Origin: a virus | Virus record (IMG/VR): IMGVR_UViG_3300042406_000564 | Span: 1 to 43,687 of that record | Strand: one strand, 5' to 3' | DNA: 43,687 bases | Shown here: positions 1 to 43,687 of the stretch, piece by piece | How the letters are laid out: each line of letters opens with the position of its first letter | Position numbering within the stretch: the first letter of the stretch is position 1 | Translations under genes and position numbers: made by a program | The notes under the pieces: model-generated | The model's database searches: none | Seen by the model: only the letters and a program-made list of their open reading frames with translations | Told to the model about the DNA's origin: nothing

Positions 1-1212
1 CAGTTCTCTGCTGGCATCATTGACGAGAAGCAGTTGGAGCAAGGCGTCGCGGCAGCCAATCGCGAGTACGACAAGCAGATCGAAAAGATCAAGCAGGCGA
101 ACACCGAGCGGCAGAAGCAAATCGAGGATGACAGGAAGCGTTCGGAATCTTTGCTGGACGAGATGGACAAGACGCGAGCCGTTCAGCGTGACCGCGAAGC
201 GGTGGAGCGCGAGGTTGCCCGCGTGCGGCAGGAGGCGGCGGCTCAAGGATACTTCACGCCCGAGCAGCGGCAGCAGTTGCTCGACCTCCAGCAGTTGCAA
301 GGCGACCTCGCCGAGAAGCAGCGGGCCGTGGCACAAGGTTTTGAGAAGGGGTACGCCGAGGCGTTCGACAAGACCGCCGACAAGTTCGACTCGCTCATCG
401 TCAAGTCCGAGGAGTTCGGTGCAGCGGGGCAGGCAGCGGGGCAGCGGCTTGCCGATGGGCTTAACAGAGCGGCGGAACTCGCAGAGCGTGGGTCGATTGG
501 CGAAGAGGCTTACGAGCGCGAGGTCGCACGGCAGGAGCGGCTGTACGAGAACGAGATCGCGGGCCTCAAGAAGGCAGCCGATGAACGGCTCAAGGTCAAC
601 GAGGCGGTCGATCAAATCCTGCTGCTGCAATCGGTCGGCGGTGACTCACAGCGGGCCGAGGCGAAGAAGCAGTTGCTTGCCATTGAGCAAGAGATCGCTC
701 GCGTGCAGGAGGAGATCGCAGCAGCACGCAAGGCCGACGATTCCGAGGCGGTGAACGCCGGTGCGGCACGGCTTGCCCAACTCGATCAAGCAGCAGCCGC
801 CGAGCGGGACATCGCCAGCGGCGCGCTCAAGCAACGCGAGGAGTTCAAGAAGCAATCCGAAAAGCAGATCGCGGATCAGAGTAAGGCGCAGCAGCAATAC
901 GCACAGCAGCAGAACAAGATTTTTGAGGAGCAGCAGAAGGCCGCAGCCGCCGAAGCAAAGCGACAGGAGGAACGCCTTGCGAAGTTGAACACGCTCGGAT
1001 CGCAGACGATCAAGTCACAGGACGTGCGAACAACGGAAGGCGCAAGCCTCGTGCTGCAAACCATCGCAGGCGGGCAAGACCCAGCGTTGATCCAGCAGCG
1101 TTTGCAAACCAAGTACCTTGAGGCCATCGCTCTCGGCATCGCGCAGGCAAGTTCCAACTACTTCAACCAACCCGTAGCCATCGTCGGCTACTCATCCTTC
1201 GGGCAGCGATAA
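1..1212 (+). CDS. Tail tape-measure-like coiled-coil protein, C-terminal part (5' truncated)
   Basis: The frame is open from base 1, so the true start lies upstream; 403 residues are visible. Most of it is Glu/Lys/Gln/Ala-rich heptad sequence typical of a long coiled coil, with a more globular, hydrophobic last ~60 residues. A long coiled-coil protein placed after the missing tail genes and directly before small virion-type genes fits the C-terminal end of a tail tape measure protein, which sets tail length and lines the tail tube. The next gene starts inside its stop codon (TAATG). A scaffold or another tail coiled-coil protein is the main alternative, since the diagnostic N-terminal part is absent. 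Confidence 0.6.
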   Translation, partial: QFSAGIIDEKQLEQGVAAANREYDKQIEKIKQANTERQKQIEDDRKRSESLLDEMDKTRAVQRDREAVEREVARVRQEAAAQGYFTPEQRQQLLDLQQLQGDLAEKQRAVAQGFEKGYAEAFDKTADKFDSLIVKSEEFGAAGQAAGQRLADGLNRAAELAERGSIGEEAYEREVARQERLYENEIAGLKKAADERLKVNEAVDQILLLQSVGGDSQRAEAKKQLLAIEQEIARVQEEIAAARKADDSEAVNAGAARLAQLDQAAAAERDIASGALKQREEFKKQSEKQIADQSKAQQQYAQQQNKIFEEQQKAAAAEAKRQEERLAKLNTLGSQTIKSQDVRTTEGASLVLQTIAGGQDPALIQQRLQTKYLEAIALGIAQASSNYFNQPVAIVGYSSFGQR

Positions 1213-2117
1213 TGGCAACGAGCGTAGTCCTCACGACCGAACTGGCACGCGAGTACGACATCGACCGCGTGGGCGACCGCGTTGCGAAGCGGTCGTGGGT
1301 CTGCACGTTGTCGGATGACACGCTGACTGCGGCTCCTGTTGAGACAGTCGCCACTCAGATTCTTGCTGCTACCAGCCTTTCGGTGTGGGGCCAGCAGCAC
1401 CCTGAGTACCCGTCGCTCGGCCTAAGGAAATACACACTCACCGAACGCTTCGGCGACTCCCCATATCACGTCCAGATTGTGGCCGAGTACGGACTGCTGA
1501 CGGCCAACGACCTCCTGACGCCGACTGCACAGGCTGCACAGTGGTCGTTTGAGGCAACGCAAGGCCAAGTCCCGGCGTTGTTCTACTACCCAGACCCGCC
1601 AGATGGCAGCGGCAATGGCACGATGTATCCGCTTACAAACTCCGCGTTTGACTATTTCGAGGGGCTCGTCACGGAAGAAACGATGACGAAGGCCACGATG
1701 AAGAAAAACTACGCATTATTCCCGACATCGCTGGTGGCTAACACCAATAGCATCAACAACGCGCAGTGGTTTGGTGGCCCGACGTGGACGTGGAAAATCA
1801 CTGGCGTAAACGCTGAATACACGGTGGCCTTCTTCAACTGGAACGTGATTTCGTACTGGGCAACGTCGGTCCAACTCATGTATCGGCAGACCGGATGGAG
1901 ACTCCAACTCCCCGACGTGGGCTGGAACTTCATCGACGGCGGCGAGAAGCGTCGGGCGATGGTGTTTGATTTCAAGAATAGCGAATGGGTTGCGTCTGCG
2001 AATCCCGTTGCTCTGTCTGGCGGCAATATCAACGTCGCTGGTCGCCCTGACATTCTGCCTCGTCGCGTGAATCCAGAGGTTGACTTCTCGTCACTGTTTC
2101 CAGACGTTCCAGCCTAA
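1212..2117 (+). CDS. Putative minor tail / virion protein
   Basis: 301 aa; the start ATG overlaps the previous stop. No signal peptide, and no catalytic motif that I recognise. It is rich in aromatic residues and beta-type alternation (several Trp-Thr-Trp and Trp-Asn stretches around residues 170-230), as is common in tail-tip or baseplate proteins. Its place directly after the tape-measure-like gene, and its translational coupling to it, support a tail role. The function is inferred from position only. Confidence 0.5.
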   Translation: MATSVVLTTELAREYDIDRVGDRVAKRSWVCTLSDDTLTAAPVETVATQILAATSLSVWGQQHPEYPSLGLRKYTLTERFGDSPYHVQIVAEYGLLTANDLLTPTAQAAQWSFEATQGQVPALFYYPDPPDGSGNGTMYPLTNSAFDYFEGLVTEETMTKATMKKNYALFPTSLVANTNSINNAQWFGGPTWTWKITGVNAEYTVAFFNWNVISYWATSVQLMYRQTGWRLQLPDVGWNFIDGGEKRRAMVFDFKNSEWVASANPVALSGGNINVAGRPDILPRRVNPEVDFSSLFPDVPA

Positions 2118-2119
2118 GC

Positions 2120-2647
2120 ATGGCACGAGCAAAAGGCCCGTTTGACGCCGTGCAGTTTACGAAGGAATCCGCTGAGCGGGTTGCTCGCGTGGTGCGTCGT
2201 GCCGAGACAACGCCTTCAGCAGGCGCGCCGCTGATTTTTGACAAGCGGTTTACGGATAAAGTCCCGAAGCAGGTGCGGGCCGCGACGTTCTCAGGGTCGT
2301 GGGCGATCAACTCCAATAAGGTCGTGACGTTCAAGTACGCGCCGACCGCCACGCAGACGGTGACGAACCTTTCGTGGCCGATTACTCACAACCACTCAAC
2401 GCCCGAAAACTGCATCGTCGGCAAGGAAGGTACGTCTTGGTGGCTCGTTGTGCCTGTGCTGCAAACGGCCACAGCGGTCTTTGTAACGCAGACGCAATCA
2501 CTATCATTTCTGACTGGTGTATCGGCGTCGGGGTCTATCAACACTGCTAACTGCTCGATAAGCATATTTTTGTCGACGTCAAGCGCGACAGCAGTAGTTA
2601 TATCTTCGTCATATACCTCTGCCTTCCTACGCATGAGGACTCCGTGA
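2120..2647 (+). CDS. Hypothetical virion-region protein
   Basis: 175 aa, beginning two bases after the previous stop. The N-terminal half is basic and alpha-like; the C-terminal half is Ser/Thr/Val-rich with beta character. The last ~50 codons are clearly richer in A/T than the surrounding genes, which hints at recent exchange of that part. It overlaps the next gene by 4 nt (ATGC after GTGATG). No family recognised; tail or adhesin accessory is the positional guess. Confidence 0.5.
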   Translation: MARAKGPFDAVQFTKESAERVARVVRRAETTPSAGAPLIFDKRFTDKVPKQVRAATFSGSWAINSNKVVTFKYAPTATQTVTNLSWPITHNHSTPENCIVGKEGTSWWLVVPVLQTATAVFVTQTQSLSFLTGVSASGSINTANCSISIFLSTSSATAVVISSSYTSAFLRMRTP

Positions 2648-3462
2648 TGCCTTGCCCGTGCTGCCCACCGCCGTGCAGCGGGTCGTGCTCGACTGCCGCA
2701 GACTGCGATGAAGGATGCCGCTGCGTTGACGGCAATTGCGTACCGCCGTGCAGCGGGTCGTGCGAGACTTCGACAGACTGCGATGAAGGATGCCGCTGCG
2801 TTGACGGCAATTGCGTACCGCAGTGCAGCGGAGCGTGCGAGACTTCGACGGACTGCCCGGATGGGTGTGCCTGCGTAAGCGGAACTTGCGTCGCAGAGAG
2901 TGTATGCTGCTGCGATGAAACCGACCCGCGTGTTCTCAACGCAAACGAGGAATGCACGGGCACGCAGTTCCCGCAGCCTGACCCGGCAAAAAGCATCTCT
3001 CTTGTGTTTGAGTGGTGCGGATTGACGGCACAACGCGGCCTGCAAGGTATAGAGGACGCCTACTACGCCACCCAAAACATTGACCTGTTTGTGTGCAATA
3101 CGACTGGGCGTTATGGCGAGGAAGAGAGCTACACCAAAGCTACCAATAAAAGTCTTTCGGTAACGATTCTTGAGGCTGACGCAAAAGGAGGGCCTTGCGG
3201 TCACGTTAGCCACTACATCATTAGCTGCACATTCGAAGGCGTTGGCTTAAAGAAGTTTGGTGACGGCAACTTTTATGGCGTGGAAGCCATCACGGTTGTT
3301 GAAACATACGATTGCTGGGTTCGGGCGTGCTACGACGGCAGCGAGCCAGACGTTTCTATGGAATTGCTGACTTTCACAACAGATGACACCTGCGGCGGCA
3401 CAGGGTGCTTTGATCCTTGCAAATACACCGCGCCGGAAGTGACGGCAGTAATCGCCCCATGA
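2644..3462 (+). CDS. Cysteine-rich repeat protein, likely virion-associated
   Basis: 272 aa. After a Cys/Pro-rich start (MMPCPCCPPPC) come three tandem 25-residue units with the pattern C-S-G-x-C-x(5)-C-x(3)-C-x-C-x(4)-C (EGF- or dickkopf-like cysteine spacing). A C-terminal domain of ~180 aa follows, with a further dozen Cys and many Thr/Tyr. The first two repeats are nearly identical in DNA. There is no clear Sec signal. Disulphide-rich repeats in a tail-gene neighbourhood suggest an extracellular, protease-resistant adhesin or stalk on the particle. No specific family is assigned. Confidence 0.6.
   Translation: MMPCPCCPPPCSGSCSTAADCDEGCRCVDGNCVPPCSGSCETSTDCDEGCRCVDGNCVPQCSGACETSTDCPDGCACVSGTCVAESVCCCDETDPRVLNANEECTGTQFPQPDPAKSISLVFEWCGLTAQRGLQGIEDAYYATQNIDLFVCNTTGRYGEEESYTKATNKSLSVTILEADAKGGPCGHVSHYIISCTFEGVGLKKFGDGNFYGVEAITVVETYDCWVRACYDGSEPDVSMELLTFTTDDTCGGTGCFDPCKYTAPEVTAVIAP
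2668..2892 (+). repeat. Three 75-bp in-frame tandem repeats
   Basis: Units at 2668-2742, 2743-2817 and 2818-2892 each encode 25 residues with six conserved cysteines. Units 1 and 2 differ at few bases; unit 3 is more diverged. The length is an exact multiple of three, so unit number could change without a frameshift. Confidence 0.85.
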
Positions 3463-3959
3463 AATTGCGCGCTTTTGACGTTTGCTTCCGTGCAGCACAG
3501 CGATGCCACACGCTTGAGGAAATTAAGCCGTGCCTCACCAATCACCTTGGCGGGCAGTTATTTGAGGTGGACGTTGACCACGCTGCGTACCCAAAGACAG
3601 CCAAGGGAGGATGCACACCTGTCGGATCGCTGCGAGACGCTGCGAATGCGATGCTGGCGGAACTTGGACTCTGTGGAATCTTGGACGCTCCGGTGCTTTG
3701 CGGTCGTGAACTTAAGGCCATCCTCAAGGACTGGCTCGGCATCGAGTCCACGCCGACGTGCTCATGCAACGCGATGGCTCGCAAGATGGACTCGCTCGGC
3801 CCCGAGTGGTGCAGGTCTGACGATGGCATGGCCGAGATTCTTGGCGTCATGCGAACAGAGCACGGCAAGCGGTGGGCGGACGGACGCACCATTCTGCCCT
3901 GGACTGACCTCGCCGCTCGGCAACTGGTGCTCCTCGCGTGCCGCAGGGCTGGCGGTTGA
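3459..3959 (+). CDS. Hypothetical protein with CxC motif
   Basis: 166 aa when started at the ATG that overlaps the previous stop (ATGA), which I prefer to an upstream TTG. A CSCN motif near residue 104 followed by MDSLGPEWC resembles a small metal-binding module seen beside phage tail genes. The C-terminal part (residues ~115-160) looks helical, ending in LAARQLVLLACRRAGG. Function unknown; it belongs to the tail-distal gene string. Confidence 0.5.
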   Translation: MKLRAFDVCFRAAQRCHTLEEIKPCLTNHLGGQLFEVDVDHAAYPKTAKGGCTPVGSLRDAANAMLAELGLCGILDAPVLCGRELKAILKDWLGIESTPTCSCNAMARKMDSLGPEWCRSDDGMAEILGVMRTEHGKRWADGRTILPWTDLAARQLVLLACRRAGG

Positions 3960-3994
3960 CAGCCTTGCCATAGTCGTGGCGAAGGAGTTCGCCA
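3955..3994 (+). promoter_or_regulatory. TTGACA box plus SD-bearing hairpin before the HEXXH gene
   Basis: TTGACA at 3955-3960 overlaps the end of the previous gene. A perfect 6-bp hairpin follows (GGCGAA, loop GGAG, TTCGCC; 3978-3993). Its loop is the Shine-Dalgarno sequence of the GTG start at 3995. No good -10 box lies 16-18 bp after TTGACA, so promoter activity is doubtful; the SD-in-loop arrangement is what can be seen. Confidence 0.35.
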
Positions 3995-4285
3995 GTGGCC
4001 GAGGATCACAACGTCAAGATCGACGGGAAGCGGTGGCTGCTGCGCTTCACGAAGTTGAAGGGCGACGCGGCTGGTTGGACGTACTTCGACAACGCGAAGC
4101 GGCCTCGCATCTTGATCGACGAGAAGCTCAAAGGCGGCGAGAGGCTCGAGACGATCCTCCACGAGATTGCCCACGCGGTCCTCGGCCCGACCATTTCCGA
4201 GGAGTCAATCACCGAACTCGCGAAGGTGCAGAGACGAGTCCTCACGATGTTGAACTACAAGGAGGCCAAAGATGGCGAAGGGTAG
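3995..4285 (+). CDS. Small HEXXH-motif (zincin-like) protein
   Basis: 96 aa, GTG start after AAGGAG. Residues ~50-55 read LHEIAHAVLG, a zinc-binding HEXXH helix preceded by an ILIDEKL strand, as in the SprT and ImmA/IrrE-type metallopeptidase folds. The protein is shorter than either family and has no HTH. It may be a minimal metallopeptidase acting on virion or host proteins, or an inactive relative. The third zinc ligand is not obvious; Glu residues in TISEESITE are candidates. It overlaps the next gene by 14 nt. Confidence 0.55.
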   Translation: MAEDHNVKIDGKRWLLRFTKLKGDAAGWTYFDNAKRPRILIDEKLKGGERLETILHEIAHAVLGPTISEESITELAKVQRRVLTMLNYKEAKDGEG

Positions 4286-4517
4286 TTTGCTTGATGCTGT
4301 TGTGAACGCAGTGCAAGCACACAAGAGAGTCGGATGGTGGGATTCCTTGCCTAAAGATGCACAGGAGGAACTTCTGGAGATTCGCCGCACATGGCAGAAC
4401 GGCGGATACCCTGTGACTAAGACTGCTATGGCAAGGATTCTCTCTGAACAGTGCCAATCGCGAGGATTCAAAACCGTCAAGGAAAAGAAGTTCGCAGAAT
4501 GGCTGCAAAAAAGTTAG
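4272..4517 (+). CDS. Small hypothetical protein
   Basis: 81 aa, charged and helical, with a pattern (TKTAMARILSEQCQSRGFKTVKEKKFAEWL) that could form a helix-turn-helix-like DNA-binding unit. It overlaps both neighbours, and is translationally coupled between the HEXXH protein and the metallophosphoesterase. No family recognised. Confidence 0.5.
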   Translation: MAKGSLLDAVVNAVQAHKRVGWWDSLPKDAQEELLEIRRTWQNGGYPVTKTAMARILSEQCQSRGFKTVKEKKFAEWLQKS

Positions 4518-5578
4518 ACGCCGCCGTGGCGGAAGCCGTGGCCGACGCCTCGCGGCTGGCCGCTGACGCCGAACTGGCACGGCTCCGCTCCGAGGTGGCG
4601 ACGCTAAAAGGCCGCTACAAGGCCGCTCTCCAGGCTGTAGATGCCGAGCGATCGCGTGCCGACTCGTTGCTCTCGCTCAAGGGTATCCAAGCGACACGTC
4701 GCTCCGCACCTGTCGCAAAAACTCGATCAACGCAACACGCCGCCACGATGGTCGTGCTGCTCTCCGATGTCCACTGCGAGGAGCGAGTCGACCCCGACAC
4801 CGTGAACGGGCTGAACGACTACTCGCTCGACGTGTGCGATGCACGCCTCAACGAGTTGGAGGAGCGATTCTTCACGCTGCTCGATCACGAGCGGCAACTC
4901 GCTCGCATCGACCGCGTGGTGGTGTGGCTCGGCGGCGACTTTATCAGTGGTCACATTCACGATGACACCGCTGAACTCGCTCAGTTGGCTCCGCTGGCTG
5001 CGACGCGGTGGATTGGCGAGCGACTGCGAGCGTTCATCGACGCGGTGGCTGACAACGCTAGCGAGGTGATCGTCGCAACGAACAGCGGAAACCACGGCAG
5101 GAGTACAGAAAAACTCCGCATCGGTACGGAGATGGATCACTCGTTTGAGCAGCACTTGTATCTGACGCTGGCTGGCAACGAGACGCGAAAGAACGTGCGA
5201 TGGCAGGTCGGCACGGGATACTTGAACTACCTTGACCTCGATGGGTTCCGCGTGCGATTTCACCACGGTCACGCGGTCAAGTATGGAGGCGGAATCGGCG
5301 GGATCACGATCCCCGTGAACAAGGCAATCGCCGCGTGGGATGCGATTGAGCGTGCCGACCTGACCTGCTTCGGGCACTGGCACCAGTTCAGTTGGCTCCG
5401 TGCTGGACGGTACGTGAGCAACGGTAGCGTGATTGGACATTCGGCGTATGCTACCCGCATCAAGGCATCCTATGAGGCACCTTGTCAGGCGGCTCTGGTC
5501 ATCGACCACGGCAGGCACGAGGTGACGATGGCGAAGCCGATCTACTGCGACCGCGATCTACGAAAGGGAAAGGCATGA
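4499..5578 (+). CDS. Calcineurin-like metallophosphoesterase
   Basis: 359 aa from the ATG at 4499, inside the previous gene; the frame is open further upstream but lacks an SD. Residues 1-65 are an Ala/Arg-rich coiled coil. The catalytic domain then shows all dimetal motifs in order: D90-x-H92, GGD147, N198-H199 (GNHG), HHGH around 255-258 and GHWH at 292-295. Such enzymes hydrolyse phosphoester bonds; phage members include SbcD-like nucleases and phosphatases. The separate N-terminal coiled coil and the lack of an SbcC partner here leave the substrate open. Likely cytoplasmic, in DNA or nucleotide metabolism. Confidence 0.85.
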   Translation: MAAKKLDAAVAEAVADASRLAADAELARLRSEVATLKGRYKAALQAVDAERSRADSLLSLKGIQATRRSAPVAKTRSTQHAATMVVLLSDVHCEERVDPDTVNGLNDYSLDVCDARLNELEERFFTLLDHERQLARIDRVVVWLGGDFISGHIHDDTAELAQLAPLAATRWIGERLRAFIDAVADNASEVIVATNSGNHGRSTEKLRIGTEMDHSFEQHLYLTLAGNETRKNVRWQVGTGYLNYLDLDGFRVRFHHGHAVKYGGGIGGITIPVNKAIAAWDAIERADLTCFGHWHQFSWLRAGRYVSNGSVIGHSAYATRIKASYEAPCQAALVIDHGRHEVTMAKPIYCDRDLRKGKA

Positions 5579-6072
5579 ACGCCGACATTGAGGATGCAAA
5601 CGACCTGCTCCGTGCTGCTGTGCAGGTTCGACTCGACAACCAAGCGGCTGGCAGGCCGCATGAGGAGTGGTACGCGGTGCAAAGTGAAACAGATTTGGTT
5701 CAAGATGTTACGGAACCTATGCCCTTCGCAACTTCGGACGAGGTTTCGTATCAGCAGCGACCCGTGCATCCCACCTCGCAGGCGTTCTTCGACCTGTGCG
5801 ATGAGATAAAGCGGATGCACGCCAGCAAGAGCATGGACTACGGCTGCCCATCGGGCACCGATCCGCTGGCGAACATCAGGAACGGTGCCAAGTTCGTGGG
5901 CATCGAGGCGTGGCGTGCGGCGATGGTGCGGCTCAGCGACAAGGTGACGCGGCTTGCCACGTTCAACGCGACCGGTCGGCTGGAGTTTGAAGGCGTCGAG
6001 GACACGTTGATTGACCTCGCATCCTACGCCTTGCTCTCGCTGGTGCTGTTCCGCGAGGAGAATCATGGCTGA
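5575..6072 (+). CDS. DUF1599 / Nmad1-like protein
   Basis: 165 aa, starting at the ATGA overlap with the phosphoesterase. Residues ~80-155 carry the pattern SMDYG...DPLANIRNGAKF.G....W...MVRLSDKVTRL....(8)FEGVEDTLIDLASYALL. This matches the DUF1599 / nucleotide modification associated domain 1 family, a helical fold related in topology to MazG-type NTP pyrophosphohydrolases and often near thymidylate-synthase-type enzymes in phages. A role in nucleotide-pool or modified-base handling is inferred. No base-modifying enzyme is certain in this window. Confidence 0.7.
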   Translation: MNADIEDANDLLRAAVQVRLDNQAAGRPHEEWYAVQSETDLVQDVTEPMPFATSDEVSYQQRPVHPTSQAFFDLCDEIKRMHASKSMDYGCPSGTDPLANIRNGAKFVGIEAWRAAMVRLSDKVTRLATFNATGRLEFEGVEDTLIDLASYALLSLVLFREENHG

Positions 6073-6244
6073 TCCGCTCACGGACGCCTACCTGCTGGAG
6101 TGCGAGTTGGCTGCTCGTCGTTTCAGCGGTGCCTATACCGGCACGTCTGGCACGCTCGCGGCTCACGTGCTGCGACTGCTTGCGGAGTTGAGCCGAGTGA
6201 AGGGCGAGGCGGCAGTCGAGCGGGCACGTCGAGTCGATTCATGA
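6065..6244 (+). CDS. Small hypothetical protein
   Basis: 59 aa, mainly helical and charged, beginning 8 nt before the end of the DUF1599-like gene. It is the last gene of the left operon; a strong hairpin follows at 6260-6296. Function unknown. Confidence 0.5.
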   Translation: MADPLTDAYLLECELAARRFSGAYTGTSGTLAAHVLRLLAELSRVKGEAAVERARRVDS

Positions 6245-6259
6245 TCCGGACGGCGGGTT

Positions 6260-6296
6260 GAGCGGCGTGGGTTTTCTCCCTTTCCCCACGCCGCTC
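6260..6296 (+). terminator. 12-bp perfect hairpin closing the left operon
   Basis: Arms GAGCGGCGTGGG (6260-6271) and CCCACGCCGCTC (6285-6296) with a 13-nt pyrimidine-rich loop. No U-tract follows, so it may be factor-dependent, or an mRNA 3'-end stabiliser. Confidence 0.6.
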
Positions 6297-6303
6297 CTCG
6301 CCT

Positions 6304-6320
6304 GTTCGCGAATCGCGAAC
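6304..6320. promoter_or_regulatory. 17-bp perfect palindrome, candidate operator
   Basis: GTTCGCGAATCGCGAAC: 8-bp arms around a single central A. It lies 10 bp upstream of the TTGAC of cassette P0 and 71 bp upstream of a small HTH gene, a layout expected for an autoregulatory operator. Confidence 0.5.
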
Positions 6321-6329
6321 GGATGCCTA

Positions 6330-6358
6330 TTGACTGCGAGAGTCGATGGACGTAGGAA
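6330..6358 (+). promoter_or_regulatory. Promoter cassette P0 (diverged copy)
   Basis: TTGACT at 6330-6335 within CCTATTGAC, CGAT at spacer positions 9-12 (6344-6347), weak -10 TAGGAA at 6353-6358 with 17-bp spacing. The CGAT is in exactly the register seen in P1-P5. It would transcribe the HTH gene at 6391. Confidence 0.5.
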
Positions 6359-6390
6359 TGATGTAGAACGGTCACACGGGAGATGAAACA

Positions 6391-6615
6391 GTGGTCTACT
6401 TGTCCATGCAGGCAGCGGCGAAGCGGCTGGGGTGTTCCCCGCCAACAGTTCGCCGCATCGCGAAGGCAGAAGGTCTTGGCATCTTGGCTGACGGCACGCG
6501 AATCGTGGCCGTGGCTGCGACCGAACTGGCGTTGCTCAAGCCGCATATCCACGAGACGAGTGGGAACCCGTTGTGGATCGCTGCTGGCAAGAAGCCACGC
6601 CGACGAAAGAAGTGA
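6391..6615 (+). CDS. Small HTH DNA-binding protein (excisionase/MerR-like)
   Basis: 74 aa; GTG start ~9 nt after GGGAGA, with an alternative ATG at 6406. Residues 4-30 read LSMQAAAKRLGCSPPTVRRIAKAEGL in outline: a winged-helix HTH_17/MerR-type recognition helix. The basic tail is KKPRRRKK. It stands alone between a palindromic candidate operator and the duplicated intergenic element, at the head of the early region, so it is the best candidate for a regulator of the repeated promoters. Excisionase function is unlikely to be needed, since no integrase is visible. Confidence 0.65.
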   Translation: MVYLSMQAAAKRLGCSPPTVRRIAKAEGLGILADGTRIVAVAATELALLKPHIHETSGNPLWIAAGKKPRRRKK

Positions 6616-6617
6616 TT

Positions 6618-6764
6618 CCTATGTATATGGAAAACGAGACAGCCCCGATGAGGCTTCGCGGCGTCCCGTTTTCACGGCAGGCGTCGTAAGTCGTTGCGGG
6701 TGCGAGTGTTTTGCGTCGGGAGAATCGCCGCGAGAACCTCGTTTGCCGTGAGAACTTTTGGGAA
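6618..6764 (+). promoter_or_regulatory. Duplicated structured intergenic element, copy A
   Basis: Starts 2 nt after a stop codon. It begins with CCTATGTATATGG, then an imperfect long hairpin: GAAAACGaGAC pairs with GTCcCGTTTTC, enclosing GCCcCGA / TCGcGGC. It ends with a 23-nt block (6742-6764) identical to one in copy B. GAGAAT/GAGAAC/GGGAAC words recur at 6720, 6732, 6750 and 6760. Possible roles: structured RNA leader, transcription-termination site or replication origin. Confidence 0.65.
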
Positions 6765-6772
6765 CACGGATC

Positions 6773-6826
6773 AACGTGGACTTTTTGGGTACCCTCTGGT
6801 GCCAATGGGGTCCATATATCAAAGGG
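6773..6826 (+). promoter_or_regulatory. Shared intergenic element, copy 1 (possible promoter)
   Basis: AACGTGGACTTTTTG at 6773-6787, then 8 nt, CTGGT, 6 nt, GGGGT, 3 nt, TATATC (6815-6820) and AAAGGG. The same ordered blocks occur at 33105-33158. The TATATC could be a -10 box for the gene at 6855. Confidence 0.5.
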
Positions 6827-6854
6827 ACATTGACGCTGGTGCCACAATAGGCTC

Positions 6855-7100
6855 ATGGCACGCACGATCATCCACGTGAACCAACACGTGATCCGCCGCA
6901 ACGGCAAGACGGGCGACCGGCAGCCGGTTCTCACCGTGAAGCAAGGCCGCACGAACACCTACGCCACCTCCGTCGAGGTGCTGGGTCCGTGCCGCGTCGT
7001 GTATTCGCCCGACTGCCCGCTGCACTGCGGGGCGAAGGTGTGGCTGGAGACGGATTCGGAGGTGGTGCTGACCGGTTCCGCCCCCCCGCCCCGCCAATGA
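6855..7100 (+). CDS. Small conserved-looking hypothetical protein
   Basis: 81 aa: MARTIIHVNQHVIRRNGK start, a beta-rich middle (NTYATSVEVLGPCRVVYSP) and a short Pro-rich end. The composition suggests a small all-beta domain. From memory, similar proteins occur in many environmental phages without a known role. It lacks a clear SD; translation may begin close to a transcript 5' end set by the element at 6773-6826. Confidence 0.55.
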   Translation: MARTIIHVNQHVIRRNGKTGDRQPVLTVKQGRTNTYATSVEVLGPCRVVYSPDCPLHCGAKVWLETDSEVVLTGSAPPPRQ

Positions 7101-7150
7101 CCCGCGTTTTTCCCGAGAAAGACGGCAAAAAGATTTTTTTCTCCAGCCTA

Positions 7151-7206
7151 TTGACGCCAACAGCCGATACCCCTATCATACACAGGCCAACGCGGCGGAC
7201 ACCGCG
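7151..7206 (+). promoter_or_regulatory. Promoter/leader cassette P1
   Basis: TTGACG (7151-7156), 17-bp spacer with CGAT at 7165-7168, TATCAT (7174-7179). The A/T-rich upstream tract AAAAAGATTTTTTT resembles an UP element. The leader hairpin CGCGG-cggaca-CCGCG (7191-7206) starts ~5 nt from the predicted transcript start, followed by GGAG and the ATG at 7233. Confidence 0.85.
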
Positions 7207-7232
7207 AGGCGACAACAACGGAGAACGCGACC

Positions 7233-7526
7233 ATGGCTACGATCAACAACCTGCCCGAGACGATCACCAACGCGGCGATCCTTGATTTCACTGGTGCAGT
7301 GGGCTCATACAGCGGCAAGGCTCGCCGCTGCTGCTGCGGCTGCTGCGGCAACCACAGCGAAAGCCAGACAGCGATCACTCGGCAGATCAACAAGATCAAG
7401 CGGCTGGTCGCAGCCGGTCACGTCGCCGAGGTTGGGCCGAACAACATCGCGGTCGAAGTGATGAGCGGCGAAACCGACAACCACGGCGAACCGCAGGGCC
7501 GACTCTACATCGTCTACTTCAACTAA
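7233..7526 (+). CDS. Hypothetical protein with Cys cluster (CCCGCC)
   Basis: 97 aa with a GGAGAACG-type ribosome site. Residues 33-38 are CCCGCC followed by GNHSES, a dense thiol/histidine patch that could bind a metal. The rest is alpha/beta, ending in LYIVYF. First gene of the P1 operon. No family recognised. Confidence 0.5.
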   Translation: MATINNLPETITNAAILDFTGAVGSYSGKARRCCCGCCGNHSESQTAITRQINKIKRLVAAGHVAEVGPNNIAVEVMSGETDNHGEPQGRLYIVYFN

Positions 7527-7576
7527 CCAACCAACCGTACTTCACCACCAACACCACCAACACGGAGAACGCGACG

Positions 7577-7855
7577 ATGAACACCACAAGCAACACCAAG
7601 ATGGACAAGACCAAGTCGCTGATCGCGGATCACAAGTACCGGGCCATTAGCACGCTGTGCGATCTGAACGGAGTGTTCTCAGCGGCACTTGCCGAAGCAT
7701 CCAACACGGTCACTGCCAGCGAGTTGAACCTCGACCAGAGCGAGGCCTACGCCAAACTGATCGATCTGGAGTGGGAGATGGAGCGGCTTGCCAACTCGCT
7801 GACCAAGGCTCACCAAGCCGCGATGAAGATCATGGCCCGTAGTTCGGCTACCTGA
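7577..7855 (+). CDS. Hypothetical protein
   Basis: 92 aa, helical, with a Ser/Thr/Asn-rich N terminus. It uses the recurrent AACGGAGAACGCGACG ribosome site after a CACCA-rich spacer. Lies between the Cys-cluster protein and the cyclotransferase-like gene in the P1 operon. No motif found. Confidence 0.5.
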   Translation: MNTTSNTKMDKTKSLIADHKYRAISTLCDLNGVFSAALAEASNTVTASELNLDQSEAYAKLIDLEWEMERLANSLTKAHQAAMKIMARSSAT

Positions 7856-7888
7856 CTCACCACCACCACCCAAACGGAGAACGCGACG

Positions 7889-8275
7889 ATGATCCATAAG
7901 AACGTGATGCTTTTCGTGTACGGCACGCTGCGGAGCGATGCCAGCCCGTCCAACGCTCACCTGCTCGGCGGCATCCTGCTCAGCAGCCGAGCCACGGTGA
8001 GGGGCACGCTGTACGACTTCGGCCACTACCCCGGCATCGTGCTGAACGAGTTCGCGGGCGAAGTGGTCGGCGAGTTGTGGTCGGTGCCGAAGGCACAACT
8101 TAGCAGGCTCGATCACTACGAGGGCTCGGAGTACGCTCGCGTCGTGACCGAGGCCACCATGCCGGGCGGCAGCACCGTGACCGTGATGGTCTACGAGGCC
8201 TTCGACGTGGACGGTCTGGACAAGATTCCCGGCAACGATTGGACGAAGCGAGAAGTTTCCGAACAGCCCTATTGA
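7889..8275 (+). CDS. Gamma-glutamylcyclotransferase-like (AIG2/GGCT fold) protein
   Basis: 128 aa. The N terminus has the family signature LFVYGTLR (residues 8-15), then GTLYDFGHYPGIVL, VVGELW, and LDHYEGSEYARVV around residues 75-88. In that last motif the Glu is the usual catalytic acid. GGCT-fold enzymes release 5-oxoproline from gamma-glutamyl amines or related amides (for example BtrG and YtfP relatives). Within 2.5 kb lie an amidoligase and a class II glutamine amidotransferase, the classical partners of this fold, so it likely trims or transfers gamma-glutamyl groups made by the amidoligase. Its stop codon overlaps cassette P2. Confidence 0.8.
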   Translation: MIHKNVMLFVYGTLRSDASPSNAHLLGGILLSSRATVRGTLYDFGHYPGIVLNEFAGEVVGELWSVPKAQLSRLDHYEGSEYARVVTEATMPGGSTVTVMVYEAFDVDGLDKIPGNDWTKREVSEQPY

Positions 8276-8325
8276 CGCCCCGCGTCGATTGTGCTATCCT
8301 TCACCCGGTTGCGGCGGACACCGCA
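8272..8325 (+). promoter_or_regulatory. Promoter/leader cassette P2
   Basis: TTGACG (8272-8277) overlaps the stop of the upstream gene; CGAT at 8286-8289; TATCCT (8295-8300) after 17 bp. The leader hairpin is TGCGG-cggaca-CCGCA (8310-8325); the outer C-G pair of P1 is replaced by U-A, preserving pairing. Confidence 0.8.
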
Positions 8326-8351
8326 GCCAAAACCCAAACGGAGAACGAACC

Positions 8352-8780
8352 ATGCCACGCCGACCTGACCCCATGATGATGATGGCCGCGAACGCCGAGG
8401 CCTGCCCCGCACTCGACACGCTGTTACTGCTCGCACGCTACGCCATCATCACCCGTGCCGCACTGGAAATCGCACGGCTGCGAGGCGAGGCACCAATCAC
8501 CAAGGAGGATCGAGCGATGTGGACTACATTCGGAACCGCTGCACCGCAGCGGGTGGAAGTCGTGGAGGAGAAGCAACGAGGCACGACGATGATCCTGTAT
8601 CGAGGCAGCAACGCCTCGGTGCCAAGTGACACGCTGTTCGCAACGGAGTCGGATGCGTGGCTGGCGATGTATAGCAAGGCGGATGCCGAGATAACGGAAC
8701 TCTACAAACGGTCGGCAAGTCTCTACCGGGAGTTCTGCGAAGCACTCAAGCGGGAGCAGCAACAGGAGGACGCACGATGA
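8352..8780 (+). CDS. Hypothetical protein
   Basis: 142 aa from the ATG at 8352, preceded by AAACGGAGAACGAACC; the frame is open upstream but that part is leader. The N terminus is Met-rich (PMMMMAA). A helical C-terminal third ends in EALKREQQQEDAR. Coupled by ATGA to the next gene. First gene of the P2 operon; no family recognised. Confidence 0.55.
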   Translation: MPRRPDPMMMMAANAEACPALDTLLLLARYAIITRAALEIARLRGEAPITKEDRAMWTTFGTAAPQRVEVVEEKQRGTTMILYRGSNASVPSDTLFATESDAWLAMYSKADAEITELYKRSASLYREFCEALKREQQQEDAR

Positions 8781-8986
8781 GCAAGACAACGCTCTACATG
8801 ATCTCGTACCACGAGGAGGACACGCCAAGCGGAATCACGAAGGAGTGGTTCACCACGTTCAACAAGGCGATGAAGCGTCTGCGGCAACTCAAGTTGAGCG
8901 ACAGCCACGAGGTCAGGGTGCTTGAAGCGGAGCGAACGAAGGTCGGGCTGGTGGAGTTCCTCAACGTCTACGGAAAGATAGGGTGA
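8777..8986 (+). CDS. Small hypothetical protein
   Basis: 69 aa, starting in the ATGA overlap. Alpha/beta with many Lys/Glu (MISYHEEDTPSGITKEWF). No motif; P2 operon. Confidence 0.5.
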   Translation: MSKTTLYMISYHEEDTPSGITKEWFTTFNKAMKRLRQLKLSDSHEVRVLEAERTKVGLVEFLNVYGKIG

Positions 8987-8990
8987 CACG

Positions 8991-9167
8991 ATGATCGCAT
9001 GGATGAGGAGAATGATCGAGGCACACCGCAACACGTCGGAACTTGACCGGCTGCGGGCGACTGTGGAGGAACGCGACAAGCAGATCATGCTGCTTCAACT
9101 TCTCACTCGCAGGTTGCGCGACATCAACGCCGACCTCGACCATCGCATCACGGAGTTGCGGCGATGA
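8991..9167 (+). CDS. Small coiled-coil protein
   Basis: 58 aa (ATG 8991, TGA 9165-9167). A helical heptad region (LDRLRATVEERDKQIMLL) covers most of it. It follows the previous stop by 4 nt and couples by ATGA to the next gene, so it is a real reading frame despite its length. It could pair with the membrane protein encoded next. Confidence 0.55.
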   Translation: MIAWMRRMIEAHRNTSELDRLRATVEERDKQIMLLQLLTRRLRDINADLDHRITELRR

Positions 9168-9403
9168 TCCGCGACATCGTTCGCACCGCGTGCTTCATCG
9201 CCGCGATGGCTGTGGCCTGCTCGCTGCTGGTCGAGACTCGGCACCGGCTCGCCGTGATCGACCTTGCCCATCGGCAGGCTGTGGCACCAGCCCCCGTCTA
9301 CGCCACTACGCCGCCGCTGGCAGCCCCGACAACGGGGCCGCTGGCTCGGCTGGGGGCGGCGACGGTCGGGCTGGCAGACGCGGCTCTAGGGGTGATCCGG
9401 TAG
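9164..9403 (+). CDS. Small membrane-anchored protein
   Basis: 79 aa. Residues 5-24 (IVRTACFIAAMAVACSLLVE) form an N-terminal membrane segment; the rest is Ala/Pro-rich and likely periplasmic or extracytoplasmic. Last gene of the P2 operon. Coil-then-membrane pairs like this occur as spanin-type or envelope accessory proteins, but no direct sign of that role is seen. Confidence 0.5.
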   Translation: MIRDIVRTACFIAAMAVACSLLVETRHRLAVIDLAHRQAVAPAPVYATTPPLAAPTTGPLARLGAATVGLADAALGVIR

Positions 9404-9446
9404 CGATGCCTAAAAAACAGGGGTCAAAAAAAATCTTTGCAGCCTA

Positions 9447-9501
9447 TTGACGCCCCAAGCCGATACGTGTATCATTGGGACATGACGCGGCGGACACCGC
9501 G
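9447..9501 (+). promoter_or_regulatory. Promoter/leader cassette P3
   Basis: TTGACG (9447-9452), CGAT at 9461-9464, TATCAT (9470-9475), 17-bp spacing. An upstream tract with AAAAAACAGGGGTC and eight A's (9413-9433) is nearly the same as at P4. Hairpin CGCGG-cggaca-CCGCG at 9486-9501. Drives the amidoligase gene. Confidence 0.85.
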
Positions 9502-9532
9502 ACACGAGAACCAAAACGGAGAAGAACGATGA
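9482..9532 (+). CDS. Predicted 16-aa leader peptide of P3
   Basis: ATG at 9482 lies 7 nt after the -10 box, at the predicted transcription start, so the message would be leaderless. It reads MTRRTPRHENQNGEER and stops in TGA 9530-9532, overlapping the amidoligase start as ATGA. P4 has the same arrangement and P5 keeps RRTP with synonymous changes. Could equally be a by-product of a conserved hairpin. Confidence 0.35.
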   Translation: MTRRTPRHENQNGEER

Positions 9533-10362
9533 ACGCTGCCGAGATCACCTTTGGAGTTGAGATTGAGACGCACATCCCCTACGGCATCTGCCACGTCGGC
9601 GGGCACGGCTGCGGAATCCAAGTGCCGTGGCTCCCGGCTGGCTGGCTCGCCGATGGCGACCCCTCGATCCGCCCGCCCCGTGGCCGTCAGGGCTGCGAGT
9701 TCGTGAGCCCGGTTCTCAAGGGTGCCGAGGGACTTCGCCAGTTGGTCGAGGTGGTCGCCGAGATCAAGCGGCGTGGCGGCAAGGTGAACGACTCCTGCGG
9801 CATCCACGTTCACGTTGGATTCGACAAGAGGAACACGAAGGCTGTGGAGCGGCTGCTGTCGCTGGTAGCCAACCACGAAAAGGCCATCTACGCCGTGACC
9901 GGCACGAAGAACCGCGAGCGTGGCGTCGGCAGCCGTTACGGCACCTGCTGGTGCCAGAGCGTGAAGCAGTTCGGCAACGCTCGCAACGCGCTCACGAGCA
10001 GCCGTGGTCCCGCTCACTACCGATACAACGTGGTCAATCTGACCAGCCACAACCCGACCGCCGAGTTCCGTGCGTTCAGCGGCTCGCTGAACGCGACGAA
10101 GATCGTTGGCTACGTTCGGCTGTGCGTCGGGCTGGCACAGAAGGCAACCACGACGAAGCGTGCCTGCAAGTTCGACGCGGGCACCGGCCGGTTCAACCGC
10201 CGATTCAAGGAGGGCCGGGCGGAAGTGGCCCGCGTGTTCACCAGCCTCAAGTGGTTCGGCGGCAGCCCGCTCGGCGTGATCGAGGGGCCGGGCATCCCCA
10301 GCATCAAGGCCACGAAGAAGATCATGCGGGAACTGGCGAACCAGTACGACCGGCAGCCCTGA
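9529..10362 (+). CDS. Amidoligase-family enzyme
   Basis: 277 aa. The N terminus has FGVEIET (residues 8-14), then CGIHVHVG near residues 90-97, and later HYRYNVVNLTS...TAEFRAFSGSLN. These are the metal/ATP-site signatures of the putative amidoligase family, a glutamine-synthetase-like COOH-NH2 ligase. Such enzymes join a carboxylate to an amine using ATP. The family is typically encoded with GGCT-like cyclotransferases and class II amidotransferases, both present here. Likely role: amide or gamma-glutamyl modification of a small molecule, a peptide or a cell-surface component of the host. The substrate is unknown. Confidence 0.85.
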   Translation: MNAAEITFGVEIETHIPYGICHVGGHGCGIQVPWLPAGWLADGDPSIRPPRGRQGCEFVSPVLKGAEGLRQLVEVVAEIKRRGGKVNDSCGIHVHVGFDKRNTKAVERLLSLVANHEKAIYAVTGTKNRERGVGSRYGTCWCQSVKQFGNARNALTSSRGPAHYRYNVVNLTSHNPTAEFRAFSGSLNATKIVGYVRLCVGLAQKATTTKRACKFDAGTGRFNRRFKEGRAEVARVFTSLKWFGGSPLGVIEGPGIPSIKATKKIMRELANQYDRQP

Positions 10363-10381
10363 GACGGGGCGACCGACCAAC

Positions 10382-10408
10382 CCGCCAGCGGCACGTTGCC
10401 GCTGGCGG
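10382..10408 (+). terminator. 12-bp intercistronic hairpin after the amidoligase gene
   Basis: Perfect arms CCGCCAGCGGCA (10382-10393) and TGCCGCTGGCGG (10397-10408), loop CGT. No U-tract. Probably an mRNA end stabiliser or partial terminator between the amidoligase and amidotransferase genes. Confidence 0.55.
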
Positions 10409-10445
10409 CAGGACTCAAGAGACACCACCGATAGGAGACAGAACG

Positions 10446-11078
10446 ATGTGCGGCATTTTTGGATTCGTTGCGAAGCAGAACACCCGGATCAACCTGACCA
10501 CGCTGCGGCAGATCGCCACAGTGACAGAGCGGCGAGGCCCGCACGCGTGGGGCATGGCGTGGGTCGATGGTGCTGGCAAGGTGCGGACCTACAAGCAACC
10601 GGGGGCGATCACCGATTCGCTCGGGCTGCTGGCAATGGCGAAGGACGCACGGCTGCTCATCGGGCACTGCCGATGGGCGACGCACGGCGACCCGCGAACC
10701 AACACGAACAACCACCCGCACGACGGTGGCGACTCGTGGATCGTCCACAACGGAGTGATCGGCCACTACGAGGAGATTGCTGATCGGCACCGGCTTGACC
10801 TGCTCACCGACTGCGACTCCGAAGTGCTGGGGGCGATGATCCGCGACTTCCCCGGCAAGCCGATGGCACGTGCCAAGCGAGCCTGCACCGAAGCGATGGG
10901 CGACAACCCGTTCGCGATGATGGCACTGTGGCCCGACCGGCTGATCGCAGCACGGGCGAACAACCAGCCGCTACACGTGGGCGAGACTCGCGACGCGTTC
11001 TACCTTGCATCGCTGATCCACGGCTTGCCCGGTGTCGTGCAGCAACTGCCAAACGGCGAGATCGTTGAGTACGCTTGA
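10446..11078 (+). CDS. Class II glutamine amidotransferase
   Basis: 210 aa from the ATG at 10446; the same frame runs far upstream but overlaps the amidoligase gene and lacks an SD there. After Met removal Cys2 is the N-terminal nucleophile (MCGIFGF). RRGPHAWG, HCRWATHGDPRTNTNNHPH, IVHNGVIGHYEE and TDCDSE are the Ntn-type glutaminase signatures of GFAT/YafJ-like domains. It hydrolyses glutamine to ammonia and normally hands it to a partner synthase domain. No synthase domain is fused, so the neighbouring amidoligase is the natural acceptor. Length fits a stand-alone GATase domain. Confidence 0.88.
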   Translation: MCGIFGFVAKQNTRINLTTLRQIATVTERRGPHAWGMAWVDGAGKVRTYKQPGAITDSLGLLAMAKDARLLIGHCRWATHGDPRTNTNNHPHDGGDSWIVHNGVIGHYEEIADRHRLDLLTDCDSEVLGAMIRDFPGKPMARAKRACTEAMGDNPFAMMALWPDRLIAARANNQPLHVGETRDAFYLASLIHGLPGVVQQLPNGEIVEYA

Positions 11079-11087
11079 TCCACGTGC

Positions 11088-11123
11088 CGCCACTCCGCAC
11101 GGCTTGTGTCGTGCGGAGTGGCG
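11088..11123 (+). terminator. 14-bp intercistronic hairpin
   Basis: Perfect arms CGCCACTCCGCACG (11088-11101) and CGTGCGGAGTGGCG (11110-11123) with an 8-nt loop. No U-tract. Separates the amidotransferase gene from the small zinc-ribbon gene. Confidence 0.6.
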
Positions 11124-11152
11124 ACCACCACCTTCAACCCTCGGGGGCTGCG

Positions 11153-11374
11153 ATGACGAACGACCTAGTGACTGTGTGGCACTGCCCGACGTGCGGTGCC
11201 GAACTGCAAGCCGCAGGGATCGTGGAATGCGAAGGCGAGCGGATGCCGGTGTTCCAGTGCGACACGTGCGTCGTGACCAAGGACGTTTTCGGCGAGCCGT
11301 TCCGGGTGGCCCTCACGTTCGCGGTCAACGCGGCAGGCCAACCCGTGGACCCCGGCGATGACCAGATGCTCTAG
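11153..11374 (+). CDS. Small zinc-ribbon protein
   Basis: 73 aa from the ATG at 11153, chosen because the upstream part of the frame lies inside the hairpin. Two knuckles, CPTC (residues ~11-14) and CDTC (~37-40), form a treble-clef or ribbon zinc site. No catalytic residues. May bind DNA, RNA or a partner protein; function unknown. Confidence 0.55.
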   Translation: MTNDLVTVWHCPTCGAELQAAGIVECEGERMPVFQCDTCVVTKDVFGEPFRVALTFAVNAAGQPVDPGDDQML

Positions 11375-11415
11375 ACCCTTGAAAAACAGGGGTCAAAAAA
11401 AATCTGTGCAGGCTA

Positions 11416-11469
11416 TTGACGCCAACCGCCGATATGCTATCATAGGGACATGACGCGGCGGACACCGCG
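11416..11469 (+). promoter_or_regulatory. Promoter/leader cassette P4
   Basis: TTGACG (11416-11421), CGAT at 11430-11433, TATCAT (11438-11443), 16-bp spacing. The upstream tract is almost identical to that of P3. Hairpin CGCGG-cggaca-CCGCG at 11454-11469. Drives the 48-aa repeat protein gene. Confidence 0.85.
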
Positions 11470-11500
11470 ACAGGACAACGACCCGGAGAACGAACGATGA
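11450..11500 (+). CDS. Predicted 16-aa leader peptide of P4
   Basis: ATG at 11450 is at the predicted transcription start, 7 nt after TATCAT. It reads MTRRTPRQDNDPENER; TGA 11498-11500 overlaps the next ATG (11497) as ATGA. Same length, same start geometry and same terminal overlap as the P3 leader. Confidence 0.35.
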   Translation: MTRRTPRQDNDPENER

Positions 11501-11643
11501 ACGCCGCCAAGAAGATGACCCGCAAGGCTCGCTGGATCAAGACGCTGGAACTCCACGGTGCCAGCCAAGCCGCTCCCAAGGTCGCGAAGGCCTCGCCCCG
11601 CAAGGCTCGCTGGATTGCCAACCTCAAGATGCACGGCTGCTGA
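11497..11643 (+). CDS. 48-aa basic protein with an internal duplication
   Basis: ATG 11497 to TGA 11641-11643. It contains TRKARWIKTLELHG (residues 8-21) and PRKARWIANLKMHG (34-47), two copies of an RKARWIxxLxxHG unit joined by an Ala/Lys/Pro linker. pI is strongly basic. Directly behind the P4 leader with a GGAGAACG ribosome site, so likely well expressed early. The twin amphipathic basic helices suggest nucleic-acid binding or binding to a host protein; no known family comes to mind. Confidence 0.6.
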   Translation: MNAAKKMTRKARWIKTLELHGASQAAPKVAKASPRKARWIANLKMHGC

Positions 11644-11671
11644 ACCACCACCCCACAACGGAGACGAGACG

Positions 11672-11965
11672 ATGCACTGCGAAGAAAAGATTCTCAGCGA
11701 CTTCCGCGAGCGGATTGAGGCGATCATTCGCGGGCCGCACGCCCCGGTGTTCCAGCGGATGACCGCTGGCGGCACCACCGACTACGGCGTTCGGCACCAC
11801 GTGGCGGGCAAGGTGTTCACGCTTGCCCAACTCCGCGACACAGCCACGCGGCTGGAGTGGTTCGGCGTTTGCTCGATGACCAAGGCGATGCTGCTGCCGT
11901 CGCTGCTGGAGTCGGCGTACCAGTTCTGCAACGACGGCTCGCTGCCGCAAGAGATCAACGGTTGA
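11672..11965 (+). CDS. Hypothetical protein
   Basis: 97 aa from the ATG at 11672 after AACGGAGACGAGACG. Alpha/beta, with TDYGVRHHVAGKVFTLAQL in the middle and a helical end. Second gene of the P4 operon. No family recognised. Confidence 0.5.
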   Translation: MHCEEKILSDFRERIEAIIRGPHAPVFQRMTAGGTTDYGVRHHVAGKVFTLAQLRDTATRLEWFGVCSMTKAMLLPSLLESAYQFCNDGSLPQEING

Positions 11966-12001
11966 TTGTTCGGACTATCACCACCAACGGAGAACACGGC
12001 C

Positions 12002-12244
12002 ATGCTTCCCGCAACTCGGATGGACTTCAAGAAAATCAAGGACGCGATCAACAGCCTGTCGCGTCCCGACCAGCGAACGCAGCAGACAACCAAGGTTGGC
12101 GACAACCTTGCTGCGGTGGAGGCCACGCTCACGCTGATTGAAAGACTGTGCGAAGTGATTCGGCAGCAGGAGGAACTGCACCGCGAGCCGCGAGCCGCAA
12201 CGAAAAAAAATCTTGACAACCCTATTGACGGGGCAGGCCGATAG
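12002..12244 (+). CDS. Hypothetical helical protein
   Basis: 80 aa from the ATG at 12002 after ACGGAGAACACGGCC. Helical (IKDAINSLSRP, LAAVEATLTLIERLCEVIRQ), perhaps a short coiled coil. Its last ~10 codons overlap the -35 and spacer of cassette P5, so the promoter is embedded in its coding end. Confidence 0.5.
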   Translation: MLPATRMDFKKIKDAINSLSRPDQRTQQTTKVGDNLAAVEATLTLIERLCEVIRQQEELHREPRAATKKNLDNPIDGAGR

Positions 12245-12281
12245 CGATATCCTTCTGAGGTGCTGCGGCGAACGCCGCAGC
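12225..12281 (+). promoter_or_regulatory. Promoter/leader cassette P5
   Basis: TTGACG (12225-12230), CGAT at 12239-12242, TATCCT (12248-12253), 17-bp spacing; eight A's at 12203-12210 upstream, and an extra TTGACA at 12213. The hairpin is longer than in P1-P4: GCTGCGGC-gaac-GCCGCAGC (12262-12281). Drives the DUF932 gene. Confidence 0.8.
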
Positions 12282-12286
12282 GATGA
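12260..12286 (+). CDS. Predicted 8-aa leader peptide of P5
   Basis: GTG at 12260 is exactly 7 nt after the -10 box. It reads MLRRTPQR then TGA (12284-12286). Relative to P1-P4 the RRTP codons differ only at two third positions (CGA for CGG, ACG for ACA). Too short to trust alone. Confidence 0.3.
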   Translation: MLRRTPQR

Positions 12287-12335
12287 CTAGACGGACTGAG
12301 TAGGTTTGAAACCAACAACCAAGGAGACGATGACC

Positions 12336-13223
12336 ATGAGCGAGACTATTGACAACGCGGTGGCACAGCAGGTTCGGTCGGCGTTCCCGTTCACCGTGGA
12401 CAAGTTCCCGCTGACCGGCCCCGATGGGATGCGGACTCCCCACTACGGGCTGTTCCGCAGCGACAGCGGGCAGTGCGTCGCCGGGGCCGTTTCCGGCAGG
12501 TACGTGCCGCACACCACCGAGGACGTGCTGGCTCTGGTGGAGGCGGCTGGCTCAGTGTTCGGCGGAACCGCTGCCGTGCAGACGCACTTTGATGACGGCC
12601 ACTACGTGACTGTGCAGCCGTCGCGAGAGTACCGGCTTGCGGTGTTTGGGAACAGCGACAACGTGTTCCCGCGACTGATCCTCGACGCACCATACGGTGG
12701 CATGGGTTCATTCACGGGGACGGTCGGGCTGTTCCGTGACTTGTGCCGCAACCTGTCGCGGCTGCGGAGCGTCTCGTCCGCCACGGTGTCGGTGATCCAC
12801 AACAGCAACCTCCGCTCGCGGATGGACGAACTTCGCACGACGTTCGCCAGCCTTGATGCAGGGTGGCAGAACCTGTCGCTCGTCGTTCGGCAGATGGAGG
12901 ATCGCCGCGTGCGGATGGTGGACTTCCTCAACGCCGTGTACGGTGAGCCGGGTGAGCGTGACGGTCGCTCGCTGACCATCCACAAGAACCGAACCGAGGC
13001 GATCTTCAATCGCCTGCTCCGCGAGCGGGTTCAGTCCAGTCGCGGTGACATCGGCAACGACTTCGTGGTGTCGGGATGGGAGGCGTGGAACGCCGTGCAG
13101 GGATACGTGCAGCACGACAAGACTCGACGCGGCTCGCCATCGGAAATGGATCGGGTGGTGCGATCACTGCACGATTCCGCAGTGGCTCGTGCCGAGAGAC
13201 TTGTGTTTGAAATGGCGGTCTAG
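12336..13223 (+). CDS. DUF932 (phage/plasmid-like) protein
   Basis: 295 aa from the ATG at 12336, which sits 8 nt after AAGGAG; an ATG at 12330 is too close to it. Recognisable features: YVPHTTEDVLALVEAAG, an FTGTVGLFRDLCRNL-type core, and the helical C-terminal half common to the DUF932 / phage-plasmid-like TIGR03299-type family. Members are found on phages and plasmids beside replication or recombination genes; the biochemical role is not established. It has its own promoter (P5) and a strong terminator directly after, so it is expressed as a single-gene unit. Confidence 0.75.
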   Translation: MSETIDNAVAQQVRSAFPFTVDKFPLTGPDGMRTPHYGLFRSDSGQCVAGAVSGRYVPHTTEDVLALVEAAGSVFGGTAAVQTHFDDGHYVTVQPSREYRLAVFGNSDNVFPRLILDAPYGGMGSFTGTVGLFRDLCRNLSRLRSVSSATVSVIHNSNLRSRMDELRTTFASLDAGWQNLSLVVRQMEDRRVRMVDFLNAVYGEPGERDGRSLTIHKNRTEAIFNRLLRERVQSSRGDIGNDFVVSGWEAWNAVQGYVQHDKTRRGSPSEMDRVVRSLHDSAVARAERLVFEMAV

Positions 13224-13258
13224 TCCCCCGCCAGAGCCTTGCCGCAAGGCTTGGCTCG

Positions 13259-13306
13259 CCGGGGCGGGCGGTTCCTCCGTTCTCCCGCCCGCCCCGGTTT
13301 CTTTTT
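13259..13306 (+). terminator. Intrinsic terminator after the DUF932 gene
   Basis: Perfect 13-bp stem CCGGGGCGGGCGG (13259-13271) / CCGCCCGCCCCGG (13285-13297), followed by TTTCTTTTT (13298-13306). The best rho-independent terminator in the window. It separates the early cassettes from the replication genes. Confidence 0.9.
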
Positions 13307-13335
13307 CAACGAACGGCACAACCACCGAGGGAAAC

Positions 13336-13632
13336 ATGGACACGCCAATCAAGGTCTACAAGTCATACGTTTTCGACAACCAGTGCGATTACTACCTGTG
13401 GGAAGGCACGCTCACCGACGTGGAAGTCGATGGGGTGCAGATGGTGCGACACGGCTCATCGCTGTCGCCACTCACCGATGGGTGGCACTTCACCAAGGCC
13501 GGTGCGAAGGGTGATGCGGCCAAGCGGATGGCGGTGCTGATCGGCATATCGCAGGCACGGCTGGACAAACTCCGCGACGAAATCCTGCACGAAACGCTCA
13601 CCACGGAGGAGGTGCCGCATGGCGTGGCATGA
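13336..13632 (+). CDS. Hypothetical protein upstream of SNF2 helicase
   Basis: 98 aa from the ATG at 13336 (GAGGGAAAC before it). The N-terminal half is beta-rich (VYKSYVFDNQCDYYLWEGTLTDVEVDGVQMV); the C-terminal half is helical. Overlaps the SNF2 gene by 14 nt. No family recognised. Confidence 0.55.
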   Translation: MDTPIKVYKSYVFDNQCDYYLWEGTLTDVEVDGVQMVRHGSSLSPLTDGWHFTKAGAKGDAAKRMAVLIGISQARLDKLRDEILHETLTTEEVPHGVA

Positions 13633-15031
13633 CTCGTTCGACCGGATGAAGCAGAGGCCGCACGTGTTGGTGTGCTGCCCGCAAGCAGTCGCCTCCGCGT
13701 GGGGCAAGGTGGTGGCAGGCGTTGCCAACGGAGCCTTCACGCCGTGGCAGCATCAACTGCTGGCAGCGACGTGGCTCGGCGAGCGAGCGGCAGGGATGCT
13801 GGCTATGGACATGGGGACGGGCAAGACGTTTACCGCCCTGCTGGCACTGCTGACCAAGGAGATGCCGCTGGTGTTTCTCGACCTGTCCCGTGGCACCGGC
13901 AAGTCGCGAGCCGAGCGGCTCCAGAAAGCACTCGCCACAGCGAGCGGCAAGCGGCTGATCGTTTGCGTGAACTACGAGTCGGTGTGGCGGTCGCAACTCG
14001 CACCCACCATCGAGTCCATTCAGTGGTCGGCCATCGTGCTGGACGAGTCGCACCGAATCAAGTCACCCGGCGGAACGGCGAGCAGGTATCTGGCACGGCT
14101 CGCAGCGAAGCAGGCGCACGCCAAGCGGGTCTGCCTCACCGGGACGCCGATGCCTCACTCGCCGCTCGACCTGTACGGGCAGTGCCGGTTCCTCGACTCG
14201 TCGCTGTTCGGCACGTCGTTCACCCGGATGCGGAACAGGTACGCCGAGTGCGACCCACGGTTCCCATCCAAGGTCCGCAAGTGGCGGAACCAAGAAGAAC
14301 TCACGACCAAACTGGACTCCATCTCGTGGCGTGTCACTGCCGACGAGGTGCTGGACTTGCCCGACGCTATTCACGAGACGATCCCCGTTCAACTCTCGCC
14401 AGCCGTGCTTCGGTTCTACTCGCGGCTTGAGGCCGAGATGACTGCCGAGATCGGTGCTGGCACCGTCACAGCGGCGAACGCCTTGACTAAACTGCTGCGG
14501 CTGGCACAGGCCACGGGCGGGTATGCACGAATCGACGGCACGGAAGGCTCTGTGCCAATCGACGGCACGCCTTCCAAGCGGATGGCGTTGCAGGACAGGC
14601 TTGAGGACTTGCCAGCGACAGAGCCTGTGGTAGTGTTCTGCCGCTTCCGAACCGACCTTGAGGACGTTGCTGCCGTGGCCCGTGAGTTGGGCCGCGAGTA
14701 CGCCGAGGTCAGCGGCGAGCGGAAGGACTTGGAGCGGTGGCAGGATGGCGACGCCGTGATCCTCGGCGTGCAGATGCAATCGGGCGGCGTGGGCATCGAC
14801 TGCTCGCGTGCGGCATACGCCTTCTACTACAGCCTCGGCTATTCGCTGGGCGACTACGAGCAATCACTGGCACGGTTGCGGCGACCGGGCCAGACGCGAT
14901 GTGTTCGCTACTACCACCTCGTGTGCGAGGGGACTGTGGATGAGCAGGTGTATGCGGCACTGAGGGAGCGTCGCGATGTCGTGGACGCGGTGCTGACAAG
15001 ACTCTCGCCGAGACAGGAGCAAGTGGCATGA
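13619..15031 (+). CDS. SNF2-family DEAD/DEAH-type helicase/translocase
   Basis: 470 aa. Walker A MGTGKT with Lys near residue 69, DESH box at 142-145, LTGTPMPHS (motif III), a C-terminal RecA domain with VVVFCRFRTD, LGVQMQSGGVGID (motif V) and SLARLRRPGQT (motif VI). This matches the compact SNF2-like helicases common next to phage primases. It is an ATP-driven dsDNA translocase, probably in replication restart, recombination or replisome remodelling. Couples by ATGA to the next gene. Confidence 0.92.
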   Translation: MAWHDSFDRMKQRPHVLVCCPQAVASAWGKVVAGVANGAFTPWQHQLLAATWLGERAAGMLAMDMGTGKTFTALLALLTKEMPLVFLDLSRGTGKSRAERLQKALATASGKRLIVCVNYESVWRSQLAPTIESIQWSAIVLDESHRIKSPGGTASRYLARLAAKQAHAKRVCLTGTPMPHSPLDLYGQCRFLDSSLFGTSFTRMRNRYAECDPRFPSKVRKWRNQEELTTKLDSISWRVTADEVLDLPDAIHETIPVQLSPAVLRFYSRLEAEMTAEIGAGTVTAANALTKLLRLAQATGGYARIDGTEGSVPIDGTPSKRMALQDRLEDLPATEPVVVFCRFRTDLEDVAAVARELGREYAEVSGERKDLERWQDGDAVILGVQMQSGGVGIDCSRAAYAFYYSLGYSLGDYEQSLARLRRPGQTRCVRYYHLVCEGTVDEQVYAALRERRDVVDAVLTRLSPRQEQVA

Positions 15032-15453
15032 TCGAAGAACAGCAGTTGAGCAAGATGCTGGAGAAGGTTGCCGAGTTGCAGGCCGAGAAGGATCGGCTTA
15101 CCAGCGAGGCGAAGATCGTGAGCAAGGAGTTGTCAGAGGCCGAGCAGTTGGCCGTCGAACTGCTGGCAGCGTCGGGCCTCGACGGAGTGCGGGCAGCAGG
15201 AAAGTCGTGGTATACACGCGAGTTCTTCGCCGTCAGTGTGCCGACCGAGAACCGCGAAGCGGTGGTCGCGGCAGCCAAGGATGCAGGGTTGGATGACCTC
15301 ATCGCGGTGAACACCACCACGCTCAAGTCGTGGCTGATGGAACACCGCGATCACTCCGAGTCGGCGGATGCTGGCCTTGCTGCTGGCACGCCGTTCGATG
15401 GGCTGGTTCGGGAGTTTCGCGAAGTGCGGCTGTCCAGCCGCACGCTTGGATGA
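15028..15453 (+). CDS. Conserved phage replication-region protein, coiled coil
   Basis: 141 aa. An N-terminal coiled coil (residues 1-50) is followed by a small domain (LLAASGLDGVRAAGKSWYTREFFAVSV...AAAKDAGLDDLIAVNTTTLKSWLME). From memory, this layout is typical of an uncharacterised family beside SNF2 helicases in many siphophages. Role inferred as accessory to replication or recombination. Confidence 0.6.
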   Translation: MIEEQQLSKMLEKVAELQAEKDRLTSEAKIVSKELSEAEQLAVELLAASGLDGVRAAGKSWYTREFFAVSVPTENREAVVAAAKDAGLDDLIAVNTTTLKSWLMEHRDHSESADAGLAAGTPFDGLVREFREVRLSSRTLG

Positions 15454-15481
15454 TTCACCAAAAACAGAAAGGCAGGGCAGC

Positions 15482-15928
15482 ATGATCGGAACGAATGGCC
15501 TCGACACGTCCAACGGGGACGGGCTCAAGATGACGTTCGGCAGGGTTCACGGCGTGGGCCGTATCTGCACCACGGCGGACCTCGTGGTCGCGCCGCGTTC
15601 GGAGAAGGGCACGCCAATCGGCATCGCCATCCGGCTCGCCGGGGACGTGCTGATCGCCGCAGGGTGGACGCCGGGGGACTACGTGGCGTTGGAGTTTGAG
15701 AAGCACAAGGGGCATCTCTACTTCATCGTTCGCCGAGTGCCCGCCAGCGTCGGCGTGAAACTGATTGCCTCGGAGTTGCAAACCGAGACGGCTGGCCGCT
15801 CCTACTTCACGGTTGGAGAGAAGGCGGTCAAGACGCTGTTCCGTTTTGCAACGGCGGCTGGTCACTACGAGGCCAAGTTGGTCGCGTATGACAAGGACGG
15901 GGACAAGTGTGCGTTCGCAGTTGAGTGA
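15482..15928 (+). CDS. Hypothetical protein in replication operon
   Basis: 148 aa from the ATG at 15482 after AAAGGCAGGGCAGC. Largely beta (AAGWTPGDYVALEFEKHKGHLYFIVRRV), which could be an AbrB-like or SSB-like barrel, but no family signature is clear. Lies between the helicase-associated gene and the next conserved gene. Confidence 0.5.
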   Translation: MIGTNGLDTSNGDGLKMTFGRVHGVGRICTTADLVVAPRSEKGTPIGIAIRLAGDVLIAAGWTPGDYVALEFEKHKGHLYFIVRRVPASVGVKLIASELQTETAGRSYFTVGEKAVKTLFRFATAAGHYEAKLVAYDKDGDKCAFAVE

Positions 15929-15962
15929 TGGTTCGGTTTTCATTCACAAAGGAGAGTGTCGC

Positions 15963-16724
15963 ATGGCACCTAGTGGAGAGATGACGGTCGGAACTGATTC
16001 CAAGTTCCTCGCCCTGCGTCCGGACAGCGATGTCCGCGAGGCGTTGATGGCGAACCTCGGGCCGGGAGAGACGCTGCTGGCGTCCGACCTGCCGCGAGTC
16101 TCGACGCCTGCGGGCGGCGGGAAGGTTTGGTCGTGGACGGACAGCGGCAACAACGAGCAGAGTGCCAAGTCCATCGACGGCATCCTCGTGTACTACGGCG
16201 TGCGTGGCACGCTGTGGGGCAGCGAGGAGCCGCAGGGCAAGGCCAGCCCGGTGCTGGTGTCGTTCGATTTGGATACGGCGGTGCGGGTGAACGAGGACAT
16301 TGGCGACCTCGACGCCGATGCTCTGGAGTCGTGCCGCACGGGTGACCGGACCTACGATTGGAAGCGACTGCCGTACAACCAGTACGGCACCAGCAAGTCC
16401 GGTCGTGGGAAGCGGTGCAAGGAGAGCCGACTGCTGGCGATCCTTCGTGCCGACGAGGCGTGGCCGCTGCTGGTGACGGCAGGACCGGGCAGCCTCAAGA
16501 CGGTCACGCCGTTCGTCAAGCGGCTCGCGGTGCCGCACTTTCGGGCGATGGTCAGCCTGACCCTCGACCGAGTGGAGAACGCGGGAGGGCAGCCCTACTC
16601 GCAGATCGTTCCGAAGTACCTCGGTGCGATCAGCAAGGAGGAGGGCGACATCGTGCGGCAACTCTACACCAACCCGCTCTCGCGGGTGGCAGCGCAGATC
16701 GACGTGCCGCAGGATGCGGCGTAG
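15963..16724 (+). CDS. Conserved phage protein with PYNQ(Y)GTxKxGRGKxCKE motif
   Basis: 253 aa from the ATG at 15963 (AAAGGAGAG before it). LPRVSTPAGGGKVWSW and DGILVYY open the fold; LPYNQYGTSKSGRGKRCKES (centre) and GSLKTVTPFVKRLA follow. This motif order matches a widespread, functionally unassigned phage family in replication regions, in which the first motif usually begins with a Cys. Here that position is Leu, so one metal ligand may be lost. Possibly single-strand binding; not demonstrated. Confidence 0.6.
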   Translation: MAPSGEMTVGTDSKFLALRPDSDVREALMANLGPGETLLASDLPRVSTPAGGGKVWSWTDSGNNEQSAKSIDGILVYYGVRGTLWGSEEPQGKASPVLVSFDLDTAVRVNEDIGDLDADALESCRTGDRTYDWKRLPYNQYGTSKSGRGKRCKESRLLAILRADEAWPLLVTAGPGSLKTVTPFVKRLAVPHFRAMVSLTLDRVENAGGQPYSQIVPKYLGAISKEEGDIVRQLYTNPLSRVAAQIDVPQDAA

Positions 16725-16750
16725 TCAAGGATCGGCTCGTCGGTCCATGT

Positions 16751-16785
16751 ACCTCCCGCCGCGTGGAGACGCGGCGGGAGGTTTT
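16751..16785 (+). terminator. Intrinsic terminator before the primase-polymerase gene
   Basis: Stem CCTCCCGCCGCGT / ACGCGGCGGGAGG (16752-16764 / 16769-16781, extendable by A-T), loop GGAG, followed by TTTT. Likely attenuates readthrough into the primase gene. Confidence 0.85.
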
Positions 16786-16812
16786 CCAAACACCACAAAC
16801 GGAGATCGAGTC

Positions 16813-18555
16813 ATGAACGGCGTGAACGTGTTGGCTGCTTCCTACTGCCGCCACGGTTGGCATCTGGTGCCGCTGTACGGCGTGGTTGAACGCGGCGTCT
16901 GCACCTGCATGAAAGGCAACGACTGCGGCACACCGGGCAAGCACCCAAGTGGCGGTGCAGCGTGGCACCTTTCGGCGACCAACGACGAGGAGGAAGTGCT
17001 GTCGTGGTTTGAGGGAAGCAGGCCAGTGAACGTCGGCCTGCTGCTCGGCCCCAAGTCGGGGATCATCGACGTTGAACTGGACGGCGATGATGCCAAGGCG
17101 GCGTGGAACGAACTCGGCCTCGGAGAAATCTGGACGCCGACATACCAAGCCGGTCGCGGGCCGCATCGCTTGTTCCGGTGGAGCGATGGTCTGCCAGCCG
17201 TCGCCGTGCGTAAAGTCATGGGGATCGAGGTTCGCCTCGGCAACGGCGGCAGGGCAGCACAATCGGTGATCCCGCCAAGCACGCACCACACAGGGTGCGC
17301 CTACCAGTGGGTGCCCGGTATGTCGCCAGATGATATTGACCCGCAGCCGCTGCCAGAGCGGTTGATGAACCTGCTGTGGAACGACGATGGCTCGGGCCAG
17401 ACGCGTGCCATCTCGCGATCCCCGGCTCGCGAAGTTCTGCACCGGCCAGTGCAGAGCGGCGGACGCAACAGCGAACTGCACAGGTTCGCGTGCGCCGAGG
17501 CGTTCCGTGCTGGCCCGAACCTCGACAACGAACGCGAGCAGCAAGACCTGCTGCTCAAGATTCGGGCGGTGAACACGCTCCAGTGCAAGCCGCCGCTGGA
17601 TGATGCCGAGTGCGTGGCGATCTACCGCTCGGCCATCGGGTTCGTGCGGAAGAATCGTGCGGCTGGCGTGACGATAGAGGCAGCCCTCGCAGTGGCAGAG
17701 ACTGCACAGGCACCAGCGGTGCCATCGGCTCGCCAGCCGGGGCTGGCGGCAACCGGATGGCAGCGAGTGTTCACGGAGGTTGGCCTGTCGTTCGCACCGC
17801 TGGCACCCGACAGCGACAGCGATCCCGAGTGGGGGCCGGGCGAGTGGAGCGTGACCATCGTTCACAGCGACCCGATTGAGTACCGACTGCACGTTCCGCA
17901 CTGGCGGGAGATGACTGCCGACCGCACGGGCAACGTGACTCTGACCGTGGATCAGTACCGCTCGGCCACCAAGGTGGCAGCGCAGGTTCTCGCAGCCACC
18001 GGGCGAGTGATGCTGGACGATGACCCGAAGCGGTGGCGTCAGATTTGGGATGGCGGGTACAAGGTTCGCGACAACGTGGCAGCGGGCGACCGGGCAACCA
18101 AGCGGACGGCTCGCGGCGTGAAGGCCAAACTGCTGGACAACGCGGGGGAGGAGTGGCCGGGAGCGTCAAGCCTGCGGTACGTGCTGCTCGCCTCGTGGTT
18201 GTACGACAGGCTGGCTCAAGCCTCCCAGCCGAGCGAGGACGATGTGCCCGACCCGACCGGGCGGGCGGCGTGGCGGCAGGATGGGTCGCTGTGGTTCGCG
18301 TGGGGTCGAGTGTGGGAGGACATTGAGCGGCAGCACCGGGTGGAGAACGGTGAGCGGCTTGCCCTCAAGAGGCGTCTGCTGGCCCGTATGGGGGCAGCGG
18401 AGGACTTCCGGCACTCGGAGTACCGGCACCTCGGGGGAACCCGCAGATCGTATGTGGTGTGGTCTAGGAGGGAGTTCGCCGTGCTGGAGGATATGGCTGC
18501 AACGCTGACCACCAGCGGCACGCGTGCCGAGCAGCCGGGACCGCCGGAAGAATGA
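16813..18555 (+). CDS. Bifunctional DNA primase/polymerase (prim-pol)
   Basis: 580 aa from the ATG at 16813 after AAACGGAGATCGAGTC. N-terminal prim-pol (AEP) domain: GWHLVPLYG, TPGKHPSGGAAW, NVGLLLGPKSGIIDVELDGDDA (acidic catalytic pair), GRGPHRLFRW, then VIPPSTHHTG. Residues ~215-310 resemble a primase C-terminal helical domain (NSELHRFACAEAFRAG). The rest is a winged-helix-like C-terminal region without a visible Walker A, so a helicase domain is not fused. It synthesises primers and probably extends DNA. No separate family A or B DNA polymerase is visible in the window. Confidence 0.88.
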   Translation: MNGVNVLAASYCRHGWHLVPLYGVVERGVCTCMKGNDCGTPGKHPSGGAAWHLSATNDEEEVLSWFEGSRPVNVGLLLGPKSGIIDVELDGDDAKAAWNELGLGEIWTPTYQAGRGPHRLFRWSDGLPAVAVRKVMGIEVRLGNGGRAAQSVIPPSTHHTGCAYQWVPGMSPDDIDPQPLPERLMNLLWNDDGSGQTRAISRSPAREVLHRPVQSGGRNSELHRFACAEAFRAGPNLDNEREQQDLLLKIRAVNTLQCKPPLDDAECVAIYRSAIGFVRKNRAAGVTIEAALAVAETAQAPAVPSARQPGLAATGWQRVFTEVGLSFAPLAPDSDSDPEWGPGEWSVTIVHSDPIEYRLHVPHWREMTADRTGNVTLTVDQYRSATKVAAQVLAATGRVMLDDDPKRWRQIWDGGYKVRDNVAAGDRATKRTARGVKAKLLDNAGEEWPGASSLRYVLLASWLYDRLAQASQPSEDDVPDPTGRAAWRQDGSLWFAWGRVWEDIERQHRVENGERLALKRRLLARMGAAEDFRHSEYRHLGGTRRSYVVWSRREFAVLEDMAATLTTSGTRAEQPGPPEE

Positions 18556-18560
18556 CCGCC

Positions 18561-18708
18561 CCTATGTATATGGGAAACGCAACGTGCCCCGATAGGCTTC
18601 GCGGCGCGTCGTTTTCCCGGCAAGGTGCGATCCGCTCTTGAAAACAAGCGGAAAACGTGCCGCGAAAACTGACGCGAAAACCGTTTTTGCCGTGAGAACT
18701 TTTGGGAA
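18561..18708 (+). promoter_or_regulatory. Duplicated structured intergenic element, copy B
   Basis: Starts 5 nt after a stop codon with the same CCTATGTATATGG as copy A. Hairpin: GGGAAACG..ACG pairs with CGT-CGTTTTCCC, enclosing GCCcCGA / TCGcGGC. The outer stem sequence differs from A but still pairs. GAAAAC words sit at 18640, 18651, 18664 and 18676, about one helical turn apart. The 23-nt block at 18686-18708 is identical to 6742-6764. Confidence 0.7.
18640..18681 (+). repeat. Four phased GAAAAC iterons
   Basis: GAAAAC at 18640-18645, 18651-18656, 18664-18669 and 18676-18681; intervals 11, 13 and 12 bp. Helical phasing suggests cooperative protein binding, as at phage origins or operators. 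Located between the primase-polymerase and UvrD-like helicase genes. Confidence 0.6.
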
Positions 18709-18765
18709 ACAGGTCGATTCAGCAGCCAGATTGCCTATTCTAACTTCCTAACAAGGGGGGATTCG

Positions 18766-20409
18766 TTGAAGATCGCACGACTGATCGGTGCCGCTGGAAG
18801 CGGCAAGACAACCGAACTGCTTCGCATCATGGAGGCGGCGTTGCCCAAGTTGGGCGGCGACCCGCTGCGGCTCGGGTTCGCATCGTTCACGCGGGCGGCT
18901 CGGGCCGAAGCCGTGGCACGGGCGGCAGCGGCGTGGAACGTCCCGCCATCGCTGCTCGACGGGGAGGGCTGGTTCCGTACCGTCCACTCCACGGCGAAGC
19001 GGTGCCTCGGGATTGAGAAGGGGCAACTGATCGGCAACGCTCCCAACGACACGGAATGGATCAGCAAGGCTCTTGGCGTCAAGGTTTCCACCAGCATTGA
19101 CGAGGACACGGGGCAGCAGAAGTTCATCGGCGGGCAGGAGGGTGCCGCCCTCACGTGCTGGCAGAAAGCACGCAACACGCTCCAGCCTCTTGATGAAGTC
19201 GTTCGCAGGATGCGCAGGCTGGATGATGAGGTTCCCGACTACGCGGCGGCTGTTCGTATTGCCGAGAAGTACGAACTGGCGAAGCGGCTTGAGGATCGGC
19301 TGGACTTTTGCGACCTGCTGCTGCGGTTCTCGGGATTCTGGTGCAGCCCGATGGACGGCGTGAGCCGCACCGCACCGCAGGGCGAGTTGCCGAATGTGTC
19401 GGCGTGGATTTTCGATGAGCAACAGGATGCCAGCCCGCTGCTCGACGCCGCCTGCAAGCGGCTTGTGTCAGCGGAGTCGGTTGTCTGGTGCTACGCCGCA
19501 GGCGACCCGTTCCAAAGCGTGTTCGGTTTCGCTGGTTCCTCGGCGGAATGCTTCCTCGGATGGCCCGCCGACAAAGAGCGGATCATGCCCAAGTCGTACC
19601 GATGCCCTGCGCCGATCCTCGCCCTCGGCGAGCGGTGCCTGCGGCGTATGCACAAGGGGTACTTCGACCGCAAGGTGGCACCGGCTGACCACGAAGGCCG
19701 CATCTACGAAGGCGAAGTCGAGTTGCCCGTGATCCGCGCGAGGCCCGACGAGGATTGGCTGTTCATCGCCCGCACGAACTACGAGGCGACGCGGCTGTAC
19801 GCCACGCTTCACGCGGCTGGCAAGCCAGCCCGATGGGTCAAGCAGGCAGAGGGCATGACGGTTCGCGGGCAGGGGCTCGCCGCACTGTACGCGTTGGAGA
19901 AGGGCAAGCACATCACCGGCACCGAGTGGTCGCGTGCCATCGAACTCCTTCCCACAACCGACAAGAACAAGTCGCCGATCCTCACCCGTGGCACGAAAAC
20001 GGGGTGGGGCAAGAAGCACGTGGATGATTGGGACGTGATCTTCCCCGATGACCTGCCGGAAGTGGGTGCAACCGAGTCGCTGGTTGAGTGGATTCGCAGC
20101 GGCAGGTGGTGCGGCCTCGTGGATCGCGGCGAGGAGTGGCGGCGGCACGCCGAGAAGTGGGGTGCAGACCTCGCGTCCAGCAGCCGCATCCGCGTTGGCA
20201 CGGTGCATTCAGTCAAAGGGATGGAGGCCGACAACGTGGCACTGCTCACCACCATCGGCAAGCGGGTTGAGGCTGGCATGGAGGATGCCGACCAACACGA
20301 CGAGGAGCAGAGGATCGCCTACGTCGGCGTGACGCGGGCGCGAAGGAACCTTTACGTGATCAACGAGTCGCGGCACGGGAAGCCGGTGCCGTGTATGGAG
20401 GTGCTGTGA
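18766..20409 (+). CDS. UvrD/PcrA-like superfamily 1 helicase
   Basis: 547 aa; TTG start supported by AAGGGGGG six bases upstream. Walker A GAAGSGKTT (Lys14), Walker B IFDEQQD near residue 217, GDPFQSVFGFAGS (motif III), SYRCP (IV), GTVHSVKGMEADNV (V) and YVGVTRARRNLYV (VI). Shorter than cellular UvrD (~720 aa), as is usual for phage forms. 3'-5' ssDNA translocase, likely the replicative or recombination helicase paired with the upstream primase-polymerase. GTGA overlap to the next gene. Confidence 0.92.
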   Translation: MKIARLIGAAGSGKTTELLRIMEAALPKLGGDPLRLGFASFTRAARAEAVARAAAAWNVPPSLLDGEGWFRTVHSTAKRCLGIEKGQLIGNAPNDTEWISKALGVKVSTSIDEDTGQQKFIGGQEGAALTCWQKARNTLQPLDEVVRRMRRLDDEVPDYAAAVRIAEKYELAKRLEDRLDFCDLLLRFSGFWCSPMDGVSRTAPQGELPNVSAWIFDEQQDASPLLDAACKRLVSAESVVWCYAAGDPFQSVFGFAGSSAECFLGWPADKERIMPKSYRCPAPILALGERCLRRMHKGYFDRKVAPADHEGRIYEGEVELPVIRARPDEDWLFIARTNYEATRLYATLHAAGKPARWVKQAEGMTVRGQGLAALYALEKGKHITGTEWSRAIELLPTTDKNKSPILTRGTKTGWGKKHVDDWDVIFPDDLPEVGATESLVEWIRSGRWCGLVDRGEEWRRHAEKWGADLASSSRIRVGTVHSVKGMEADNVALLTTIGKRVEAGMEDADQHDEEQRIAYVGVTRARRNLYVINESRHGKPVPCMEVL

Positions 20410-20648
20410 AGCGATGTTCAACGTGCGGACAATCAAAGTCACCCGAGAAGTTCTACGGCGAGATGGCGCACTGCAAGGCGTGCCACAACGGAGTCACGAT
20501 GCCGAACCTGCGGCGAGCCACGGAAGCCAAGGGGCGTCAGTCGGACGAGCCGAGCGAAGATCAAATCGCCGAAGCGTGCCTGCTGATTCAGCAGCGGTGG
20601 TCGAAGAAGAAGAAGGCATCACGCAAACGCGGCAAGGTGCTGGCATGA
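20406..20648 (+). CDS. Small zinc-finger protein
   Basis: 80 aa from the GTG overlapping the helicase stop. KRCSTCGQSKSPEKFYGEMAHCKACH carries a C-x2-C...C-x2-C zinc knuckle with the F-Y spacing often seen in HNH-associated zinc ribbons. The C-terminal tail is very basic (KKKKASRKRGK). A DNA-binding accessory protein is the likely role. Confidence 0.6.
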   Translation: MKRCSTCGQSKSPEKFYGEMAHCKACHNGVTMPNLRRATEAKGRQSDEPSEDQIAEACLLIQQRWSKKKKASRKRGKVLA

Positions 20649-20983
20649 TCGACGCTCACCCGCACAGCCAGCCGTGCCACAGGTGCCACGCCACGCTGTG
20701 GGAGTGGATCGGCGAGTTCGCGCAGCGACGTGGCCCGAAGGAGGACGTAGTAGTCTGCGCATTCTGCGGGCTTATGGTAAGGGTGCCTGCTGTGACAGCA
20801 CCGATGCAGCACCGACACGATGACGCCGATGACTTCCGGTTTCAGTTCGGCCGGTTCAAGGGCATGACGTTGGCCGAAGCGGATGCTGAGCCCAACGGCA
20901 GGAAGTACCTTGAGGTCATGCGCGACACGAACGAAAAACTGCGAGGCAGAATCGAGGCGTACCTCGCCGCGATCTCCCCTTGA
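20645..20983 (+). CDS. Zinc-finger protein with DUF3820-like FGRFKG motif
   Basis: 112 aa, ATGA overlap. The N-terminal half has CHRCHATLWEW and CAFCGLMV, a zinc ribbon. The C-terminal half reads FRFQFGRFKGMTLAEADAEPNGRKYLEVM, which matches the FGKhKG-type module (DUF3820 / exodeoxyribonuclease X C-terminal domain-like). Likely binds DNA or helps a nuclease in the recombination cluster. Confidence 0.6.
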   Translation: MIDAHPHSQPCHRCHATLWEWIGEFAQRRGPKEDVVVCAFCGLMVRVPAVTAPMQHRHDDADDFRFQFGRFKGMTLAEADAEPNGRKYLEVMRDTNEKLRGRIEAYLAAISP

Positions 20984-21038
20984 CAGACTTGCGACCCTGC
21001 TCCTACGTTGTTCGCTCGTACCAACAACGAGGGACAGG
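20981..21038 (+). promoter_or_regulatory. Candidate promoter and hairpin before VRR-NUC gene
   Basis: TTGACA at 20981-20986 overlaps the preceding stop; TACGTT at 21005-21010 is 18 bp downstream. Arms CGTTGTT (21006-21012) and AACAACG (21023-21029) can pair. GAGGGACAGG precedes the ATG. Confidence 0.4.
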
Positions 21039-21383
21039 ATGCCCCGCGAGTCGAGTATCGTTGCGGCGATCATTCGTCTGGCCGAATCACTCGGCTGGAT
21101 GCCGATCAAGATTCACGGAGGCCCGTACCAGTTGGCCGGTTTGCCCGACCTGCTGTGCCTCAAGCGTGGGCACGCCGTGTGGCTGGAGGTCAAGCAACCG
21201 GGCAAGCACCCAACCGAGATACAGCGGCGGCGAATGAACGAACTGGAGACGCGGGGAGGAACCCCGTGCCACGTGGTCACAAGCAAGGAGGAAGCGAATG
21301 CGGTGCTACGAACTCATGCGGAAGGTCACGGTTGGCCCACTGACGATCCGCCTGTGGATCGACGCAGACGAAGGTCTGTGTGA
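21039..21383 (+). CDS. VRR-NUC domain nuclease
   Basis: 114 aa from the ATG at 21039. IKIHGGPYQLAGLPDLLCLKRG..VWLEVKQPG......Q.RRMNEL carries the PD-(D/E)XK core in VRR-NUC form (GxPDxx, ExK, Q). Phage stand-alone VRR-NUC enzymes act as structure-specific nucleases, resembling Holliday junction resolvases. Its 3' end overlaps the next gene by 86 nt. Confidence 0.85.
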   Translation: MPRESSIVAAIIRLAESLGWMPIKIHGGPYQLAGLPDLLCLKRGHAVWLEVKQPGKHPTEIQRRRMNELETRGGTPCHVVTSKEEANAVLRTHAEGHGWPTDDPPVDRRRRRSV

Positions 21384-21546
21384 GATGTGCGAGGGCAACG
21401 CCGACGAACTGGCGATGTGTGCCTCAACGCTGGCCGACGAGGATGACGAGCCGCTGGCGTTGGCCGAGAAGATCGCCAACACGCTGCGGGTGAAAGCCGT
21501 GGAAGTGGTCGATGAGGCTGGCAACGGAGGGCTGGTGCGACCGTAG
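21298..21546 (+). CDS. Hypothetical acidic protein
   Basis: 82 aa, acidic (ADEDDEPLALAEKIANTL), small alpha/beta. The ATG at 21298 lies inside the VRR-NUC gene; an alternative ATG at 21316 would shorten the overlap. No family recognised. DNA-mimic behaviour is possible given the charge, but this is speculation. Confidence 0.5.
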   Translation: MRCYELMRKVTVGPLTIRLWIDADEGLCEMCEGNADELAMCASTLADEDDEPLALAEKIANTLRVKAVEVVDEAGNGGLVRP

Positions 21547-21557
21547 CACGCTTCACA

Positions 21558-22028
21558 ATGGAGTTGTCGGAAGCCATCCAGATGATTCGCCGAGGCCTTG
21601 CCATGCTTGAGGATGCAAGCACGCCACCGGGCAAGCGAGGCCGCAGGTTTGAGGAGGACTTCGTGCAGATGTGCAGAGATCGCGGCATCTCCGCATCTCG
21701 CACGTCTGGTCGCGGCAACGTGGACATCATCGCCAACAACCTGAGAGTGCAAGCCAAGTGCTACCCGTATGCCAAGTCAGGCAGGTTCCGCTTGAAGAAC
21801 GGGCACATGGCTCCGTATTCGGTCGGCGACTTTGACGTGCTGGCGGCAAGCGTGTTCGGAGAACTCTTTATCGTCCCGGCGTCATCATTGGCGGCATCGC
21901 GGAACACAAGCACGATGGCAAGCACGGTGTTTGTCCATGACATTCAGCGATACAAGGACGCGTGGCACGTGATGGTCGGCAAGGACGCCGATGGGATCGT
22001 GAGCCAGAAGGAGATTTCGTTCAGATGA
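21558..22028 (+). CDS. PD-(D/E)XK-like nuclease
   Basis: 156 aa. FEEDFVQMCRDRGISASRTSGRGNVDIIANNLRVQAKCYPY gives the E...D-x(8)-Q-x-K arrangement of a restriction-fold nuclease (Q in place of the usual E). The helical N-terminal 30 residues and IFS-like C-terminal strands fit an archaeal-resolvase or PDDEXK_5-type enzyme. A second endonuclease within 1 kb of VRR-NUC suggests distinct steps of recombination or host DNA cleavage. Confidence 0.65.
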   Translation: MELSEAIQMIRRGLAMLEDASTPPGKRGRRFEEDFVQMCRDRGISASRTSGRGNVDIIANNLRVQAKCYPYAKSGRFRLKNGHMAPYSVGDFDVLAASVFGELFIVPASSLAASRNTSTMASTVFVHDIQRYKDAWHVMVGKDADGIVSQKEISFR

Positions 22029-22180
22029 CCATCGAGCAGGCGTGCTGTGTGTGCTGCGGAATCATCCTCCAATCGCTGACGTTTGCGTTGGGGATTTTTG
22101 TTGGTGCAACCATGCGACGGAAGGAGCCGGATCATGGGCAGGAGAGGCCGGGAGCCACGCGCTCCATCGGTTCTAGATGA
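22025..22180 (+). CDS. Small membrane protein
   Basis: 51 aa, ATGA overlap with the nuclease gene. Residues 5-28 (QACCVCCGIILQSLTFALGI) form one membrane segment with four Cys near its start; the tail is charged. Function unknown. Confidence 0.45.
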   Translation: MTIEQACCVCCGIILQSLTFALGIFVGATMRRKEPDHGQERPGATRSIGSR

Positions 22181-22346
22181 GGTGTTGTCGAGGGCATCGC
22201 TGCGAAGTTCACCGTGGGTGCGGCGGCGGATCAAGCATCTGAATCTCGTAGGCCGCAAGGTGCAGTGCTGGACGCCGCCCATGTATTCCGACTCCCATTT
22301 CAGCAGCAGCCGAAAGCCGCCGTCCCGCGAGGAGCGAGATAGGTGA
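22134..22346 (+). CDS. Small basic protein
   Basis: 70 aa from the ATG at 22134, 7 nt after AAGGAG, overlapping the previous frame by 47 nt. Arg-rich (MGRRGREPRAP, VRRRIKHLNLVGRKV). A GTGA overlap leads to a 34-aa membrane peptide. Probably real because of the SD and the coupling, but of unknown function. Confidence 0.4.
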   Translation: MGRRGREPRAPSVLDEVLSRASLRSSPWVRRRIKHLNLVGRKVQCWTPPMYSDSHFSSSRKPPSREERDR

Positions 22347-22447
22347 GCGACCTGTGGATCACCATTGACCAGATGCCAGAGGTGTTCTTCATCTCTGCGG
22401 TGGTTGTTGCGGCGTGGCTGCTGGCAAGGTTGACACAGTTGCGATAG
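22343..22447 (+). CDS. 34-aa membrane peptide
   Basis: GTG 22343 to TAG 22445-22447. MSDLWITIDQMPEVFF then SAVVVAAWLLARL, a single short membrane helix. Start overlaps the previous stop (GTGA). Confidence 0.4.
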   Translation: MSDLWITIDQMPEVFFISAVVVAAWLLARLTQLR

Positions 22448-22500
22448 TGTGTCCGTGTTTGGCACCAACGGATTGGTGCCGTCCCTCTGGAGAAAGTCCC
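22430..22500 (+). promoter_or_regulatory. TTGACA box and leader hairpin before a secreted-protein gene
   Basis: TTGACA at 22430-22435 overlaps the upstream gene end; no convincing -10 follows. Perfect hairpin GGCACCAA-cgga-TTGGTGCC at 22461-22480, then GGAGAAAG and the ATG at 22501. Confidence 0.4.
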
Positions 22501-22836
22501 ATGCGTGGCATAATTCTGTCCCTGCTCCTGCTGTCCGGTGTGGCTGCTGCCGACACCACCATCTGCATGACCGGCCGATGCGGCATCGTTCGCCAGCCGC
22601 ACGTCAACGTCACCGTCGTGTCCGCTCAGGAACACGCTGACCAACTCGCAGCCACCAACACGTTCGCCCACTGCGGGCGGCGTGGCGTTGGCTACGAAGG
22701 CCTCGGCTTCTCGACCGTTTCGCCTGACGCGGCGGTGCGGCGTTCATGTTTCTACGGGCAGCGACGAGTCCGCGAGATCGGCACCGCGTGGTGCCCCGCT
22801 CGTCGCGGCTGGGTCGCCGTGGTCCGGTACGAGTGA
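22501..22836 (+). CDS. Secreted small protein
   Basis: 111 aa. Cleavable-looking signal peptide MRGIILSLLLLSGVAAADT (cleavage likely after VAA-A). The mature part has six Cys and a conserved-looking core, FAHCGRRGVGYEGLGFS...CFYGQRRVREIGTAWCPARRGWVAVVRYE. A disulphide-bonded periplasmic or exported protein; may protect the host envelope (superinfection exclusion) or act on it. No family name assigned. Confidence 0.6.
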   Translation: MRGIILSLLLLSGVAAADTTICMTGRCGIVRQPHVNVTVVSAQEHADQLAATNTFAHCGRRGVGYEGLGFSTVSPDAAVRRSCFYGQRRVREIGTAWCPARRGWVAVVRYE

Positions 22837-22844
22837 TTCGCTGC

Positions 22845-22884
22845 GGCTCGGCTGGCGGTGCCGCCCAAGCCCGCCAGCCGAGCC
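22845..22884 (+). terminator. 14-bp hairpin after the secreted-protein gene
   Basis: Arms GGCTCGGCTGGCGG (22845-22858) and CCGCCAGCCGAGCC (22871-22884), 12-nt loop, no U-tract. Confidence 0.6.
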
Positions 22885-22903
22885 CGCACGCGGGGAGGCT
22901 TTC

Positions 22904-23482
22904 ATGCAAACGTGGAACGACGTTCTCGCAGTCGAGGGATTCTCCTCGGCCAAGAACAGGCTGCTGCTCAACCTCGCCGTGAACGCGGCGGGGAGGGTTC
23001 GCATCCTTGAGGTCGGTTCCTTCCTCGGATCGACCGCCGTGGCGATGTGCTACGGCAACGACGTGGAGTGCATCCATCTGGTTGACAACCACAGCGAGTT
23101 CGGAGACACGCGGCAACGCCTGTCCGCCACGGTTGAACGGTTCGGCTTGCCAGCAACGATCCACGACTTCGACTACTTCGCCCCCATGCCAGCCGATGTG
23201 TTCGGCGGCACCAAGTTCAACGTGTACCTGTACGACGGCTCGCACTCGCAGGAAGATCACGCGAGAGAACTTGCCATCGCACTGCCACACCTCGATGACA
23301 GGTTCCTCTACATCGTGGATGACTACTCGTGGGAGCAGGTTCGCAGCGGCAACGATGCGGGACTTGCTGCGAACGTCGGTTCGGTGGAGGTGGTGGCCGG
23401 CGTGGCCTACGAAAGCACTTCCCTCAACGACGTGGATGGGTACTGGAACGGACTCCTCGTAGCATGGTGCGCGAAACGCTGA
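22904..23482 (+). CDS. Class I SAM-dependent methyltransferase
   Basis: 192 aa from the ATG at 22904 after GGGGAGGC. RILEVGSFLGSTAVAM is the SAM-binding motif I; HLVDNHSEFGDTR supplies motif II acidic residues; NVYLYDGSHSQEDHARELAIALPHLDDRFLYIVDDY resembles Methyltransf_24-type enzymes acting on sugars or small molecules. Heads a chain of two methyltransferases and two glycosyltransferases with stop/start overlaps, so it probably methylates a glycan made by its neighbours. Confidence 0.8.
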   Translation: MQTWNDVLAVEGFSSAKNRLLLNLAVNAAGRVRILEVGSFLGSTAVAMCYGNDVECIHLVDNHSEFGDTRQRLSATVERFGLPATIHDFDYFAPMPADVFGGTKFNVYLYDGSHSQEDHARELAIALPHLDDRFLYIVDDYSWEQVRSGNDAGLAANVGSVEVVAGVAYESTSLNDVDGYWNGLLVAWCAKR

Positions 23483-24111
23483 TGGCTGCCGAGATCACAC
23501 AGGGCGATGCGTTCGGGCAGGCGATCACCGCTGTGGTTCGCACTGCCGGGTTCCGGTCTGTCCTTGAGATCGGCAGTTTCGACGGGCTCGGCTCGACGCA
23601 GGTGTTCATCGCGGCACTGAGCGATGCCCGCTCGCCCCGCATGGTGTGCCTTGAAACAGACGAGGCACGATTCAACGCGCTCACTGCGAACGTGGCTGCG
23701 GTGCCGTGGGTTGTCCCAGTTCGCCAGCCGTCCATCTCGCTCGACTCGTTCACGCCAGCGGAGTTTGCTGGCGACGTGTGGCTGTCGCCGCACAACCACC
23801 TCCGCTACCCTTGCGAAGCCGTGCGAGGGTGGTGGGATTCGACGCTGGCCTACTACCACGAAGGGCGGGAAGGTTTCCTTGAAACCACCAGCGAGTCGTT
23901 CGACGTTGTGCTGGTCGATGGCGACGAGTTCTCTGGCTATGACGATTACCGGTTGGCGAAGGACCGCTGCCGGTGCCTCATGCTCGATGACGTGCATCAC
24001 GCCTACAAGTGCGCCCGCGCTCACTACGAACTGAAACACTCTCCCGAGTGGCGGCTGGTGTGGGAGAGTTCGCTTGTCCGCAACGGTGCAGCCATTTGGG
24101 TTCGCTGGTGA
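23482..24111 (+). CDS. SAM-dependent methyltransferase-like protein
   Basis: 209 aa from the ATG at 23482 (TGATG overlap); an upstream ATG at 23464 would add six residues. SVLEIGSFDGLGSTQVFIAAL (motif I) and VCLETDEARFNAL (motif II), then FDVVLVDGDEFSGYDDYRLAKDRCRCLMLDDVHHAYK, a layout shared with FkbM- or macrocin-O-type methyltransferases. Weakly similar to the preceding methyltransferase, so the pair may be an old duplication. Confidence 0.75.
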   Translation: MAAEITQGDAFGQAITAVVRTAGFRSVLEIGSFDGLGSTQVFIAALSDARSPRMVCLETDEARFNALTANVAAVPWVVPVRQPSISLDSFTPAEFAGDVWLSPHNHLRYPCEAVRGWWDSTLAYYHEGREGFLETTSESFDVVLVDGDEFSGYDDYRLAKDRCRCLMLDDVHHAYKCARAHYELKHSPEWRLVWESSLVRNGAAIWVRW

Positions 24112-24806
24112 ACATCACGATCAGCGGCTACAACCGACCGGCCTACCTTGACCAAACCTGTCAAGCAGTCTCGCGGTGCATCGGCGTCTCAAGCAGCCGC
24201 GTGGTAGTGCTGCTCGACCCGTGCGACGAGACTGAGGAAAGCCAAGGCATCGCGGCCAAGTATGGCTATGAATCACTCGTTTTTGACCGTCACGCAGGGT
24301 GCAACGATGCTATCTACACCAGCCTGCGGTATGGGTTTGAGGTTATGCAGTCCGAGTTTCACGTTCACTTTGAGGATGACACCGTACCAACCCGCGATGC
24401 TTTGCTCTGGTTCTCGTGGGCGAGGGACACTTATCGTCACCGACCCGAAGTGTTCACGGTCAGCGGGTATCAACAGTCGAGCAGCGGCAAGATTGGCGAG
24501 TGCGGAATACGGCGATGGTTCACGCCGTGGGGGTGGGGAACGTGGGGCGACCGCTGGCATCAGATGGCAAATCGCTGGACAACCACAGATGGCCCGTCGT
24601 GGGATATCATCGTGAATCACGTCCTGCGCGGGCCGAGGTGGGAAGCGTTCCCGACCGTGAGCCGCATTCAAAACATCGGGGCCGAGCGAGGCACGCACGT
24701 TGCCAACGCCGAGTGGCACGCAAAGTACCACCACGTTCCGCAGACGGCCGACGATCTTGAAGGCGGGCCGGTGCTCGACTTCACGGAAGTGGAGCCATAC
24801 CTGTGA
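24108..24806 (+). CDS. GT-A glycosyltransferase
   Basis: 232 aa from the GTG overlapping the previous stop (GTGA). ITISGYNRPAYLDQTCQAV starts a GT2/GT13-like nucleotide-sugar fold; FHVHFEDDTVPTRDAL carries the metal-binding D-D near residue 88; RRWFTPWGWGTWGDRW is an acceptor-side motif seen in bacterial GT2-like enzymes. Transfers a sugar from an NDP donor, in the cytoplasm. Confidence 0.8.
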   Translation: MNITISGYNRPAYLDQTCQAVSRCIGVSSSRVVVLLDPCDETEESQGIAAKYGYESLVFDRHAGCNDAIYTSLRYGFEVMQSEFHVHFEDDTVPTRDALLWFSWARDTYRHRPEVFTVSGYQQSSSGKIGECGIRRWFTPWGWGTWGDRWHQMANRWTTTDGPSWDIIVNHVLRGPRWEAFPTVSRIQNIGAERGTHVANAEWHAKYHHVPQTADDLEGGPVLDFTEVEPYL

Positions 24807-25438
24807 TCTTGATCGTGGAAGCCTACCGACCGCAGGACGAATCGCGTCTGGCTGAGATCGAGTCGTGCGTGAAAGCCAACGGCGACCTCGGCATCTTCGA
24901 AGATTTTCAGCCGATGAAAAGCGACACCGGTCGGCTGCGGTACGGCCATGTGTTTCGCACCTGTGCTGAGCGGTATCCCGGTCGTGTTTGCGTGCTGGCA
25001 AACGCGGACATCGTGTTTGACGAGTCAGCAAAACTCCTGCCGTACCTCGTCCGCAAGGGCAGGCTCGTCACGCTGACGCGGTGGGAGAACGATTCAACGC
25101 CGCGAATGCTTGGGCAGTACCGGGACGGGCGGTTCTACAGCGGATCGCAGGACGTGTGGGCCTTCATCGGCGGCGACCTCGTGGGCGTCGGCGACCGCAC
25201 CGCTCTTGGGTACATCGGATGCGATCAGGCGATTGCGGGCGAGGCGATGAACGCTGGCATCGAGGTTGTGAACCCTGCCTTGTCGATCAAGACAAAGCAC
25301 GTCCATACGGTTGGAGGCGTTCGCGGGCCTGACGAGTTGAGTTGCCTTGGGACGTATGCGTACCCTGAGTTGACCACGACCCGCTGCACTGGGTCCCTCG
25401 TGTACCACCAATGGCCCGAGGAAAAGCATGAAGGCTGA
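24803..25438 (+). CDS. Glycosyltransferase-like protein
   Basis: 211 aa from the GTG in the GTGA overlap. RVCVLANADIVFDESAKLL contains a DxD-like N-x-D-x-x-F-D metal site; FYSGSQDVWAFIGGDLVGVGD and IGCDQAIAGEAMNAG match a GT-A family often annotated only as glycosyltransferase in environmental genomes. Continues the sugar-modification chain. Confidence 0.7.
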   Translation: MILIVEAYRPQDESRLAEIESCVKANGDLGIFEDFQPMKSDTGRLRYGHVFRTCAERYPGRVCVLANADIVFDESAKLLPYLVRKGRLVTLTRWENDSTPRMLGQYRDGRFYSGSQDVWAFIGGDLVGVGDRTALGYIGCDQAIAGEAMNAGIEVVNPALSIKTKHVHTVGGVRGPDELSCLGTYAYPELTTTRCTGSLVYHQWPEEKHEG

Positions 25439-25691
25439 CATTGTAGAGCGACTGCGGGCGTGGGTTCACACCGTCAAGGCAGTCCTGGCAAGCGACATCA
25501 TGGACGAGGCTGCTGCCGAGATTGAGCGGCTGCGAAACGGTTCACTAGTGGCCTGCGAAACGGTACGCCTCACCGACGCGGAGCGCGAGGCGATTGGGTG
25601 GGCGGCGAAACAAATGAAATACATCCGCGCAGACAATGCAGCCGCCACGCTTCGCTCACTACTGGAGAGGCTGTCGCCGCCAGCGACATAA
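25428..25691 (+). CDS. Small helical hypothetical protein
   Basis: 87 aa, ATG 11 nt before the previous stop. Helical; the VERLRAWVHTV...AAAEIERLRNG...LRSLLERL pattern resembles phage ead/Ea22-like small coiled-coil proteins. Function unknown. Confidence 0.5.
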   Translation: MKADIVERLRAWVHTVKAVLASDIMDEAAAEIERLRNGSLVACETVRLTDAEREAIGWAAKQMKYIRADNAAATLRSLLERLSPPAT

Positions 25692-25721
25692 ACCCCGAAC
25701 GTATGTCAAAAGCGACGAAAA

Positions 25722-25784
25722 GCGAACACGTTCGCGTATGATCCTGGCGGCCTGATTGCTTGACACGCCGCTCACCATAGCGGC
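25722..25784 (+). promoter_or_regulatory. Palindrome, TTGACA and start-proximal hairpin
   Basis: GCGAACACGTTCGC (25722-25735) is a 6-bp inverted repeat around AC. TTGACA lies at 25760-25765. Hairpin GCCGCT-caccat-AGCGGC (25767-25784) abuts the ATG at 25785, leaving no SD. The TTGACA is too near the start codon for a normal sigma70 promoter of that gene. Confidence 0.35.
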
Positions 25785-26681
25785 ATGACCACCATCACGC
25801 TTGACGAGATTGAGCGGCACAATCCCGACGTGCTGCTTCCTCCTGACGCGGAGTTCGCAAACGAGTACGCGAGCGACGTGAACCTCGGCCGACGTCGTGC
25901 TGCTTCTAAGAGCGTGGCCTTCGTCGCCATCTGCCGCAACGCGATGCCGTGGCTGCCGCGCACGCTGGAACTGGTCGAACAGACCGGGGCGATGTTCCGC
26001 GAGTGGTCGGCGTTCATCTACGAAAACGACTCAACGGACGGCACGAAGGACGTGCTCAAGTCGTGGAGCGATGGGCAGCAGAAGCACGCGAGCCTCAACG
26101 ACAACGGCAGGCCGCACCTCAACTTCACGACGGCCCCGGTGCGGACGCACGCGCTGGCCGAGTACCGCCGGGCCTGTCAGCAGTTCGTTCGCAACGGCAG
26201 GCAGCCCGACTACGTGATCGTGTTCGACACCGACCCGTGGGGCGGCTGGAGCGTGGACGGCGTTGCCAACTCGGTCGCGTGGCTGGAGCGGGACAGCAGC
26301 CTCTATGGCCTCGCGGCGTATTCGTGGGGCGAGTGGGGCGAGCACCGCATTCATTACGACGCCTTTGCTGCACGGCTCAACCACTGGCAGCAACGCGATC
26401 AGCAGTGGTTCCACCACTGGCATCCGGCGGTCGGATCGCCTCCCATAGAGTTCCGGTCGGCGTTCGGGCAGATGGCGATCTACCGGGCGGGGCGGTATCT
26501 GGAGGGAACGTATCGCGGTGATGACTGCGAGCACGTTTGTTTCCACCGCAGTATCGAGGTCGCGGTGTCCTTCGACGTGGGCGACTACTACCACGGAGCC
26601 AGCCACACGCGGCTTGCCTTGAACCCGTCGATGCGCTGCGTGTCGTTCTGGCGTCCAGACGAGGCGAGGCATGGCGGGTGA
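25785..26681 (+). CDS. GT-A glycosyltransferase (CAP59-like pattern)
   Basis: 298 aa. VAFVAICRNAMPWLPRTLELVEQ, then FIYENDSTDGTKDVL and YVIVFDTDPWGGWSVDG (DxD-type metal site). The IYENDSTDGT signature resembles CAP59/GT69-type mannosyltransferases. C-terminal FGQMAIYRAGRYLEGTYRGDDCEHVCFH may bind the acceptor. The third glycosyltransferase of the cluster, in a separate transcriptional context from the first two. Confidence 0.75.
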   Translation: MTTITLDEIERHNPDVLLPPDAEFANEYASDVNLGRRRAASKSVAFVAICRNAMPWLPRTLELVEQTGAMFREWSAFIYENDSTDGTKDVLKSWSDGQQKHASLNDNGRPHLNFTTAPVRTHALAEYRRACQQFVRNGRQPDYVIVFDTDPWGGWSVDGVANSVAWLERDSSLYGLAAYSWGEWGEHRIHYDAFAARLNHWQQRDQQWFHHWHPAVGSPPIEFRSAFGQMAIYRAGRYLEGTYRGDDCEHVCFHRSIEVAVSFDVGDYYHGASHTRLALNPSMRCVSFWRPDEARHGG

Positions 26682-27072
26682 TACCTCGCGAATCGACATC
26701 GCAACGCTGACGGTGCAGTGGGCCAGCCACTCATCGTATGCCGCCATCTGTTCGTTCTGGACCGTGACCCGCGAGCAGATCATTCGGCTCAAGCGAGTGA
26801 TCCCGCTGCCGCCAAGGCACGACAGGCGACTACGGTTTCGCCCGCCGCGTTGCGACAGGCCATCGCCAGAGGAGATCGCCGCCAGCGAGGCCAGCCTCAA
26901 CCTCGCCCCGATGGTCGCCGAGCGTGCCACGTGCGTCACCATTCACTGGACCGACGAGGTGCGGCTCCAGCGGCAGGTAACGAAGCCGACGGCGTTCCGC
27001 ATGGAGCCGGTCGAGACACCAGAGGAACTGCGGGACGTTTTCTACGACCTCAATCGGGAGTCAACGTGGTGA
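26671..27072 (+). CDS. GcrA-like HTH protein
   Basis: 133 aa; overlaps the glycosyltransferase by 11 nt. Residues ~13-55 (TVQWASHSSYAAICSFWTVTREQIIRLKRVIPLPPRHDRR) resemble the GcrA / sigma70 region-4-type HTH (W..G.S..qIA..L..vTR.AVI.K..RL.LP.R). GcrA recruits to sigma70 holoenzyme at methylated promoters in alphaproteobacteria; phage versions exist. It may be the late-gene activator, since it precedes the lysis and structural genes. Confidence 0.55.
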   Translation: MAGDTSRIDIATLTVQWASHSSYAAICSFWTVTREQIIRLKRVIPLPPRHDRRLRFRPPRCDRPSPEEIAASEASLNLAPMVAERATCVTIHWTDEVRLQRQVTKPTAFRMEPVETPEELRDVFYDLNRESTW

Positions 27073-27308
27073 ACCCGATGGAAGGCAGGGTGGTGATCGA
27101 CGTTTCGCGGAAGTACGTGTCGATCTTTCGGTGCGATGGGACGGGGGCGATCCTCGACAGCGACCACTTTGCCTACCCCTACAGGCTAGACAGGCAGGAC
27201 GCGGTGAGCAGCACGCTGGATGTTTACTCCATCATCTACGACTGGCTGAACCGGGAACTGAACGGCAACTCTGCAAGTGACGCCGACCAACCGCCACACT
27301 CAAAGTGA
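27069..27308 (+). CDS. Small hypothetical protein
   Basis: 79 aa from the GTG at 27069 (GTGA overlap); ATG 27078 is an alternative. EGRVVIDVSRKYVSIFRCDG is a beta hairpin; the rest is mixed. No family recognised. Confidence 0.45.
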   Translation: MNPMEGRVVIDVSRKYVSIFRCDGTGAILDSDHFAYPYRLDRQDAVSSTLDVYSIIYDWLNRELNGNSASDADQPPHSK

Positions 27309-27318
27309 GGAGCCCTCT

Positions 27319-27873
27319 ATGCTTTCGATCTTGTTAGTCGCCGCTGCTGCGGCGATGTTTTTTGGCGTTGACGTGGCGAGCATCAAGGCTGCATGGCAGT
27401 CGGTGTCGGCACACGTAGACGCCAAGAAACTAGCCGCCGTCGGCCTCGTTGTGCTGGCACTGCTGCTCATGCCGCACGGTCGGCGGGACGAGCCGCCGGT
27501 ACCGGACGATGCCAGCGGGCCACTCGCTCTCAAGGGTGAGTTCCTCGGGTCCACGGCTTCGGAAGATGCCAGCCTCGTAGGAGCGTTGTGCCATGAACTC
27601 GCGGATGAAATCGAGTTCGACGGGTCGCAGCCAGAGGCCGAGCGGTACCTCAAGAGCGGCGTGGCTGTTGACGAACTTCGCAAGACGGCTCGGGTTCTTC
27701 GCTGCCGTGGCATCTCCATCGGCGACCGGCAGCCCAAGGCTCGCGACATCATCGCGGCCTACCTCGACTCCAAGGTCGGCACCGATGGCGGCACGCTGAC
27801 GGCAGAGCAGCGGGCGGCGTGGGTTGCGGCCTACCGCGACATCGGGAGGGCGGCAAGCGATGCGGCGAAGTGA
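27319..27873 (+). CDS. Membrane protein, holin-like or peptidase partner
   Basis: 184 aa from the ATG at 27319 (GTGAGGAGCC upstream). Two N-terminal membrane segments: residues 1-17 (MLSILLVAAAAAMFFGV) and ~36-51 (LAAVGLVVLALLLM). They are followed by a soluble C-terminal domain of ~130 residues with a helical bundle pattern. It overlaps the peptidase gene by 14 nt. Position suggests a lysis accessory protein or a membrane tether. Confidence 0.5.
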   Translation: MLSILLVAAAAAMFFGVDVASIKAAWQSVSAHVDAKKLAAVGLVVLALLLMPHGRRDEPPVPDDASGPLALKGEFLGSTASEDASLVGALCHELADEIEFDGSQPEAERYLKSGVAVDELRKTARVLRCRGISIGDRQPKARDIIAAYLDSKVGTDGGTLTAEQRAAWVAAYRDIGRAASDAAK

Positions 27874-28987
27874 CACACAGTGGACTGTCTCGGCGGTGGC
27901 GTTCGTGGTGTTCGCCGCAGTTCTCGGGACCGTGGTTTCCCGGTACGTCGGCAGGATTGCCGACAGGCTTGAGGGCAACTACGGGTACGTCCCGAATCCA
28001 GAGGGCACGCGGGAGTTCCTTGCGGAGTTGGCCGAGCCGAAGTTCGCACAGGCTGGCCGCGACTGCATGGAGAACGCGAAGCGAGTCGACACGTTCCTCT
28101 ACAGGTACGCCGACGAGGCACACCGTGCAGTCTACGGCACGCCGTTTGAATCATGGAACCAAGGCTCTGCTGGCACGTGCGTGTCGTTCGGATGGGGCGT
28201 CGGCTCCTACATCGGGCAGTGCGTCGATTGGAAGCAGGGCGAACTCTCCAAGCCTCCGCTGATCGTCGCGACCGAGCCGATCTACGGCGGGAGCCGCACG
28301 TTCGGGAGGATGCCGCCCGTTGCCAACGCCGGATTCTCTGATGGCTCCTACGGCGGTGCTGCGGCACGCTGGGTCGCGGGGCGGTGCCGAGACAAAGAGG
28401 TCGGCGGCATCCTGTTCCGCGAGAAGGTCGGGGCGTTCGACCTATCCACGTACTCGATCCCGCTGTCTCGCCAGTGGGGTGCTTACGGGCCACCGCGTGA
28501 GGTGGCCGTCGCTGCTGCGAAGAAGCGAGCCATCGCCGTGGCTCAAGTCTCGACATGGGATGAACTGGCAGCGGCAATCACGAGCGGCTACTGCGTCCCG
28601 ATTTGCAGCAACGTCGGTTTTGAGGCGACCAGCACGCGTGACAAGTTCGGCGCACTCCCGAGGGGCGGCAACTGGTCGCACTGCATGTGCTGCATTTCTA
28701 TCCGCTTCGCCGCCAATCACACAGATGGCACGCCCGATGGCGTGCTGGTCTTGAACTCGTGGGGCAAGTCGTGGGTCCGTGGGCCGCGCTGGCCTGCGGA
28801 TCAGCCCGAGGGCTCGTTCTGGTGCAGCAAGGCTGACATTGAAACGATCCTGCGGCAAGGCGACTCCTTCGCCATCGGTGGGATTGAGTTCAAGTTCCGC
28901 GACCTCAATCACGCTGAATGGCTCCAGCCGGAACCGGCGGCAGTCAGTGGTGATGGCTCTGCACTCATTCACTCTCTTGCCCTGTGA
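27860..28987 (+). CDS. Membrane-anchored papain-like (C1) cysteine peptidase
   Basis: 375 aa from the ATG at 27860. Residues 9-27 (VSAVAFVVFAAVLGTVVSRY) form an N-terminal membrane anchor. Catalytic set in papain order: Gln101 (WNQG), Cys107 (AGTCVSFG), His274 (GNWSHCMC) and Asn299 (LNSWGKSW). The spacing fits C1A peptidases. Phage lysis enzymes of this fold are rare; CHAP/NlpC types are more usual. It may cut peptides in the host envelope, act as a protease against S-layer or surface proteins, or process virion parts. Neighbouring small membrane proteins support an envelope target. Confidence 0.8.
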   Translation: MRRSDTQWTVSAVAFVVFAAVLGTVVSRYVGRIADRLEGNYGYVPNPEGTREFLAELAEPKFAQAGRDCMENAKRVDTFLYRYADEAHRAVYGTPFESWNQGSAGTCVSFGWGVGSYIGQCVDWKQGELSKPPLIVATEPIYGGSRTFGRMPPVANAGFSDGSYGGAAARWVAGRCRDKEVGGILFREKVGAFDLSTYSIPLSRQWGAYGPPREVAVAAAKKRAIAVAQVSTWDELAAAITSGYCVPICSNVGFEATSTRDKFGALPRGGNWSHCMCCISIRFAANHTDGTPDGVLVLNSWGKSWVRGPRWPADQPEGSFWCSKADIETILRQGDSFAIGGIEFKFRDLNHAEWLQPEPAAVSGDGSALIHSLAL

Positions 28988-29256
28988 GCGATCCAACAAT
29001 GAACCGCCGCACCCTCGTCTTGTCGTGCCTCGCCTGCCTCGTCGCTGGCTACCTCATCGCCACGGTGCCGGGATTCGACCCCGTGAACCCGTTCGTGCCG
29101 AAACGCGACAGGCCAATCGCCAGATTGCTTGCAAGGGTTGCGAAGATGGGGCTGTGGCTCACGGTGTTTGCCGAGCCTGCACCGCAACCAGTTGAGCAGA
29201 AGTACACCGCACGGCACGGCGACGGTTCAATGATCTGTCATTCGGAGGGCTGGTAA
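28984..29256 (+). CDS. Small membrane-anchored protein
   Basis: 90 aa, GTG in a GTGA overlap. Residues 7-25 (RRTLVLSCLACLVAGYLIA) form an N-terminal anchor; a cleavable lipobox is suggested by LSCLAC but not certain. The C-terminal part is polar. Lysis-region accessory (spanin-like) is possible. Confidence 0.5.
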   Translation: MSDPTMNRRTLVLSCLACLVAGYLIATVPGFDPVNPFVPKRDRPIARLLARVAKMGLWLTVFAEPAPQPVEQKYTARHGDGSMICHSEGW

Positions 29257-29504
29257 TGATCTCGCTCCTTGTGTGGCTGGTGTTCGGTTTCCTCGCTGGC
29301 TCCGCAGCCGAGTGGCTGTGGCCCGAGGCCAAGTCAACCTCGCGGCTCCAGTGCATCGGAATCGGCGTGGTCGGGAGCATCGCGGGCGGGCTGGTCGGTT
29401 CAATCCTGACCGGCTCGCACTACCGACCAGCCGGGTTCGTGTTCTCAATCGTCGGTGCGTTGCTGGTCATGTTCGTGTGGCGGAAACTGAATGAGGTGAA
29501 GTGA
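29256..29504 (+). CDS. Transglycosylase-associated (GlsB/YeaQ-like) membrane protein
   Basis: 82 aa, TAATG overlap. Three membrane helices with GFLAGSAAEWLWP, GIGVVGSIAGGLVGSIL and GFVFSIVGALLVMFVWRK: the Gly-rich pattern of the Transgly_assoc / GlsB-YeaQ-YmgE family. Beside a peptidase, a holin-like function is a reasonable inference for this three-helix protein. Confidence 0.7.
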   Translation: MISLLVWLVFGFLAGSAAEWLWPEAKSTSRLQCIGIGVVGSIAGGLVGSILTGSHYRPAGFVFSIVGALLVMFVWRKLNEVK

Positions 29505-29680
29505 TGATCTGGTTGTGGCAGTGGATCATCTCGCTTCTGGTGTGGCTTTCTGCTGACCCGCAGCGACTTGCCACAGAACCCGCTCGCGCTGCCGCTGCGG
29601 TTGCTGCTGCACGGGCAACCGTTGTGGATAAAAGTGCTGTTCACGTTGGCGTGGAAGCGGTGGAGAAAGGCCAGAACTGA
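29504..29680 (+). CDS. 58-aa membrane-anchored protein
   Basis: ATG 29504 (TGATG overlap) to TGA 29678-29680, which again overlaps the next ATG. A Trp-rich membrane segment MIWLWQWIISLLVWLSA is followed by an Ala-rich helical tail (ARAAAAVAAARATVVDKS). Part of the membrane-protein string; spanin or holin partner possible. Confidence 0.5.
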   Translation: MIWLWQWIISLLVWLSADPQRLATEPARAAAAVAAARATVVDKSAVHVGVEAVEKGQN

Positions 29681-32013
29681 TGCCACTGTCACCACGCACG
29701 CTTCGCCCCGCGAACAACTTCACGCCGAAGTCCATCAGCGGCCTCGCCCTCTGGCTTGACGCTTCTTCGGCCGACACGCTTTACACCACCGACGCGGGGC
29801 CGGTGACGGCGGTGAGTTCGCCGCTGGATATTACGGGGTGCGCCTTGTGGTTGGATGGTGCGGATTCGTCGGCTGCGAGCATGACGCTGGATGGCACGGC
29901 GGTCAGCACATGGAAAGACAAGAGCGGGAACGGGCGAGACTTCACGGCAACCAGCACCGCGAGGCCAACGCTCACGGCGTCAGCCATCAACAGCCGCAGC
30001 GCAGTGACATTCAATGGCAGCACCAGTACCCTGACCGGCAACACGGCTGCACAGGACGTTATCCGAAACCTCGCCGGGTACACCGTATTCACGGTGTTGC
30101 GGACGGCGACGGTCGCGGCTGGTGAGCGTCTTGCGTTTGGCGTCGGGGCAACGGTTCTATTTCGTATTGGGCAGCAGGACAGCAGGCCGTTCATGGGCGG
30201 TCGGCGGGTTAGTGCAGACACGCTGGAAAGCGTTACCGGAACAGCAAGCGACCTGTCGGTCGGTGCTGCCTTCATCCAGACGGCGTCGGTCAATCACACT
30301 TCCCAATCACTCACTGGCTTGCGAAATGGTGCCACGTTTGCCTCTGACGCCACATACATGGCAAGTGGCAGCAGCGAGAACGTCGCTTCGTCTGTGTCTG
30401 TTGGCACGCAGGCGGGCGGGACTTACGGATTCTGGAACGGCGACATTGCCGAGATCGTCGTCTTCAACACCGCACTCTCCACCGCAGACCGTGCCCGCGT
30501 CGAAGCCTACCTCGCCGCCAAGTGGGGCATCAGCGGAGTCCACGTTCCCGCCACCGCGACGAGCGATCCGGTGGGCTACTGGGCTGACAAGAGCGGCAAC
30601 GCGAGGCACGTTACGCAATCGGTCAGCGGAAGCAGGCCGACGATCAGTGCGACCAAGCAGAACGGGCGAAATGCTCTTGCGTTCAACGGTTCGTCGCAGA
30701 GTTTGTCCATCGCTTCGTACAACGCCGAAAATGTCCTGTCTGGATTGACGCGATATGTGGTCGCGTCCATGAGCAGTCCGGCTGCAAGTGCCATTAGCAG
30801 GGTCACCGCAGGCGGCGGCGACTCCTTCTTTGCGACCGTCAGCGGCGAAATCCGGTTCTATGGTGGGGCGAGCGCATATTCGGCAGTAGCGTCTACGACC
30901 TATGGGCTACTCACCAGCGGCACTAATATCATTGGGTCAGTCTACGATGGCACTGCGGGAAGCGTGGCGGCAGGAATCAAGCCGTACTACAACGGAGCGG
31001 CGATCCCGCCTTCGTCCACCAGCGGAACCCTGCCGACAACGCTCCCTGGTGGAACACCCGGATTCTGGATTGGCAGCAATATCGGCGTGAACAGTTTCTG
31101 GCCCGGTCGCATTATTGAATACATCTCGTATTCGCGAGCATTAGGAAACGCAGAACGCCAGCGTCTGGAGCGTTACCTTGCAGCAAAGTACGGCATCACC
31201 CTCGCCCCGCAAGTCAGCAACGCCGACGCGCAGGATTGGATCAATCGCGTCTACGCCAACGGCGGCACGGTGAGTGCCAGCACGGCGTCGGCGGTGAATA
31301 CCCTGTGCGACTCACTGGACGCGGCATCGCTACGCGACCGCTTCTACCGGCTCAACCTGTTCTGCGGCACAGGACTCAACGCCGCACTGGTGCCGCTCTA
31401 TCGGGGACCGTCGCTCGGCGGCACGCAGTATGGCGGGGCCACCGATACCAACAACGCCTTCGTTGGCATCGGCACCGACTACGCGGAGACGGGGGCAACG
31501 GGTGGGCTGACGGGGAACGGAACGACCAAATATTTAAATACGGGGTTTCCTGCCAACACGCTCACCGCCAGCGATATGCACATTGGGTGCGGATTGAAAG
31601 CAGCCGAAACCGCTATCACTGGTTTCCGGTCGTTGATCGGTACGTTTACCGGCGGCAACGAAATATCGATGTATGCCAGACCCAACGGAAGGAAAACTTT
31701 TGCTTACGGAGGAATAGGCTCAGAGCTAGCAGGAGACAGCGTTGATCCTACGGCAACGGGCGATTTGATCGCCGCATTTCCCACTGTCTACCGGAACGGC
31801 GTAGCCACTGGGTCTAACGCCTCAAGTTCTGTGAACTACCCGAGCGCGCATTCTTTTTTTGTTTTTGCGATTGCCCAAAACGGAACAACCCCGATTAATC
31901 ACACTAACGCAAGAATCAACTGGTACAGCATAGGCAAAACGATGACGGCAACGCAGGCCGCAACTATGACTGCTATTTTTCAAGCATTTCAAGCCTCAAT
32001 GAGCCGCACATGA
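29680..32013 (+). CDS. Tail fibre / receptor-binding protein with LamG-like repeats
   Basis: 777 aa. Two concanavalin A/LamG-like modules: residues ~52-285 (CALWLDGADSS, STWKDKSGNGRDF, TFNGS, ending VEAYLAAKWGIS) and ~300-507 (VGYWADKSGNARHV, AFNGSSQSL, ending LERYLAAKYGIT). A third, different C-terminal region covers ~515-777. The duplicated LxRYLAAKxGI ends show internal duplication. Such lectin-like modules bind surface glycans, so this is the likely adhesin. The last ~170 codons are visibly more A/T-rich, as expected of an exchanged receptor-binding tip. Confidence 0.75.
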   Translation: MPLSPRTLRPANNFTPKSISGLALWLDASSADTLYTTDAGPVTAVSSPLDITGCALWLDGADSSAASMTLDGTAVSTWKDKSGNGRDFTATSTARPTLTASAINSRSAVTFNGSTSTLTGNTAAQDVIRNLAGYTVFTVLRTATVAAGERLAFGVGATVLFRIGQQDSRPFMGGRRVSADTLESVTGTASDLSVGAAFIQTASVNHTSQSLTGLRNGATFASDATYMASGSSENVASSVSVGTQAGGTYGFWNGDIAEIVVFNTALSTADRARVEAYLAAKWGISGVHVPATATSDPVGYWADKSGNARHVTQSVSGSRPTISATKQNGRNALAFNGSSQSLSIASYNAENVLSGLTRYVVASMSSPAASAISRVTAGGGDSFFATVSGEIRFYGGASAYSAVASTTYGLLTSGTNIIGSVYDGTAGSVAAGIKPYYNGAAIPPSSTSGTLPTTLPGGTPGFWIGSNIGVNSFWPGRIIEYISYSRALGNAERQRLERYLAAKYGITLAPQVSNADAQDWINRVYANGGTVSASTASAVNTLCDSLDAASLRDRFYRLNLFCGTGLNAALVPLYRGPSLGGTQYGGATDTNNAFVGIGTDYAETGATGGLTGNGTTKYLNTGFPANTLTASDMHIGCGLKAAETAITGFRSLIGTFTGGNEISMYARPNGRKTFAYGGIGSELAGDSVDPTATGDLIAAFPTVYRNGVATGSNASSSVNYPSAHSFFVFAIAQNGTTPINHTNARINWYSIGKTMTATQAATMTAIFQAFQASMSRT

Positions 32014-32366
32014 CACTTGCAGAGCTCCTCGCCTCTCCGCTGCCAGACACCGCCACGCTCCAGACGCTGGCGATTGTGTTCGACACGCCGATGGCCCAGA
32101 AGATGGTGAACTTCCACTCATGGTACGGCGACCCTCGCTGCACCGTGTACCCTGCCGCCCTCGCTGATGGCCGCTGGTGTCATGTAGCCGACATCTTGCC
32201 GCAGTGCATTACGCCTGACGGCATCTATGCGGCGGGATTCGCACGGCTGGATGCGACGAACTTCGCCAGCGTGGAGGTTGCGCCGCTGGCGGACCTTGAG
32301 TTTGCCGCCGAAGCCGTGCCGCAACTGGTGCCAGAGGAGTCTCCTGAGCCGCCGCTGCAAGTCTAG
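32010..32366 (+). CDS. Hypothetical tail-fibre accessory protein
   Basis: 118 aa, ATGA overlap with the fibre gene. Pro/Ala-rich ends and a compact middle (FHSWYGDPRCTVYP, GRWCHVADILPQC). Coupling suggests a fibre chaperone or attached subunit; no family recognised. Confidence 0.5.
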   Translation: MTLAELLASPLPDTATLQTLAIVFDTPMAQKMVNFHSWYGDPRCTVYPAALADGRWCHVADILPQCITPDGIYAAGFARLDATNFASVEVAPLADLEFAAEAVPQLVPEESPEPPLQV

Positions 32367-32439
32367 ACCGTTCTGCCCATAGGCTTGGGTGTGAGGCCAC
32401 GTTGCGGGCTTGACCCGTGCCACCACAGGAGAAGATGCC

Positions 32440-32796
32440 ATGTCCGAAATCAAGATGCGCCGCCGCTCGCGGCAAGTGCCGATCACGCTGACCACCTCGA
32501 CCGCTTCCGCTGCCACGCTGTTCCTTGAGGACTTCGCGGGTGGTGTGGTTGACGTTGGAACGATGAGCACCTCGGCTACCACGCTCCAGATGTGGGGCAG
32601 CAGCGTAGAAGGCGGCACGTTCAAGCGTCTCTACAACGCGGACGGCTCGGTCGCTGACATCACGCTCGTTCCATCCACGGCGGTCGGTGCGGTGTACGCT
32701 CTGCCTGATGCTGTGTTCGGCGTGCCGTTCCTTGAGATTCTTTCGGGCAGTGCAGCGGGCACCGGAGTCGCGGCTACCGTGACCCTCAAGAGTTGA
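32440..32796 (+). CDS. Small beta-rich virion protein
   Basis: 118 aa from the ATG at 32440 after ACAGGAGAAGATGCC. Beta-rich with a Ser/Thr/Ala/Val composition, ending in GVAATVTLKS. It resembles the small proteins that coat or terminate phage structures, and is also similar in style to the one at 42657. Virion role inferred. Confidence 0.5.
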   Translation: MSEIKMRRRSRQVPITLTTSTASAATLFLEDFAGGVVDVGTMSTSATTLQMWGSSVEGGTFKRLYNADGSVADITLVPSTAVGAVYALPDAVFGVPFLEILSGSAAGTGVAATVTLKS

Positions 32797-32799
32797 CCC

Positions 32800-33105
32800 A
32801 TGCCGCAACGAGTCGCGATGTTCCGCTTGCCGCGAAGCACAGCCAAGGTGCGGCGGCGGGAGCAGCGACCGAACGCGGCGGCTCGCGGATACTGCGATGG
32901 TCGGCACAAAGCATGGCGTGCAGCCGTGCTGCTACGCGACGAGTACACCTGCCGTCAGTGTGGGCAAGTGTGCGGCGGCAAGGGGCAGGCTCACGCCGAC
33001 CATATCATCCCGGTGGTGCAGCGGCCCGACCTGCGGTACTCGGTGGAGAACGGCCAGTGCCTGTGCCACCCGTGCCACTCCCGCAAGACTGCGGCCTACG
33101 GATGA
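32800..33105 (+). CDS. HNH endonuclease
   Basis: 101 aa. CRQCGQVCGGKGQAHADHIIP, then NGQCLCHPCHSRKT: two zinc-binding Cys pairs and the H-x-D-H HNH core. Short HNH nucleases near terminase genes act in genome packaging or cohesive-end cutting. Here ~3.3 kb of other genes separate it from the terminase, yet both are likely in the same late unit. Confidence 0.88.
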   Translation: MPQRVAMFRLPRSTAKVRRREQRPNAAARGYCDGRHKAWRAAVLLRDEYTCRQCGQVCGGKGQAHADHIIPVVQRPDLRYSVENGQCLCHPCHSRKTAAYG

Positions 33106-33158
33106 ACGTGGACTTTTTGCCCCCGTGCTGGTTGACGCGGGGGGTATTTATACAAGGG
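33105..33158 (+). promoter_or_regulatory. Shared intergenic element, copy 2 (possible late promoter)
   Basis: AACGTGGACTTTTTG (33105-33119), 8 nt, CTGGT, 8 nt, GGGGT, 3 nt, TATACA (33149-33154), AGGG. Same block order as 6773-6826. It would transcribe the ParB/terminase/capsid region. Confidence 0.55.
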
Positions 33159-33327
33159 CGATTCACCGCAGGCACCCCGTAGGGGGGCCGCGTCGGATGG
33201 CGACAATCAGCAAAACCACTAGTAGACCCTGTAGGCGTGTGGCCGGGGGTTTATGGCCCCCCCACTCCACAGCCCTCCACAACGCGTTTCCCGGCCAAAA
33301 GCCACAAAACCCTCTGGATACCCGCCC
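33159..33327 (+). other. GC-rich leader region with short hairpins
   Basis: No gene seen. It holds CCCC-gta-GGGG (33175-33185) and GGGGG-tttatgg-CCCCC (33245-33261). If the element at 33105-33158 is a promoter, this is a ~165-nt 5' leader of the first ParB-like gene. Confidence 0.4.
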
Positions 33328-33963
33328 GTGAAGATCCGTGACCGCATACGCGAACTGAGACGTGTTCCCGCCAACCTGCTGGTGCCGAATCCGAAAAACT
33401 GGCGCACCCACCCCAAGGCACAGCAGGACGCACTCCGTGGCGTGCTGGCCGAGGTTGGCATGGCCGACGCCGTGCTGGCCCGCGAACTACCCGATGGGTC
33501 GCTCATGCTGATCGACGGGCACCTGCGAGCCGAGACAATCGCCGACGCCAAGGTGCCGGTGCTGGTGCTGGACGTTACCGAGGCCGAGGCTGACAAACTT
33601 CTCGCCACCATCGACCCGCTGGCGGCGATGGCCGAGACGGATGGTGCCAAGTTTGACGAACTTCTTCGCACGGTGAACACCAGTAGCGAGGCCTTGCAGC
33701 AGATGCTCGCTGCCCAACACGAGGATCACGTTCGTCAGCAACTCCGCGACATAGCCGCTGCTGAGGGCGACGAGCAAAGTGACGAGCAAGGCGACCCTGC
33801 GGACACCGGGTACGTGCAGTTCTCTGTTCCGCTCACCGCAGGTCAGGAGCATGACGTTCGCTCAGCACTGCGGCTGGCGAAGAAAGTGTTCGCCACGGAG
33901 TCGAGCGGCGAGGCACTTGCGCTCGCGGTAGCCGAGTGGCGTGACTCTCGGGGGTCGCAGTGA
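33328..33963 (+). CDS. ParB-like nuclease-domain protein
   Basis: 211 aa, GTG start. Residues 13-70 (VPANLLVPNPKNWRTHPKAQQDAL..VLAEVGMADAVLARELPDGSLMLIDGHLRAE) form the ParB/Srx N-terminal fold with the IDGHxRxE box. The helical C terminus lacks the usual ParB HTH. Phage-encoded ParB-like domains can be nucleases or regulatory NTPases. GTGATG junction with the PAPS-reductase-like gene. Confidence 0.82.
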   Translation: MKIRDRIRELRRVPANLLVPNPKNWRTHPKAQQDALRGVLAEVGMADAVLARELPDGSLMLIDGHLRAETIADAKVPVLVLDVTEAEADKLLATIDPLAAMAETDGAKFDELLRTVNTSSEALQQMLAAQHEDHVRQQLRDIAAAEGDEQSDEQGDPADTGYVQFSVPLTAGQEHDVRSALRLAKKVFATESSGEALALAVAEWRDSRGSQ

Positions 33964-35129
33964 TGGCAAAGGTAAGAAAGCAACGCCGCGTCGAGAAGTC
34001 GTGCTACGACTTGGCAGTGGAGCGCGTTGAGAAGTGCTTTGACCGATTCGACAAGGTGGTGGTGTCATTCAGTGGTGGAAAGGACTCGACCGCCTGCCTT
34101 CAGATCGCACTTGATGCGGCGACTCGTCGCAACTCGCTGCCGCTGGAAGTGGTGTCGTTTGACGAGGAGGCAATCCCGCCCGACACCGTGGAGTACATGG
34201 AGCGCGTCTCGCAACGCGGAGACGTGAACTTCCGCTGGTACTGCATCCCCATCGAACACCGCAACGCCTGTTCCGAGAAGCAACCCGTCTGGTACACGTG
34301 GGGCGAGGAGGACAGAGACAAGTGGGTTCGCGATCTCCCGCCGCAGGCCATCACAGACCTACCGGGGTTCAAGCGAGGCATGGCAATCCCCGATGCTATC
34401 CCGCTTATCTACGGGCCGAGCATGGGGAACGTGTGCGTCATCATGGGCATCCGCTGCCAAGAGTCCATGAGCCGGTACCGTGCCGTCGCCAGCAAGCCAG
34501 CCAGCGTGACGGATGATGCTTTTCTTGGTGCGTTTGAGGGGGCACGATGGATCACGAAGGCGTACCCGATCTACGACTGGTCGACGGACGATGTGTGGCG
34601 TGCGCCGGGGCTGATGGGCTGGGACTACAACCGTGCCTACGACGTGATGGAAAAAATCGGGATGCCTCGCAACCTCCAGCGTTGTGCGCCGCCGTTCGGC
34701 GAACAACCGATTCGCGGGCTGCACACCTTCAAGACGTGCTGGCCGGGGCTGTGGTCGAAGATGGTCGGTCGTGTAGCCGGTGCGGCAACGGCTGCACGGT
34801 ATGCGAACACGGGGCTGTACGCGTGCGGCTTGAGTGACGAGGACTTGCCACAGGGAAAAACTTGGCAGCAGCACACTCTTGACTTGGTGTCCAGACTTGA
34901 GGAGTCGGCCAAGCCAGAGGTGGCTGATGCCATCTCAAGCCTGATGGGGATGCACAGGAGCCGCACCAACGATGCACTGCCGGATGACGAGCCGCACCCG
35001 CTGAGTGGCTACTGCTGGAAGTTTATCTGCGTCGTGGCGAAGGTCGGCAGCAACAAGTTCGGCAGGCAGGCGCAGAAGGTGAACAACAAGGCCATCGCAG
35101 CCCGAAGAAAGAATGGAATCCTGTCGTGA
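33963..35129 (+). CDS. PAPS reductase-like PP-loop ATPase (IbrA/DndC-like)
   Basis: 388 aa from the ATG at 33963 (a GTG at 33960 is also possible). PP-loop SGGKDS at residues 37-42, then VVSFDEEAIPPDTVEYM, VIMGIRCQESMSRYR and YPIYDWSTDDVW: the adenine-nucleotide alpha-hydrolase core of PAPS reductase / DUF3440 / IbrA-type proteins. RCQES and CAPPFGEQ regions supply further conserved Cys/Arg. The related DndC makes DNA phosphorothioate, but IbrA itself has no settled activity. Flanked on both sides by ParB-like genes, one of them IbrB-like. Confidence 0.82.
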   Translation: MAKVRKQRRVEKSCYDLAVERVEKCFDRFDKVVVSFSGGKDSTACLQIALDAATRRNSLPLEVVSFDEEAIPPDTVEYMERVSQRGDVNFRWYCIPIEHRNACSEKQPVWYTWGEEDRDKWVRDLPPQAITDLPGFKRGMAIPDAIPLIYGPSMGNVCVIMGIRCQESMSRYRAVASKPASVTDDAFLGAFEGARWITKAYPIYDWSTDDVWRAPGLMGWDYNRAYDVMEKIGMPRNLQRCAPPFGEQPIRGLHTFKTCWPGLWSKMVGRVAGAATAARYANTGLYACGLSDEDLPQGKTWQQHTLDLVSRLEESAKPEVADAISSLMGMHRSRTNDALPDDEPHPLSGYCWKFICVVAKVGSNKFGRQAQKVNNKAIAARRKNGILS

Positions 35130-35641
35130 AAAACAAGCAGCCGCTGAATGAAGTCGAGTGGGTGAACCGCGATGCCATCGCCCCCAACGACTACAACCCG
35201 AACAAGCAGCCACCACCGGAACACCGGCTGCTCAAGGTGTCGATCCTTGAGGACGGATGGACACAACCAATCGTCGTGTTCGATGACGGCAAGGGCGGCA
35301 AGCCTGTGATCGTGGATGGCGAGCATAGGTGGCGAGTGTCAGCGGAACCGGAGGTTGCAAAACTGACCGGCGGCACGGTGCCGATTGTTCGCATCAAGGG
35401 CAACCGCGAGCATCGCATGATGTCCACCATTCGGCACAACCGCGCACGCGGCGAACACCACGTGCTGCCGATGGCCGAGATCGTTCGCACACTGCTGGAC
35501 GGCGGCATTGACCGCGATGACGTTCAGTTCCTGCTCCAGATGGAGGAGGAGGAAGTGGATCGCCTCGCCGAGCGTGCGGGGCTGCCCGATGTGGTTGCCC
35601 GCGAGGGCACCGAGTTCAACAGGGGATGGGTACCGGAATGA
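35126..35641 (+). CDS. IbrB-like ParB-domain protein
   Basis: 171 aa, GTG in the overlap with the PAPS-reductase-like gene. VNRDAIAPNDYNPNKQPP, QPIVVFDDG, VIVDGEHRWR and MMSTIRHNRARGEHHVLPMAEIVRTLL are typical of the IbrB branch of ParB-like proteins. Pairing with the upstream gene reproduces the IbrA-IbrB arrangement known from bacteria and many phages. Confidence 0.82.
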   Translation: MKNKQPLNEVEWVNRDAIAPNDYNPNKQPPPEHRLLKVSILEDGWTQPIVVFDDGKGGKPVIVDGEHRWRVSAEPEVAKLTGGTVPIVRIKGNREHRMMSTIRHNRARGEHHVLPMAEIVRTLLDGGIDRDDVQFLLQMEEEEVDRLAERAGLPDVVAREGTEFNRGWVPE

Positions 35642-36381
35642 GCAACGCCAGCATCGGATACGTTACCGGCGAACTAAACTTTCGGGACTACCGTTTCCCG
35701 GTGTCCGCCAGCATGGTGCCCAGCACTGGCGAGTACCGAAACGAAGATACCACAGACACGGTCTACGGCTTCGCCTGCGAGTGGTGCTACATCATCACGA
35801 ACCAAGGCCAGTTCGCACTCCAGCCGGGGATGTATTTCTGCGTGCCCACGCCTGTTCGCATCCAGTCGGTCGGCGTGGGACGCGATGGCAAGAAGGTCGG
35901 AGACAACGCCGCGCTGGTCATTGTGCGGCACAACTATCGCGGCCTGTTCTCCATCGGTGGCCCCGTCGAAGATCGCGGCAGGCTGCGGTACATCGACGGC
36001 TGCTCGGACACGCTGCTGATCTGCCCGCCGCGACTTGGCGAGCCGTGCCTCAACTTCCTGCACTTCCCCAAAAACATTTCGCAGACCATGCACACTCACC
36101 CGAGCATTCGCATCGGCGTGGTGGCACGCGGGAACGGTGTGTGCAAAACACCGACCGGCGACTTCGATCTCAAGCCGGGGATGCTGTGGCTGCTCCCCGA
36201 GGACACGCCGCACAGTTTCTTCACCTACGAGGAAACGATGGACGTGATCGCGTGGCATCCAGACTCGGACACGGGGCCGAACGATGACGATCACCCCATG
36301 ATCAACCGGACCATCGTTGACGGAACAGCAGCGAACAAGATTGGTTCCATCCGAACCACTGGTGAGATACGCTGCGAGTAA
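35638..36381 (+). CDS. Cupin-domain protein
   Basis: 247 aa, ATGA overlap. The C-terminal cupin (residues ~140-205) has MHTHPSIRIGVVARGNG and DLKPGMLWLLPEDTPHSFFT, giving His residues for a metal site. The N-terminal half also looks like a degenerate cupin, so a bicupin is likely. Coupled to ParB/PAPS genes, it might oxidise or bind a small molecule made in that pathway; structural use in the virion is the alternative. Confidence 0.75.
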   Translation: MSNASIGYVTGELNFRDYRFPVSASMVPSTGEYRNEDTTDTVYGFACEWCYIITNQGQFALQPGMYFCVPTPVRIQSVGVGRDGKKVGDNAALVIVRHNYRGLFSIGGPVEDRGRLRYIDGCSDTLLICPPRLGEPCLNFLHFPKNISQTMHTHPSIRIGVVARGNGVCKTPTGDFDLKPGMLWLLPEDTPHSFFTYEETMDVIAWHPDSDTGPNDDDHPMINRTIVDGTAANKIGSIRTTGEIRCE

Positions 36382-36394
36382 GGAGACACACGAC

Positions 36395-36922
36395 ATGGGC
36401 AAACGCGGCCCCGCCCCCGAGCCTTCGATTCTCAAATACATTCGCGGCAACCCGAGCAAGGAGACGCTGAACGCAGCGGAGCCTACGCCGGAACTGCTGG
36501 AGAACCTTGAACCGCCCGAGGAGATTGCCGGTGATCCGCTCGCCGTCAAGAAGTGGAACCGCTCCGTCCCCGCGTTGCGGCGAATGCGAGTGTTCACAGA
36601 GGCCGACATTGACGCGTGGATCATCTACTGCACCACGTGGGCAAACTGGATGCGCACCAAGGAGAAGTGCGACCAGATGGGGCGAGACAACGTGCAGACC
36701 GAGATTGACCCAACCCGCACGGATGGTCGGCTCCGCATCAAGTGGTCGCAGCCGCACTCGTGGGCGACTGCCGAGCGGTCGTTCGCCAAAGACCTGCTGC
36801 GGCTCCAGCAGGAGTTCGGCTTGACTCCCAGCAGCCGATCACAGGTGACGATCCATGACAGCGTTGAAGAAGATCCAGTTGCAGCCTTTGTCAAAAAGCG
36901 AAGCGGTGGAGCAGGGGCTTGA
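36395..36922 (+). CDS. terS: Terminase small subunit (P27 family)
   Basis: 175 aa from the ATG at 36395 after AAGGAGACACACGAC. MGKRGPAPEPSILKYIRGNPSKE is the P27-type N terminus. The helical middle binds DNA at the packaging site. It overlaps the large-subunit gene by 68 nt, as is common for this pair. Confidence 0.88.
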   Translation: MGKRGPAPEPSILKYIRGNPSKETLNAAEPTPELLENLEPPEEIAGDPLAVKKWNRSVPALRRMRVFTEADIDAWIIYCTTWANWMRTKEKCDQMGRDNVQTEIDPTRTDGRLRIKWSQPHSWATAERSFAKDLLRLQQEFGLTPSSRSQVTIHDSVEEDPVAAFVKKRSGGAGA

Positions 36923-38462
36923 TTGGTACTTCAACACAACGCGTGCGTCGCACGCGTTGGAGTTCTTCGGCGGGTGGCTGCGTCACAGCAAGGGCAAGTT
37001 CGCTGGCAAGCCGTTCGACCTGCTGCCGTGGCAGCAAGAGATGATCGCCGAGTTGTTCGGCTGGCTCCGCGTTGACGATGACACAAGACGCTACCGCGTG
37101 GCGTACATCTCAACTGCGAAGAAGTCGGGCAAGTCCACGCTGCTCGCTGGCATCGGCCTCTACCTGCTCGTCATGGACGGCGAGAACGGGGCCGAGGTAT
37201 ACGGCGCGGCTGCGGACCGTGAGCAGGCTTCTGTGGTCTACAGGGAAGCGGCCAGCATGGTACGTGCCTCGCCGCAACTCTCTCGCGTGCTTGAGGTGGT
37301 GGACTCGCGGCGAACAATCGCGTACCGCAAGGAGGCGTCGTTCTACCGCGTGCTGTCCGCCGACGCGTTTCGGGCGGAAGGCTTGAACATCCACGGGCTC
37401 CTGTTCGATGAACTCCATGCCCAAAAAGATCGCCGCCTGTGGGATGCACTTCGCTACGGTGGTGCTGCGAGAGAGCAGCCGATGCTCTGCTCGATTACCA
37501 CGGCAGGCTACGACCGCAAGGGCATCTGCTACGAGCAGTACCAATACGCTCGCTCCGTCGCCGCCAACTGGAAGCACGACCCGACGTTCTTCCCCTGCAT
37601 CTACGAGATGCAGGAGGGGGCCGATTGGAAAGAACCTGACGTGTGGCCGCAGGCCAATCCGTCGTGGGGCGTGACGATCAAGCCGGATGACTTCGCTGCC
37701 GATGCCAAGGAAGCGGAGCAGTCGCCAACAAAGTTGAACTCTTTCCTGAGATACCGGCTCAACACGTGGACTACCTCCGATGTGCGATGGCTGTCCCCGG
37801 AAATATGGCAGCAGGGGTCGCTGCCGCTGTACGACTTTGGCGACCGTCCGGTCTACGCTGGCCTCGACCTTGCCACCACCTACGACCTCACCGCCCTCGT
37901 TCTCGTATGCCCCGATCCCGAGGATGGCAGCATCGACGTGCTGCCGTTTTTCTGGATTCCCGAGTCGAACGCAGCCGAGCGCAGCCATCGCGACAAGGTG
38001 CCGTACCTCGATTGGATTCGGGACGGATTCATCAAGGTCACGGATGGAAACGTGACCGACTACACGATCCTGCACCGCGATCTCGTGGAAATATGCACCA
38101 AGTACAGCGTGCGGCAACTGGCGGTCGACCTCAAGTTCAACGGGCAGATGATCGCCAATATGCTGCAAGGGGACGGGGTGGAGGTGAGAGGATACCCGCA
38201 GGGCGGTCGCGCCATGAGCGCGCCTGCCAAGGCACTGGAGAACCTGCTCGCCAACTCCAAGATTCGCCACGCGGGGCATCCCGTGCTGGGGTGGTGCGCT
38301 GGCAACGTCTCCGTTCACGAGGATCGCTACGGCAACATCTACCCCAGCAAGTTCAAGTCGACCGAGCGCATCGACGGAATCGTCGCCCTGTGCCAAGCCA
38401 TAGGGTGCTGGATGGGCAACGAGCAGAAACCTGCTGACACGCCCGAAATCTTCTTCATATGA
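36855..38462 (+). CDS. terL: Terminase large subunit
   Basis: 535 aa. Packaging ATPase with Walker A TAKKSGKST (Lys93) and Walker B GLLFDELHAQ (Asp185-Glu186). C-terminal RNase-H-like nuclease: AGLDLATTYDLTALV, LAVDLKFNG and late acidic residues. Terminase_1-type, consistent with HK97-like phages. Motor for DNA packaging into the prohead. ATGA overlap with the portal gene. Confidence 0.95.
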   Translation: MTALKKIQLQPLSKSEAVEQGLDWYFNTTRASHALEFFGGWLRHSKGKFAGKPFDLLPWQQEMIAELFGWLRVDDDTRRYRVAYISTAKKSGKSTLLAGIGLYLLVMDGENGAEVYGAAADREQASVVYREAASMVRASPQLSRVLEVVDSRRTIAYRKEASFYRVLSADAFRAEGLNIHGLLFDELHAQKDRRLWDALRYGGAAREQPMLCSITTAGYDRKGICYEQYQYARSVAANWKHDPTFFPCIYEMQEGADWKEPDVWPQANPSWGVTIKPDDFAADAKEAEQSPTKLNSFLRYRLNTWTTSDVRWLSPEIWQQGSLPLYDFGDRPVYAGLDLATTYDLTALVLVCPDPEDGSIDVLPFFWIPESNAAERSHRDKVPYLDWIRDGFIKVTDGNVTDYTILHRDLVEICTKYSVRQLAVDLKFNGQMIANMLQGDGVEVRGYPQGGRAMSAPAKALENLLANSKIRHAGHPVLGWCAGNVSVHEDRYGNIYPSKFKSTERIDGIVALCQAIGCWMGNEQKPADTPEIFFI

Positions 38463-39979
38463 TCGCACCGAACCAACAGCACCGAATCCTCTGGCTCCCC
38501 GGTGAGGAGCGGATGTGGGACGAAGATTCGTCCGACCGCTCCAGTGCTGGCGTGCGGATCAACTCCGAAAACGCGCACACCGTTTCAGCGGTGTTTGCCT
38601 GCACCCGCATCCGCGCCGAGACGGTTGCCAGCCTGCCGCTCCACGTGTACGAGCGGACGCCCGGTGGCGGCAAGCGGATCGCCCGAGAACTCCCGCTGTA
38701 CCGCCAACTGCACACACAGCCCAACGGCTGGCAGACTTCGTTTGAGTGGCGAGAGCAGGCGGTCATGCACCTCGACCTGTGGGGCGACGCCTTCTCCGAA
38801 CTCAAGGCCGGGAAGATCGAGCCGCTGCACCCCAGCCGCATGAAGAACGAGCGGGTCGAGAACGGCAGCCTGCGGTACAAGTACCGCGAGGCCACGGGCC
38901 AAGAGCGACCCATCGCGCAGGATTTGATCCTGCACATTCGCGGCCCGTCCGATGACGGCGTAAACGGCATCAAGATCGTTGAGGAGTGCAAGGCTGCCAT
39001 CGCGTTGGCCCGCGCGTGCGAACTCCACGGCGAGCGATTCTTCGCCGCCGGGGCACGCCCCGGCTTCGTCCTGTCCACCGACGGGCAACTCAACGCCGAG
39101 GCACGCGAAGCACTGCGGTCGCAGTGGGACCGGCGGCACGGCGGCGTGGGCAACGCGCACAACACGGCAGTCCTCACGGGCGGGCTAAAACCCTATGACA
39201 TTCCGCAGACCACAAACACCGAGGCCCAGTTTCTGGAACTGCGGCTCTACCAGTTGAGGGAGATCGCCCGTCTCTTCCGCGTCCCCGGTTACCTGCTCGG
39301 TCTTGAGCAAGGCACGCCGCAGGCCGAGATTGAGTTCGTGACTCACGGGATCATCCCACTGCTTCGCCGGATTGAGACGGCGATGATGCGAGACCTTCTC
39401 GGCGGCGATGATCGCTACCTGATCGAGTTCGACGTTCGCGGTTTGCTTCGCGGCGATGCCGCCAGCCGCGCGTCCTACAACCGGGCGATGTGGGACATCG
39501 GCGTCGTTTCCACGAACGACATCAGAGCCAGCGAGAACATGGACCCGGTGGAGGGTGGAGAGATTCGCTACCGCCCGCTGAACATGGGCACGCTCGGCGA
39601 GCAGGCATCCGAAGCCGACGTGCTGGCACAGCAGCAACCCGGCAGCGGCATCGACGGGCAAGGCGTGGATGGCGGCTTGGCTGCCGCATCCGGCGAGCCG
39701 CAGGGCGACCCGGCACAGCCCGAGGAGCCGCAGGTTGCCGACGTGTCGCTCAACGGGGCACAGATCAACGGGCTCATCGCGATCCTGTCGCAGATTCCAG
39801 CGGGGCTGCTCACGAAGGAAGGGGCGGCGGCACTCATCGCCGCGTCGTTCCCAAGCATCTCCGCTGATCAAGTCACGGCGATCCTCGCGGGGGTGGTGGC
39901 TGGCAATCCCGCTGGCAGCGTGCAGCCTTCGCAGGCCGCTCCTGCCCCAGCCGACCCGCCGCCAGAACAAGCAGGTTGA
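38459..39979 (+). CDS. Portal protein (HK97 family)
   Basis: 506 aa. SAVFACTRIRAETVASLPLHVYER, LYRQLHTQPNGWQTSFEWREQAVMHLDLWGDAF and RLFRVPGYLLG are hallmark stretches of HK97-type portals. The C terminus is Pro/Ala/Gln-rich and disordered. It forms the dodecameric DNA channel at one capsid vertex and docks the terminase. Confidence 0.95.
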   Translation: MIAPNQQHRILWLPGEERMWDEDSSDRSSAGVRINSENAHTVSAVFACTRIRAETVASLPLHVYERTPGGGKRIARELPLYRQLHTQPNGWQTSFEWREQAVMHLDLWGDAFSELKAGKIEPLHPSRMKNERVENGSLRYKYREATGQERPIAQDLILHIRGPSDDGVNGIKIVEECKAAIALARACELHGERFFAAGARPGFVLSTDGQLNAEAREALRSQWDRRHGGVGNAHNTAVLTGGLKPYDIPQTTNTEAQFLELRLYQLREIARLFRVPGYLLGLEQGTPQAEIEFVTHGIIPLLRRIETAMMRDLLGGDDRYLIEFDVRGLLRGDAASRASYNRAMWDIGVVSTNDIRASENMDPVEGGEIRYRPLNMGTLGEQASEADVLAQQQPGSGIDGQGVDGGLAAASGEPQGDPAQPEEPQVADVSLNGAQINGLIAILSQIPAGLLTKEGAAALIAASFPSISADQVTAILAGVVAGNPAGSVQPSQAAPAPADPPPEQAG

Positions 39980-39981
39980 CG

Positions 39982-40986
39982 ATGGCGAAGTACGACCACA
40001 TCGACTTCACGCCTCCGCAGGGAGTGCGAGACGAAGCACAGAAGGGACTCGACTGGCGCAGCGAGTTCGGACGCGGCGGCACGGAGGTCGGCATCGCTCG
40101 CGCTCGCGACCTTTCCAACGGCACGAACATCAGCCCCGACACCGCACGCCGGATGAAGGCGTACTTCGACCGGCACGAGGTTGACAAGCAGGGCGGCGGC
40201 TGGTCGCCCGGTGAGGAAGGATTCCCATCCAACGGCCGCATCGCGTGGGCACTGTGGGGGTCCGATCCGGGGTACGCGTGGAGTCGCAAACTGGTGGAAC
40301 AGTTGAACGCCGCAGACGAGGAGAATCGCAGCATGGCAATCGAACGACGCAGTCTGTACGAGGAGGAGAACGGCACGCTGCCGCTGCTCCGTGTGGAGTC
40401 CCGAAGCGACGAAGGTTCCGCCGAATCGCGGTGGATCGTCGGCTACGCCGCCAAGTTCGGCGTGAACTCGCTTGACCTCGGCGACTTCCAAGAGCGCATT
40501 CACCCCGACGCGTTCGGCCTCGTGTCTGAACGTCGCGGTCGCAAGAAGCCGCTGGAGACGCGTGCCCTGTGGAACCACGACGCAAACTTCCCGCTCGCTC
40601 GCTACCCCGGCACGCTGTCCATGAGCGTTGACGAGATCGGGCTGCGGTACGAGTTCCCGGTGCCAGACACCTCCTACGGTCGCGACATCGCCGCCAACAT
40701 TGAGGCGGGCATCGTGCGTGGCAGTTCTTTTTCATTCCAGATCGCCCCCGGTGGCGAGTCGTGGAGCGTCGAGGAAGGCCGCAGCATCAGAACCGTGACG
40801 AAGATCGACTCCTTGATCGACGTTGGCCCGGTCACTTTCCCGGCCTACCCCGATGCCGATGCCAAGGTGGCGAAGCGTTCCTACGACGAGTTCTGCAAGC
40901 AGCGGAACCGGCAGGCTGCTGCCGCCATGTACGTGCGAATGAAGTCAAACGAAATCCGCGAATGGATGAAACTGCATGGCAAGTAG
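39982..40986 (+). CDS. Prohead protease (HK97-like) fused to an N-terminal phage domain
   Basis: 334 aa; ATG 39982 (TTG 39976 possible). Residues ~7-105 (VRDEAQKGLDWRSEFGRGGTEVG...SPDTARRMKAYFDRHEVDKQ...GRIAWALWGSDPG) form a domain often attached to phage head proteins, of unknown role. The protease follows: VGYAAKFG, FQERIHPDAF, LWNHDANFPLARYPGTL (catalytic His), GSSFSF (catalytic Ser) and DVGPVTFPAYPD. It cleaves the capsid protein delta domain during maturation. Confidence 0.9.
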   Translation: MAKYDHIDFTPPQGVRDEAQKGLDWRSEFGRGGTEVGIARARDLSNGTNISPDTARRMKAYFDRHEVDKQGGGWSPGEEGFPSNGRIAWALWGSDPGYAWSRKLVEQLNAADEENRSMAIERRSLYEEENGTLPLLRVESRSDEGSAESRWIVGYAAKFGVNSLDLGDFQERIHPDAFGLVSERRGRKKPLETRALWNHDANFPLARYPGTLSMSVDEIGLRYEFPVPDTSYGRDIAANIEAGIVRGSSFSFQIAPGGESWSVEEGRSIRTVTKIDSLIDVGPVTFPAYPDADAKVAKRSYDEFCKQRNRQAAAAMYVRMKSNEIREWMKLHGK

Positions 40987-41155
40987 TGGCGATTCATGCC
41001 CGAAATGCCGCAACGGCAAACTCGCCGTCGCGTCATCGCAGCGATCCGGCGACTACCAAACGCGGTACCTCCGTTGTGCCACGTGCGGCTGCACCGACAA
41101 GCAGGTGCTGCTGGCGAACAAGGTTCGCCGCGTGAGTGTTTTACTGCCGAGGTGA
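40976..41155 (+). CDS. Small zinc-ribbon protein
   Basis: 59 aa: ATG 40976 to TGA 41153-41155, overlapping the protease end by 11 nt in another frame. CPKCRNGKL... and YLRCATCGC give a four-Cys zinc ribbon like those of Ogr-type or HNH-adjacent regulators. It is in a spot usually empty in HK97 operons (between protease and capsid genes). The alternative frame at 40996-41235 lacks family features and is less likely. Confidence 0.6.
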   Translation: MASSGDSCPKCRNGKLAVASSQRSGDYQTRYLRCATCGCTDKQVLLANKVRRVSVLLPR

Positions 41156-41200
41156 TCGCATCTGCATGGGTGCATGGGGTGACCAATAGTTTTGACCGTA

Positions 41201-41220
41201 GGCGACGCGTCCGCGTTGCC
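41201..41220 (+). other. Hairpin upstream of the capsid gene
   Basis: GGCGACGCG-tc-CGCGTTGCC, pairing along nine positions with one G-U. It lies 27 nt before the capsid start and 13 nt before its SD (AGGAG). May shield or stabilise the capsid message, the most abundant late transcript. Confidence 0.4.
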
Positions 41221-41247
41221 ACGAAATCGCACTAGGAGATTGCCGCT

Positions 41248-42621
41248 GTGGACAAGATCAAGGCACTGCTCGACGAACTGGCTGCCGTTGTCGCCGAGAT
41301 GGAGGCGATGACCGAGGACGCGCCCGAGGGCGAGGAAGCAGCCCCCATGAGCGAGGAGCAGGAAGCATCCCTGCGGTCGCTTGAGCAGCGGTCCGAGAAA
41401 CTCCGCGAGCGCATCGAGTTCCTCCAGCGGGTGCAGGCGAAGAACGCCGAACTCCGCGCCGTGCTGGAGCGTTCCGCTCCCGCCAAGGTGATCGACAACC
41501 CTGAGCCCAAGGAGCCGGAAGTGGAGAAGCGTCACTACGCCGTGCCGAAGTCGCATGGTCCCCTCAAGGCGTTCACCGGCCCCGACGCATCCGAGCGTGC
41601 CTACCGAGCCGGTATGCACATCAAGGGCTTCGTGTTCGGCGATGCCGAGGCGCGAAGGTGGTGCAAGGATCACGGCGTCGAAAGCCGCGTGCAGGCCGGT
41701 GGCATCAACAGCCTCGGCGGCGTCCTCACCAGCCCCGAACTTTCCAGCGAGATCATCCGTCTCGTTGAGGAGTTCGGCGTGTTCCCGCAGCAAGCCAAGC
41801 GGGTCAACATGAACAGCGACACGCTCGTCTACGCTCGTCGCACGGGTGGCCTCACGGCCCGCCCTGTCGGCGAGAACATCGAGGTGACTGCCAGCGACGT
41901 GACGTTCGACAACGTGGAACTCACCGCGAAGATTTGGGGCGTGGCGAACCGCACCCCGAACTCGCTGCTGGAAGATTCGGTGATCGACCTTGCAGACGCG
42001 ATGGCCGTCGAGACGGCTCAGGCGTTCAGCGAGGCCTTCGACAACGCGGGTTTCATCGGTGACGGCACGCTCGCCTACCACGGCGTGACGGGCATCGCCA
42101 CGAAGATTCTCCAGTCGGCCTACTCGGCGAGCGTCGTGACTGCGACCAGTAACACGACCTTCGGCGACCTGACGATGAAGAACTTCACCGACCTGCTGGC
42201 TCGGCTCCCGCTCTACGCTCGGAACCGCAACGCTCGCTGGTACATCTCCCCGGCTGGCTGGGGTGCCGCGATGCTGCGGCTCGCCATGCTCCCCGGCGGC
42301 TCGTCTGGTGCTGGCGGCAACTCCAGCGACAACGTGGCTGCGGGCTTCGGCGAGACGTTCCTCGGCTACCCGGTCACGCTGGTGCAGCCGATGCAGTCCA
42401 ACCTCACCGGCACGACCGGCACGGTGGCTGCCCTGTTCGGCGACCTGTCGCAAGCCGCCATCTTCGGCGAGCGTCGGGCCGTCTCGATCAAGACCGCCAG
42501 CGAGCGGTATATCGAGTTCGACCAGACCCTGACCTTCGCCACCACTCGCAACGCGATGGTGGTCAACGACATCGGCAGCACGACCAAGGCCGGTCCTGTC
42601 GTGGCCCTCAAGTTCGGCTGA
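41248..42621 (+). CDS. Major capsid protein (HK97 fold) with delta domain
   Basis: 457 aa, GTG start after TAGGAGATTGCCGCT. Residues 1-95 are a charged coiled coil, typical of the delta/scaffold domain removed by the prohead protease. The mature part has GGVLTSPELSSEIIRLVEEFGVFPQQAKRV, RTGGLTARPVGENIEVTASDVTFDNVELTAKIWGVANRT and WYISPAGWGAAMLRLAMLPGG, standard HK97 E-loop and P-domain stretches. Forms the icosahedral shell. Confidence 0.95.
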   Translation: MDKIKALLDELAAVVAEMEAMTEDAPEGEEAAPMSEEQEASLRSLEQRSEKLRERIEFLQRVQAKNAELRAVLERSAPAKVIDNPEPKEPEVEKRHYAVPKSHGPLKAFTGPDASERAYRAGMHIKGFVFGDAEARRWCKDHGVESRVQAGGINSLGGVLTSPELSSEIIRLVEEFGVFPQQAKRVNMNSDTLVYARRTGGLTARPVGENIEVTASDVTFDNVELTAKIWGVANRTPNSLLEDSVIDLADAMAVETAQAFSEAFDNAGFIGDGTLAYHGVTGIATKILQSAYSASVVTATSNTTFGDLTMKNFTDLLARLPLYARNRNARWYISPAGWGAAMLRLAMLPGGSSGAGGNSSDNVAAGFGETFLGYPVTLVQPMQSNLTGTTGTVAALFGDLSQAAIFGERRAVSIKTASERYIEFDQTLTFATTRNAMVVNDIGSTTKAGPVVALKFG

Positions 42622-42656
42622 TCCTGACACACACTCTCTAGGAGATTCCTGACCCC

Positions 42657-43106
42657 ATGAATCACGTTGCTGCTACCAAGAGCGTCAGCAAGGCCGAGGC
42701 GGCTGTGCTTTCGTCCGCCACGCACTCGCTGGAAATCGACACGCTCGGATTTGAGTTCGCGTCGATTGACGTGCTGTTCTCGCCGTTCACCGCCGCATCG
42801 CCCCCGACCACCGCTGCCACCGTGCTGCGGGTGGCTCAGAGCGACACGAGCGGTTCCGGTCAGGTCAACATCAGCGGCTTCGTTGCTGGCACGGACTTCA
42901 CCGTGGCTGCTGGCGTAACCGCTACTGCATCGGTGGGATATTCCCACCGCTTCGACATCGACCTCCGTGGCAAGCGGCGATACCTCACGGTGTTCGCCAC
43001 TCCGTCCTCAACCTGCGGCGTCATCACGTCGTGCCGTCTCGGCAAGGGCGAGGCTGGCCCGATGGATGCAACCAGCAAGGGCGTCAGCACTCAGGCTGTC
43101 GGCTGA
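42657..43106 (+). CDS. Probable head/decoration protein
   Basis: 149 aa after a TAGGAGATT-type site similar to that of the capsid gene. Beta-rich, Ser/Thr/Ala/Val-heavy, with RGKRRYLTVFATPSSTC near the end. Its place directly after the major capsid gene suits a capsid decoration or head-completion protein. Confidence 0.6.
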   Translation: MNHVAATKSVSKAEAAVLSSATHSLEIDTLGFEFASIDVLFSPFTAASPPTTAATVLRVAQSDTSGSGQVNISGFVAGTDFTVAAGVTATASVGYSHRFDIDLRGKRRYLTVFATPSSTCGVITSCRLGKGEAGPMDATSKGVSTQAVG

Positions 43107-43132
43107 TCCGCTTGACACAACGAGCAAAGTAG

Positions 43133-43163
43133 ACGGCGGGGAAGGCGTGAGCCTCCCCGCCGT
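43133..43163 (+). terminator. Hairpin after the decoration-like gene
   Basis: ACGGCGGGGaAGGC / GCCTCCCCGCCGT with one bulged A and loop GTGA, followed by the U-containing stretch TCTCACTTTC. A TTGACA box is upstream at 43112-43117. Likely reduces transcription after the highly expressed head genes. Confidence 0.65.
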
Positions 43164-43186
43164 TCTCACTTTCTGGAATCAAGAAA

Positions 43187-43687
43187 ATGCTCGTTCAAGT
43201 TGGCGGATCGTCGGTTGAAGTGCGGTGCGAAGCGATTCTCTCTGGCCCACGCTTCGGCCCGCTCATCAACATATTCGGATTCATCGAAGCGATGATGCCG
43301 CTGCACATCCGCCCCACGCTTGGGCAAGGTGCGTTCTGGAGCCAAGTGCTCACGCGGATGCTGGAGAAGTTTGAGCCGACCACGGAATACATCATCACGC
43401 TGGACATGGATTCCTTCGTCAGCCGCGAGAATATCGAACACCTGTTCGCCCTCGCCATGACGTTCCAGTGCGACGCACTCGCTCCCATCCAAACCAAGAG
43501 GGAGGACGGCAGACCGATGCTCACGCTGCTCGACACGCTGGACAACCCGCCAGAAGGCGGCGCGACGCAGGTGCCGAAGGAGTGGTTCGGCCACCCCGTA
43601 CAGCAAGTGGACACGGCTCACTTCGGATGCACGATCATCTCCACTGCCGCCCTGCGACGCATGGCGAAGCCGTGGTTCCACGAGCAG
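43187..43687 (+). CDS. Glycosyltransferase, 3' truncated
   Basis: ATG 43187 is 5 nt after AAGAA; 167 residues to the window edge with no stop. FIEAMMPLHIRPTLGQGAFWSQVLTRMLE precedes YIITLDMDSFVSRENIEHL, which carries a DxD metal site, and AHFGCTIISTAALRRM is a GT2-like acceptor motif. It lies inside the head gene cluster, separate from the three glycosyltransferases at 24-27 kb. Glycosylation of virion proteins is a sensible guess. Confidence 0.75.
   Translation, partial: MLVQVGGSSVEVRCEAILSGPRFGPLINIFGFIEAMMPLHIRPTLGQGAFWSQVLTRMLEKFEPTTEYIITLDMDSFVSRENIEHLFALAMTFQCDALAPIQTKREDGRPMLTLLDTLDNPPEGGATQVPKEWFGHPVQQVDTAHFGCTIISTAALRRMAKPWFHEQ

Follow-up and report, generated by a model that had tools for sequence, protein, structure and literature searches.

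Introduction

Ordinary sigma-70 promoters that carry an UP element combine TTGAC, a spacer of 16–17 bp and TATNNT with an A/T tract before the −35 box; MerR-type promoters have spacers of 19–20 bp. P2 Cox is an excisionase-type winged-helix protein that also regulates early promoters. Apl of phage 186 is reported to be a protein of this type that also regulates early promoters (PMC7498355). In the L5/TipsytheTRex system, one repressor serves many sites, operators as well as stoperators, early lytic promoters included (PMC9283540), and Cluster K mycobacteriophages carry SAS/ESAS, a 13-bp repeat at translation initiation sites (PMC3203893). BldC is a 68-residue MerR-like winged helix–turn–helix (wHTH) protein with no effector domain (PMC5859096). 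A literature search found no paper dealing with planctomycete phages and their promoters or gene control.

The locus described here belongs to a phage record of 43,687 nucleotides (IMGVR_UViG_3300042406_000564; the whole stretch is called the window), the relatives of which lie mainly in Planctomycetota; the virus very probably infects planctomycete bacteria. Its repeated cassette resembles an ordinary sigma-70 promoter with an UP element in its TTGAC, 16–17 bp spacer, TATNNT and A/T tract, but adds a conserved CCTA before TTG, CCGATAGG in the spacer and a leader hairpin. A small, perhaps Xis-like wHTH, with its gene near an integrase in those relatives that carry one and putative sites at early promoters, recalls Apl and Cox; however, Apl recognises directly repeated sites, spaced by one helix turn, at pR-pL and att, whereas the pair here is inverted with centres 12–19 bp apart, the box is repeated at 2–6 early promoters and no integrase was found in the window (PMC7498355). 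Many phage-specific sites, early promoters included, are shared with L5/TipsytheTRex, although stoperators number more than 20 per genome and also occupy short intergenic spaces off promoters, whereas the boxes here were seen at promoters; that repressor has two DNA-binding domains, and the candidate here is a 74-aa single wHTH (PMC9283540). As with SAS/ESAS, a repeated phage-specific cassette with an inverted-repeat part stands before a gene subset and is absent from the host genome, but SAS is tied to translation starts and the conserved part here is a promoter plus 5′-leader hairpin (PMC3203893). By weak fold match, the protein from gene 6391 (the HTH gene) resembles BldC as a MerR-like single-domain wHTH; BldC, unlike this phage protein, is a chromosomal regulator of Streptomyces development that binds direct repeats as a multimer (PMC5859096).

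Promoter cassettes in the phage genome

The first-pass annotation had described six copies of one promoter cassette. Exact TTGAC-N9-CGAT does occur on the + strand at 6330, 7151, 8272, 9447, 11416 and 12225 and nowhere else in the window (6 observed versus 0.38 expected; 0/100 shuffles), and the shared sequence held, with CTA before TTGAC at 6/6 sites. Only five of these are full promoters, however. The 6330 site is a promoter of a different kind, serving the HTH gene, with no A-tract, no leader hairpin and TAGGAA(T) as −10. In the other five, TATC lies at the right distance (none in 100 shuffles). The features are as follows (window coordinates).

6326..6358, +, HTH gene promoter, CCTATTGACT-N17-TAGGAA; one operator-like CCTATTG; CGAT at 6344 not conserved in orthologous promoters
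6391..6615, +, HTH gene, 74-aa winged-helix protein, GTG start, MerR/Xis/BldC-like; proposed operator reader
7127..7140, +, cassette 1 A/T tract, UP-element-like
7147..7179, +, cassette 1 core promoter, CCTATTGACGccaacagCCGATAccccTATCAT
7191..7206, +, cassette 1 leader hairpin, CGCGG-CGGACA-CCGCG (gene 7233)
8268..8300, +, cassette 2 core promoter, CGATT variant, −10 TATCCT; overlaps the GGACT gene end, no A-tract
8307..8328, +, cassette 2 leader hairpin (gene 8352)
9426..9433, +, cassette 3 A-tract
9443..9475, +, cassette 3 core promoter (amidoligase gene 9529), −10 TATCAT
9486..9501, +, cassette 3 leader hairpin
11395..11402, +, cassette 4 A-tract
11412..11443, +, cassette 4 core promoter (48-aa gene 11497), 16-bp spacer, −10 TATCAT
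11454..11469, +, cassette 4 leader hairpin
12203..12210, +, cassette 5 A-tract
12221..12253, +, cassette 5 core promoter (DUF932 gene 12336), CCGATAG, −10 TATCCT
12261..12282, +, cassette 5 leader hairpin, stem kept, loop GAAC replacing CGGACA

A full cassette runs in the order A/T tract, CCTATTGAC, CCGATAGG, −10 and 5′-leader hairpin (GCGGCGGACACCGC, at about +6 of the leader); the conserved unit is promoter plus hairpin, upstream of the SD, and so extends past the first-pass description, in which the hairpin did not figure. A-tracts were confirmed at four sites; the 8272 copy has none, its upstream side being the end of the GGACT gene, the stop codon of which lies inside the CTATTGA of this copy. 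Sigma-70-like matches in the region number five and coincide with the full cassettes, their −35/−10 hexamers agreeing at 9–10 of 12 consensus positions and spacers of 16–17 bp. CTATTGAC occurred seven times (0.37 expected), the seventh, at 12346, being coding, and CCTATYG was found on the + strand at five promoter places only. The cassette is almost certainly real and works as a promoter. Near-identical, predicted strong promoters would switch on five early gene groups of this virus, and the multi-promoter early region proposed earlier is supported.

Conservation of the CGAT box among relatives

Relatives were collected in two unbiased samples, one from a scan anchored on the leader hairpin and the other from a scan anchored on the HTH gene, and candidate cassettes were sought with spacers of 15–18 bp. 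Two pattern scans were set aside. A plain IMG/VR scan with ATTGAC-N9-CGAT-TATC was uninformative (among the matches listed, one per contig, as chance predicts), and the strict pattern CTATTGAC-N9-CGATA-TATC returned two low-GC contigs only, missing near relatives because their −10 boxes differ. The INPHARED phage collection held no relative of the DUF932 protein.

The hairpin-anchored scan yielded 40 distinct promoters, with CGAT in 36 and CTATTG in 30. In the HTH-anchored scan, CGAT was present in 64/67 same-strand cassettes and in 0/10 chance hits on the other strand, and all matches to TTGNC-CGAT-TANNNT in 15 whole relative records lay within cassettes. Spacers among 52 distinct candidates ranged from 15 to 17 bp (16 bp in 40, 17 bp in 10). 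Two cassette types carried a diverged CGAT (ACGAATG, ACGTTAG). Recent duplication of one stretch, with no selection on CGATA, would account for the likeness of cassettes within one phage, which can span 60 bp and more; yet CGATA is kept across phages with 56%–72% amidoligase identity to the window while neighbouring spacer bases vary freely, and the hairpin stems covary, leaving this explanation with hardly any credibility.

The register of CGAT, initially taken as invariant, is fixed in the window, where the box starts 9 bases after TTGAC throughout, but floats by 1 to 7 bp among relatives (3, 8, 9 or 10 bases), and offsets 3 and 9 coexist within one phage (L282, L372). This bears on whether CGATA is a strict promoter element, contacted upstream of the −10 box at about −20 to −16 by a region of host or phage-modified sigma. 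The C of CGAT lies 8 from the −10 box in 25/40 hairpin-anchored cassettes, a tighter distance than that to the −35 box, as such an element would predict. However, CGATA shifts by 6–7 bp in the offset-3 type, within one phage too, and the same slot in sister cassettes can hold a full palindrome (CCGATATCGG in L141 and L277, CGATATCG in L294) or even an unrelated one (GTATTGCC-CGTC-GGCAATAC in L309). Planctomycete genomes had no excess at the phage register (~86) versus a shifted register (~110), and no sigma-like gene was seen among the window proteins scanned; both results tell against the modified sigma suggested at first. Given the floating register and the lack of any excess in host genomes, sigma contact is unlikely, and the promoter-element reading as a whole is improbable. 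A host-wide promoter element was likewise rejected: 392 planctomycete genomes gave 3 matches versus 2 for reversed-pattern controls, which favours a phage-specific motif over one equally common in unrelated genomes. The view that −35/−10 recognition leaves CGAT unexplained is supported, with contact by a phage regulator as the best, predicted reading. From the sequence comparisons, CGATA is quite likely the operator of a regulator and not a promoter part, and the cassettes suggest that phage clades exchange this operator slot while the rest of the promoter stays constant.

The putative operator consists of CCTATTG, overlapping the −35 box, and CGATAGG, between −35 and −10. These half-sites are inverted repeats matching at 6/7 positions, with the sole mismatch where the −35 consensus needs T, and CTATYG pairs were inverted in 43 cases versus one direct. 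The centres of the half-sites are ~12 to 19 bp apart, and this variable spacing argues against a rigid dimer. Another dyad of the window, GATA-N3/4-TATC, was not kept in relatives with TATAAT and was therefore dropped in favour of CCTATTG/CGATAGG.

The HTH protein as candidate regulator

The small HTH protein that had been put forward for binding tests is a sensible candidate, given its co-occurrence with the box, the half-site in its own promoter and the box offset that tracks its recognition-helix class. AlphaFold predicts a winged HTH (pLDDT 79.5), one wHTH in 74 aa, with weak fold matches (best E 0.02) to RacA, MerR, Xis and BldC, including Pukovnik Xis and Tn916 Xis. Apart from a few short contigs (5–15 kb), CGATA-type records carried the gene, whereas palindrome-type and other records lacked it, L133 excepted. 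CTATNG/CNATAG occurred in 17/29 distinct HTH-gene upstream regions versus a background of 4%–5%, in some cases within the spacer rather than as −35; orthologous HTH-gene promoters mostly had no CGAT at the 6330-type place. Recognition helices vary widely among CGATA phages, and the CGAT offset was 9 with PTVRR, 3 or 3 + 9 with ITVSR, and 10 with SAKTISR and CVKTVTR. The offset followed the HTH class even when gene 6855 disagreed (L389: 83% identity in 6855, ~42% in the HTH). This co-variation partly reflects shared ancestry. The distant HTHs of L378, L379 and L387 go with no CGATA, and L133/L359 has a recognition helix nearly as in the window, yet cassettes without CGATA or CCTATTG.

CGATA might instead be the operator of another regulator, an unrecognised phage repressor or a host factor, with the HTH protein carried along as an excisionase-type protein. 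A tyrosine integrase is divergent to the HTH gene in HTH-bearing relatives (PF00589 match in 10/15 records tested, ~1 kb from the HTH gene where that gene is present), the placement expected of an excisionase. A second Xis-like HTH lies between the HTH gene and the integrase in L388, and this alternative also accommodates the Xis fold matches and the HTH without a box in L359. It sits poorly, however, with the retention of the HTH gene in the window and L192, in neither of which an integrase was found (PF00589 search for the window), and with the box upstream of the HTH gene itself, the offset that tracks HTH class and the lack of motif excess in host genomes. No obvious CI-like repressor was found among the ORFs read near the integrase in four relatives. 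Overall, we consider a different regulator unlikely, though the strongest of the competing explanations, and the chances that the 74-aa HTH protein reads the candidate operator appear, on sequence grounds, about evenly balanced.

The MerR-like fold, together with a site that falls between the −35 and −10 boxes, would also suit a MerR-like activator acting on the spacer and needed for early transcription. Cassette spacers are 16–17 bp, however, versus 19–20 bp in MerR-type promoters, and hexamers near consensus with an A/T tract mean that no activator should be needed. Activation is therefore highly improbable in this form, and repression is the probable mode of control.

Leader hairpin

The stems of the leader hairpin covary among relatives and the GGACA loop is conserved. 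Rfam had no curated family match for the leader, with one sub-threshold match in an unrelated place. The hairpin would be a module of its own, the simplest role for which is stabilising the messages at their 5′ end. Binding of CsrA to the GGA loop was also considered; the known CsrA context is A-N-GGA, which the hairpin loop lacks, and CsrA is therefore kept as a lead only.

Proposed regulation and significance

We propose that the five sites are copies of one early-promoter cassette common to phages related to planctomycete prophages. Host RNA polymerase would read the near-consensus promoter (TTGAC/TATNNT, 16–17 bp), and CGATA(G) with CCTATYG would form an operator bound by a DNA-binding protein of the phage, for which the HTH protein encoded just upstream of the five cassettes is the likeliest candidate. 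The bound regulator would occlude RNA polymerase, so that early operons are kept or shut off together, and the HTH protein would repress its own gene too via the CCTATYG box in its own promoter. This reading as a whole, an operator of a phage regulator that probably represses early operons and has the HTH protein as its likeliest reader, is given a probability of roughly 0.55. In integrase-bearing relatives, the regulator would act in the lysis–lysogeny decision; in the window virus, it would act as an early-gene brake. A broader and rather doubtful extension is that, across this planctomycete-phage clade, an excisionase-type winged-helix protein is the master early regulator, reading a floating CCTATYG/CRATAGG at all early promoters while its recognition helix and the geometry of the box co-evolve, and that the GGACA-loop hairpin adds RNA-level co-regulation through a binding protein.

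Genetic tools for this phylum are few, and the cassettes supply candidate strong promoters. They also offer an RNA leader element in which the stem covaries and the loop is conserved, and a testable operator–regulator pair with natural co-variation across ~30 phage records.

Promoter cassettes and probable host

The source of the window is a virus record with genes for phage replication, for the terminase and for portal and capsid proteins. Because relatives of its amidoligase were found mainly in Planctomycetota across 84,980 bacterial and archaeal species, and the closest were all in that phylum, the phage host is very probably a planctomycete. Several of these planctomycete relatives are located in isolate chromosomes.

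The first-pass annotation described six equal promoter copies with CGAT in the spacer. The window indeed contains six copies of TTGAC-N9-CGAT and no more (0.38 expected), always on the + strand and at the positions originally reported (6330, 7151, 8272, 9447, 11416 and 12225). TATC stands at the right distance in five of the six, and the sigma-70-like matches recovered in this region by an independent scan were exactly those five. The site at 6330 is not an equal copy: it has neither A-tract nor hairpin, its -10 is poor, and it serves as promoter for the HTH gene (6391). CGAT at the equivalent place is mostly not kept in the orthologous HTH-gene promoters of relatives.

Promoters in the early region of the window and the genes downstream
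6330, + strand: promoter of HTH gene 6391
7151, + strand: cassette upstream of gene 7233
8272, + strand: cassette upstream of gene 8352
9447, + strand: cassette upstream of gene 9529 (amidoligase)
11416, + strand: cassette upstream of gene 11497
12225, + strand: cassette upstream of gene 12336 (DUF932)

A motif search of candidate hosts, which the annotation had proposed as a check, gave three matches to the core in 392 planctomycete genomes versus two for a reversed control. Among the matches listed for a looser pattern in 49 planctomycete genomes, about 86 had CGAT at the phage register, and moving CGAT by four bases gave about 110. As judged from genome sequences, the cassette is not a host feature.

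Conservation and geometry of the boxes

Relatives were sampled in two ways, neither of which used CGAT. Searching 2.9 million viral contigs for the leader hairpin followed by a Shine-Dalgarno sequence yielded 59 distinct places, 40 with a promoter at the right distance and 19 without; CGAT was present in 36 and CTATTG in 30 of the 40 promoters. The second sample drew on contigs bearing the HTH gene and took every A/T-rich promoter with a strong hairpin after it; CGAT was present in 64 of 67 cassettes on the gene strand and in none of 10 matches on the opposite strand. After near-identical copies were collapsed, CGAT was found in 47 of 52 candidates, and three of the five lacking it resembled false positives. 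The string conserved across cassettes is CCTATTGAC ... GCCGATAGG.

CCTATTG, which overlaps the -35, and the spacer sequence CGATAGG form inverted repeats matching at six of seven positions, the sole mismatch being the T required by the -35 hexamer. The spacer has a normal length (16-17 bp); therefore, MerR-type untwisting is not implied.

The supposedly invariant register did not hold beyond the window: CGAT follows TTGAC at offset 9 there, but at 8, 9, 10 or 3 in relatives, and offsets 3 and 9 occur together within single phages (related records L282, L371 and L372). In sister cassettes the CGAT slot contains a full palindrome, CCGATATCGG in L141 and L277 and CGATATCG in L294; the palindrome of L309, GTATTGCC-CGTC-GGCAATAC, is unrelated. 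Further phage clades that share the amidoligase repeat early cassettes of their own, built on different motifs (L133, L140, L213, L225). A constant promoter with an exchangeable slot sequence would be the pattern of phage-regulator operators.

The variant early cassettes comprise GTCGGCAGATGCGTATAA (L133), CTGATTC-N9-GAATCAG over the -35 (L140), CTTGAGG...CATGGCTCATGTGTG with no clear -10 (Pirellulales prophages) and the CCGATATCGG type (L141). Phages with variant cassettes (L133/L359, L140, L213/L225/L148, L309 and L141) bear the amidoligase or the hairpin.

Leader hairpin

All five cassettes carry a leader hairpin 39-41 bases past the -35 T, which extends the cassette beyond its earlier description; by position, it begins near +6 of the transcript. 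Its sequence is exactly GCGGCGGACACCGC in four window cassettes and GCGGCGAACGCCGC in one. Among 15 distinct stems, whose rows were hand-chosen and trimmed to show variants and thus do not represent a random sample, 92% of cells were paired, both sides had changed in 12 cells (shuffles, 3.3), and covariation scored 0.478, compared with no more than 0.084 when the partner was slid. The conserved part is the loop C-GGAC-A. The window leaders fold into the hairpin at z-scores between -0.9 and -2.8, so folding energy by itself is modest evidence. Since the hairpin is shared by phages with differing operators (L277, L294, L309), it constitutes a separate module. A role as 5' stabiliser is the simplest, and the hairpin may offer a site to an RNA-binding protein. 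No match to it came from Rfam.

The HTH protein as candidate reader

The HTH gene was found in CGATA-type records, bar a few short fragments. All four palindrome-type records lack it, as do L199, L140, L139 and L207; L133 has the gene without CGATA. CTATNG or CNATAG occurred in 17 of 29 distinct HTH-gene upstream regions, compared with 4-5% of random stretches, and in several it lay in the spacer, not at the -35. Neither motif was found in the six upstream regions from loci without a CGAT cassette in the HTH-anchored scan, one of which (L376) has ACGATTG in a weaker promoter. The CGAT offset tracks the recognition-helix class of the HTH protein, also in cases where gene 6855 next to it groups differently.

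Structure prediction gives a winged HTH (pLDDT 79.5), and the nearest folds, all with weak E-values, were RacA, MerR proteins, a mycobacteriophage Xis and BldC. In relatives (including G403, G404, G419, G434, G435, G437 and G441), the HTH gene has a divergent tyrosine integrase about 1 kb away, and L388 has a second Xis-like HTH between the two. The window and L192 retain the HTH gene with no integrase found in either, which argues that the protein is more than an excisionase and suggests that the lysogeny module was lost or the record is incomplete. As a counter-example, L359 combines nearly the recognition helix of the window with a different cassette; we therefore hold the probability that the HTH protein is the putative operator-binding reader near one half.

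Other elements of the early region and beyond

The strand-specific element TGATTGTTCGG occurs at window positions 11963-11973 and throughout L352-L389. In 694 kb of HTH-bearing phage loci, all 101 copies of GATTGTTCGG lie on the gene strand (0.66 expected per strand). In 64 of the 82 distinct copies, an open frame of 40 codons or more ends at the TGA of the element, compared with 8% having such a stop near random places, and the element was not frequent in 30 planctomycete genomes. It looks like a stop-codon-associated signal, probably acting at the RNA level.

The early region clusters genes for a gamma-glutamyl cyclotransferase-like protein (GGACT; 7889-8275), the amidoligase (9529-10362) and a class-II glutamine amidotransferase (10446-11078), the last following the amidoligase gene in many relatives; a gamma-glutamyl or amide tagging pathway is possible. 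CCGATAGG lies outside the cassettes at 10428-10435, in the ribosome-binding region of the amidotransferase gene. A phosphoadenosine phosphosulfate reductase-like gene lies between two ParB-like proteins (33253-35641), a group possibly involved in DNA modification.

Proposed regulation and relation to known systems

At the level of sequence, the promoter-like sequences, conserved boxes and hairpins and their distribution are established. These strong promoters would allow host RNA polymerase to read the early operons, and a phage regulator, for which the HTH protein is the likeliest candidate, would bind CCTATYG/CRATAGG and block the polymerase at every cassette and at the gene that encodes the regulator. 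Activation is a less likely mode, since hexamers near consensus and A/T tracts are already present. Such repression would resemble the control through many operators in L5-type phages (PMC9283540), whereas here no sites were seen away from promoters and the candidate protein has one domain. The system would also be similar to Apl (PMC7498355) in having an excisionase-type regulator, but its repeats are inverted, not direct. Lacking defining features of both families, the cassette system is a phage early-promoter/operator array belonging to neither.

Follow-up and report, generated by a model that had tools for sequence, protein, structure and literature searches.

Duplicated dyad and iteron elements beside an HTH gene and between primase-polymerase and helicase genes, a probable pair of replication-initiation sites in uncultured phages

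The window analyzed here, a virus record of 43,687 bases taken at its full length, carries a duplicated element of ~150 nt. Copy A directly follows the gene for a small HTH protein, and copy B separates a primase-polymerase gene from a helicase gene. The features of the two regions are as follows, in window coordinates.

6391 to 6615, plus strand: gene for a small HTH protein (74 aa, HTH_17/HTH_23-like), directly upstream of copy A
6618 to 6764, plus strand: copy A (core); equivalent directly 3' of the HTH gene in relatives
6616 to 6632, no strand: left box of A, a TTCC-TATGTATAT-GGAA dyad read from the sequence, with equivalents in relatives
6667 to 6679, minus strand: inverted iteron of A, CGTTTTCACGGCA
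6685 to 6715, no strand: inner dyad of A, CGTAAGTCGTTG...GTGTTTTGCG, counterpart of the CGTAAGTCCTTG-n-CAAGGGTTTACG motif found throughout the lineage (alignments A5, A6, and A9)
6715 to 6755, plus strand: direct iterons of A, GTCGGGAGAAT, CGCCGCGAGAAC, and TGCCGTGAGAAC
6774 to 6788, plus strand: ACGTGGACTTTTTGG motif, with a similar one after A in relatives (L014, L016, L111, L117, and L119)
6810 to 6828, no strand: right box of A, a GTCC-ATATATCAAA-GGGAC dyad (right boxes also in L016A, L018A, L110A, L111A, and L119A)
16813 to 18555, plus strand: primase-polymerase gene (AEP Prim-Pol; Pfam Prim-Pol, 4.6e-22), encoding a candidate origin-binding and priming protein
18561 to 18708, plus strand: copy B (core); equivalent in the pre-helicase gap of relatives
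18559 to 18576, no strand: left box of B, CCCC-TATGTATAT-GGG
18610 to 18622, minus strand: inverted iteron of B, CGTTTTCCCGGCA
18625 to 18659, no strand: inner dyad/hairpin of B (fold z of -1.7 for the window copy)
18658 to 18699, plus strand: direct iterons of B, TGCCGCGAAAAC, TGACGCGAAAAC, and TGCCGTGAGAAC
18766 to 20409, plus strand: UvrD/Rep-like SF1 helicase gene (Pfam UvrD, 2e-14; PHROG 1967, 4e-47), directly after B

The duplication, proposed in an initial annotation of this DNA at 6618 to 6764 and 18561 to 18708, is real. The copies match each other in blastn at E values of 9e-13 and 2e-8, and CCGTGAGAACTTTTGGGAA, the core of a 23-nt block identical in both (6742 to 6764 and 18686 to 18708), has only 2 occurrences in the window where shuffled sequences lead one to expect 0, which places the A/B repeat far beyond chance. 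Part of what that annotation described is confirmed, namely the 23-nt block, the start of each copy shortly after a TGA stop (at 2 nt for A and 5 nt for B), the four GAAAAC words of B (at 18640, 18651, 18664, and 18676), and the similar words of A, which read GAGAAT/GAGAAC. Its picture of a hairpin with a nearly identical inner part and outer stems that differ yet still pair has to be reversed: the ends are alike (77% over the 5' 62 nt and 81% over the 3' 48 nt), and the middle is unlike (6680 to 6716 in A and 18623 to 18660 in B).

The copies share a common plan. A TATATA box enclosed by a short GGG/CCC dyad comes first, then an inverted iteron (CGTTTTCCCGGCA), an inner dyad, and two or three direct iterons (consensus, TGCCGNGAAAAC); many A copies are followed by a ACGTGGACTTTTTGG-like motif and by another TATATA box. 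In the manner of iteron-type origins, words are repeated near helical-turn spacing (GAAAAC at intervals of 11, 13, and 12 nt; one inverted and two to three direct copies of TGCCGNGAAAAC), and replication genes adjoin, with the Prim-Pol gene before B and the UvrD-like helicase gene after it. The boxes at the element ends measure 8 to 9 nt, and a long AT-rich stretch is absent from the elements. In the four genomes scanned (the window, G001, G011, and G012), the box and iteron motifs are almost confined to A and B, the exception being a single loose box match at position 52,230 of G011, and in G001 the strict box motif occurs solely at both ends of copy A. We rejected the TATATA box as a general promoter on the grounds of this near confinement. 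Promoter-like matches are absent between 18300 and 18900 around B and after A until 7151; a promoter that always follows copy A was dropped as a general feature, being apparently present in L015, L018, L111, L112, and L113 and not in the window. GC skew has no turning point and is uninformative because the genes are co-oriented.

A search with the helicase recovered relatives at 78 to 82% identity and, together with alignment, 80 viral loci. Five contigs from Planctomycetota MAGs with related replication genes also matched, linking this uncultured phage family to the Planctomycetota. Exact-pattern scans of viral contigs with conserved words of 20 and 19 nt gave no match because the DNA has diverged too far, and protein-guided searches succeeded. 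A strict dyad pattern had 0 matches in 246 Planctomycetota genomes, though it would miss most loci of this family too, and among cultured or named phages, the inspected ones whose helicase is related (25 to 29% identity) show at most a small gap before the helicase gene.

The position of copy B upstream of the helicase gene is kept across most of the ~80 related phage contigs, close relatives having a recognizable element in the pre-helicase gap and most others a repeat-rich stretch there. In relatives B starts just after the Prim-Pol stop, as it does in the window. Across 68 distinct 200-nt stretches upstream of the helicase gene, repeated 7-mer pairs average 15.5, versus 3.8 after shuffling and 5.3 in coding controls, and the excess reaches P ≤ 0.05 in 53 of the 68 stretches and P ≤ 0.01 in 43. 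Copy A directly follows the HTH gene in 14 relatives, comprising all 7 close ones (a set that contains the near-identical phages L017 and L018) along with L109 to L113, L117, and L119. Four further contigs (L114, L115, L116, and L118) have the HTH gene with no element directly after it, so that two copies are not universal. The iteron word varies by lineage at a constant position, distant words being GGACGG, GGGCCA/GGACC, GCGGTA, and TTCAC, and an inner dyad of the form TAAGTcCTTG-n-CAAGGGTTTA is common to many lineages with different iterons; its units are doubled in tandem in L068, L077, L081, L086, and L096.

The two copies also change together. Among the 13 genomes with both copies, the 5' part of A (50 nt before its inverted iteron) scores 54.4 against the B copy of its own genome versus 30.4 against those of other genomes (permutation P < 1e-4), and the own B copy ranks first for A in 9 of the 13. 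Such likeness within a genome, which the 23-nt block shared in the window exemplifies, implies that the copies undergo gene conversion or are selected together by one trans-acting factor. Within elements, direct repeats D1 and D2 are 0.725 identical versus 0.670 after shuffling (+0.055), and I-D1 complementarity is 0.815 versus 0.784 (+0.031), excesses that are partly due to sequence relatedness; direct-repeat identity is kept at least as well as complementarity.

Two neighboring products are candidates for the factor that reads these words. The primase-polymerase (for which the listed open reading frame starts further upstream, at 16624) has no match covering 80% of its length among 50,697 phage genomes and no helicase domain family by Pfam. 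Its structural model (pLDDT, 84.5) matches the folds of the pRN1 primase (E, 6e-5), the NrS-1 Prim-Pol (E, 8e-4), and ORF904 (E, 2.7e-3), with a weaker match to RepB' (E, 0.3) that includes its complex with initiator DNA (3h20 and 3h25). Modeled alone (pLDDT, 89.8), the C-terminal part aligns over residues 141 to 269 of that separate model with winged-helix proteins including TcpK, PadR/LmrR, and RTP at Z scores of 5 to 7 (best, 6.8), and a profile of it found no match among PDB sequences. We take this region, with modest confidence, to be winged-helix-like in prediction, a common arrangement being all that can be claimed at these Z scores. The middle domain has weak fold matches to SaPI Rep (Z, 5.5) and SCCmec Cch (Z, 4.3), which we do not take as evidence. 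Primase-polymerase sequence classes parallel the iteron classes, a parallel that phylogeny alone could produce. The small HTH protein, whose Pfam HTH matches are weak and below cut-off, is encoded in 7 of 7 close relatives, and 12 of a further 25 contigs match it at E < 1e-15. Its gene was found in the tested GGGAAAAC-iteron lineages, whereas most lineages whose iterons are GGACGG, GGGCCA, or GCGTCA yielded no match, an association that phylogeny confounds equally.

The elements could act as RNA, as a riboswitch-like, attenuator, or put-like antitermination structure on the plus strand at both places, and both copies are indeed oriented as the genes are. Close B copies lend this reading some weight: their inner fold is stable (mean z of -2.2 in 18 copies, versus -0.24 in A and distant copies), and across 20 of them the I/D1 and inner stems have 91.8% of cells paired versus 89.2% after shuffling, with a covariation score of 0.106 versus 0.064 that 1 of 500 shuffles equals; this signal is weak, and related sequences can beat shuffles without structure. 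The remaining copies argue against it. The inner dyads of A and distant copies, 33 in all, show 69.1% pairing versus 68.2% with the letters of the 3' arm shuffled, 54 of 500 shuffles pair as well as the 14 A copies do, and exchanging arms between genomes leaves pairing no worse (P = 0.60 for A and 0.96 for distant copies). The arm-swap effect is marginal in close B copies (P = 0.057) and left boxes (P = 0.077), and a pooled P of 0.002 arises from mixing groups. Because MAFFT alignments of the inner dyad may be one base out of register where loop lengths differ, the arm swap, which is alignment-free, served as a check and gave the same outcome for A and for distant copies. The window copies have different minimum-energy folds with modest z scores against shuffles (-1.57 for A and -2.04 for B), and strand asymmetry of the inner fold is absent once composition is allowed for (z of -0.93 on the plus and -1.13 on the minus strand). 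Several relatives have a promoter-like sequence after A and not before it. Rfam has 0 matches at gathering score in the window (the best permissive match, in copy A, has an E value of 5.8), in agreement with the initial annotation, which had recognized no known riboswitch or ribozyme. That annotation had named two outcomes that would count against it, loss of the elements in relatives and loss of pairing in further copies; the elements are conserved, and pairing is upheld in part, weakly in close B copies, with A and distant copies no better than controls. As further copies mostly pair no better than shuffled or arm-swapped sequences, its suggestion of a structured RNA appears improbable. A real hairpin is possible in the close B group, and the fold, arm-swap, and repeat-identity results together make the constraint look like one on shared binding sites in double-stranded DNA.

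Other DNA-based functions have to be weighed against this background. The main rival to an origin is that A and B are operators, or a partition-like site, of the small HTH protein and start no replication, which we judge unlikely, as we do its operator version, in which the protein would control its own region at A and the helicase end of the replication operon at B. The HTH gene abuts copy A and is shared by the tested GGGAAAAC-iteron lineages and was not detected in most lineages with other iterons, while the iterons co-evolve as double-stranded words and A evolves with B. Neither copy, however, lies on an evident promoter, an element of 150 to 210 bp that includes AT boxes and dyads is larger than one expects of an operator, and repeat-rich pre-helicase gaps persist in lineages with no detectable HTH gene. 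We note that concerted evolution and iterons fit an operator or partition site too. It is very improbable, in our view, that the inner dyads are extruded as single-stranded, ssi-type hairpins recognized directly by the primase-polymerase in place of iteron binding: the dyad form retained across lineages of differing iterons, the stable hairpin of close B copies, and the match to RepB' with its initiator DNA would suit such a role, but that match is weak, A and B lie on the same strand unlike ssiA and ssiB, and A and distant copies lack compensatory maintenance of pairing. A recombination, resolution, or packaging (cos/pac) site is scarcely credible, for although a pair of copies in one orientation, with dyads and with short inverted boxes at their ends, recalls one, neither lies at the packaging genes (terminase at 36855 and portal at 38459), recombination between direct copies would delete the primase, and A is missing in some relatives.

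Judging from genomic context, A and B are probably a pair of double-stranded replication-initiation sites, or origin modules. Among the three functions the initial annotation had offered, an origin pair fits best, because iterons and AT-rich boxes lie beside primase-polymerase and helicase genes, are almost confined to two places in the genomes scanned, are conserved, and evolve in concert. The modest winged-helix matches, the relatives with no element directly after their HTH gene, the small or missing gap in the cultured or named phages inspected, and the lack of a turning point in GC skew count against it. We hypothesize that an initiator (the primase-polymerase through its winged-helix-like C-terminal domain, the HTH protein, or both) would bind the iterons, that the AT-rich boxes and dyad would be melted or extruded, that the primase-polymerase would synthesize a primer at the melted element, and that the helicase encoded next door would open the fork. 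Both copies may be needed, in the manner of ori1 and crr of P4; alternatively, one may initiate replication while the other titrates or regulates the initiator. More tentatively, and with rather more doubt than belief, the family could represent an undescribed two-site origin for primase-polymerase replicons, in which two co-evolving modules keep their position and plan (AT box, inverted iteron, inner dyad, and direct iterons) while the iteron word is exchanged between lineages in step with the part of the primase-polymerase that binds DNA. Hardly any origins have been mapped in primase-polymerase phages, and here site, repeats, and neighboring initiator candidates vary together in dozens of genomes, a natural experiment on initiator-origin recognition whose co-variation makes a direct test possible. 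The element also provides a sequence marker by which to recognize the replication module in this uncultured group.

Several known systems share parts of this arrangement. RSF1010 has the ssiA and ssiB hairpins on opposite strands and separate RepA and RepC proteins. It resembles the present case in having dyads close to iterons and a primase whose fold is related (the weak RepB' match); here, unlike in RSF1010, both copies lie on the same strand. Phage NrS-1 likewise combines a primase-polymerase with a separate helicase, and the fold match noted above relates the enzymes. The NrS-1 Prim-Pol primes at specific template words, TTTGGTTA and GTG (PMC8718748), whereas no TTTGGTTA array was seen here and the elements are ~150-nt modules of dyads and iterons. 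Iteron origins (lambda O and RSF1010 RepC) and P4 ori1/crr share with the window short repeated words, a candidate initiator of winged-helix type, and adjacent primase and helicase genes. P4 has two separate repeat regions, ori1 and crr, and resembles the window in this number, but its iteron word and dyad plan differ. The primase of the P4 alpha protein is moreover of Toprim type (PMC4234260). In the Sulfolobus plasmid pRN1, replication requires a stem-loop of ~100 nt that lies 3' of the orf904 gene and still functions after relocation; this origin is without iterons, and phage BIP-1 also has a stem-loop (PMC4234260). Copy B occupies the same kind of place, as a dyad-rich element of ~100 to 150 nt just 3' of an AEP primase-polymerase gene, and the encoded protein has an ORF904-related fold with a predicted winged-helix-like C-terminal domain. 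ORF904 is a single polypeptide that unites Prim-Pol, SF3 helicase, and winged-helix domains, whereas Pfam finds no helicase domain in the present protein and a separate SF1 helicase gene follows; the element here also has iterons, two copies, and weak hairpin conservation. Given the missing helicase domain, the iterons, and the two copies, we do not file it as a pRN1-type replicon, yet by analogy pRN1 appears to be the best precedent, sharing both place and partner with the present element.

Upstream of the helicase gene, the unit of iterons and inner dyad (the inverted repeat between the inverted and the direct iterons) is doubled in tandem rather than single in L068, L077, L081, L086 and L096. 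L064 and L066 have an inner dyad overlapping the primase stop codon. The helicase of another of these related contigs, L010 (IMGVR_UViG_3300042516_002891), matches in our helicase search only from residue 252 onward. Around 4600-5001 of L010, the DNA preceding this match contains an intein-end-like sequence (HHTYVTTNGVVTGN) at a conserved helicase motif, and, judged from sequence, the L010 helicase probably harbors an intein. We note that L063 and L107 are seemingly one 33,863-base contig, present both as a viral record and as part of a Planctomycetaceae MAG.

The window itself carries several further features:

2662-2886, three tandem copies of a 75-nt repeat within one ORF
7147, 8268, 9443 and 12221, a promoter-like repeated unit, CCTATTGACGCC-n-CCGATA..TATCAT
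9627-11075, early-region protein with a GATase_6 (glutamine amidotransferase) domain at its C-terminal end
33960-35126, gene resembling phosphoadenosine phosphosulfate reductase (PHROG 2302, 2e-79)

Each tandem repeat spans 25 codons, the later copies being 91% and 68% like the first. The reductase-like gene sits amid structural genes. The promoter-like unit precedes several early genes, and relatives carry it too.
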